This document shows positions 1 to 52,254 of a DNA stretch of 52,254 bases, piece by piece. The stretch spans positions 1 to 52,254 of the forward strand of contig CATKHK010000149.1 of assembly GCA_949751835.1 (NCBI GenBank), read 5' to 3'. Below the pieces are notes generated by a model. The model worked only from the letters and a program-made list of their open reading frames with translations, was not told the origin of the DNA and did no database searches. The position numbers and the translations under genes were made by a program. This DNA is from Blepharisma japonicum. Its lineage: Eukaryota > Ciliophora > Heterotrichea > Heterotrichida > Blepharismidae. The first letter of the stretch is position 1, and every line of letters starts with the position of its first letter.

Positions 1-1383
1 GCTGCAGTTCGCATTTTCCATCTGCTTTTCAATAAGTGCTTTTCCAATATCCAGCCTTGCTTCTTCTGATTTAATCAATTCTTCTTGCAGATCTGCTTTT
101 TCTTTATCAATTTGTTATATGCCGCTTTAAGATCTCTCATCCTCAGAATCAGCTGTGATTTTTCATCAGCAATTCAAGTTTCCATCAATCAGCTGCTTTT
201 CTAAGTCTGTAATTTGCCCCGAGCCTAAGGCTGAGACGCTGAGAAGGCTTATTTGGTTCATCAAATTCATGATCTCAATTCTGTATTTCCTGATTAAGCC
301 TATTTGTCTTATATAATTTACCACTGGGAAATTGATAGTAGCCTTCAGGATTTTAATGTAATTAAGCACAAGCAAAGACTCTATGTTGTCTCCATATTGC
401 AAGCAAGCCAAGCAGATTGACAAGCAATTGCCTGCAAAGATGTCTTTAAGCAGATGGGTTACATTATACTCATCATACCTTATATAGTCTTCTTTATCTT
501 AGCTGATATTTCATATGAGCTCTCCTATAGTTAAAACTACTTTGTTCAATGTATTTCCTTCACGAATCCTTAATGTCTCTGCATCTTCATTCAGCTTTAC
601 CATCCCAGGCAACTCTACAAAGTTCAACCTAGAAACCAATATATTTGTCTCCTTTGAGACTTGTTCACTGCAATCTGCAAAATTTCGACTGTGAAAAAAG
701 TGGTCGCTTTATCATTTAGAGCCCCGAATTCATTAGTAACCTGAGTTCTATTTCTTCTGGCTAATGTGAGCATGTCAATGAGCTCATGAGAGCTGTTGCA
801 TTGGAGCCAGCTTGCATTTTTCACAGCTGTCTTCTCATTCACTCTGCACAATATGCAGAGTTCCTAGGATTCTTGAATTGGATTAGATCAATAAGTCAGA
901 AACTTCTTCATCGACGATTTCCAAGTAGCGTATCTGACTGAAGATGAATAAGCTTAAGAGCTCTGTAAGAAGGCCACCCTTGGTTGAGTTTGTACTTTGT
1001 TTCGTCGAGAGATTTGAATAGTGACTGAAAAAAGTAGTGGATCAAGCCGGAGTCGGAGCCTTCACCCTCAAGATTGAAGGTTTTACCTGATCCTGTCGTT
1101 CTGAAGCTTAAAATTCCTATATTGGCGCCTTCAAGAATTGCACCTAAATAAGCTTGGCAAGAATTTTCGAAGATTTTGTAGAGAGGAGCACTACCATCAT
1201 AAATACCCCACATCCGAATTCTTCACGGCCTCGATTATTTGCGTCGAGAACACCGATTTTGGTTCCTGCTATTTTTAAGTCTTCTCAGAAATAGCCTGCG
1301 TTAGGCTTGATTTTTATGACTGATTGAATTGAAACACCAATTGCTAACTGTTCAAGTTGTGTGTTATATTTGGGGCTGCCATT
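1..1383 (-). pseudogene. Kinesin-like motor pseudogene, continues past left edge
   Basis: On the minus strand, pieces of a kinesin motor domain lie in the expected order but in different frames. Visible are a P-loop TGSGKTF (about 1070-1100), the YLEIVDEEVSDLL segment (about 920-945), an SSHELIDML-type switch region (about 780-800), NFVELPGMV in place of the usual VDLAGSE (about 600-630), and HLLKDIFAGN near 435-465. After these a coiled-coil-like stretch reaches the left edge. At least three frame changes are needed, and in-frame TAA or TAG codons occur (for example just before DKEDYIRY). Frame changes sit in conserved motifs, so 15-16 nt introns do not explain them. Family knowledge: kinesins are ATP-driven microtubule motors. 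This copy is inferred to be dead; a highly fragmented assembly error is the alternative. Confidence 0.7.
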
Positions 1384-1671
1384 TTGATATAGTTCTTATA
1401 GAAAGCTTACTATGATTAGTGTTTTAGAAGGTTATATATTGGTTTTGATAGAGTTAAAATATAGAAAAAGTCAATTTGTAGAATCATTTGCTTATAAATA
1501 CATTTTTTATTAAAGGCAATACTTATAAAATTATGAATTTTTAATACAAAATTTTTATATATTCAAAAGCTTAATCAATGTTTCAAGATAGGGTGCAAGC
1601 ACAAGGCTGAATATTTATGTCAATGCACCTCTCCTGGAATTCTATCCTGTGTAAAGCACGTCGGGGAGCAT

Positions 1672-3375
1672 ATGGAGTTAACTGGTAAGGCTCATGCATT
1701 TGAGAAAATTTTTGTAGAGCCATGCAAAGGAACAAAAGAAGCAATGCTAGAGTTTCTTACAAGAGAAGAATCAAAAAATAGAAAGCTGAAGGGAAGGATC
1801 CTGGCATCCTTTAGCCAGCGTTTGCTTGAATCAGAGAACGATATTGAAGAGCTTTTAAAAAGTGTAGATTCAGCCTCAGCTGAAATAGGCAACTATTTTA
1901 CAAAAATTTCTCAAGCTCAAAAGTCATCAAAATCAGAGCTGGACCCAGTTTTAGGACTATTGAGTTTACAGCCTGGAGAAGCTGTTGAGAGATTAAAAAA
2001 GATTATCCCAGTCAATCAAGAATGGCAAAACAGTGCAAAGCTATTCTGTGGATTCCGTGAAAAAATAGAGACAATGATCGAATTCTTCATTAAAGACAAA
2101 TTTGAGGAATATTTTAATAGCAGACTCAATAAAATAGAAAAATCTCTTGAAGATCACAATAAAAGTATCAATTTAAGCAATGAGGAGCATAAAAAAGACT
2201 TTGATTTAATGAATGATGAGCTAGCAAACATTAAAGATACTATTTCTAATCTTATAAATGAGAATAAAAAAATCTGCAAAAATCTCGAAAATTTAAAAGA
2301 AGAAATAAATTCAAATATGGAAAATGAGATGGATCAAATTAATTCTCAAATAATCAATATAAATCAAAATCTCAAAAAAGGCAGTTTTATAAACTCTCAA
2401 AATCTAGTTCAAGAATTAAGAGACAAGAGATTAGAAATTTTAAATAAAGCAAATGACCCAGAATTAGAAAAAGAATTTAGGGAAAATTGCTCAATCTACC
2501 AAAGCCATACCTGCATTAAAAACTCATCTATTCATCAAGCATATCAAGATTATAACCTTGCTTACCGTCAAAAAACATCACTTTATAGTACTCAAGAAGT
2601 TAAGGGCAAAACTAATTTGTTTATTTATGATACAGAAAACGAAAGTAAAGAAGTCAGAGTGTTAGAGCCTCCTGAACTATTAGATCACTACACATGCATA
2701 ACTCAACTGCCTGGAGGAAATTTATTTTGTTTTGGTAGCAGCTGACCTGTTACTGACATTTGCATGACATATGACGAGGATAGATGTCCTGTTTCTGGCA
2801 TTTGCTTGATAATTGACGAGAATTATAGAATTCAACATCTGCCATCTGGAACTCCATGCTGCAAATCATCATCTATCTATTTCAATAATAGTGTTTATTG
2901 CTTTGGAGGCAGCAAATGAGATGCTTTAACTCTATCAGAGAGATTTGATTTGAATAAAAAGCAATGGATTAAGTTAAAGCCGCTGCCTCAAGCTGATGAA
3001 GGTTGCATGAATATAATATTTAATGGAAATATTTTGATTTCTGGCCAGAAGAATAAAAATCTTTTGCGATATTCAATTGTTAGCAACACTTTCGTGACAA
3101 TTCCTTTTGATTTTGCGATTGAGAAAAGAAAAATCATAATAAATTCAGAGAGATTATATTTAATTGAATGTGGTGAGGATGGATCAGTTTATGAAAGTGA
3201 AATTTCAAATGACTCTGTCTGGAGAAGGATTGGAGATTCAATAATACATGATAATTTAGGTCAAGTATATCTCATATACAACAAAGGAGCAATAAACATT
3301 GCATATTATCGCTATAATGGCATTGAATACTTCAAATTTAATTTGAAAGAAAAGACATTAGAGCAACTAGTTTAA
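1672..3375 (+). CDS. Kelch-like repeat protein with N-terminal coiled coil; ancestral start lost
   Basis: Reading TGA (2743-2745 and 2917-2919) as Trp gives one open frame of 567 aa ending in TAA. Residues about 20-270 are helical and coiled-coil-like; the rest contains degenerate kelch-type repeats (YCFGGSKWDALT, RFDLNKKQWIKL, LLRYSIVSNTF). Relatives at 47102-49438 and at the right edge begin with a Cys/His zinc-binding motif. Here the matching codons (CFKIGC, EYLCQC, SCVKHVGEH) are present in frame upstream at about 1570-1671, but the start position reads AAG at 1567-1569 and no in-frame ATG lies between the upstream TAA (1495) and 1672. So either translation starts at 1672 without the zinc motif, or the gene is newly inactivated. 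It lacks the TPR tail of its relatives. A 42-nt tandem repeat lies at 2746-2829. Function unknown; probably a scaffold or adaptor. Confidence 0.65.
2746..2829 (+). repeat. 42-nt in-frame tandem duplication inside the kelch gene
   Basis: Two adjacent 42-nt units (2746-2787 and 2788-2829) begin CCTGTT and encode similar 14-residue pieces, PVTDICMTYDEDRC and PVSGICLIIDENYR. Paralogues have a single copy of this strand, so it is an in-frame insertion by tandem duplication. Confidence 0.75.
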
Positions 3376-4156
3376 AATAAGTGGCTTAATACATAGTTCT
3401 CTTTTATTACTCTTTGGCTATTTATTTTAAAAATTATATCATTGATCCAATATAGTTTATATAGCCATACATTTATTTAGTCAAAGCTAGGGCTGCAAAT
3501 GTTCATAGAATATTATTAATAGATCTGCCGTTTGAAATTGACAATTCTCTCCCGCTCAATTACTCAACTGAAATCTTCTTGTTAATTCCAATAATTTTTG
3601 ACGATATATTTTAGGCTTTTTGAATTTTCATAGGTCTCATAAGCATTGATTTTGAAATGTAAATTTTACGAAAAATAATCATTGTATTGTAAACATAATT
3701 TTGTTAATTAAATAATTACAGAAATCTATGAATGAGAAGCTATTTTAGAATTTGCCTCGAATCTACTTTTGGGTGATTTTTGGTTGCAGATTCCCAATCT
3801 GTAGCATTTTTCTCTGATAGTGCCTTCGATCTAGAAATTTTTAGCAGGGTTCTTCTCTCCGCGGTATGCGGATGCTATGCAGTTAATTAGACGAGTTCAG
3901 GAGTTACTCATCGCTTTCTTATTAATTATTATAGAGTGATTGATAGTTGTTGCATGAATATATTATCATTTTGAGCATTTGAGCAATACAATTTATTACT
4001 TTCATGAAGTTTTAAAAATAGTTTTTTCAATCTTTAAGAAATTTATAATGGAATTAAATGCTAAAAATCAAGCTAGCTTGCTTAATTTCAATGAAATTCA
4101 GACATATATAACAATAGCGTAATAAAGCCAGAAATAAATCAGCCCAAAAGATATTG
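3376..4156. other. Intergenic, no gene seen
   Basis: AT-rich stretch with stops in all frames even when TGA is read as Trp. No recognisable protein motif, RNA gene or repeat was found. Confidence 0.5.
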
Positions 4157-4557
4157 TAGGCTAAGCTCTAACTATCGAAGAGTTAAGAGTTAAAACATCT
4201 GAGATTTTAAACGGAACCAATAATAACCTGAAAACAAAGCAAGATTTTAGAAGAATGTGCAATTTATATGAAAGTCAGAATTCTGTTTCTGATTTGCCAT
4301 TGATCCAAGCATATCAAGAATATGTCAAAGCCTATCATCAAATAGTATCTCTTTATCTTATTGATAGATCAGACAAGAAAACTAATTTGATTATTTATGA
4401 CACTGAAAGTGAAAGAGAAGAGTTGAAAGTTTTAGAGACTGCAGGATTTTTAAATTATACCACATGCATTGCTAAACTTCCAAATGGTGAGCTATTCTGT
4501 TTCAGGAGCAATTGCTATCCAGTTTCTGGGAATACTTTAATAATTGATAGCAATTAA
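4157..4557 (+). pseudogene. Fragment of the kelch-like family
   Basis: The frame is open from about 4165 and matches the middle of the kelch gene at 1672-3375: EELRVKTSEILN parallels ELRDKRLEILNK, and QAYQEYVKAYHQ, TNLIIYDTESE and LPNGELFCF parallel the same blocks there. An in-frame TAA precedes it and it ends in TAA at 4557 after LIIDSN, so the N-terminal zinc motif and the remaining kelch repeats are missing. It lies just downstream of its relative on the same strand, consistent with a decayed tandem copy. Confidence 0.7.
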
Positions 4558-4893
4558 TATTATTATTTATAAGCTATCTCTAGCTCAGCATATATTATCT
4601 TATTATAATAATTTATTAGTTTAAACGGGCTAAGATATTTAATTTTGAATGTAGCCTAATTTAATTCCATCTCTAATTATAAAGCTAAATCATTCTAACT
4701 ATTCTCAGATAAATCTATTAATTGATTTAATATTTATAATATTTGCAGCCTTTATGAAGTAATCAAACGTATTTTTATATTTCCAAATTAAAAGACATTA
4801 AAATTCCATAATTTGGAAAGATAATCTGGGAAGTTTTTTGAAGTCTTTATTACAATTTTTATTATAAATATTTAATACCAGAATTAAATATAA
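4558..4893. other. Intergenic, no gene seen
   Basis: AT-rich and dense in stops on both strands; nothing recognisable. Confidence 0.5.
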
Positions 4894-5190
4894 TTAATTT
4901 TTGGCTTTTTGCAACCTTTTATATTGGTCAAGGCATTTTTTAGCTTCACTTGCTCTCTTTAATTTATTTAACGTATCCCCTTTACTTTTCCAATAGGGAG
5001 TAGAATTTGGATTTAATTGAATTGCATTGTTGTAATAATTAAGTGCATCTTGATATCTTTTTTCATTAAATAAAATATCTCCCATGTAATTATATAGTGA
5101 ACTATTCCCTGGATTAATTCTAATAGCTCAATTATAGCAATCAATAGCTTCATTATTTTATTTTAACTTTCTAGCTCGTCCTTGTCAAGT
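4894..5190 (-). pseudogene. Tetratricopeptide repeat (TPR) fragment
   Basis: The minus strand reads NEAIDCYNWAIRINPGNSS (Trp from TGA), then an ILFNEKRYQDALNYYNNAI block and LNPNSTPYWKSKGDTL, which are clear TPR units with the A..YY.AI.LNP pattern. It ends in TAA after LQKAKN. Upstream an in-frame TAA interrupts the frame (GRARKLK then stop), so it is a 5'-truncated remnant. The best source is the TPR tail of the zinc-finger/kelch/TPR family seen at 47102-49438. Confidence 0.65.
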
Positions 5191-5199
5191 GAGCAAAAT

Positions 5200-5745
5200 A
5201 TTGGAAAAGCTCTCCTCTGTCCATTATTTCTCCTCCATCTTCATACTGTCAGCACCAATTCTTCATATCTTAGACCTGAAAGAATATTTAGTAGGCTTCC
5301 ATTGGCTATGATCAGCTTTATCACCATCAAGAAACTCATCAGCTCTGTAGCAGAACTATAGGATTTTCCCTATATAATCATAAAGCAACTATCAAATTAG
5401 CAAATTTCTTTGGTATCTCACCAGCCTTACACAACCTTCATTCTTTTTCTGGAGCAGTTTTTGGAAGGAAATTTATCTCCTCAAGTTGTGCATTTAAAAG
5501 TAAAAAATGCAGAGACAATTAAATTTGGTGCAGCCACAATCATTTCATTCTAGAGCTGCTTATTAATTAAAATCTTGGAAGATGCTATTCCTGGAACTCT
5601 GGCTTATAATGAAACTATCAAGGCTTGAATGGAAGATGGCTACAAAATTATTGATATTAAAAATAGTAGTGCTTATTTGAAGTCTATCATTTTTATATGT
5701 TTAAACTTAGCCAAAAAGAAATCATCCTCTTTTAGAGGCTTTTTT
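5200..5745 (+). pseudogene. Unrecognised decayed coding sequence
   Basis: Plus-strand stretches have protein-like composition, for example VHLKVKNAETIKFGAATIIS near 5480-5545 and ILEDAIPGTLAYNETIKAWM near 5575-5635 (Trp from TGA), in one frame broken by TAG codons. No family was recognised. It could be a dead gene or chance openness in a GC-richer patch. Confidence 0.3.
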
Positions 5746-5880
5746 TAGCTCTTGTAATCATAAATATGATCCTCCCTGCACATTAACTTTGGCACTATTT
5801 TTATCAATTATAACTATAGAAAGCAGCTTGCTTTATGCATATTGATTTTCTCACAGAATTTCCTAATGACTTCAGATTTC

Positions 5881-6225
5881 TTATTTTGACGTTATTACGT
5901 CTTCGTATTCTGATCCCGTAAACAAGCCGATTTTGAAGTAAAAACAGCCTAAAGCTTTATAAAATTGCTTTCTGGAAACATATAGCCAGCAGAAAGCTGA
6001 AGTGATTCCAATAGAAACATAGAAAATTTGCCTAATGTTTAAATAAGGATATTTAACATGAAAAACTGAAGAATCTGAAACCTGTGCCCAATTTAATACA
6101 ATGAAAACAAACTTATCTGCATATAAACTACTCAAAAGGGAAAAAGAAAAGTTGTTCGCTGTGTCAGCTTCAGTAGCCTAGCCCAATTAATTGTTAGAAA
6201 AAAACAGAATAAGCATCATAACTGA
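5881..6225 (-). pseudogene. Possible remnant of a membrane protein
   Basis: An open stretch on the minus strand ends in TAA at 5881 and contains one hydrophobic segment (IFYVSIGITSAFCWLYVS) preceded by a polar region. An upstream in-frame MMLILFFSNN, signal-peptide-like, is separated from it by TAA and TAG codons. No family recognised. It sits downstream of, and on the same strand as, the furin-repeat fragment at 6894-7400, so it may be another part of one dead gene. Confidence 0.3.
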
Positions 6226-6893
6226 TTAAACTTAACAAACTTGTCTCTGAGAGTCGATGCAAGTTTTACCCTGTAACCCCTGAAAGCTCTGTTAAGTTAA
6301 CTGTTGGACTTGAAAAGTCAGTGTCAAGGCCCCAATATCAATTTATATAATGCCAGAAAGGCATTCTACGTCAACTGAGGTACTGCTTAAAGGCTCAAAC
6401 CTAATAGTTGAGTGAATTATTTAGCACTTGAGATTGTTGTGTCAATAGAGCTTTACATGACTGCAAGCTTTGCTAATTTTAAGGAGAAAATCTTCTTTCT
6501 CGGCTGCTTTAGGATTCATTTTTGGATTTTTAATCAATTACTGACATTTTTTGATTTTATATTGTACTTTTCTTCTAATGGATAATTCTTTCCTTTATGG
6601 AATTTTGGGCAGGTATTCGTGATATATACTCTTTATTTAGCTGAAGTTACTTTTCTGTCCAATTTATTTTATAAGAGCTTCTAATTTAAATTGCTTTAAA
6701 GTTATAATGCTTAATTTTTCTTTTAAAGCTAAAAGAAATCTTATAGTTTGAAATTTTTGAGGTTCATTTTGGAATTGATTTCTAATTTAAGGATAAGGAG
6801 TTAGTAAACAACAATAAATTATAAGGATATAGTTCTAGTGATTTAGTTTTTAATAAATTAGCTTATTACTAATTGATGCTTAATGGCTCGTTT
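6226..6893. other. Mostly non-coding
   Basis: Near 6240-6310 the minus strand has a short protein-like piece (PTVNLTELSGVTG), stop-interrupted; the remainder is AT-rich with nothing recognisable. Confidence 0.35.
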
Positions 6894-7400
6894 TTAAGCA
6901 TATCCAAAGACAAAGTCAATTCTAATCGGAAGATCTGCTTCACTAAAATTAGTGGTTTCTATCTGCATCTGATTGCTTGTTCTTGAATGTACTCTCCAAC
7001 CGCTAGTGTCTTTAGTTCTCCCATCATCATAGCTAGCTACAAGGCTTTCAATGCTGTAAATATTTGTGCTCGCATATGCGAAGTCAATGATGATATAAGG
7101 ATTACTGAAATGATTTTTGAATCTTAGCATCAACCCTGCATGTAGTTAAATCTTGATTAACTATTTCCGCACATTCATAACAAGTGCTAGCATCACAAGA
7201 AGTGCATGAAACCGCACACGCTAAATAAAAATTACAAACACAAGATGTTGTGCCTGATCCATTGTCGTAAAGAAAGTAGCCTGCTTCTCATAAAGTGTAA
7301 AATTTCCTGATAAGGGTGAGCAATCAAGACAATTGGTGAGGGCATTAGAACAGCCTAAAGTAAAAAATATAGTGATGATTCTTAGGTGAGAATCCAGCCA
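6894..7400 (-). pseudogene. Fragment of a furin-repeat (Cys-rich) secreted protein
   Basis: On the minus strand, cysteine-rich repeats (CVCNFYLACAVSCTSC, CYECAEIVNQDLTTC) are followed by a beta-sandwich-like tail ending DLPIRIDFVFGYA and TAA. The order and ending parallel the C-terminus of the intact gene at 9076-10945 (DLPVQVSFTFEKVDD). Upstream the frame changes between NCLDCSPLSG and EAGYFLYDNGSG (about 7290), and no signal peptide or LamG part is found. Inferred to be a 3' remnant of a related gene. The shared ending supports the annotated stop of the intact copy. Confidence 0.6.
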
Positions 7401-9075
7401 AAGCAGCTACTAAAATTTCTTTATGGTTATGCTTTTCAGGATTTTTGAATTTAAATAATATAAGCATTTAATTTTGAAATTAGAAAAATATAAGTTTATG
7501 CTGAAACTTATATTTCTCTTCAATTTAAAATAAAAAAGAAGTATGAGACTTTTATTTAACTTTTCTAATCTTACTATCAAAAATTATAAATCCCCCAGAA
7601 ATCTCTATAGAATAGAGTAAAAGATAATATTCGTCTGATAAGATACCAAGAATTGGGCTTCATCCATGCTATTTTAATTTTTTCTTTATAACTTATCGGG
7701 ACTTATCCCACAGCGTGAAATTAAGATTTAAGCCTTATTACATAAACTTCTCTATAAGTGATAATAGCGCTAATAAAGCACCCTAAATTTTTATTTAAAT
7801 TGTAATTAATATTAACTTCTAGAGTTGCCATCCCGAATTGAAATATATAATTTGATTCAATTATTCATTTAATTCATATTTATTATTAGAAATTAGTATT
7901 TTAAGTTTAAAGTTACCATAAGTCTTATTAATTAAGAATGGATTTTATTTATGTGAAATAACTTAAATTCACTTCAAATATTTTGCATGATGCTTTTCTC
8001 ATTTAAAAAACTGAGCTAGCATTATAGCTACAGGCAAAGCTTTGAGCATTTGCGATATATTCAATTCATAGCCCTGTCTAAAGCCTATGCTTAAACTAAT
8101 GAGCTATCGAATTCTTCAAAAATACCGAATGATACAGGTAGTATTTGCATACTTGGTGTACATAAAAGTGATGATTTGGATTAGAAAAAATTAAATCCGA
8201 AATAGTTTAAAGCTTACTTAGGGTTTTCTTTTTCCCTGGGCTAATTTTTTCTAATATAATTTAAGGAAAATTTCTTCCTATTGATGTAGCTAATTCATAA
8301 TATCTTATCATTTGAATAGCTTCTTGAAAACACAAACAAAATTTTAATTCTATAGTAAATTTTATTAAAATTCTTAGAGAAAAGCTTATATAAATTAGAT
8401 CTTAATTTTCTAACGGAAAATTAAAGTTTATAGTAAAATAAAATTTTATTTAGTAATTATTTTATTTCAAATTAAACTTTTAATCACAAACAGAATATCA
8501 AATTAACTTAATTTATGCAATATAATTATAGATTTAGTTAGAAAAATATTTTGAATTTAATTTCAACTCATAAATGTATCATGTGAATCCATTTTTAAAG
8601 AGATATGTTGCTTAGGAGTTCAATATAGAATCGTTTCAAATAATATAATTAAGCTAAATTGCAAAAATAATTATATAATTAAGAATTTTTAATGAATTAA
8701 ATTAAAATAAGTATCAATAGAAAAACTGGTCAAGAGTTGTTTTATATTTTCAAAAATATTTAATCAAATTATATTTTTCTTAATATTTAAGAATGAATTC
8801 TGTTTTCTTAACCTATATTCTATATAGATAGACTTTATTCTTTATTCCCTATATTTTATTACATTTTTGATATTTTAATCGATCCATTTATGAATCATTA
8901 ATTTAATTACTTTTGTGCCGAAAGAAAGATAAAACAGTTACCATCCTGGCTTTCGATTAGCCTAGCAGTAATATTCATAAATATAATTTATTTTATAAAA
9001 ATTGTTTATTTTCCAGGTCAAAAAACATGCAAAATCAAACATATTTTTTGATCTTTTTAGTTTTATTATAATAAT
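7401..9075. other. Long AT-rich intergenic region
   Basis: About 1.7 kb of very AT-rich sequence with frequent stops in all frames and no recognisable gene, RNA or ordered repeat. It includes the upstream region of the LamG/furin gene. Confidence 0.5.
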
Positions 9076-10945
9076 ATGAAAATTGGATTGATTTTCTCTT
9101 GCTTCCTCTGCTTATTCCCAATACTTGCCATGGGAGAGCCAGTTGGCAATTATCCATTAACTGAAGGCTCAATCCTCAATAAGACCTACTTGGAGAACAC
9201 CGTAGAAGATGGTTTTGCTGACATCATGAGCGATGAATTATTTTATACCGATCTCTATGGATCAGCTAGGCCTACTTGTGCAGGCACATTTCTACGCAAT
9301 GATAGTTATCTTTACGTTAATACAGGCGATTTTGCTGGTAATAGCCTTTCATTCTCCTTTTGGTTCTACCCTGGAGATGACAAAGAAGGCTATATTTGGA
9401 CTTTCACAGAAGATTTCTATACGGCCACAGCGTTTTATGCTCTGTACAACAATAGTGAATTGGAATTTGGAGCATCTAAATGGAATGAAACTGATGATAA
9501 AGCAGTAGTAGCAAAAGGCTATGCAAAAGGTAATTACTAAGTAGATCAATGGTACTTGCTCATAATAACTTTGGCAAATGATGTCGAGAAAAATCAAACC
9601 TCCTTTAAGGCTTATGATTCTGGAAATCTTGCAGCGCCAATTGCTGATTTGGTTTTCCCAGCCAGAGCCAATTTATCCAACATGTGGGTCAATTTGGGAA
9701 ACTACAATAAGTATGCTGGCGGATTCTCAGGATTTGTTTATCAGCTAAATATATATGATGCTATTCTAGACTCAACAGCAATGGAAAGTCTTTTCAGCGT
9801 GACTTGTGATGGAGTCTGTAATAAATGCCCTACTTCTGCCAACGGCAATATATGTCTGGACTTCAGCTGTCTTTATCCAGTAGGAGCTCATGAATTTGAT
9901 CCCCTTCAACTATGCGATCCTAGTTGTAAGGCTTATTGCCAAGGCCCAGCTAATAAAGATTCCACAGTAGAAAAATCTGATTCGTCTTGCTCTGACTGTT
10001 TGACTTCCAAAATAACAACTGACGATAAAGGAAATTGCACATGTGGTGATGGCAAGGCTCATGTGTTCACTAGAGGACAGCTATCTGACTGCTCAGATTG
10101 TGATAATGGCTGTAAAACTTGTGCTACAAATGATGCCGGCCCAGCCTGTAGTGCTTGTACGGATCCAGCTGCTGATGCTTCAGGCAAAGGCTGCGAATGT
10201 CCAAAAGGTTACAAAATTACAGACAACAGTCTTGGTTTTTGTGTTATGGACTGCAATAAAGAATGCGATAACTGTGCTGATGGAGAGCCTGCCTACTGCT
10301 ATTCCTGCAGCTATGAATTAGCCACCGCTGTACACGGCATCTGCCAATGCCAGCCTGGCTACTTCGCTACTAACTCTTCAAATGAAGTTCTTTCTTGTTC
10401 TCGTAAACTTTATTTTAGTTTGCACCTCTCCTTGTTTAGAGTGTGAAGGAAGTGCCGATTACTGCACAGAATGTGCTGGAGATGGGACAGCAGCTTTTGA
10501 CGGAGATTGTGTATGTGATCATGGATTTTACCCTTCTTTTGACACTATTAACGGAGCCAGCTTACCTACTTGTGTTCGTAAGAATTATTTAGCTTGCAGT
10601 GATAGTTGCGATAAATGTGATAAAAATTGCTTTATGTGCACTGACATAAACAATTCTGATGGGGGTGATAACTGTTTCGTTTCATCATTAGGATACCAAA
10701 TGAAGTTCAGAAGCGGAATTATTACAGTTACTTTTTCACAAGAATTGGACAAGCCTTTAGATAAGTATGACTTCAACGTTCAAGATAAACAAGGAACTTG
10801 GCGTGACGCGAGCTATTGGAATATTTCGATGGTTTCTCCAAGTGAGTATAAGATATTTACAGACTTGACAAAGGATGATCTGCCAGTGCAAGTCTCTTTC
10901 ACTTTTGAGAAAGTGGATGACACTAACTCTACTCCAGTAGCTTAA
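9076..10945 (+). CDS. Secreted LamG-like and furin-repeat cysteine-rich protein (3 exons)
   Basis: Exons 9076-9529, 9545-10402 and 10419-10945 give 612 aa once a 15-nt and a 16-nt intron are removed; without removal, TAA or a frame change breaks the protein. Residues 1-20 are a signal peptide (MKIGLIFSCFLCLFPILAMG). Residues about 25-235 resemble a LamG/concanavalin-type jelly roll (SLSFSFWFYPGDDKEGYIW, FSGFVYQLNIYD). Residues about 240-500 are dense in cysteine, with CxxC and CxC units (CDNGCKTC, CECPKGYKI) typical of furin/growth-factor-receptor repeats. The last 100 residues form a beta-rich domain. No transmembrane helix is visible, so a secreted or surface-associated protein is inferred. 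Such repeat proteins are numerous in ciliates; ligand and role are unknown. Confidence 0.85.
9530..9544 (+). other. 15-nt intron
   Basis: GTAATTACTAAGTAG begins GT and ends AG and contains an in-frame TAA. Removing it joins AK to DQWYLL and keeps the jelly-roll domain continuous. Confidence 0.9.
10403..10418 (+). other. 16-nt intron
   Basis: GTAAACTTTATTTTAG. Its removal shifts the frame by one and joins VLSCS to LCTSPCLECEG, preserving the spacing of the cysteine repeats. Confidence 0.9.
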
Positions 10946-11164
10946 CTTAAATAATCAATCTTTGATTTAAGAAAGATATTAATTGTTTTGTTTTGATATA
11001 GTTCTGTTCTTTTTGGAATTATTAATGCTTTTTCTGTGTACATCTAAATAGAGTCCTCATGATTTTTAAGGCGCATTCCAATTCTGAATAATAAAAAATT
11101 GGCACGCTTATATATTAATCGTGTGATTTAAAATTTTAATTGAGCAGTTTAATTAAATGGCCTA

Positions 11165-12903
11165 TTAATATAATTCGCAACGTTTTTGGCTTGACTTGCA
11201 TCCATTAGCTCCAACTCTCTTTAAGAGATTACTTACAAAAAACCTCTTATTAATATTAGCTAAATCTAATGGTGTATTACCCCTCTTACAAACTGGTGAT
11301 AGCTCGGGTCCAAAACTTAATAATTCAATAATCACATCCAAATGCCCATTTTGTGCAGCTAAATGCAAGGCTGTTCTTCCTAAATTGTCTTTTTTATTTA
11401 TATCAGCTCCCATTTCATACAGCAAAGATATAACATTAGCATTTCCACATGCAGATGAAGAAATTAGTGCAGTTCACCCAAAGCGATCTTGAATGTTAAT
11501 ATCAAAGCCGTTTATTATTAGCTTCTTTAACACTATTTCACAAGAATTTTCAGCTGCTAAAATTATCAGTGGCTTATGTGAATCATTTTTTAATAGAATT
11601 GAGTCTTTCACCCTTGTTAAAATATCTTTTTCATTGAAAAGAACCAGAAAAAGTCAATCAACGATGGCTAAAGCTAATTTTTCATCTCTTTTTAAAATAT
11701 AATACTGGGCAGCTTCATATAAAATTTCTATTAGGATTTTTATTTCGTTAAAACTTTGGGGGTTTGTTATAATATATTGGAGTTTAGGTATGAAAACTAA
11801 AAAATTTGAATGCTTGACACATGATTTGACAGGAAATGAATTTTCAATAAAATAATTTAATAAGCTGATTTTGCCTTTCAAAGCTGCAAAGCATATAAAA
11901 TTGCAAGAATTTGCTTGATAGTGCTTATCTTTATGCATATAAATGTCCAAATCATACTTTATCATTAATTTGTAAGCTCTAATTAATAATTCTTCTTGAA
12001 TTGACTTATTCATTAGCTCAATCTGAGGATATGATATACGACCATTTAATAAAGCATTGGCTGTGTTTACTTCTCCTCCTATAGAAAGCCACTCATTTAA
12101 TTTTTCCAGGTTTCCATCTTCTTCAATTTCATTTAAAAATTCATTTATATTGCTCTTAATCACTTTTGCACCTAAATTTGACAAGATTTGCTCTAAAAGC
12201 ACACTTGGATTAGTAAGAAAAATTAACTTTAAGCTATTTTTTTTACTTAATAAATCCACATTCAATTCTTCCAAGTCTGAATTATTGTCTAATTCACGGC
12301 AATATGAAAAATCTAGGACTTCAAGGGCTTTTAGCGATTTCACAATAAATATAATTCCTTTAGTGAAGTATTTGTATTTCCTGCATACAATTTCTTCAAA
12401 TTTGTAAACGTTTGAGCGATATATTCATACCCTATTTTTGTGTAAGATGAGTGATTTGAGACTTTTAGCTCTTCTAAAGAATGCTTATAATGAGCCTGTT
12501 TTCCTAGTATTTTTGTTGCATTGCGATATAATAATTTTCAAAGAGACTCAAAGTTTATATTATTGTTTATCAGATTAAGCTTTAGCAGTCACGGTTGTGA
12601 AAAAATTAGATCTGCTAAGGCTTTTGCATCAATTGTGACATTTCTAAGATCGAGGGACTCCAATTTAAGAGGCTTTTTGGTAGAGTTATTAAGAAATTTT
12701 TCTGAAAGCACATCACAAATTAGCCTGTCAAAGTTGCCTGGTTGAAGTCTTCTTTGTGCTGATCTTTGGAATGTCACAATTAGATAAGAGTTCTCTATAG
12801 CTTTGCTTCAAGTCTTGCAAACTAATTTAAGTCTGCATATTTCAGGAAATGGGCCAATTGTTGTTAATATAAGCGAAAGGACTGGGATAGGAAATTTATT
12901 CAT
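11165..12903 (-). CDS. F-box, leucine-rich and ankyrin repeat protein, one apparent 1-nt deletion
   Basis: The start ATG is at 12903 and the stop TAA at 11165. Residues 1-40 form an F-box-like helix set (IPVLSLIL, CRLKLVCKTW; the Trp is TGA). Leucine-rich repeats follow (LKLESLDLRNVTI, LEELKVSN, SLKALEVLDFSYC), then a helical region and C-terminal ankyrin repeats (FGWTALISSSACGN with TGA for Trp at 11474-11476; LGRTALHLAAQNGHLDVI). The frame changes once near 12368-12373, between LKKLYAGNT and FTKGIIFIVK. Total length is one base short of a multiple of three, so a single lost base explains everything (579 aa when compensated). F-box proteins normally recruit substrates to SCF ubiquitin ligases through repeats such as these. 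The gap could be a sequencing error, a recent mutation, or a real frameshift site; no 15-16 nt intron fits. Confidence 0.7.
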
Positions 12904-14008
12904 TATAAAATTATTTCATTTTCATATCAAATCATTTAATTTATTAGTATTTTAGTATATAAGTAAACTTCATTATCTTACTTTAAATGTGAAATCTTAT
13001 TAAAATGCTATACTCCTGATTTAAAATAATCTATTGTAAAGCAAGTGTCACGCTCTTATCCAAAATCGGACGATACCTCCATTTTTAACAATGAAAAAAA
13101 TTCTCTAATCTTCCTGTGTCTTAGAGCCGATAGATTCTAATTGAGCTCCAGAACTCTTTTTATTTTGATTTCATTACAAAACAAGACCAATATAATTGTT
13201 CTATTTAAGTTTTCATTTGCTCCTTCTGCATCAGGAAAAAAATTGATATAAATATATGGCTATATAAGAAAAATAAGTTAGGAGAGCAAGCTGTCATATG
13301 CATATACATTTATTCTTTAATTTAAATAAAATTATTAGATAATATTAGATTAAACTCAGAAATATCACGCAGATAATAAAAAATTAGATTATCTTCAAAT
13401 TTTCGATGAGAAGAATTTCAAAAAAAAACTTGCAAAAATTTTAATATAAATAGGCATATTAAATTGCATACATTCTCCTCACACTATCTCAATTGTCTAT
13501 TTAGTGAATAATCCGATACCTTCAAATGCTAAAATGGCTTTTAAAGCTGAGCATCTTAAAAATTAAAAGCTGTTTCACTTCTTAAATCTAAGTATCTTGC
13601 TAAAATTTATTAAAATTTTAGTGACTGTTATTCAAATAGCTCTTAAACAAAATCAGTTAGGTCGACCAATTCCAATTTTTACTTAATTAATCTGAATTTA
13701 CTCATTGTCTTGTAATATTTATTCTTCGCCTATAATTTATTTTTAATCTCAGCCTTTTAATCTCATCAACTCAGGATTTATTTTTTAAGGTGTCTCACCT
13801 TTTCTTAACCTGCTTTCTAATTTTATCCTTAAATTATTAAAAGAATTATAAATGACCAATAAATTCAGTTTTTGCTGGCTTAAATGGATCATAATGTCAA
13901 TTATAAACTCACCACAAACAGAAAATCTCAAAAGACCTGCTTCTCATGATTTATTATTTTACTCATAATTTTATTCATATCTTAAACATAAAATTCGAAC
14001 TTAATTGA
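12904..14008. other. Intergenic spacer between divergent genes
   Basis: About 1.1 kb of AT-rich sequence separating the minus-strand F-box gene from the plus-strand fibrocystin-L-like gene. Stops are frequent in all frames; no gene or RNA was recognised. It must hold both upstream regulatory regions. Confidence 0.5.
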
Positions 14009-17000
14009 ATGGCTTATAATAATATGCTGTTAATAACACTCATTATTGAGGCTTTGTTTATAGCTTCAATCGGTATAGAAATCTCAGGTATCTCTACAGA
14101 TCCTTCGACTCCAAATCAGGGATACCTGACTGGTTCAGTAGCTGGAGGCACAACCCTTTATATCCGAGGCATTTTCGACTCTGAAGACCCAGCATCAAGT
14201 CTAATTTACATTGACGGCCAAAACTGCACTATCATAGAGTTTTATTCCTCTGGAAGCTATCTGCAATGCATAACCCCTCCGTCTAAACATCCTAATGGAG
14301 CGACAGTCCAAATCACTGCACTTTATTATAACACTGAAATTCTGGTGGGCCAAGGCGTAAGCATGGAATTCACCTACACCAAATGAAGCACGCCTGTAGT
14401 TTTTTACATGAATCCAGCTGAGGCAGTTCCAGGAGATGAGGTAAGTTTTGTTGGGAGGTGAATGACCACTTCTTGGACTCAATTCGAAAATGCAAAAACA
14501 GATACCCAAAATATGATCATGTACTTACTGGATTCAAGCCAAACTTTTGGATCTTGGGATGTCATGAACCTAACTGCGGTGCTAGGAGACAATGATCATG
14601 GAGATAAAAACTCAATTATTAAGCTTAATGGCCCTTATGGATATGGCTGAAATCTTTGGAATGGGTATCAGTATGATATTTTCCAAGGTGTTTCGTACAA
14701 TTTTAGAGCTCTGGCAAGGATTGATAAGATTTCTGCAAGTAGTGGAAGTGCAGCTGGTGGTCAAACTCTGACGATTGAAGGAGAGGGCTTCCCGCTAACG
14801 TCATCATGGGTTAGGGTTGAGATAGATGGGAATGATTGCGATGTGGTAAATCTTGAGTACTCAAAAATTACTTGTAATACGTCTCCATCAATGCAGAGCA
14901 CCAGCTCATTAATATATGAAGGCAGTGCTGGGCTGATCAGACAACTATGGAGCGACCAATCAACAATTTCATTAAACTTTGACGATTTAGTCAGCATAAA
15001 TCCTAACTTTACCTTTAATATAGCAACTGCGCAGATCCCAAGAGACGAAGACACTTACATAAGAGACAAAATGTATGGCCTCTTCAAGGCGCCAGTCACC
15101 GGAAACTACAGCTTTTTTGTCTCTTCTGATGACTACTGCGAAATTTTCTTATCCTCAAGTGATAATTCTACTACTAAAACCTCAGTCTTTAAATATCAAG
15201 GCTCCACTTCATTAAGAGATCAGTTCAGCAGAACTGTTCCAAGCGCCAATATTGAGCTAGAAAAAGATAAAAATTACTACATAGAAATTAGACATACCCA
15301 AGGAAGTGGGTCAAGCCACTTAGATGTCGGCGTCAAAATCTCGAACTCCAGCTTGCCAAATACTATGCCTTATATCCAGAATTTGCAGATTTTGCCTGCT
15401 GACGTAGTCTATGAGGTCCAAACCCTTAAAATATTTGGGACAAATTCAGGACCTACTGGTGGAAGGCTTAGGCTGGTCTATGGAACCCAAGTAAGAGACC
15501 CAATCGACTGGAATGCAGACTCTGGGATGTGAACCTGCTCCGATATCCTTAACCAAACTTATTATTTAGGCTTAGCAGGATCTCTTTCATGTCTAGGGTT
15601 TTGGCAAGACAGTAACACTTTGGCTTACAACCTTACTTTTAACTATTTGGTCTCTGATAAGAGATACAAGTTCTCAGCAGATACCACTCTTTTCCAGCCC
15701 TCAAGCATGATTTCTATTTCAAACACGAAGTATCCAGGTACAACAACAGTCAGTGGGAAGTTTAAATTAGGCTTTAGAAATGCAACTTCTCAGTGGTTTG
15801 ATATCAGCACTTCTGTTGACAATTTGCAGTTTTACTTAAACCAGCAGGTTGAGCCGTTTGAGAACAATTTAATTATTTATGGCTCTAGCACTGGATTTCC
15901 TTTTAAGGTCCTGCTTGCTCTGCCGTGGTATATGTTTGATGGAAAGAGCTTTGATAGCATCTCTGTTGCAGATACAAATTTTACTGGAGGAAATATAGAA
16001 GGATCATCAGATCCAACAAGTATTACGATTAATATAGACACAGTGTATTTGCCAACTGATGGCGCATACTGGCCTGTAATACCATCAGACTTCTTGAGGA
16101 CTGCAGAATCCTCTCCTCAGGTAAGAGTTTGGGTGAATAATACCTTAGCAATGTGCAGAGGAGACTGCAGCTATCAGTACCTCTCATACCCATCATTTGC
16201 CGAAATTAATAGTTTTGCCCAAACTTTAAGCACTCTTACCATTACAGGTGAAAATTTCCCGACAGATTCAAGCACTCTTTCAGTATCTTTAGGATACGCT
16301 GACTGTACTGATATTTCTTCAACTATTTCCCAAATAACTTGTACAGTTCAGCAAGGCGTTTATGGCAACTATCAGCCAATAGTAACAATTTCTGGACAAG
16401 GAATAATTCCTATAGACCCATCATTTACTGATATGATAAGCTTTTCTCTATCAGTAGATTCAGTTTCTCCTGCTTCAGGAAGCATTATGGGAGGCACCAC
16501 AGTTACCATTACAGGAAGCGGCTTTTATAATTCTCTAGATAACCCGAACTACCAACAAGTTGTATATATTCAAGATTCTCCTTGTGAAGTAATAAGTACA
16601 TCAACTACCGAAATTCAATGCATCACAAGTGAGCAGACAGGCTCGGGAGCAGATTTAGAAGTATTTGTGAATGGACATCAAGCGACCTTAGCCTATTCTC
16701 TTTATAGCTCAAGCAGTACTCCTCAAGTCACTTCAGTGAGCCCAGATTACGCAAGCACTACTTTTCAGACAGATATTGTGATCCAAGGCAGCTTGTTTTC
16801 AGATAATCCTGATGATATATCTGTTAAAGTTGGAAAACAAATGTGCTTTGTGAAGAGCTCAACAAGTACTGAAATTCACTGCAGTATATTGGGAGGACCA
16901 GGTGGAGTATTTCAAATGCAAATATTTATAGCTCAATATGGCTATGCCCAGTTCCAAGAGCCGCTAAGCAATAATTATGAGTTTAAATTTGATATTCTGT

Positions 17001-20000
17001 CAATTAGTCCTATAATTGGGTCAATTAATGGTGGGACAGAAATCACTATAACTGGACATGGATTTTCAGACAGACCAAGCACATTGCTAGCATTTATAGG
17101 AGATGAGTATCATCCATGCACTATTACAAAAGTAAAAAACGAAACGATAATTTGTACATCATCTGCTTATTCATCTGAGCTAACAAAAGATCATAATTAC
17201 AGAATATTTGTGGTAGGAAGAGTTCAAATTGAGACCACTTGCAAAGGCTCTTGCACTTTTGCGTGGTCAGATGCATCTACTCCAGTAGTTTCTTCAATAT
17301 CTCCAAATATTGGTGCCTCAGGAGATGCTATCACCATTACAGGCTCAAATTTTGGATCAAAGCCAAGCAGTGTTCATTTTTCATTCGGAGGTGTAGAAGC
17401 TAGCATCATTTCTTGCTCTGATACTGAAATAGTGGCTACAGTTCCAAGCACCAAAAATGTCCATCCAACTTTGAAGCTTGAAATAGATGGCAAAGGTCTT
17501 GGGACTCTTTCAGAGTTCACGTTTACGAATAATGTGGTTGTGGCTAATGTCAGTCCTAAAACAATTTCTCAAGGTGGTGAGGATATCACGATAACTGGGT
17601 CTGGCTTTGACAATGGAATGGCTTTTGCATTTGGCTTGGTTTCTTGCACTGTCACTCAAATAACAGACACTCAAGTGTTTTGCAAAGCAGGACCTTCTAG
17701 TTCAAGCAGTACTCCTCAGTCATTAGTGATTACTGGATCTGGATCATTTTCATGCTCAGACGATTCCTCTTGTGCTATCACTTATTCATCTTCGTTTACC
17801 CCAAAATTAGGCTCATCAACTTCTGGATTTTTAACAATCCCATTCACAGCTCCTACAGGTGGCGACGCTGTTGATGAAACCACTGTGAAAGCTTGGCTAG
17901 GGACTAGTCTTTGTCCATTAAAAAGTGTCAGCTCCACTGAGATTGTCTGCACTCCAAGCGTTGCTGCAGGAAGCTATACAATAACATTACATGTAGACGG
18001 ATATGGATACTCCACAGGAAGCTTAACCTCTAAGATTACCCTTACTATTGCAAATGTTGATACATTGCCATCTTCTTATGCAGGTGGCCAAAACGTAACT
18101 TTGACTGGAACAGGACTAAGCGAAAGCTTAGGAGTTTATCTATGTGGATTCCAATGCATAGTTCAGACTGCGACTGGAGACTCTTTAACTTGTCTAACCC
18201 CTCGGCTAATTACTGCATACTCACAAGAAACATTCAAATTGGCAGATTCACCAACCCAGCTGACAAATTTCACTGTGATCTCTAGTACCACAGGCGGAGA
18301 AGTTGCATTTGATGGAAATCCAAGTACTTCTTATAGAGACACAAAGAATAATTTTGCATATGTAGGAGTAGACGCTGGAGAAGGCCGCTACATTCAGCTC
18401 ACACAAGTTACTCTTATAGGAGGCGGACCAAGCAATAATTATTACAAATATCTAGTCGGCACTGTCATTCAAGGCTCCCAAGACAATGTGACTTGGGATA
18501 GTCTTTACAACTATACAATAGTCACTGACTATACTAATAAATGGAACGTACCTCAAAATACCCAACCTTCTGACAACTATCCTGTCTACACCTATAGATA
18601 TTATCGTCTATATAAAGAATTTGCAGGCAATGACTACTATATCAATGAAGTGACCATATTTGGCTTTATAGGTCTCACTGAGACAGCTCAAGATATAACT
18701 TGTGATTTGACTACAAGTTATCTTCCTAACTCTGGCAGACTGCTCCAGTCGTGGTCATCTGCAGTCCAGTATCAGTCTTCTATTACTCCTTATATCAAAG
18801 ATTTCTCTCCAAAATTTGGGACAAGTCTTGGAGGTGACACAGTCTACTTTTACGGCTCCAACTTTGGCGACCAGACAACAGCTTCTCAAGTAGAAATATT
18901 AATTGACGAGGTGGCTTGCCAAGTTACATATGTCAATAATACACAAATTAGGTGCATAACTTCAGCAAGACCGAATTACGTCCCATCTTCTTTGGTAATG
19001 AGCATTTCTGGGGTTGGGTCTGTTATAACTCATGGGATGACTTATCTGTATGCAGAAAGGTGGAGTGATCACGCTACATGGGGAGGAGAAGTCCCGCCAT
19101 TTGAAGGAGAGACTGTGTGGATCCCTCAAGGACAAAATATTTTAATAGACGTTGCAACTCCTCATTTGGGCTTGATTTTAGTAGAAGGAAGCTTGATAAT
19201 TGAAGATATTGCAGGGCTTAGCATAGACGCTGACTATATCTTTGTCCATGGAGGTCTCTTGCAAATAGGCACAGAAAAAGAGCCATTCCAAAACGATTTT
19301 ACCATAACAATTCATGGAGACAGAAATTCTGCCTTATTGCCTTACTATGGCAGTCAGTTTATAGCTTTCAGGACAGGAGTTTTAGATATCCACGGAGTGC
19401 CAAGAAACCCAACCTGGACTGTAATAGACGGCACAATTACCCCAGGCGATATTATTTTCAAAGTAGCTGAATCAGTTGACTGGAAAGCTGGGGAAGAAAT
19501 TGTAGTTGCTTCTACCTCATTTGACCATAATGAAGCCGAAATGATGACTATTGACTCTGTAAACGGTTATGAAATTACTGTGACTACTCCTTTTAAGTAT
19601 AAACATTATGGAGAAATCGAGACATATGGGAGCGATACCATGGACATGAGGGCTGAAGTCGGACTTTTGACTCGAAATATTAAAATTCAAGGCGGGCCTG
19701 AAGGCGTCCCTCAAGAATGTGGTGTCCATCTCATGCTTTTTGCTCCAGGTGACGAGGCTTGTATAGGTAGAATTGAATATGCTGAGTTTTATCATGCAGG
19801 GCAAGCTTACAGACTGGGCAGGTACCCAATCCATTTCCATATGATTGGAAAGGTAAGTCTTTCTTATATCAGAGGCAACTCAATTCATCATACGTTTAAT
19901 AGAGCTATAACCACCCATGGCGTCCATTACCAAACCCTTGAAAACAATGTGGCATACAGGAATAAAGGACATGCCTATTTTATTGAAGACGGGATTGAGA

Positions 20001-23000
20001 CTATGAATAAATTCCACCATAATTTGGGGATAGGCACAATAGCATCTTTTTCTCTGCTGAATACTGACCAAATGCCAGCCACCTTTTGGATTACCAACCC
20101 AAATAACTTTTTCTGGGAAAATCATGCAGCTGGGTCAGACAATTTTGGGTACTGGATTTCACCTCCTGAAAACCCTGGTGGCCCTTCAGCGACTACACTT
20201 ATTTGTCCTCCGTTTTTACCTTTGGGAGAGTTCAAGGACAACACAGCTCATTCTAATGGGCAGTATGGCTTCAGGATCTGGCTGGGACATGTCCCACTTG
20301 CAGATCCATGCTCTCCAGGTCGAGATTTGTCCTTATTAGACCCATTCTCAGTTAATACAGCTATAACAGCTAACTACTACAGATATACCGGCTGGAAAAA
20401 TCAACAGGATGGAGCCATTGCAGAGGACGTAGGAGACGTCAGATTTATAGACTTCAAAGTGGCTGATCACCATAAAAACGGAATCGAAATTTCTTATACA
20501 GAGTTTTCTGAGCCTTACCAGACTGCAAGAATTACTGGTGCTTTAATTATAGGCAAGTCTGGGAATACTGAAAATGACGTCGCAGGAGCTATAGGGCTAA
20601 CAACTCCACAGACAGATGGACTTTTGGTGCAAAACATAAGATTTTATAATTTTGACGATAATATGTATCCTCTTGGAGACGAGTCCCACTCAGAAAATGT
20701 TGAGGTTAGAGACTGGGGTGGGAGAATGCATATGCTTTCTGGGCTGTCTTTTACAAATTCCCACAAGAGAATTTCTTGGAATATTCCTTATAGAGGCATT
20801 TTTAAGATTCTTGATGAGAGCTATAACGGAGTTGCAAATTCTTATGTAACTGCCTATTGGCCTCATCTTCTGACTCCTGAGTGTGTTCATGAGCCTGATT
20901 TGTATCATGCAATTGTGTGCCAGCCTAATGTATCTGTTAAGAGAGTCCTTTTCTATAACCAATCGCCATTTGGCTTATTTGCATTTCAAAATTTACATAT
21001 CCGCAGAACTTCTGGCAGCCAAATTCCTGAAGAAACCTACGAAGTAACTATAAACGGGACATCAGTTAACCAAACTCAGCCGATATGGTCATCTCTTCCT
21101 ATGACAAAAGCTTGCCAAAAGAAAGACCCGCTTAAAGCATGGGGTATTCCTGTCGTAACTGGCTACAACTATACTCTTTTCTGGGGACGAGGCTGGCCAC
21201 TTGACTGAATGGACATGGACATCAGAGCTGAACAATTTGACAACGATAACCAATGGGTAATTCTCGACATGAACTTTACTGACCATAGAGAAATGTTCAA
21301 TGTCACCCGTGGAATACTTCCTTCTTCAGTCAATAAAACAGCTCCTAACTTTTCAGACCCCACACAAATGAAGTCTGTTAAGCAGTTTTCCCCAACCACT
21401 GATACCTCAGGTACTTTTTGGTGGGATAACTCAACTGATGTCCGAAGGTTCCAGATTATGTTTAATGGGGTAAATGACCATAAATATCAATACGGAAATT
21501 TCCATTTGCATGCTTATAGGTGCTTTGGAGACCATTGCAGTGATTTAGACGTCACCGACAATAATTTGCAGAATTTGACGTTGGTATATTGGAGTGACCC
21601 TACAATTTGGCCTGATAAAAAGCTGCCAGTTGCTGGGCAAAATGTATATATCCTGAACACTTGGCATTTAATGCTTGATATAGAAACCCCAGTGCTGCAG
21701 TATATAGAAATTAATGGGATTTTGGAATTTGACCGGACCCAAAACGCGACGCTGCACTCTAATTGGATTTTTGTAAGAGGTGGAAAACTGGTGAGTGGTA
21801 GTGAAGAATACCCAATTCCACCTAATATTTTCCATACAATTACTCTTCATGGGTATCCTAACTCTCCTGAGTTCGCCTTTATGAATGACATTGAAGGAGG
21901 CAACAAAGTGCTTGCAGTCACTGGAACAGTCGAAATGCACGGATATCCTAAGGCTCCATGGACTTTATTGTCCCAAAATGCATATCCAGGAGACACTGCT
22001 ATTTTTGTAGATAGCGTTGACTGGAGCGTAGGTGATGAAATTGTGATCGCTCCTTCTGGCTTTGATTATAATGAAGCTGAAACCTTTGTAGTCCAAGATA
22101 TAATTGGCGCACTGCCTCAGTATAAGATTCCTGCTATGAACTCTTCAAGAATACTAATAGACTTTTCAGCTGACAATGACTGGATTAAAGCCAATAGTCT
22201 CAGAAATGCAGGTAAAAACCCAAGTAATACTGACCAAAGTTTGTCCCAAGAATCAGTGGCAGGAACTTCTACTGGGATTTCTAAGATTATCCTCAATAAA
22301 CCTCTCCAGTTTTACCACTCTGGAGTACAAATGCAGATCCAAGGACAAATAGTAGACACCAGGACAGAGGTAGGAGTTCTTAATAGAAATGTAAAAATCC
22401 AAGGTGATGGCTACGTCGGCTGGGGCTGTACTTCAGTAGTCAGTGATTTCTATGACGTTTTAACTTCAAATAATGTACCAGTCTGGAGATATAGCTCTGT
22501 CAACTTAACCAATGTAGAGTTTTATCAATGCGCCCAAGAAGACACATTTAAGGCTGCACTCAGGTTTGGCCTAGGTGGAAAAATCCAATCAAGAGTCCAT
22601 AACTCAGTGGTTCGTGAATCCTACTCCTTTGCAGTCAGCATGATCCAGACCAGCAATGTCGAGTTTTCCAGCAACTTAATTTACAAGACTTTGTGGAAAG
22701 GAGTTGTAGGCTCTGAAATTCAAAACGTCTCCTACACTGACAATTTAGTAATTGGGACGATGAACCGTGGGTTTTTGACAAACGACCTTGACGTTCCAGC
22801 CTGTTTCTTTATCTGTGCAGATCCTCCTAACTGTGTAAATATCACTACTGTCAGAAATAGAGGGGTTGGCTGTGGCTTGACTTCTTTTATGCTGGGCGGG
22901 CAAGACTGTAACAGCAATAAGGTTACTCATTATGTCGCTGACAATATAGCTCACTCTTCGTCGATTGGGTATGTCATAAGTGGACAAGACGGAGTCAGCT

Positions 23001-25114
23001 GTGTGAGTGCAAATAACCTAAAAGCGTGGTTTTGTGAGCAAGGTATAGGAGCCCAAGGCGGGACTGTGTATACATTCAAGCTATCAGGCTTAGTCCTTGT
23101 AGAAAATCAAATGGGGTTGGCTATAAGAGGATCCTATGAAGATGATTTTGACCACCATACAAGCTATATTTCAGACAGTTTATTTGTAGGAAGAACTCAG
23201 CAGAGCTACTGCGACGGCAGTAATTGTGCAATTGCAGACTGTATAGATAGAAAAGGCCTTATAACTGGAGTTTTTGATGTAAAAATCAAGACTCTTGGGT
23301 ATGCTGATAAGCTGTCTGCTCCTATTTATGGAGCTATGAAGATGGAGTGTGGCTATGGCCATTGGGAGCTCTCCTCAAATACTTTTATTAACTTTGTACG
23401 CTCTGCGTGTGGAAGAGATTATGCCATGGCTGGCAACGACTTAGTTCCTAACTTATCATGGCCTTCACTGTTCTCAAAAACTTCATTTATTAATGTAGAT
23501 TCCTCGTCTATTGCCTGGATGCCTAAGCCTGATGTCAGTCTTATTGGAGTTGGCTTTTGTGGAAACTGGGTATGCACAGGGGAAAATAATATTCTTATTC
23601 AAGATATAGATGGCTCAATTACAGGCAGCACACTAGGAGGCGCAATAATCCCATATGTCCCAGGAATTGCTAATCTCAAAATATGTAAAGCAAATAGCCA
23701 GGGGCAGTCTTTTATGTGCCCATATGACACAGCAACAGGCGAGTTTTACGAATTCGTGATATTTGAGTCTATGGACGTTGACAAGTGGAATAGGACTTTT
23801 TCTCCTTTAAACATCACATCATTTGATATTGGAAATGGAAATGCTTTCCAAAGCTTCAGCACTGGAGGGTTTAGGAATGACCTGAACGAGTATGAAGATA
23901 TGGGCTGGATTGGATTTTATAGAGATAATGCACATTTAAGCAGATTTGGGTCAATTATTTATACAGGACAATATTATAACCTGACAATGACTGGAACCCC
24001 ACCAGGAAAAATGACTGTTGTGACTGAAGCCAGCTTGGACTCTTCAAAAGGATTTGTGATGGCACTTAGGTATGATTCTCCACAAATTATCAATGTATAT
24101 ATAAATGGGACTAAAATAAAAGCTTTGCAGTATGATGGTGTCTCAACCCCAGTCTGCCAGCTCTCAGACCCAACTGGTACTAATCGTTGGTTCCATGAAA
24201 ACGCTACAATCCAGTGGGTGCAAAGAGGAAATGCCAATATTACCTTGGTCCAGACCAGCTCAGTCCAGCTGACAATGGAGCTAGATATGACACTGAAAGA
24301 GTTTTACAGCAATACGACCCGCGCTACTTTTATTGACAGACTGGCATCAGTCTTAAATATTCCTTCTTATAGGATCAGAATTGCGAGCGTAAAGCAGGGG
24401 TCTGTTATTCTGAACATGATGGTAGAGCCTGATGAGAATTTAGAAGGAAAAACAAGTTCATCAGGGACTTCTATGGCAGACGAAGAGCTACAGAGCATTA
24501 ATACCAAAATTAATCAGCTGGCTAGTAACAGTGCTTCACTTTCACAAAGTCTAGGAGTGACTATTATGGCAGTCACCTCAAAAACCTCAGTTGTCTCTTC
24601 TTCACAAACAGACACAAGGTCTAGTAGCAGCAGCGGAAGTTCAGGGGATAGTGGAAATAATAACCCTGGAGGGAACACTGGAGGAAATAACGGAGGAAAC
24701 ACTGATAATGGAGGGGGTAGCTATAACCCTGGAGGAAACATTATATTTGAAGGACATTTCAACGAAGCGATGAGTGACTGGGTGGTTGGACTTTTGGTAG
24801 GACTGATTTTATTAGTGATGGCAACTGGCTCGGTTCTTGCTTATACGTTCAGCAGGAGAAAGAGGTTTTCGTTAGAAGAACCGGGATCTACCAAAATTCG
24901 TCCTATTTTGGAAGAAGTAGATGAGCAAAATGCTTTGTCTTTTGATTCACCTAAAAAATCTGCTTTTCAGTTTGAAGAAGGGGATGCTCGCAATTTCCAT
25001 CGAGTTTTCACGAAGGATGAGGAAAATAAAGAAGTGGAGGCAGATACAGTCAAGGTAGTGGAAGACATAGAGCCTGTTCATCACTCACACCATGCGTCTC
25101 TTGTGGACGTTTAG
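14009..25114 (+). CDS. Fibrocystin-L (PKHD1L1)-like giant surface receptor
   Basis: One intronless frame of 3701 aa ends in TAG; five TGA codons (residues 126, 151, 214, 508, 2400) read as Trp. Order: signal peptide 1-22; TIG/IPT repeats from about 25; a PA14-like domain near 300-460 (GLFKAPVTGNYSFFVSSDD); further TIG repeats about 735-1400 (SPASGSIMGGTTVTITGSGF); a discoidin-like domain about 1404-1559 (GNPSTSYRD, YRYYRLYK); another TIG; G8 domain 1 near 1683-1778 (ATWGGEVPPFEGETVWIP); parallel beta-helix repeats (HFHMIG, SYIRGNSIHHTFNRA); G8 domain 2 near 2525-2615; a second beta-helix; a possible SEA-like segment near 3430-3500; a Ser/Gly/Asn linker about 3535-3578; a transmembrane helix about 3590-3612; and a cytoplasmic tail of about 90 residues. 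The architecture matches animal PKHD1L1 (about 4200 aa), a ciliary or surface protein. Adhesion or sensing at the ciliate surface is inferred. Confidence 0.93.
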
Positions 25115-25232
25115 TCTCAAGTAGACTTAAATAAGTAAAAATCTTTATCATAAAATTATTTTGTGCTGTTTTGGCATAGAAAATGCATATATTTAAATAT
25201 CACCAAAGCTCTTAATATCTTAATATATATTT

Positions 25233-26324
25233 TTATAATTTTAGAAGTCTTTTTGTCTCCAAATCAAATTTAAACACCTGGAAATTTTTATTCCCTGATG
25301 TAATAAACCAAATGTGTCCATTATAAACTTTTACTTGTGAAACTGAGTTCCACTCAAGATCATTGTCTCTAATACGAGTATAAGCATACTCATTTTCAAA
25401 CTCGCTTTCAAAAATTCCTCCTCTTTCCAAAAAGTACACCCTTGAGCCTGCTTTGAATAGAACTCTTGGTGTAAATGTTTTAACTGTCACAGTATTTATT
25501 TTCGAATAACTCTCTATTTTGACATCATATTTATATATTTCCTTATGTCCTACCCCACAAATCAATATCGAGTCTTTAAAAACTGTGCAGGCACACATAC
25601 TGCTGGGCTCTGGAAGGCTGGGAACGTGATATCAGATCTTTTTTTCCAAGTCAAATCTTCTTGCTTCGTTATATATTTGATAATTATAGGCTCCTCCAAA
25701 AAGATAGATAGAATTCTTATAGTAAGCCCCTCCTGGGTATTGTATGTCGAGAGCTATAGGCACCTGAATTTTATTTTTTAAATGCAAATCCAGAATGCAA
25801 GGTATCCCTGCGCGATTATTGGGATTTCCAGCGCAGTAAATAAATAATTGAGAATTTGGGAGAGAAACAATACAAGCTCCAAGCTGGAAGCCCTCCGAAG
25901 GCAAATGCTCTGATTTTTGGGTTTCCAAGTTGTAAATTTGTAGACCAAGTCCATCCGGTGCTCTATTGCAAATTATAGAGAGAGTTCGAGAGCCAACTAC
26001 AGACTGCTTCATAAAGTTCTTATAATTTTCAGCAAGACTTGAGAATTCTCTACTATAATTTGAATACATAGCATTGAATTCAGCGTCAACTTGGGTTAAA
26101 AGCTCAAAAGTACCCTCGTGTTTTTTGATCGAAGCACGAAGAAGCTTGTATTCATCTATAATTTCAGATCTAATTTTATCAATTTTCTCTTCATCTTCAA
26201 ATAACTCAAATAGAGAGATGAAATCTTTGATTTTTTGATTTATCTTTGGAATTATTGTCATTCCGGTATTAATTTCCTCTATAAAAATTCTTATATCAGG
26301 TAGTTTTCTTTTTGTATTTTCCAT
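25233..26324 (-). CDS. Kelch-repeat protein with N-terminal coiled coil
   Basis: A 363-aa frame runs from ATG at 26324 to TAA at 25233, crossing one TGA (25632-25634) that supplies the Trp in LEKKIWYHVPSLP. The further upstream frame has only a TTG, so the ATG before ENTKRKLPD is chosen. Residues 1-115 are helical; residues about 120-363 contain kelch-type blades, one with a classic double glycine (SIYLFGGAYNYQIYNEARRF) and others weaker (CTVFKDSILICGVGHKEIYKY). It lacks the zinc motif and TPR tail of the larger relatives at the right end. Decayed copies lie nearby (27480-27800 plus, 28073-29400 minus). Kelch propellers bind protein partners; the partner is unknown. Confidence 0.8.
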
Positions 26325-26499
26325 TATTATCAAACAGATCAGTTCAGAAGTCTCAAGAAACAATTTCTATTTTTTTGTTTTAAATTAATAAAAAATAAGC
26401 TGACAGAGGTTTTTATATCTTTAAATGCAGAAATGAAAAAAATATAATAATGTGCATTATTAACATTATTCAGTCCATATTTAGTCTATTTTAAGAAAA

Positions 26500-27165
26500 T
26501 TAATTATTTCCAGGGTTTCTAACCCTAAATTGTTCAGGTCCAAAAGGCGATCCGAATTGATTTTTCCACTTTAAATCATTAGGATGCTTATTATACCAAG
26601 GTCCATAAGTTTGTCTTTCGTCTTCATTATTATCAAGGTACAAGTCGCTAAGAACTAAATATTCAAGTCCCATATGTCTCATGCTGTGCTGTTCAATTGC
26701 TCCATCAATTACAGGTCCAAGTGCCCACTTGACCATATAAGGTTTATCCCTTACAAGTTCAACGTCGCACTTATCTCCAGTGATAAGTTTTCTTTTCCAG
26801 CAAAAAATGACTGCATTTGGCTCGTATCTTCTCCAGGACTCAATATCGTTAGTGCAGCCTTGGTCAACGTCTTCAAGAGAAAACCCATTGATTTCTGCAT
26901 ATCGGTCAGTCATAAGGCCATCACTCATAAGGCCAATGAAATAGTCAGCGTGGAAATTGTCTCTGGCTTCACTTATGTCTTGGATTGCAATTCCTGCCCA
27001 GCCAAAGGATGCTTCAAATCGTTTGGGAATCCAAAGTTCAAATTCAACCTCGTTGTCAGATGGAAAATACCATTTGAGCTTCATATCAAATGAAAAGTAC
27101 TCAACGCCTGAATCAAAGACCCAGGCTGAAGCAAAGGCTGCTGCTAGTAGTATCCAAAAATTCAT
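26500..27165 (-). CDS. Secreted DOMON-domain protein
   Basis: A single 221-aa frame starts at ATG 27165 and ends TAA. Residues 1-15 are a short signal peptide (MNFWILLAAAFASAW). The rest looks like one DOMON beta-sandwich: FGWAGIAIQD, then ADYFIGLMSDG, DRYAEINGFSLEDVDQGC, PNAVIFCWKRKLITGD and the metazoan-like MVKWALGP. DOMON domains occur in dopamine beta-monooxygenase and cytochrome b561 proteins, where they bind heme or sugar. Here no copper-oxygenase or transmembrane domain accompanies it, so it is probably a stand-alone secreted or vesicular protein. No intron and no TGA codon. Family assignment is by pattern, so moderately sure. Confidence 0.75.
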   Translation of the reverse strand: MNFWILLAAAFASAWVFDSGVEYFSFDMKLKWYFPSDNEVEFELWIPKRFEASFGWAGIAIQDISEARDNFHADYFIGLMSDGLMTDRYAEINGFSLEDVDQGCTNDIESWRRYEPNAVIFCWKRKLITGDKCDVELVRDKPYMVKWALGPVIDGAIEQHSMRHMGLEYLVLSDLYLDNNEDERQTYGPWYNKHPNDLKWKNQFGSPFGPEQFRVRNPGNN

Positions 27166-27479
27166 TTTTATAAACCTATTTTTTATACTTATACATATCT
27201 TTAACGGAAATTTTGGACGTAAAAATGAAGGGATGGAAATTAAGAGAGGATTGTAAATTTTCTTATGAAAATATCGTGAGTTAATTTAATTCTGAATAGT
27301 TCTTTGGGTTTCAAATCTTCCAATTTTTCAAATTTAGATATTTTTTGATTCGTTAACTCTGGGTCTTTTAAATAGTTATTTTAGAGTATTAAATTGAAAT
27401 ATCTAACTTTGACGTTGGTTTGCATAAAAAGTGATTTCCCACATTCAAAATGCTTTGAATATGCATTTCAGTTCTTTAT
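27166..27479. other. Intergenic, no gene seen
   Basis: AT-rich spacer upstream of the DOMON gene; nothing recognisable. Confidence 0.45.
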
Positions 27480-27800
27480 TCTTCAATAATTTTCTTAGTA
27501 TACATGTTTGGAGGAATTAGCAATGAAGGATTTTCAGCTAAATCCAAAAAAATTGACTTAAAGTTAAGAAATTCATAGATCTTTCAAATCTTCCTCAATT
27601 TTCTCAATTTTGCTCATGCATCCCTTGCATGGGAAGCGTTCTTATGTGTGGATACCAACATACAAAAATTTATAATTATGATATTAAAAATGACACTTAT
27701 TCAAAGGCAAAAATAAATATAAAAATTTGCAAACGACTAGGTTTAATCAGTTTGAAGAGAAAGGTGGAGGAAGCTTTAAACCTATGCTTTTGATTTTAAA
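27480..27800 (+). pseudogene. Kelch-like fragment
   Basis: A plus-strand piece near 27620-27750 reads SVLMCGYQHTKIYNYDIKN in one frame, parallel to the blade ILICGVGHKEIYKYDVK of the gene at 25233-26324 and to ILIAGYQHTIIYKY in the minus-strand fragment at 28240-28460. Flanks are stop-rich and there is no start. Confidence 0.55.
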
Positions 27801-28072
27801 TTTAGAAGTATTGGCAATTGGACCCTCTAAAATAAAAATATAATATAAAAATTATTAATATTGATTTATAGCAGTTTAAATCAATGTTTTTCTAAAAATT
27901 GTTAACTTGAATTACTAATTAGCAAAGTAAGAATAATATAAGCTTTGATGCTATATTAATTATAATAAAATATTAAAATTATTTTAATTTGAATAAAACG
28001 AGAAAATAATAATTATGTATAAAACATATTATATTTCAATCAATTTATTTAATTTTATTTTTATGCTAGATT

Positions 28073-29400
28073 TTATATTAAACCAAAACTAATTTCTTTT
28101 TTCTCAAAATTAAACTTGAAAGATCTGAAATCTGGTGATGATACGCTTGCTATCCTACTTTTAAAATCAGAAGTAAAAATAAAAATTTGCTCTGGATCAT
28201 ATCTCCAAGAAAAATGGTCCCAATTTACAAAATTTAAGTCAATATAAATCCGCCTGTCCAAATATCATTCTCTGATCTGTCATATCCCCTATTTGATACA
28301 AATAAATAAACCATTTATAGTCAGTCGTCAAAGCTTTATTCCTATAATAAAATTTCAGGTTTGGCACTAAATAGCTGTCATATTTTGGACCATACTTATA
28401 TATAATTGTATGCTGGTAACCAGCAATTAAAATTTTTTCATTAAATATTAGCAGGAACAAAATTCGGCTGGGCTTGGGAGATCTTGCAGAAATTCAATCG
28501 CATTTATAGATAGATTGCATTTCATTGATTGATTGATGAGGTGCTTTCTTCAGTTAATCAACCAAGCATGTTAATAGATTTTTTGTAATAAATTCCATTG
28601 AGATTAAAGTTATAGCTTCATTTACATAAGAGTTTGGCTTCTTTTGACAGTAGAATAAATCCTGATGCATGATTATTAATTTTTTCATGGGTGAACAAAA
28701 AGCTTTCCAGAGATTTGGGCTATAAATGAGTATTCTATCATATTTTTGAAATTGTGGATAAAATTGGTCCTGATTGTAATGATTTGGATATCATACCTGT
28801 TTAAATAGGCTCAATCATAAAGCTGTATATGGTGAACCTTGGCTAAGTTTTCTCTTTTCTTTAGCTTTTAATTGCATTGTTGCATTCTTGAATTAATTTT
28901 TCATATGTTTTAGAGTAATTTTTATATGAGATCTGTAGGTCTTCGCAGAATTCAAAAATAAATATGTATTCTTCTTTATTTTTATACACATTTTTTGTTT
29001 TTCTAAAAATTTTAAGATTTCTCGAAACTGTCTGCTGAGACGAATGACATCAGTAAAAGATGAACTTATTAATAAACTTTTATTATGCAGAAGAGAGTCG
29101 TTAAATAAAACTTGATAAGCAGATATACTCTGAATCTATTGGTTAAGCATATTTATTTCATAATTTCAATTGTGAAATAGTGATCTTCTTTTGCATTTTT
29201 TCATGAAGGAAACCAGGTAAAATTTCATATAAATCTTTAAAAAATTTCCTCATTATTATAAAGAGAACTTGAAACAGATTTCTTACGAGAAGGATTCAAT
29301 TAAAGTTTCGTTATAGCTTGGAAGCTCTGTGATTTCATTGACTTTTTTAATAAAATTTTTAATTTTTTCAGTGTAGATGTTGATATCTTGGAGATTATTT
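28073..29400 (-). pseudogene. Decayed kelch-repeat gene
   Basis: Minus-strand blocks follow the order of the intact gene at 25233-26324. Near 29300-29400 NLQDINIYTEKIKNFIKK resembles its helical N-terminus; near 28870-28960 there is a SYKNYSKTYEKLI segment like its SNYSREFSSLAENYK; near 28380-28460 a blade reads EKILIAGYQHTIIYKY; and 28073-28250 ends SFKFNFEKKEISFGLI, like FKFDLETKRLLKL. Several frame changes (one near 28250) and in-frame TAA or TAG codons interrupt it. Inferred to be a dead duplicate. Confidence 0.6.
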
Positions 29401-29495
29401 TTAAATTAGGCGAATATTATTTTCTAATTGAGCTTTTACCTTATATTATGCAAATTGTACTAAAATTGAGCTCAAGTACTCATCGATGAACTTCC

Positions 29496-29690
29496 TGTTT
29501 TTTCTAATAGCTCATCGATAAATCTCGAATATTGTAGCAAAATTCAACAGGATATAGCACATTGTGGTATTGGATGACAATTTCTGGAATTCTGATAGGG
29601 TAGACGACGCTTCCATTGTCGTCTAAATAGCGAAGAAGAGCTGATCTGGGACCATTAGGATCAGTAGATATATTTATATTGAATTGAATG
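29496..29690 (-). pseudogene. Unidentified coding fragment
   Basis: A minus-strand frame reads STDPNGPRSALLRYLDDNG followed by SVVYPIRIPEIVIQYHNV and ends in TAG. The composition is protein-like, but there is no in-frame ATG and no recognised family. It does not match the kelch gene next to it. Confidence 0.35.
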
Positions 29691-29699
29691 GAGCACTTT

Positions 29700-30158
29700 A
29701 AATAAAGTTAAAAAAAGGATATTAGAAAGATAATCTAGCTAATAGATTTAAATATATTTAAAATGCCTAGAAAACCAAATAAGCATGAGGATTTTTTAAT
29801 AATTTATTTTCTAGTATGTGCATCAAATGATTAAATCATGTAAAGCACAGATAATAAAATTTTATTGGAATCTTTCAAATCTAGTAGCTAGTGAAGAGAA
29901 ATGGCTCCTGATCTGCATAAGATTAGTTTATTACCCTAGAGTTAAAATTTTATTCTATTATCACTTAATAGAAAAACTTGGATTTCAATAATCAATAGCT
30001 TAAATGCTATTATGGTCATACGAAAAAGGCATTCCTTATTTCTTGGCCTGATTTAATAATAATAGTAAAATGATACCAACTGTACTTTCAATTTAATTAC
30101 TTTATATTTAATAAGTGTTTAGATCATAGAAAGTAATTTTTCTTTAGCTCTATAAAAC
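29700..30158. other. Intergenic, upstream of the first pentapeptide-WD40 gene
   Basis: AT-rich, stops in all frames, nothing recognised. Confidence 0.5.
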
Positions 30159-32390
30159 ATGTCCTTAAAGCAAGAAAGAAAGCAATATTTCTCGATAATA
30201 AATTACCGAGCAGTTAAGAAAAGCTATGATTCAAGAAATATTGATGAATATTTAGTGAAATGCATTTTGGAAGATATAAGAAATCGGAAAAGCAGCACCG
30301 ACTTGATCAAAACTTCTTATATAAATAAGCTTGAAATATTTGACCTTCCAAATATTTATCTCTTATTTAACAATTTTTTAGATCAAAATTCCAAAGAAGA
30401 CCTCTTGCAAGTTATTTTTCTTTCAAGATCCTCTACAGAAATTGATTTAGCATGCAGCAATGCTGCAACTATACTTGCAAAAAGTGATTTTTCGTTTAAG
30501 AATATCAATTTAAGCAATATCCGCATTCCAAAGGCTGATCTATCCCAGTGCTTACTTATAAATGTGAATTTCGAAAACAGTGACTTAAAAGAAGTTAAAT
30601 TTTTACAATCTCATATTATTAACGTGAATTTTAAAAATTGTGATCTCAGTAATGCACGATTTGGCATTTTATTGAAAACTAGATTACAGCATGCTATAGG
30701 ACTTAACTTCTCTCCTAATGAGAAAAAATTTTACTATAAAAATAATGATAGCTTGATGAAAATGGATTTGAAAACACAAGAAATAAAATTTAAATATGAT
30801 ATGAATCATTTTATTTCATCACATATCATTGCAATTTATAACACCAAACGTAAATCATATAAAGCTATAATTTCTGGACAGTATATGAAAATTTGGAATC
30901 AGTATGTCCAAAATTGTTTATTTATGATAAACACAGCTAAACTTGCAATTTCACCAAATTGAAAATATATTGCTGCTCTTGATAGCAAGACATGGACTCT
31001 TTGCTGGGATATAGAAATAAATAAGCAAACGCTTGGAGCAATCAAAGGTTTCAATTATAAGGGTTGCCAGCTGGTTTTTTCCCCATGCAGCAAATATTTA
31101 GCGATTGTCGCCAAAAAAGTAATTTATATAATTGAAACTGAGAACTGAACCCTAGCAAAGTCAATTTGGGGGAATTTTCCAGTTAAAAAAGCTTATGCAC
31201 TTTCTTATCTTGGTGAAAGAATTGCATATGGTGATACGAACTTATTACAGCTGATAAATACAGCCACATCAGATAAAACCAGAATCTATTTAACTCATAA
31301 AAAAATCAGAGGACTGTCATTTTCTCCCTGTGGCAGATTTTTAGCTTTCGGATCAAATGATAGTGCTGGGTATATCTTGAATTTAAAAAGCCAAAAAATT
31401 TCTCACTTTTTTACTGGATTTGAAACGAATGTGTTTTCTGTATTATTTTCACCATCAAATAAATATATTTCTTGGAGTGATTCTGATGGTAATATCAAAA
31501 TCTATGAATTTTTCCCTAACATTTTAAAAAATGACTTTAATAGACATTATCAAGTCCAAAGAGCCAAAATATCTCCTAAAGGATCATATCTATTTACTTC
31601 AAGTGCGGATAAAGCAATCTTGTGAGACTTAACAACGTTTGTTCCAAAGCAAATAAAGCAAATAGCCGACGGCGGCTCATATGATGAATATGTCTTTTCT
31701 CCGTTCGAAACATATTTCGCTTTTGGAATTTTTGATAGTGTCCATATTTACGATATAAATCTTGATGTGTTCATTGTGCATAAATCCACAAATTATTGGT
31801 GGCATTATTTTACATTTTCTCAGCATGAGGATTGCTTGATCTCTTTTAATGGGCGTTGTTATGAATATTATAGTTTTCCTAGTTTTGAGATGTTTAGAAA
31901 AATTGATACTCAAGAGTCAAGAGGATCTTCAATTATGTTTTCCGCTTGTGGAAGGTATCATTTAAGGAGCTCAAATCTTACTATTTATATATGTGACTTA
32001 GAAAAAGGCGCTACTATTAAAAAATTGTACTCACAAAATTGAAATTATAAATTTATTTTTACTCCTCTTTTGAAGCAAGTCGCATATCTTGATTCCAAAC
32101 TTAATGTTTTTATCAGAGTTTGAATAATAAAAACTGGTGGAAATATTTCCTTGAAGATTTCTGGGGAAAAACCAGCTTGCTGCTGCTTCGCTTCTGATGA
32201 AAATTTGATTGTGGGAGGATATACAAATGGAGTGATTAACGTATGAGATATTAAAACGCAGACTGTTATAGAAAAGATCAGAACTTTATTTTTAAGAGAT
32301 AGTAATTGAGTTGGAGCTATCAACGGTCATATTTTGATAAAAGAAAAAGACAATATTGAAATTTTCAAGTCCAACCAGCTGGGCTTTAGG
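30159..32390 (+). CDS. Pentapeptide-repeat and WD40 protein, array copy 1
   Basis: The 743-aa frame ends at TAG 32388-32390; at least seven TGA codons read as Trp (ILWDLTTF, NWVGAING, VWDIKT). Residues about 1-95 are helical, about 95-165 hold pentapeptide repeats (LINVNFENSDLKEVKFL, INVNFKNCDLSNARFG), and the rest holds WD40-type blades (GLSFSPCGRFLAFGSND, ISWSDSDGNIKIYEF). The last codons differ from the paralogues: an A5 run at 32339-32343 has one more A than needed, so the conserved KEKDNIEIF ending is out of frame and translation ends QVQPAGL. Pentapeptide solenoids and WD propellers are protein-binding scaffolds. No catalytic motif is visible; a cytoplasmic scaffold or sensor role is inferred only from architecture. 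Copies 2 and 3 follow on the same strand and copy 4 lies at 40010. Confidence 0.85.
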
Positions 32391-33214
32391 TAACTTTAAT
32401 ATAAAAAATTATTAGGAATTTTTTTAAAATATTAAATGGTAAGACTTATCAATTATATGAAAGCAATCTAAAAAAACGAGTAATTGATTTATAGGTGAAA
32501 AGCCCATAATTGCAAGTTGCTAGAATTTCTGACTGGACTCGTAATGCTACTTTTAAGCCACTTAAAGAGATACCAAAGAAATATTAAAGGTCTTAGATAT
32601 ATCTTATTTAAATGTAAGTAATTGCATAAAAATCAAAATTAAATTAAAAGTAGGTAACAATATGTTGATACTTAATTTTCCCTTATGAAAGTATTACTTG
32701 AGCTAAAATTATATATATAAAGCCCTGATAAAAAAAGTATTTATTTTAGCATTTTTTATATGTTTATTATATTGTTTGATATTAAATAAAGATAACACAT
32801 ATCATTATCATTTTGCCTCTTCGGCCAGATAAAACAATTGGCATATTGTACCAACAGATCTAAGATTAAATTAATGACCTTTTTTAATTTTTTTTGAATT
32901 AACTGGATGTTTAAATAAATCATAAATAAGAGAATATTATAGTGAATTTTTTTAATATTTAAAGCCCTAGCTTTTTCATTGTAAATAATTTGGTGCAAGT
33001 GTTAAATTAAAGCTTTAAAGCTAAATCATTTATGATTCTTACCTTAAAATAATTTGGGTTGTGTGTTGATTTTAAACAGTTATTCTAGGAATAGTAATTA
33101 ATTTATATTTTTCTGATATTGGTGCAATAATAATACTTTATCATTTCCGATATTTAATCTTGTTTAATACTGAGGATATATAAATAACCAAAAAAAATTA
33201 ATTAAGGAGGGGTT
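32391..33214. repeat. Intergenic spacer, left copy of a duplicated spacer
   Basis: From about 32690 onward the sequence matches 35645-36180 closely, with small indels (both contain AAAGCCCTGATAAAAAAAGT and TGTACCAACAGATCTAAG). It is the upstream part of the duplicated unit carrying array copies 2 and 3. No gene. Confidence 0.75.
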
Positions 33215-33350
33215 GCATGAATATCTAGTTTAAAAATGTTTTTTATGACATAAGAAATTGAAATAATTGATTCTATTGAAGTATTTTATTTAAATAAGCT
33301 TGAATTAATTTACTTTCCAAATGTTTAAATTTATTTGGCTATCTATTTAA
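33215..33350 (+). pseudogene. N-terminal relic of a pentapeptide-WD40 gene (unit A)
   Basis: GACATAAGAAATTGAAATAA and the following TTTAAATAAGCTTGAATTAA align with the conserved 5' coding block of array copies 1 and 4 (VRNWKSIDL, SYLNKLEL, FPNIYTLF), but with stops and shifts. A remnant of another family member's 5' end. Confidence 0.6.
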
Positions 33351-33408
33351 TTAAAACAAATTCCTAAATGCAGCTATATATACGGATGTTTCATGTTGTT
33401 AATTTATA

Positions 33409-35595
33409 ATGAATAAAATCAATAAACTATTGAATCGATCAGAACAACAATATAACCAATATTTAACCAAGAAAATTCTCAAAGACATCAGCATTTGCAA
33501 AAATATTGATATAATCAAGAACTCTTATTTAAACAAACTTGATTTAATTAAATTCCCTGATATATTACATTGTTTTTATAGTTTAATTAGTGAATGTATC
33601 AAAGAAGACCTAATAAAATTAATTTTACTCTCAAGATCATCAAAAGAAATTGATTTGGCATGTAGTAATGCCGCAACCATACTTGCTAAAAGCGATTTTG
33701 TATTTAAAGACATCGATTTCAGCCGAATTCGTATCCCAAAAGCTGATTTATCGCAACACCTATTCGTAAATGTGAATTTCGAAAATAGCTACTTAAAAGA
33801 AGTCAAGTTTTTGCAGTCACAATTTCAGAACGTGAATTTTAAAAATTGTGACCTCAGCTGTGCAAATTTTGGACATTTTATAAGATTTAATTCAAAGAAT
33901 GGAAAAGGACTCAGTTTCTCTCAGGATGATAAATATTTTTATTACCAAAATGATGATAGCATCCAAGTAATGGACTTAAGAGAGCAAAAATTTAGAAATG
34001 AATTCAGCTTAAACGATTTTATTACTACAAATATTATCCAGATTCTTAGCTCTAGAATTAAGCTTTCCTTAGCCACGGTTCATGGTCAGTATATAAGGCT
34101 TTGGGATAATTATGAAAAAAGACTTATATATGAGCTTAATTCACATCGACTAGTAATTTCGCCAAATTGAAAATATATTGCTGCGCTTGATACTAACTCA
34201 ACTGTTCTTAGCTGGGATATAGAAAAGCACAGACAGATTCTTGGAACTGCTAAAGCGCTCACTTACAGAGCTTCAAAATTGATTTTTTCTCCGTCCAATA
34301 GATATTTAGCAATAATAAGAGCAAGCTCAATTTCTGTAATCGAAACTGAAAATTGGTCTCTTTATAGGAAAGTTCGAGGAAAATTTCCTGTAAAAAACAT
34401 TTTTTCCATCTCTTACTGTGGCAAAAAAATAGCCTTCTATGATTCTGAAACACTATATTTGATAGATACTATTACCTCAGATAAAACAAAAATCTTTTAT
34501 AATGCAAAAAAAATATTATGTTTATCATTTTCTCCTTGTGGGGATTTTTTAGCACTCAGTCCAAAAGGTAATGAGGGATTTATCATAGATTTAAAAACTA
34601 ACAATATTTCCCAAATTTTTGCTGGATTTAAAGGATATATTCTGTGAGTAATATTTTCTACTTCAGGAAAATATATTTCTTGGGCCGATTCTAATGGTAA
34701 TATAAAAATTTATGAGTTTTCCTCGAAATATGTCAACAATGATAATAATAGACATCTTAAAATTCAGAAAGCTAAAGTATCCCCAAGAGGTACATATCTG
34801 ATTACTTCAAGCATAGAAAAATCTATCTTATGAGATCTGAGAACTTGCAATCCAAAACAAATAAAGCAATTCATGGAAATATGGTCTTATGATGATAATT
34901 ATATATTTTCTCCTTTTGAAAAATATTTATTGAGAAGATTTTCTAATAAAATACAAATATATGATATCAATCACAATTTTTCAATTAAAACATTAAATTT
35001 CCCACAATGATGGTCTCTTGAATATTCATTTTCTTATTGTGAAAGCTATTTGATCTGCTTAGGTATCGGTTTTTATGAGTATTTCAGGATATCTGACTTA
35101 AGTTGAGTTAGAAAGGTTAACATTCAGCAAAGTTTTAGCCATCTTAGATTTTCTGAGTGTGGAAAATATGATTTTTGATATGACTCTCAAAATATTCTTT
35201 ATATATGGGATTTAGAAAACGGCGACTGCATGAAAAAATTTCAAATGGAAGGACGACATTCCATATGCGCACTTACTCCTTTTTTATCAAAGATTGCATT
35301 TTTTGCCTCAAGAGAAAAAACAAATTATATAGATGTTTTCAATGTCAATACTGGAGAAATTGTTAGTCTAAAAAGTGAAGGACAAAATTTTTGTAGCTGC
35401 TTTGCTGATTCTAATGGAACTATGCTTGTTGAAGGGTGCGAAAAAGGGACTTTTAAAATATGGGATATAAAATTAAAAACTGTCAAGCAGAAATTTAGAT
35501 CTTTATTTTCGAGAAATATTAGTGCAGTTGAAGTTTTTAATAGTCATATTTTAATAAGAGAAAAAGATAATGTTGAAATTTTCAGATTAGCTTAG
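33409..35595 (+). CDS. Pentapeptide-repeat and WD40 protein, array copy 2
   Basis: The 728-aa frame runs from ATG (NKINKLLNRSEQQY) to TAG. TGA supplies Trp at several sites, for example ILWDLRTC and the start of WVIFSTSGKYISW; the Trp in RLWDNYEK is TGG at 34102-34104. Residues 1-90 are helical, including a conserved block (LILLSRSSKEIDLACSNAA); residues about 95-165 are pentapeptide repeats (NIDFSRIRIPKADL-type, then VNFENSYLKEVKF and VNFKNCDLSCANF); residues about 165-728 are WD40-like blades ending REKDNVEIFRLA. Nearly identical to copy 3. No enzymatic motif and no signal peptide or membrane helix, so probably a cytoplasmic scaffold. All frames are intact, which argues it is expressed. Confidence 0.88.
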
Positions 35596-36179
35596 CAAGG
35601 CTAGAGATGATCAAAAGTCTAAGTAAGTTAGTTTAATTTTACCTTATGAAAGTATTACTTAAGCTAATTCTAAAATAAAATTATTTATATAAAGCCCTGA
35701 TAAAAAAAGTATTCATTTTAGCATTTTTTATATATTTATTATATTTGTTTGATATTAAATAAAGATAGCACACATCATTATTATTTCGCCTCTTCAGCCT
35801 GATAAAACAATTGGCATATTGTACCAACAGATCTAAGATTAAATTAATGACCTTTTTAATATTTTTTGTGAATTAATCGGCTGTTTTAAATAAATCATAA
35901 ATAAGAGAATATTATAGTGAATTTTTTTAATATTTAAGGCCCTAGCTTTTTCATTAATAAATAATTTGGTACATGAGTTAAGTTAAAGCTTTAAAGCTAA
36001 ATCATTTATGATTCTTACCTTAAAATAATTTAGGTGATGTGGATTTTAAACAGTTATTCTAGGAATAGTAATTAATTTATATTTTTCTGATATTGGTGCA
36101 ATAATAATACTTTATCATTTCCGATATCCAATCTTGTTTAATACTGAGGATATATAAAGAAAAAAAATTAATTCAGAGA

Positions 36180-36312
36180 GAGGTTGCAATGAATATCTAG
36201 CTTAAAATGTTTTTTATGACGTAAGGAATTGGAATAATTGATTCTATTGAAGTATTTTATTTAAATAAGCTCGAATTAATTTACTTTCCAAATGTTTAAA
36301 TTTTATTTGGCT
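36180..36312 (+). pseudogene. N-terminal relic of a pentapeptide-WD40 gene (unit B)
   Basis: Duplicate of the relic at 33215-33350: the same DVRNW-like and NKLEL-like blocks with the same stops, which shows that the relic already existed when the unit duplicated. Confidence 0.6.
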
Positions 36313-36445
36313 ATCTATATTTTTAAGTCACAATAATATAAGCCAAAGTAATTAGGCTCAGGATTGAAAGCTGGGAAAAATATTTAATTAATAGAAACTC
36401 CTAAATGCAGCTATATATACAGATATTTCATGTTGTTAATTTATA

Positions 36446-38638
36446 ATGAATAAAATCAATAAACTATTGAATCGCTCAAAAAGACAATATAATCAATATT
36501 TAACCAAGAAAATTCTCAAAGACATCAGCATTTGCAAAGATATTGATTTAATCAAGAACTCTTATTTAAACAAACTTGATTTAATTAATTTCCCAGATAT
36601 ATTACATTGCTTTTATAGTTTAATTAGTGAAGGTATCAAAGAAGACCTAATAAAATTAATTTTACTCTCAAGATCATCAAAAGAAATTGATTTGGCATGC
36701 AGTAATGCCGCAACCATACTTGCTAAAAGCGATTTTGTATTTAAAGACATCGATTTCAGCCGAATTCGTATCCCAAAAGCTGATTTATCCCAACACCTAT
36801 TCGTAAATGTGAATTTCGAAAATAGCTGCTTAAAAGAAATCAAGTTTTTGCAGTCACAATTTCAGGACGTGAATTTTAAAAATTGTGACCTCAGCTGTGC
36901 AAATTTTGGGCATTTTATAAGATTTAATTCAAAGAATGGAAAAGGACTCAGTTTCTCTCAGGATGATAAATATTTTTATTACCAAAATGATGATAGCATC
37001 ATAGTAATGGACTTAAGAGAGCAAAAATTTAGAAATGAATTCAGCTTAAACGATTTTATTACTACAAATATTACCCAGATTCTAAGCTCTAGAATTAAGA
37101 CTTTCTTAGCCACGGTTCATGGTCAGTATATAAGGATTTGAGATAATTATGAAGAAAGACTTATATATGAGCTTAATTCATATCGACTAGTAATTTCGCC
37201 AAATTGAAAATATATTGCTGCACTTGACACTAATTCAACTGCTCTTAGCTGGGATATAGAGAAGCACAGGCAAATTCTTGGAACCGCTAAAGCGCTCACT
37301 TATAGAGCTTCAAAATTGATTTTTTCTCCGTCCAATAGATATTTAGCAATAATAAGAGCAAACTCAATTTATGTAATCGAAACTGAAAATTGGTCTCTTT
37401 ATAGTAAAATTTGAGGAAAATTCCCTGTAAAAAACATTTTTTCCATCTCTTACTGTGGCAAAAAAATAGCCTTCTGTGATTCTGAAATACTATATTTGAT
37501 AGATACTATTACATCAGATAAAATAAAAATATTTTATAGGGCAAAAAAAATATTATGTTTATCATTTTCTCCTTGTGGGGATTTTTTAGCACTCAGTCCA
37601 AAAGGTAATGAGGGATTTATCATAGACTTAAAAACTAACAATATTTTCCAGATTTTTGCTGGGTTTGAAGGATACATTCTGTCAGTAGTATTTTCTATTT
37701 CAGGAAAATATATTTCTTGGGGCGATTCTAATGGTAATATAAAAATTTATGAATTTTCGTCGAAATATGTCCACAATGATAATAATAGACATCTTAACAT
37801 TCATAAAGCTAAAGTATCCCCAAAAGGTACATATCTCATTACTTCAAGCATAGAAAAATCTATCTTATGAGAACTGAGAACTTGCAATCCAAAACAAATA
37901 AAGCAATTCATGGAAATGAGTTTTTATGATGAATTTATATTTTCTCCTTTTGAAAATTATTTATTGAGAAGATTTTATGATAAAATACAAATATATAATA
38001 TCAATCGCAATTTTTCAATTAAAATATTAACTTTTCAACAATGATGGTCTCTTGAATATTCATTTTCTTATTGTGAAAGGTATTTGATCTGCTTAGATAA
38101 ACGTTTTTATGAGTATTTCAGGATATCTGACTTCAGTTTAGTTAGAAAGGTTAACATTCAGCAAAATTTTAGTCATCATCTTAGATTTTCTGAGTGTGGA
38201 AAATATGATTTTTGATATGACTCTCAAAATATTCTTTATATATGGGATTTAGAAAACAGCAACTGCATTAAAAAATTTCAAATGGAAGGACGACATTCCA
38301 TATACGCACTCACCCCTTTTTTATCACAGATTGCATTTTTTGCCTCAAGAGAAAAAACAAATTATATAGATGTTTTCAATATCGATACTGGAGAAATTGT
38401 TAGTCTAAAAAGTGAAGGACAAATTTATTTGTTTTGCTGCTGCTTTGCTGATTCTAATGGAACATTGCTTATTGAAGGGTGCCAAAAAGGAACTTTTAAA
38501 ATATGGGATATAAAATTAAAAACTGTCAAGCAGAAATTTAGATCTTTATTTTCGAGGTATATTAGTGCAGTCGAAGTTGCTAATAGTCATATTTTAATAC
38601 AAGAAAAAGATAATGTTGAAATTTTCAGATTAACTTAG
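36446..38638 (+). CDS. Pentapeptide-repeat and WD40 protein, array copy 3
   Basis: The 730-aa frame is near-identical to copy 2 throughout. At residue 232 it has TGA (37139-37141) where copy 2 has TGG in the same RxWDNYE context, a direct internal demonstration that TGA means Trp. Another CGA-to-TGA change turns KVRGK into KIWGK. Helical N-terminus, pentapeptide block (VNFENSCLKEIKFLQSQF) and WD40-like blades (LYIWDLEN, FKIWDIKL) are conserved; the stop is TAG. The intact frame after duplication suggests both copies are functional. Role unknown; a protein-interaction scaffold is likely. Confidence 0.88.
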
Positions 38639-38769
38639 CAAGGCTGAAGAGATGATCAAAGGTCTAAGTAAGTTAGTTTATATAATTAATTATAACTACT
38701 TAGCCATATTCCTAAGTTAGTTATTTTTATAAAATTAGCTTTTTTAACATATTTTATTTTCATTCCTAA

Positions 38770-39315
38770 TTAATTGTTTTTTCCTTCTAACATTATCTCT
38801 TTCACAATCATACTAAATACAGCATCAAGATTATGATTGTATAATGCTGAAACTTCTACATAAGGTACATTAATTCTATCTGCTAACATTTTGGCTTCTT
38901 CATATGAAATTTGCCGCTTATTTTTTAAATCTGATTTATTTCCGATTATATATATCGGTTTACCTTTATTTCAATGCTTTTGAATTTCACTAACCCAAAA
39001 AGAAACATAATCAAACGACTCTCGATTTGTCAAATCAAATGTAACAAGCCATCCATCTGGTCCTGAATAATAGTTGGGAGAGAAATCTCGAGCTGTGGGC
39101 CTTACAGGAGTTTTTCAAACCATAAGGTTTATTTTTTGTTTATGCTGAATAATATTTTTACTTTTCTATATAATAAATACGAAGCCTCCCTCAAAAAAGT
39201 CAGAGCGTCGTCTACCATAAATCTCGTTAGAGCAATATCGAGTAATAATAGATGCTTTTCCAGATCTATATTCTCCTATGACAACAATGGATTTGGAGAT
39301 CTCCTTTTTTCTCAT
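38770..39315 (-). CDS. Divergent Rab-like small GTPase with a 15-nt intron
   Basis: Exons 39181-39315 and 38770-39165 join across a 15-nt intron to give 176 aa. Two TGA codons read as Trp. The Rab fold is recognisable: P-loop GEYRSGKAS (residues 14-22), NREF-type switch II neighbour (VTFDLTNRESFDYV), G4 motif GNKSDL and G5 motif EVSAL. However the P-loop has Ala where Ser or Thr normally binds magnesium, and the G3 WDTAGQE motif is replaced by WKTPVRPT, so GTP hydrolysis is probably lost. It ends EGKNN without a prenylatable cysteine. It lies between array copies 3 and 4 on the opposite strand. Inferred to be a GTPase-fold regulator that no longer cycles normally, or a gene early in decay. 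Confidence 0.75.
39166..39180 (-). other. 15-nt intron in the divergent Rab-like gene
   Basis: On the coding strand GTATTTATTATATAG: GT..AG, containing an in-frame TAG. Removal joins codon 45 to the next codon in frame and gives an uninterrupted GTPase-like protein. Confidence 0.85.
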
Positions 39316-40009
39316 TTATTAAATTTTTGATATTTCTTAATTAATGTCGCAAAAATATTAATTAATTTTCCCTTATGAATATATCATCAAATTTTATAAT
39401 TTCAATTTTTAACTTCAGCTATCAGGAAATATAAAAAACGAAGGTTTAAAACTAAAAATTATGATTTTAAAGCAATTTATTGAAAATCAAGCATACGCTT
39501 ATAATTCTTCAAAGTATCCTCCTATATACATTTTTCTATATAAATGAAAATCTATTGTACTTTGAAGATATCAAAACCAAATTAAGATTATATAATCGCC
39601 TCTAGTCAATTATGGAAAATAAGTATGGGTTCACAAAATATAGGTTTTAAGAAAAGCTTAAGTCAAAATGCAAAGCATCAAACAGAGCCAATACAGTTTA
39701 TTTTTATTAATTATAAATTAAATTAATGGATATTTTCTCATGTATTTTTTTGGATGAAGTTTTTTGGATTCATTTTGATAAACAAAATGTAAAAAACAAC
39801 TAGTTTAGAATTGTATACAAGAAAGGTTAAAAACTTGAATAAAAAAATTCTTGAAGATTTCAGCCCTTTTAGTGCAGAGTGGCAATTTCGCATTTTCAGA
39901 AGATAACGGTTTATTTAAGAATCATTAATTATATATTTGATAGATATAGTTGATGTATATTAAACTATAGGCCTCATAAAGTTTTAGAATCCAAAATTTT
40001 TATCAAAAT
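39316..40009. other. Spacer with a relic of the pentapeptide-WD40 N-terminus
   Basis: Mostly AT-rich. About 39640-39800 resembles segments near 43800-43935 and 44940-45120 that also lie upstream of Rab copies. Near 39840-39910 a KILEDFS-like piece may be a decayed family N-terminus. No intact gene. Confidence 0.45.
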
Positions 40010-42259
40010 ATGAATCAAAATTCGGTGATAAAAAAGGAAGGCATGATTGGAAGACATAAAGAATTGAATAATAGTCTAAGGCCAAAAATGAGTTCAAAAA
40101 GAGATTATGATGCTTATCTAGCACAGAAAATCTTGCATGATGTAAGAAACTGAAAAAGTATCGACTTAATTAAAGTTTCTTATCTAAATAAGCTTGAATT
40201 GGTTGCCTTTCCAAATATTTATACCTTATTTAACAAATTTTTAGATCAAACTCTCAAAGAAGACCTGCTAAACTTAGCATTACTTTCAAGGCATTCAAAA
40301 GAAATTGATTTAGCATGCAGTAATGCTATAACTATCTTAGCCAAAAGTGATTTTCCTTTTAAAAATATAGATTTAAGCAATATTCGTGTTCCAAAAGCTG
40401 ACTTATCTCAATGTTTATTTATAAATGCAAACTTTGAGAACAGTAACTTAAAAGAAGTCAAATTTTTACAATCGCAATTTCATAATGTCAATTTTAAAAA
40501 TTGTGATTTAGGCAATGTAAAATTCGGGTTTATTACGAAAATTAGTTCACAAAATGGGAAAGGATTAAGTTTCTCTGCTAATGATGACTATTTTTACTAT
40601 AGAACAGATGATAATTTGATGGAAATAGATTTAAAAACTCAAGAATCTAAAGTTAAGGCTAGATTAAGTGATTTTGTTTCTACCCATATTACTAAAATTC
40701 ATAGTACTTTGTTTAATCCATATACTGCAAAAATTCATGGGCAGTACATAGGGCTTTGAGCAGAGTATATGCACAAATTTATATTTGACATAAATATGAC
40801 TAAGATGGTTTTTTCATCAAATTGAAAATATTTAGCAGCTCTGACTGAAAAGTCAATAGTTCTATGCTGAGATACAGAAAAGCAAGTCCTTGGAGCCTCA
40901 AAAGCTACTACCTATCGAGGTGCGCAGTTAGCTTTTTCTCCATGCAACAGATTCTTAGTAATAATCAGGACAACTTTAATTTCCCTAATAAAAACTGATA
41001 CTTGGACTCTTTTTAGATCAATTCATGGGAAATTTTCTGCTAAAAGTGCTTTTGCTTTTTCACATTGCGGAAAAAAATTTGCATTTAGTGATATTAGCTT
41101 AATACAATTGATAGATGCTACAACTACAGAAAAAACGACAATTCATAGGGTCGGTTCCTGTGATAAAAAGGTTAGAGGATTATCATTTTCTCCGTGTGGG
41201 AGATTTTTGGCTTTCGGGTCAAATGAAAATGTGGGATATGTGATGGACATAAACTCTCAAAATGTTACACAAATTTTCACTGGCTTTGAATCCAATGTGC
41301 TATGTGCATTATTTTCAATTTCAAATAAATATATTTCTTTTAATGATTCTAAGGGAAATATCAAGATCTATGAATTTTATCCAAAATTTCTCCAAAATGA
41401 TTATAATCGGCATAATCAAATTCTTAATGCTAAAGTATCCCCAAAAGGCGCATATCTAATTACTACAAGTGTAGAAAAATCTGTTTTATGGGACTTGAGA
41501 ACTTTTAATCCAAAACAAATAAAAAATTTTGAAGGTAATCATTATACCCTTTTTGTGTTTTCTCCATTTGATACCTCTTTAGCTATAAGAAAATATCCAA
41601 ACCTTCAAATTTATGATATTGAGTACCAATTATGAGGAAAGCCTAAGCAAATGAGCTATTATTGCAATTATCTCTCATTTTCTCATTGTGGAAAATATTT
41701 GATCAGCGTGAATGAAACTTTCCTTGAATATTTTAGGATCCCTGATATGGAAATGGTAAAAAAAGTTGATATTAAGCAGCAAGGATATAGATCATTAAAA
41801 TTTTCTGATTGTGGGAAATATCACTATTGAACTGACTCATATTATAATATATACATTTGGGACATAGAAAAAGAGAAGTTTGTCAAGGACGTTTCTATTA
41901 ATGAACAGTACTCAAGATATGGTTTTACACCTTTTTTAACACAAGTGGCACTTTTCGATTGGAGAAAACAAATCAGAGACTGTCTCATGATCTGATATCC
42001 AGATTCTGATAAGGTTTCTTATTTAGTCAGCAAAGGGGAAAATATAAATTGCTGTTGTTTTTCACATGACGAAAAATGGCTTGTTGGAGGCTATGAAAGA
42101 GGGAATATTAAAATATGGGATACCAAAACTGAATCCGTTAAAGAAAAATTCCGATCTTTGCTTTGTAGAACTATTGATACAATTGAGGTTGTTAGTAGCT
42201 GCATTATAATAAGGGAAAAAGATAATGTTGAAATTTTCAAGTCTATAAAATTAGGCTAA
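40010..42259 (+). CDS. Pentapeptide-repeat and WD40 protein, array copy 4
   Basis: The 749-aa frame runs from ATG 40010 to TAA 42257-42259, with many TGA codons as Trp (RNWKSIDL, GLWAEYMH, HYWTDSYY, MIWYPDSD). The N-terminus is longer than in copies 2 and 3 (about 40 extra residues before RDYDAYLAQKIL). The conserved helical block (SKEIDLACSNAITILAKSDF), pentapeptide repeats (NANFENSNLKEVKF, NVNFKNCDLGNVKFG) and WD40 blades (GLSFSPCGRFLAFGSNE, NIYIWDIEK, NIKIWDTK) follow. It is more diverged than copies 2 and 3 are from each other and resembles copy 1 in places. Function unknown; scaffold inferred from architecture. Confidence 0.88.
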
Positions 42260-42357
42260 GAAAGTTATATTTTCTTATAAGATTTTAAAATAAGAACTCT
42301 AAATAATAAAATGGCATTATATTATTTTTTAAAAAGCAGCTAAAATTTTATTATTAT

Positions 42358-42405
42358 TAATTTATGTGAATAAAATCAATAATATATTGATTTACTCAGA
42401 AAGGG
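42358..42405 (+). pseudogene. Tiny N-terminal relic of a fifth pentapeptide-WD40 copy
   Basis: GTGAATAAAATCAATAATAT aligns with the first codons of copies 2 and 3 (ATGAATAAAATCAATAAACT), including flanking TTTAT; the start is GTG and similarity ends after about 45 bases. Confidence 0.6.
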
Positions 42406-43045
42406 ATGAAGCGAGTTGGCACTTCTGATTTCATATCCTTTCAAAAAATAGGATAGCAATACAAACAAAGGGTTAGCAGATTTTTTTATCATGCTGTAAT
42501 CTTTTTTAGCATGCTAACGGGCCATTTTTTAGAATCCAGAGCACTAGAGAGCAGTTAAAAAAATTTTTTTAATTTTAGTTATTAGAAGAAGAAAACTATA
42601 AATTCTTTTAGAGCTATTAATTTTTATATTAATTAATTGTCACATTAATAAATATTTGTTTGAAATATTTTCTGTTTATGAGCTTATAAGTGCTATTAAG
42701 ATCTTTATTTTTCATTTTAAATAGTTATATTTAGCTTATTTAAAGTTAGCAATAGTATAAGTTAAGCAAAATAAGTATTTTGCAATTAAAAATAATTTCC
42801 AATAAATTAAATAGCTCCTGAAATTTTTTTATTTAATCATAGAATTCTTTGCACTAATCAAATTGAAATTGGTATTTATTAGCCTGATGGGATTCCTAGC
42901 ATAATATATTTGGAATTTTTGAAATTACAGAAGAGTTTTTCCCTTAGACGATATTATTATACGAAAAATTGGCAATCTGTTCCGATAATAGCCAAAAGTT
43001 CAAATAATGTAAAATAAAAGAAGAGATATAATAAATAAAATAAGA
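42406..43045. other. Intergenic; right part belongs to the Rab duplication unit
   Basis: AT-rich. From about 42860 it matches 43946-44290 (both contain CTAGCATAATATAT and GAAATTACAGAAGAGTTT), marking the left edge of the duplicated Rab locus. Confidence 0.6.
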
Positions 43046-43612
43046 TTAGTTCCCTAGCAAGATTTTTGTAGCAATCTCGCTTATCAGCAGTCTAAAAGCA
43101 GCATCAACGTTATAGCCAGTCAGTGCAGACGTTTCAACATAACTTGCTTTAATGCTATCTGCGAACTGCTTAGCTTCCTCAAACGAAATCTGTCTATTTC
43201 CTTCTAAATCTACTTTATTTCCAATCAAGAGAACTGGCTTATCTTGATTATTTGACTCTTGAATTTCTCCTATAAAGCCTCCAACTTTATCAAAGCTTTC
43301 CCTTCTTGATAGGTCAAAAATAATTGCAAAGCCTTGAGTTCCTCTCATATAAGCTGAGGATATGGTCTTATATCTTTCTTGGCCTGCTGTATCCCAAATA
43401 TTAACTTTTATAGTTAAGCCATTCCAATCATAAAGCTTAAATCTCTGAATAAAAATAAAAATCAACCCCAATCGTAGGGCTGTAGTCCTCCATAAAGCTG
43501 TTGTCAGAATAGCGACACAAAAGGCACGATTTTCCAGATTGGGAACTGCCTAAGAGAGTTATTGTAAGAGCTTGATTGCTGAATGAAAATTACCTTTCGC
43601 TATCAGCCACAT
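43046..43612 (-). pseudogene. Rab-family GTPase with intron and two small frameshifts
   Basis: All G motifs are canonical: P-loop LGSSQSGKSCLL, switch I region YSPTIGVDF, G3 NIWDTAGQERYKT, G4 IGNKVDL, G5 ETSALTGYNVD; TAA follows LLGN with no C-terminal cysteine. A 15-nt intron at 43579-43593 restores the N-terminal part. Two obstacles remain. The only nearby ATG (43610-43612) is out of phase with VADSESNQALTI, and the frame shifts by one near 43445 between TIGVDFYFY and RFKLYDWNG, where no GT..AG intron of 15-16 nt fits. It may be a freshly inactivated gene or one with base-calling errors. Rabs direct vesicle traffic; the lack of a prenylation cysteine would be unusual even if it is active. 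Confidence 0.65.
43579..43593 (-). other. 15-nt intron in the Rab gene
   Basis: On the coding strand GTAATTTTCATTCAG, at the same position and with identical sequence in the degenerate copy (44768-44782). Confidence 0.75.
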
Positions 43613-44289
43613 TTTTATTGAATAATAGTTAATCATAAATATTTAAAGGGAATTTTTAATTTTTATGAATTTTGATAAATAAAGGCAATTATTATTTTTT
43701 ATATAGATTTTTAATAAGAAATTTATGGTTTGCTATTAATAAAAACTTTGGATTTAGATATGGTGCTAGTGAATAAATAATCCTACTCTGTTTTTTTGGA
43801 AAAGCAAGTCAAAAGCAAAATAAACACACCGAAGCATTTATTTTATATTGATTATAAATCAAAACAAATTATAATATATTCAAATACATTTTGTTTGGCA
43901 GATAACAAAGACTTTTGGGTTCAATAGTTAAACATTAATATCACTTAATCAAATTGAAATTGGTATTTATCAGTCTGATGAGTTTCCTAGCATAATATAT
44001 GTGGCATCCTTTTGAAATTACAGAAGAGTTTCTCCCTTAGTCGAGATATTATAATTGAGATCATATGCATCTGTGCAACTAATCAGCAACTGAGTTACAT
44101 GGTCGCAACTACTTAAATTAAATAATTTAATTTTTTTGAATGCATCATTTAAGGAAACTATAGATGTTTTAGTCATTAGATAGTTTATTCTAGCTATTTA
44201 GGCAATCCATATAATCAAGAAAACAATAAATTGGCAATCTGTTCTAGAGTTGAAATAATGTAAAATAAAAGGAGAGATATAATTAATTA
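43613..44289. other. Spacer between the duplicated Rab copies
   Basis: AT-rich. The left part (43620-43935) matches the region upstream of the second copy (44800-45110); the right part (43946-44289) matches 42860-43045. So the two Rab loci are a tandem duplication of about 1.1 kb. No gene. Confidence 0.6.
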
Positions 44290-44800
44290 AAATAAGATGA
44301 ATCTCTTAACAATATTTTGTTAATAATCTCGCTTATCAGCAGTCTAAAGCAATGTCAACGTTGTAGCCTATCGGTGCAGACGTTTCAATATAACTTGCTT
44401 TCGTACTATCTGCGAACTGTTTAGCTTCTTTAAACAAAATCTGTCTATTTCCTTCTAAATCTACTTTATTTCCAATCATGGGACTGGCTTATCTTGATTA
44501 TTTGAATCTTAAATTTCTCCTATAAAGCTTCCAACTTTATCAAAGCTTTCCCTTCTTGATAGGTCAAAAACAATTGCAAAGCCTTGAGTTCCTCTCATAT
44601 AAGCTGATAATATGGTTTTCTATCTTTCTTAGCTTGGTGTATCCTTTATTAACTCTTAAATCTCTAAATAAAAATTCCTCCATAAAGCTGTTCTCAGAAT
44701 ATCGGCACAAAAGGCACAATTTTCCTGATTAGGAACTGCCTAAGAGAGTTATTTTGAGAGCTTATCGCTGAATGAAAATTACCTTTAAATGAGTTTATAT
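44290..44800 (-). pseudogene. Degenerate second Rab copy
   Basis: It aligns along its length with the copy at 43046-43612 (conserved blocks for RRESFDKV, RQ-type G4 region and the 15-nt intron at 44768-44782) but has lost the switch I to G3 section and carries many indels and stops. The P-loop region reads with an in-frame TAA. Clearly dead. Confidence 0.8.
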
Positions 44801-45600
44801 TTTTTTAATTTTTATGAATTCTGAATAATAAAGGCGATTATTATTTTTTATATAGATTTTAATTAGAAATTTCTGTAAAAATGTAGTTAAATATTTGGTT
44901 TTTGATATAATGCTTGTGAAAAAAATCTTACAATGCCTTAGGTTATTGTGGAGAAAAGGAAATTCAAAATGTAAACCAAAAAAATGCCGAAGCATTTATT
45001 TATATCGATTATTAATCAAAACAAATTAGATTATTTTTATGTATTCGTAAAAATGGATATATTCAAATATATTTTGTTTCGCATGATAAAGAGATTTTTG
45101 GGTTCAATAGATAAACAAAATTTAAATTACATATGAGGCTAAAAGGAGTTAAAAGACAGCCAATTAAATGAAATTATTCTAAAACTAAAAGAAAAACTAA
45201 TATAGATTTTAAGTAAGCAGAAATTGATTTTGATGCTATTAGTAATAAAAATTTTTAAGCTATAGAAAAAAATGCATAAAAAAAAATTCAACTGACTTAT
45301 TTGCTAAAAAAATCCTATCAGCAAAAGTAGCATTTCCGAATATTTTAGCAGAGAAGCCTTGAGAAAAAGTTTTAAGAGTTAGGAGTGGTTGAGTTTATTA
45401 ATTTAAAAATAAATTTCAAAAAATCTATGCTAAAAGACATATAGTGTATGTTTTTTAATAATTTAAGAACCGAAAAATATTATCTTTAATTAAAATTTTA
45501 TTAAATTGAATTTTTTAATTTAACATTGTTTTAATCTTTCAAGCTCTTAAATATTTTGATTAAAAATTATTCCATAACCCCCATTATAATGGCAGATAAA
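44801..45600. other. Intergenic with duplicated spacer
   Basis: 44801-45120 repeats the segment upstream of the other Rab copy. Near 45280-45400 a piece (TDLFAKKIL then a SEYFSREAL-like stretch) weakly resembles the N-terminal region of the pentapeptide-WD40 family. No intact gene. Confidence 0.4.
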
Positions 45601-45603
45601 ATG

Positions 45604-46950
45604 CGATTAATATTTAAGGTTTTCACTCACCTTATCATCTTTACATTTTCTCTATCATTGATCATCAAGATTTTAACAAGTGCCCTTATGACCTCTCCTT
45701 TAATTTGGCATTATTTTTAATTGTATCATTCTTGCCATCTTATTTTGATCCTGAGATGAATCATTTTCCTTCAAAGGTATTATGACTTCTATTTACAATT
45801 TACCTATCATTTTCAATAGTTTTTAGCGATTCTTATATTTTCTCAAGGTTTTCCAATGGACTCATAAAAAAAGAAGATACTTTTAATAATGATATCAAGT
45901 GTTATCAAGAAAGACAAATTTATCATGATTTATCTAAACAATTAATTGAAGTAGATAGGCCTTTACTTACATTAATTGGGCCAAAATCAATTGGGAAAAT
46001 TATACCAAAGGATTGGCTAATCATATTTTTTATAATTCACCACTTATATTATAAAAGTAATTCTTATGAGAGTTATTTAGATAAAATGATAAATATTGAC
46101 TCTGTAAAATCTTTTGTTAAGGCATAAACAAATCTTTATAATAGAAAATTTTAATTTATTAAAGCCAGGAGTAAAATGATACTCTATCTATAATTTAATT
46201 ATGACAGCAATTGAAGAAGGTAATTATAAAATTATTTTAGCTGGTGATGGATCTTCGAATTTTGAGCTATTTTCTTCTTTAGATAATAAAATGTCTACAT
46301 ATTCAATATATACAACTCTTGAATTCAACGAAATAGAATCCTGAACATATCACAGCTTCAATCTACCTCATGACCCAATAGAAACTGCTACAAAAGTGTA
46401 TAAATACATTAAAGGCAGCATAGATCACTATCAAAAATATTTTAATGCTGCATCAAAGGTTAAAAATAGACTTATAAATAATGAAATAAATCAAATTATT
46501 TTAAATTTAACAGATAAACTCAATGTAGATTTTAAAAAGCATATATAAATTTTAAAGCAATAACTAATAAGAATGGAGCAGATCTGAGTAAAACTAGTAT
46601 ACAAAATATAATCCAAGTTATTTACTGGCTTATAAGATATCAAAAACCTATCAAGAAAAGCACTGTAGTAGCATATCTTACTAGAGAAGCGGTTGCAAAT
46701 ATTTTTAAGATTTATAACGATGAGCTAAGGATTACTGAATTTATTGATTTTAAAACAAATTTACATAAAATTTATGCTGCAAGATACATGGGACTTAATG
46801 AAGATGAAGAATTCAATTTAAGAACTTTTGAAGAATTTAAAGCATTTTGGCGCAGAATAACTTTGCACTTGCAGAATTGGAGGGTTTGATATAATTTATG
46901 CTTATTATTAATAATAAAAACTAAATCAATTTAATGTAAAAATTATTTAA
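45604..46950 (+). pseudogene. Decayed membrane-anchored ATPase-like gene of unknown family
   Basis: Pieces in successive frames make a coherent protein. First a hydrophobic N-terminus with two or three likely membrane helices (HLIIFTFSLSLIIKIL, LALFLIVSFLPSYF, LLFTIYLSFSIVF). Then a Walker A-like LLTLIGPKSIGK near 45975, a Walker B-like QIFIIENF near 46130, a KIILAGDGSS strand near 46230, and a helical C-terminal domain (NIIQVIYWLIRYQKP, LREAV-type helix, EEFKAFWRR). TGA reads as Trp in at least three places. It is broken by frame changes near 45680 and 46000 and by TAA codons near 46127 and 46548, none matching 15-16 nt introns. Inferred to be a dead STAND/AAA-like NTPase; family not identified. 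Confidence 0.55.
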
Positions 46951-47101
46951 ATATTAGGATAAAACTTACAATTTTTGGCACCTGCGCCATTATGTCAGGA
47001 AATTATTTTTCATAACTGTTAAAAAATGTGCTCTACTTCAAGAGAATATATATGCATGACTTTGTATTTTGGTATATAATGAATTATGCTTATTTAACAT
47101 T

Positions 47102-49438
47102 TTAATTAAAAGCCTCCGACCTAAGTTGCGAAATTGTAGTAGCTACTGTTTTTTTAAGCTCCATAACTTCTTCTTCTATTTGATCTCTTAATTCGGTTTG
47201 GTTGGATTCACTTGATTCTAGGCATTTAGCAGCTCTTTTAAGTAATTGTGAATGCTGCTCTTTAACTATTGCCTCTTTCTCCTCTATCTTCTTGAGCAAT
47301 CCAAAATTTTCTGAAAAAGCAATTTTGAGTTTCTGGAGTTCTTCTTTAAAGTTAATAGCGCTTCCCTGAAATTCAGAAAGTTTTCAGAGCAATTCAATGA
47401 GATTTTGGTCTTTTTCTTCGCTATAAGACTCATAACTTTCTTCAGAGCTGTGTTCTTCACTTATTTTCCTATCCTGCATCAAATCACATGCTCTAATAAA
47501 ATTTTCGAGAGCTTCTGTTTCTTGGCCTAAATCATTGAGTATGCATGCGCGATAGCAGAAAAAGATAAAGTCATTTGGATCGATTTCGATTGCTTTATTA
47601 AAGCACTCCATCGCTTCCTTCTTTTCCCCTAAATCCATAAGAGCAACTCCTTTATTATAGTGAAAATAAGGATCGCTAGGATCAAGCCTAATTGCTTCGC
47701 TATAGCACTCGATTGCTTCCTTTTTTCTTCCTAATTCAGCAAGAAGAACTCCTTTATTACAGTAAGAATTAGAATCACTAGGATTGAGTTTGATTCCTTT
47801 ATTATAACACTCGATTGCTTCTTTTTTTCTCCCTAATTCAGCAAGAGTTTCTGCTTTATGAAAGTAGGAACTATAATCGCTAGGATTTTGCGTGATTGCT
47901 TCGTTATAGTTTTGTATATCTCCAAGCTTTTTACCCAAATCTCAAAGAGTGTATCCTTTTTGAATGTATCCCTCAGCATGGTCAGAACGAAGTTTGAAGA
48001 TTTTACTATAGCAATTTATTGCTTCTAACTTCTTATTTATTCGTCTAATAGCTATATGTTCAGCATAATAAGCAACTTCTGTAAGAACTTTTCGATTCAA
48101 ATCAAACTTATAGTACTCCCTAATAAGCCCGTTATTGGCAGAGATGTAAATTCCTCCTTTATTATATGAGCAATAAACTTCATTAATTTCATGATTAATT
48201 ATTGATTTTGTGATTTGTGTTCAATTATAAATATCTCAAGCTTGGCTTTGATAAATAAACCCAGGGCATTCAATCAAATACACTCTCTCTGCTTCAATTA
48301 TCAGGATTTTTTGTGATTGCTTTGCAAAATCATAAGGAACTGACGTAAAAGAGTCAATATCAATTGAATACAGCAAAAGGTTTTGATCCAAAGTCCTAGA
48401 AATCAAAATTTTCTCGTTAAAAATTACACTATTGCATAAGATATCGTCAGCAGGCATTGGAGCTAATTTAAATAAGTGATTCTTATTCAGGTCGAATCTG
48501 AAAGATTGGGGAGTGTCATCCATATCTGCTCCAAAGCAATAAACGGATTCTTTGAAAGTGATAGCTGTTTCGAGTCAGAATTTCACTTCAAATGAGAACA
48601 CTCGAACTTCATAATTTCGATCAATTATGCAAGCTTCCCCATTATAAGACATACAAAAAAGCCCACCACTTGCAAGTTGGACGATAAATGCATGCATTAT
48701 ATTTAATTCTTCGGGAATTTCCAATGCTTTCGCTTGCTCTGTTTCCTTTTCAGTGTTGTATATGTACAAATTAACTCTTTTATCTTTTTCACCAATGAGA
48801 TAGAGAGATGTGATATGATGGTAAGAATCAGCATAATCTTGAAAAGCCTGGCTCATTGATAGCTTAGAGGCTTGACTCTGGTAATTATACTGGAGGCAAG
48901 TTCTCCTGAACTCTTTTTCTACTTGTGCATTATTAGGTCCCTTTAAGATGGGACATTTTTCCATTCTCAACTCGCAAAGTCTTAAAAGCTTTTCACTGTT
49001 AAATGCTTCTGAGAACTTTGAAACTTGATTTCCCACTCCATCAGTGTCAGCTCATAGACTGTAATGTTGGTCTTGCTCTTGTTTTGAATTTTGAGAGATC
49101 TTTTCAACTAAGACAATGATTTTTTCTAAATCAGAATCCAGCTTGTTTAAGGTTTCTTCAACATTATTCCTTGAATTGTAAAGATTTGGTTTAAATGAAG
49201 TCGAGACAATCTTCTTCAATTTCTTTATCCTAGACATTTCTTTTGCAAGAAAGCCAAGAATCACATCTTTAGTCCCTTCAGGAGGCTTTACAAGAACAGA
49301 GTCAAAGGAATGAGTTCTGTTAGGCAGCTTAAGATGAGTTTCAAGATGGAATTCACAACAATAAGTATCAGAAGACAAACATTGGCATACATATTGTACA
49401 TCGAGTTCGCAACCCTGCTTGAAGCATTTATGCAACAT
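47102..49438 (-). CDS. Zinc-finger, kelch-like and TPR repeat protein
   Basis: One intronless frame of 778 aa from ATG 49438 to TAA crosses at least six TGA codons read as Trp (VKFWLETA, IYNWTQI, GYTLWDLG). Residues 1-45 hold a B-box-like Cys/His cluster (CFKQGCELDVQYVCQC, then CCEFH and H). Residues about 50-235 are helical, with a conserved YHHITSLYLIG block; residues about 240-445 contain weak kelch-type blades (SVYCFGADMDD, LLLYSIDIDSF); residues about 470-655 hold TPRs (GRKKEAIECYNKGIKLNPSD); and the C-terminal 90 residues are coiled coil (KKIEEKEAIVKEQHSQL). All domains bind proteins; a RING domain is absent, so it is more likely an adaptor than a ligase. It is the only fully intact member of the family in this window. 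Confidence 0.85.
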
Positions 49439-49554
49439 ATTTATAATCAGGAATAATTAAACCTAGGAATCTTGGAGTTATTGTTGGATTTTGAAAATTA
49501 TGGAATCCTTGAAGATATGATCAGAAATATAATGAATTATGCTTATAAAGATTT

Positions 49555-52011
49555 TTAATTAGAAGTATCCGACTTAAGCTGTGAAATTGTAATATCTACT
49601 TTTTTAATAAGCTCTACAACTTCTTCTTCAATTTGATCTATTAATTCGATTTGATTGGGCTCATCTGAGCATATGCATTTAACAGCTCTTTTAAGTAATT
49701 GTGAATACTGCTCTTTAACCTTTACCTCTTTCTCCTCAATCTCCTTAACCAATCCAGTATTTTCTCAAAAAACACTTTTTAGTTCCTGAAGCTCATCTTT
49801 AAAGTTAGCAGCTCTTCTCTGCAATTCAGAAAGTTTTCGGAGCAATCCTGTGCGATAGGGATTAGGCTCACAATTGTCTTCACTACTTTGCATTTCCTGC
49901 ATCAAATCATATGCTCTATTAAAATTCTTGAGAGCTTCTGTTTCTTGGCCTAAATCATTAAGTATATATGCACGATAGCAGAAATATTTAAATTCATTTG
50001 GGTTGAGATTGATTGCATTATTAAAGCACTCAATTGTTTCTTTGTTTTTACCTAAATCACTAAGTATTATTCCTTTATTATAGTGAGAATAAGAGTTGTT
50101 AGGGTTGAGCTTGATTGCTTCGTTATGGCACTCAATTGCTTCGTTTTTTCTTCCTAAATAAGCAAGAGCATTTCCTTTATTGTGGTAGTAACTAGCATTA
50201 GGATTAAGCTTGATTGCTTCGTTAAAGTACTCGATTGCTTCATGCTTGTTCCCTAAATGAGCAAGAGTTATTGCTTTATAATAGTAGGAAAGTACATCTC
50301 TAGGGTTGAATTTGATTTTTTCGTTATAGTCCTCCATTTTTTCAAGCTCATTACCCAAATCTCAAAGAGTGTGCCCTTTTTGAATATATTCTTCCAAATA
50401 TTCAGAATATAGCTTAAAGGTTTGACTATATCACTCTATAGCTTCTAGCTTATTATTTACTCTTCTAATAGCTACATGTTCACCATAATAAGCTATTTCA
50501 GTAAGGGTTTTCTGATCAAGATCAAACTTATAGTATTCCCTAGTTCACCCATAAATGATAGAGATATAAATTCCACATTTATTATATGAGCAATAAACTT
50601 GGCTAGGCTGATAATTAATTATTGATTTTGCGATTTGTTGTCAACTAAAAACATCTGAAACTTCGCTTTCATAAACAAACCCAGGGCATTCAATCAAATA
50701 CACTCTCTCTGCTTCATTTATCAGAATCTTAGTTGATTTATTTGCAAAATAATAAGGAACCTTAGTAAAAGAATCGATATCAATTGAATACAGCAAAAGT
50801 TTTTTATGTTTTCACCCAGAGATCAAAATCTTCTCGTTAAAAATTACACTATTGCACCTTCGATCAGCATTCTGAAACATTAGAGCTAATTTAAATCAGT
50901 CATTTTTATTCAGATCGAATCTAATGGATCGGGGAAAACCGTCTCCAAAACAATAAACAGATCTTTTGAAATAAATAGCTGTTTTAATTTTAAAATCAAT
51001 TTTAATTGAGAGAGCTCGAATTCTATAATTTCTATCAATTATATAGATTTGCCTTTCATTAGATATGCAAAAAAGATCACCACTTGGAAGTTGGACAATC
51101 ATTATGTCCTTTGGATTAAAGTTTCAAGGAGTTTTCAATACTTTTGCTTGCTCTATTTCATTTTCAGTGTCATATATGAATAAATTAGTTCTTTTAGCTT
51201 TTTCACCAATAAGATAAAGAGATGTGATCTGATGGTAAGCATCAGCATTATCTTGAAAGACTTGACTGTCTGATAACTTAGAGCCTTGAATCTGGGTTTC
51301 ATACTGGAGGCAAGCTCTCCTGAACTCTCGTTCTGCTCGTGCATTATTAGGTTCGTTTAAGATGGGACTTTTTTTCGTTTTCAACTCGGAAAGTCTTCAA
51401 AACTTAAGACTGCTATTCGCTTCTGAGAACTCTGGATCTGCATCTCTTATTCTATCAATGTTAGCATCAGCTCGTAGACTATAATATATGTCTTGCTCTT
51501 GTTTTGGATCTTGAGATATCTTATTTATTAAGCTGGTGATTTTTTCTAAGCCAGAATCCAGTCTTTTTAAGGCTTCTTCAATACTGTTCCTTGAATTGTA
51601 AAGATTTGGTCTAAAAGAAGCCGAGACTATCTCATTCAGATTTTTTAACTTAGACCTATCTTTTTCAAGAAGGCCAAGAATTGCATCTTTAGACCCTTCC
51701 AGAGGTTCTACAAGAATAGGGTCAAAGAAATGAGTTCTATTGGGTAGCTTAAGATGAGCTGCAAAATGAAATTCACAAGAATAGGTATCAACAGACAAGC
51801 ATTGGCAGGCAAATTGCACTCGAATGCATTTAAATGGCGATTTGTGCACCTATCATGTAGGCAAAGCAATCCATACCTTGAAGCCGAAGCGAACTGAGGT
51901 GAATTTAAGCTGGAAATTAATTGCAGATTCAGAAGATATGTGCCAAGTAAGTTTTATCCATCCTTATTGTACTTCGAGTTCGCAACCCTGCTTGAAGCAT
52001 TGACGCAGCAT
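49555..52011 (-). pseudogene. Zinc-finger/kelch/TPR paralogue disrupted by a 153-nt insertion
   Basis: The frame is collinear with the gene at 47102-49438 from start to stop: ATG 52011 with CFKQGCELEVQ, helical region, kelch-like blades (SVYCFGDGFP, LLLYSIDIDSF), TPRs (GRKNEAIECHNEAIKLNPNN) and coiled-coil tail (VKEIEEKEVKVKEQYSQL). About nine TGA codons read as Trp. Without the insertion at 51814-51966 it would be 767 aa. The insertion keeps the frame but brings TAA directly after VQ, and the next in-frame ATG is more than 240 codons downstream, so the protein is cut after 15 residues. Everything downstream is still open, so the damage is recent. It might be expressed only if the insert is removed from RNA or during genome rearrangement. 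Confidence 0.8.
51814..51966 (-). other. 153-nt insertion in the zinc-finger exon
   Basis: Paralogues continue VQ directly into YVCQC; here 51 codons separate VQ (GTACAA) from FACQC. The insert ends with GTGCAA, so near-identical AGTACAAT and AGTGCAAT flank it as imperfect direct repeats. It contains in-frame TAA and TAG. Ends are not TA on both sides and do not fit a splice-frame GT..AG. Its opposite (plus) strand has an open frame across most of the insert (HVGKAIHTLKPKRTEVNLSW). Confidence 0.75.
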
Positions 52012-52091
52012 ATTTACTCATACAGAATAATTTGCCAGAAATCTAAGGAGAGCCTACTCATATAAATTGTTGAGATTATAAATTGTAAAAT

Positions 52092-52254
52092 ATGCTCACC
52101 ATAAGATGCTATGAGCTAAACTGCGAAAGTGAGGTTGAAGTTTCATGCAACTGCACTTCTCCTGAGACTTATTCTTGCGAAAAGCACTTAATGAAGCACT
52201 GCAAATCTAGCAACAAGCCTCATAATTTCAGCTCAATTTTTATAGAGCCTGTTG
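52092..52254 (+). CDS. Zinc-finger/kelch family member, partial at right edge
   Basis: ATG at 52092 opens a frame that runs off the window after 54 codons. It begins MLTIRCYELNCESEVEVSC, then NCTSPETYSCEKH, then further Cys and His, with the same Cys/His spacing as the start of the gene at 47102-49438 and of the in-frame relic before 1672 (CQCTSPGILSCVKH). It is divergently arranged with the disrupted paralogue, starts 80 bases apart. The ATG here supports the idea that the family start lies five to six codons before the first cysteine. Confidence 0.75.
   Translation, partial: MLTIRCYELNCESEVEVSCNCTSPETYSCEKHLMKHCKSSNKPHNFSSIFIEPV

Follow-up and report, generated by a model that had tools for sequence, protein, structure and literature searches.

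A fibrocystin-family gene with two G8/beta-helix modules in the ciliate Blepharisma japonicum

Published accounts link the animal fibrocystin family to kidney disease and deafness. Does a ciliate possess a protein built in the same way, and what might such a protein do? The question is raised by a large gene on contig CATKHK010000149.1 of the Blepharisma japonicum assembly GCA_949751835.1, which we analysed over a stretch of 52,254 nucleotides (the window). The initial annotation had read this gene as a PKHD1L1-like receptor of full animal-like architecture and had seen in the presence of the whole layout outside animals a bearing on the origin of this ciliary-disease family. Here, we place the encoded protein in the fibrocystin/fibrocystin-L family, describe a second intact copy, and weigh what its two G8/beta-helix modules suggest about function and origin.

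The gene, its paralogue and the domain layout

The annotated coordinates proved right, with an ATG at 14009 and a TAG stop at 25112-25114. Translation table 4 yields one unbroken frame in which five TGA codons are read as tryptophan, and table 11 splits the same stretch into ORFs of 229, 1862 and 1301 aa. A full-length paralogue on contig C75, which is new here, has the same layout at 70% identity, and further pieces lie on two more contigs. The paralogue's codons facing the five TGA sites are TGG (three), TAC (one) and TTC (one) and thus support tryptophan as the meaning of TGA in this gene; the paralogue's sole TGA stands opposite GAA (Glu), near the leader. Of 35 PKD_channel matches at other places in the genome, 18 contain in-frame TGA and 3 contain TAA or TAG. 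The assembly measures 45.2 Mb and the window is AT-rich, and the genome is similar to what has been published for Blepharisma. A search of the window for the Blepharisma telomere repeat in two tandem copies found none, and no such repeat shows at the two ends inspected. One candidate 15-base intron was found; it is weak evidence, as other lengths gave at least as many candidates in the same scan. The paralogue pair shows a dN of 0.226 and a dS of 1.86, hence a low dN/dS of about 0.12, and identity is highest (87-89%) across residues 1801-2100.

All parts that had been claimed were recovered by Pfam and hydropathy, i.e. a hydrophobic leader, TIG repeats, PA14, two G8/beta-helix modules, a membrane helix and a tail; the Pfam search that had been proposed as a check returned TIG, PA14 and two G8 domains. 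Compared with the published fibrocystin layout, their order matches that of the animal family. The features, in order along the gene, are:

14009..25114, + strand: complete gene, single open frame of 3,701 aa (TGA = W, stop TAG)
14009..14074, + strand: hydrophobic leader at the N-terminus that is probably a signal peptide (about residues 1-22; from hydropathy only)
14129..14350, + strand: TIG/IPT domain 1 (residues 41-114; Pfam TIG, 35.1 bits)
14717..14941, + strand: TIG/IPT domain (residues 237-311; Pfam TIG, 44.4 bits)
15071..15334, + strand: matched part of PA14 (residues 355-442; Pfam, 26.1 bits; same place in paralogue, residues 302-432, 28.5 bits)
16211..18211, + strand: array of eight TIG/IPT domains (starting at residues 735, 815, 905, 998, 1092, 1178, 1288 and 1346)
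18281..18547, + strand: discoidin-like (F5/8 type C) match inside the TIG array (residues 1425-1513; below cut-off in both paralogues)
18788..19033, + strand: last TIG/IPT domain, immediately N-terminal of G8-1 (residues 1594-1675; 54.3 bits)
19076..19423, + strand: G8 domain 1 (residues 1690-1805; Pfam)
19721..20272, + strand: module 1 beta-helix, CEMIP_beta-hel (residues 1905-2088; within the best-conserved paralogue stretch)
19820..19840, + strand: RYPIHFH motif (residues 1938-1944; H1944 aligned to human TMEM2 H552)
19916..19918, + strand: H1970 (identical in 82/82 non-eukaryotic rows and TMEM2)
19985..19987, + strand: E1993 (identical in 82/82 non-eukaryotic rows and TMEM2)
21608..21973, + strand: G8 domain 2 (residues 2534-2655; Pfam)
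22250..22837, + strand: module 2 beta-helix, site residues lost (residues 2748-2943; profile E 2.5e-15)
24020..24460, + strand: conserved membrane-proximal region, roughly at fibrocystin's SEA position, without a SEA match
24620..24736, + strand: Ser/Gly/Asn-rich stalk (residues 3538-3576; from sequence)
24779..24850, + strand: single membrane helix (about residues 3591-3614; from hydropathy)
24851..25111, + strand: cytoplasmic tail of about 87 aa, similar in the paralogue and in a fragment on contig C174

Over the whole protein, the Pfam matches are far beyond chance for TIG (11 stretches, E 1e-102), G8 (two stretches, E 5.8e-56) and CEMIP_beta-hel (two stretches, E 1.8e-57). The PA14 match is weak (E 8.5e-06, cut-off 24 bits). 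Scanned alone, beta-helix 2 reaches 18.2 bits and stays under the Pfam cut-off of 27.3; it is clear by a profile of nine sequences that was built for this analysis and counts module 1 among its members. The F5/8 type C match scores 19.7 and 23.7 bits, and 17.8 in the paralogue, against a cut-off of 28.2 (Pfam), while the slice between the first two TIG domains (residues 128-240) is without a Pfam match. A SEA domain had no sequence match in Pfam or the PDB. Hydropathy peaks near residue 7, in the leader, and at the membrane helix.

Family assignment

Like PKHD1L1, the ciliate protein is very large, starts with a leader, carries numerous IPT/TIG domains as well as two G8 domains, each with beta-helix repeats, and has a single membrane helix; sources describe PKHD1L1 as 4,249 aa long with 13 IPT domains in one case and 14 in another. 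It differs from PKHD1L1 in its 11 above-cut-off TIG domains, in the discoidin-like piece within the array, and in its tail of about 87 aa instead of 8-9. Because of this tail, "full animal-like" is inexact even though the domain order holds, and we file the protein in the fibrocystin/fibrocystin-L family rather than as PKHD1L1 itself. Likewise, the order IPT-PA14, IPT array, twice G8-PbH1 and membrane helix is that tabulated for PKHD1 (fibrocystin/polyductin; PMC13424714, Table 1). Between G8-1 and the membrane, the spacing is also close: by the values described for FPC (PMC13424714), 808 residues separate the starts of the two G8 domains (844 here), and 1,119 separate the starts of G8-2 and the membrane helix (1,057 here). 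The N-terminal spacing, in contrast, is different, with 1,610 residues from PA14 to G8-1 in FPC against 1,387 in the C75 copy, and 460 versus 293 residues separating PA14 from the TIG array. Besides, the SEA match is missing, and the FPC tail is given as 192 aa. The lack of a SEA match, a tail far above PKHD1L1 length and the less alike N-terminal half were counted against the main reading given further below.

That the family extends beyond animals is not new. The Chlamydomonas fibrocystin/PKHD1-like protein Cre07.g340450 has been published with experiments (PMC11297038), which report release by cleavage and a tail fragment that can reach the nucleus; judged by its description, it resembles the Blepharisma protein in that it belongs to a single-celled organism, spans the membrane once, and has both a signal peptide and a cytoplasmic tail. 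Putative orthologues have been reported from green algae to vertebrates (PMC13424714), and other fibrocystin-like proteins are mentioned from a dinoflagellate, a diatom and a marine flagellate. For ciliates, no title on fibrocystin-L was present among the matches listed in the open-licence PMC literature. The complete fibrocystin layout is now placed in a ciliate genome, in two intact copies.

The module 1 site and its bacterial-type relatives

Module 1 matches human TMEM2 (cell surface hyaluronidase, PDB 8c6i) with a phmmer E of 1.7e-46 and 43% identity over the aligned core, including the residues RYPxHFH...H...E. The lectin-like insert of TMEM2, which houses the substitutions reported as lowering its activity, is absent from the ciliate protein in this alignment; moreover, the ciliate protein has two modules and a TIG array, the latter not mentioned for TMEM2 in the descriptions available. 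Through TMEM2 His552, the last histidine of HFH (H1944) aligns with His2479 of PKHD1L1 (phmmer alignment). Coordinates that we take to be those of human PKHD1L1 in UniProt also fit, and no claim is built on them. His2479 is described as altered in a deafness family and has been equated with TMEM2 His552 (PMC11043200); our TMEM2 numbering follows from the tag length and the first residue described in PMC10206443. The residue altered in a human deafness family lies in a motif common to bacteria, this ciliate and human TMEM2, which offers a concrete test for a disputed class of beta-helices.

Relatives were collected with an 81-aa query, which gave 81 confirmed among 118 pattern matches in genome_contigs, of which 80 were kept (L020-L099), and two confirmed among 34 in viral_contigs, together the 82 non-eukaryotic rows. 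A 288-aa core query confirmed none of 48 pattern matches in viral_contigs and none of 35 in genome_contigs. Eight residues are identical across all 82 rows, TMEM2 and both ciliate module-1 copies. For six of the eight, invariance is partly built in, since the search patterns contain GRYPxHFH and the stretch around G1931; H1970 and E1993 fall outside both patterns. The bacterial G8/CEMIP_beta-hel proteins belong to the same family as module 1 and carry its site residues, yet they have one module, in stop-to-stop frames of 403-1,682 aa, where the ciliate protein has two. No second module was found by profile search in any of the 82 proteins, several of which are truncated at contig ends; nine contain two complementary partial matches, which we read as one interrupted module each. 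Neither TIG nor PA14 was present in the 36 of the 82 run against Pfam.

Module 2 lacks the RYPxHFH...H...E set. The C75 copy has a histidine in its module 2 at the 1970 column, where the module 2 alignment is loose, and this may count as a small result against a wholly lost site. Module 1 is indicated as the conserved working part of the protein.

Function and origin

Our preferred reading, which we consider probable, is that this family member is a giant single-pass surface glycoprotein acting as a coat or adhesion rod, with a module 1 that binds or cleaves glycans. The leader would direct the protein into the secretory path, and the TIG, PA14 and discoidin-like parts might form an extended rod that adheres to the coat, to prey or to neighbouring cells through their glycans or proteins. 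The beta-helix of module 1 would bind glycans or cleave them and would have a putative metal or catalytic site at H1942/H1944/H1970/E1993, and module 2 a degenerate copy with a presumably structural role. The tail would connect the coat with the cell and, by analogy with the Chlamydomonas orthologue, may be cleaved off.

The same family assignment is compatible with a non-enzymatic module 1, whose HFH/H/E set would stabilise the beta-helix or bind a structural metal within an adhesive coat rod, and we regard this as a serious possibility, if short of probable. In its favour, one group is described as having seen no hyaluronidase activity for TMEM2 and as unable to assign an active site, and PKHD1L1 has been described as a coat protein of stereocilia; another laboratory, however, reports TMEM2 activity. 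The invariance of H1970 and E1993 in 82/82 rows despite lying outside the search patterns speaks against it, as does the fact that module 2 is still recognisable yet has lost the set. A nickel site is named in PMC11043200 and does not appear in the available text of the TMEM2 structure paper.

As to origin, we tentatively propose, with rather more doubt than confidence, that ciliates and animals inherited the double G8/beta-helix fibrocystin layout from their last common ancestor, and that a bacterial-type, glycan-active beta-helix had given rise to it through internal duplication. Under constraint, module 1 would then have retained a working HFH...H...E site, module 2 would be a pseudo-module, and the human deafness-variant site would represent an ancient catalytic or metal centre. 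If true, this site would be open to study in a ciliate. The trees, in which human TMEM2 (PDB chain) is the sole animal row, neither show nor reject its grouping with ciliate module 1 (p-AU 0.479 in a 49-row tree, 0.432 in a 31-row tree) or with both ciliate modules (p-AU 0.186, 31-row tree). Both module-2 rows are left out of the 49-row tree, as are 36 of the 82 non-eukaryotic rows, which either had long branches or were close relatives, near-duplicates among them; the 31-row tree retains 26 of the 82. Modules 1 and 2 fall together in the latter with support of 91/72, below the starred level; they stand apart in a quick tree of 87 rows, where module 2, with a long branch, sits among the bacterial rows.

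It is very unlikely, in our view, that the ciliate lineage joined TIG, PA14 and G8/beta-helix by itself and that the likeness to fibrocystin reflects convergence by domain shuffling. TIG and G8 are both matched within the genome of a bacterial control, Deinobacterium chartae, ciliate module 1 is not joined with TMEM2 in the trees, and the N-terminal spacing is unlike that of FPC, all of which such an assembly would accommodate. It would, however, have to reproduce the whole order TIG, PA14, spacer, TIG array, G8-helix, G8-helix and membrane helix along with nearly the same G8-to-G8 distance, from relatives among which TIG, PA14 and a second module were absent within the sets searched. Finally, a bacterial contaminant or recent transfer is close to refuted: the gene's 41% GC against 26-37% in the contig's other 2-kb steps and the identity of module 1 to bacterial proteins, up to 47%, would fit it, but third-position GC is only 32-35%, the layout occurs in none of the 36 scanned bacterial-type relatives, the paralogue and further pieces lie on other contigs, and the five in-frame TGA codons agree with the genetic code of adjacent frames, which have kelch, ankyrin, WD40 and TPR matches.

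Layout and genetic code of the fibrocystin-L-like gene

The gene lies on contig C149, all of which is covered by the window, in an assembly of 45.2 Mb and 224 contigs. Domains were called with Pfam, the second beta-helix by profile search, and the leader and membrane helix from hydropathy; sequence searches found no match to a SEA domain in the protein.

Features of the gene and its protein (+ strand)
14009-25114: fibrocystin-L-like gene, single open frame, 3,701 aa, table 4
N-terminus: leader (hydropathy)
Residues starting at 41, 237, 735, 815, 905, 998, 1092, 1178, 1288, 1346, 1594: 11 TIG domains (Pfam)
Residues 355-442: PA14 (Pfam)
Residues 1425-1513: F5/8-C match under threshold (Pfam)
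Residues 1690-1805: G8 domain 1 (Pfam)
Residues 1905-2088: CEMIP beta-helix, module 1 (Pfam)
Residues 2534-2655: G8 domain 2 (Pfam)
Residues 2748-2943: CEMIP beta-helix, module 2 (weak in Pfam; bounds from profile search)
N-terminal of the membrane helix: Ser/Gly/Asn-rich stalk
Between stalk and tail: one membrane helix (hydropathy)
C-terminal of the membrane helix: tail, ~87 aa

The initial annotation had proposed two G8 domains in a fibrocystin-family order, and both points hold: Pfam recovers the two domains, and the order is that of the published fibrocystin domain table, our reference (PMC13424714). Spacing is close to fibrocystin in the C-terminal half (808 versus 844 residues between G8 starts; 1,119 versus 1,057 from the second G8 start to the membrane helix), less so in the N-terminal half (460 versus 293 from the PA14 end to the TIG array; 1,610 versus 1,387, in the C75 paralogue, from PA14 to the first G8). 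The family's presence outside animals was already known: a Chlamydomonas orthologue has been described that is N-glycosylated, undergoes proteolysis, carries a putative signal peptide as well as a membrane helix, and has a tail able to enter the nucleus (PMC11297038). Putative orthologues are reported from green algae to vertebrates (PMC13424714), and homologues are mentioned in one dinoflagellate, one diatom and one marine heterotrophic flagellate; the protein thus joins an already known family, and the new detail it offers is which module is likely the working one.

Reading with table 11 breaks the frame, while table 4 keeps it open. Its five in-frame TGA codons lie opposite TGG (three) or other aromatic codons (two) in the C75 paralogue, whose sole TGA sits opposite GAA. 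Genome-wide, 18 of 35 PKD_channel matches contain in-frame TGA and three contain TAA or TAG. That TGA encodes tryptophan here is well supported and, together with the genome size and AT content, in line with a heterotrich resembling published Blepharisma (41 Mbp, 66% AT, UGA as Trp, introns of 15-16 bp; PMC9942806). G+C is ~40% across 14001-26000, compared with 26-37% in the rest of the contig; since third-position GC is only 35%, the gene's raised G+C probably stems mostly from amino-acid composition.

Copies in the same genome

A full-length paralogue with the same Pfam domains lies at 21025-32133 of contig C75 (70% identity across 3,681 aligned residues, peaking at 87-89% over residues 1801-2100; NG86 dN 0.226 and dS 1.86, the latter near saturation). 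A frame-broken piece of another fibrocystin-like copy on contig C145 (L019, 803-2990), perhaps a pseudogene or an assembly error, matches residues 669-1400 and is nearer the C75 paralogue. One more copy is truncated by the end of contig C174, which retains only its last 225 aa (L010, 1102-1779; 72% identity to the C75 copy, 54% to the window copy). Genome searches returned at least four G8 matches, two per full-length gene, and at least two CEMIP_beta-hel matches, the module-1 helix of each. Further TIG matches occur on C89, C38, C1 and C17, contigs with no G8 match, as arrays on the first three.

Conserved residues of module 1

A scan covering genomes of bacteria and archaea found relatives at 80 loci (L020-L099), assigned by record titles or lineages to Deinococcota, Planctomycetota, Verrucomicrobiota, Actinomycetota, Pseudomonadota, Bdellovibrionota, Chloroflexota, Acidobacteriota, Armatimonadota, Myxococcota and others. 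At E 0.001, 36 scanned loci (35 from bacterial genomes, one from a viral contig) carried CEMIP_beta-hel in every case and G8 in 35, with TIG and PA14 in none. One of the 80 proteins has an S-layer domain. By profile search a second module occurred only in both ciliate proteins and in 0/82 non-eukaryotic proteins, TMEM2 being entered as a 310-aa piece only; nine of the 82 gave two complementary partial matches, read as a putative single interrupted module each. Spread over many phyla with one module and HFH...H...E kept, the bacterial proteins are possibly a secreted glycan-active family.

In an 87-row core alignment, G1931, R1938, Y1939, P1940, H1942, H1944, H1970 and E1993 are invariant in all 82 non-eukaryotic rows (80 bacterial, two from viral contigs), TMEM2 and both module-1 copies, although the search patterns themselves cover six of these, a bias that touches neither H1970 nor E1993. 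In module 2, the window copy retains none of the eight residues and the C75 copy one, the other positions being substituted or gapped. TMEM2 was the one animal row in the trees; a clade of ciliate module 1 with TMEM2 had p-AU 0.479 (49 rows) and 0.432 (31 rows), values that neither support nor reject it, and the two ciliate modules grouped in the 31-row tree (support 91/72) and fell apart in the quick 87-row tree.

The TMEM2 PDB chain opens with 23 vector residues before residue 106 (PMC10206443), which places His552 at chain position 470, where HFH has its second His. This residue was matched to PKHD1L1 His2479, which is changed in a family with hearing loss, and was called part of a nickel-binding site (PMC11043200); nickel does not appear in the text of the structure paper. 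H1944 aligns at this position. A lectin-like insert of TMEM2, within which reported activity-reducing substitutions fall, is missing from the window protein. Hyaluronan cleavage by TMEM2 is disputed between reports.

Proposed role and neighbouring genes

In the mechanism we propose, the layout, copies, low dN/dS and conserved residues are observed; the whole protein would form a surface coat and adhesion rod, in which module 1 may bind or cleave glycans, module 2 would be structural and the tail might signal. Polycystin-type channels exist in the genome, given its 35 PKD_channel matches (places, not genes).

Neighbouring open frames
30156-32393, 33403-35595, 36440-38638, 39980-42259, + strand: four tandem frames, 730-759 aa
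47102-49456, 49555-51849, - strand: adjacent frames, 784 and 764 aa, TPR arrays in C-terminal halves

The four frames are likely a tandem family, given their similar lengths and the pentapeptide and WD40 propeller matches in the two scanned; the TPR frames are perhaps a tandem pair.
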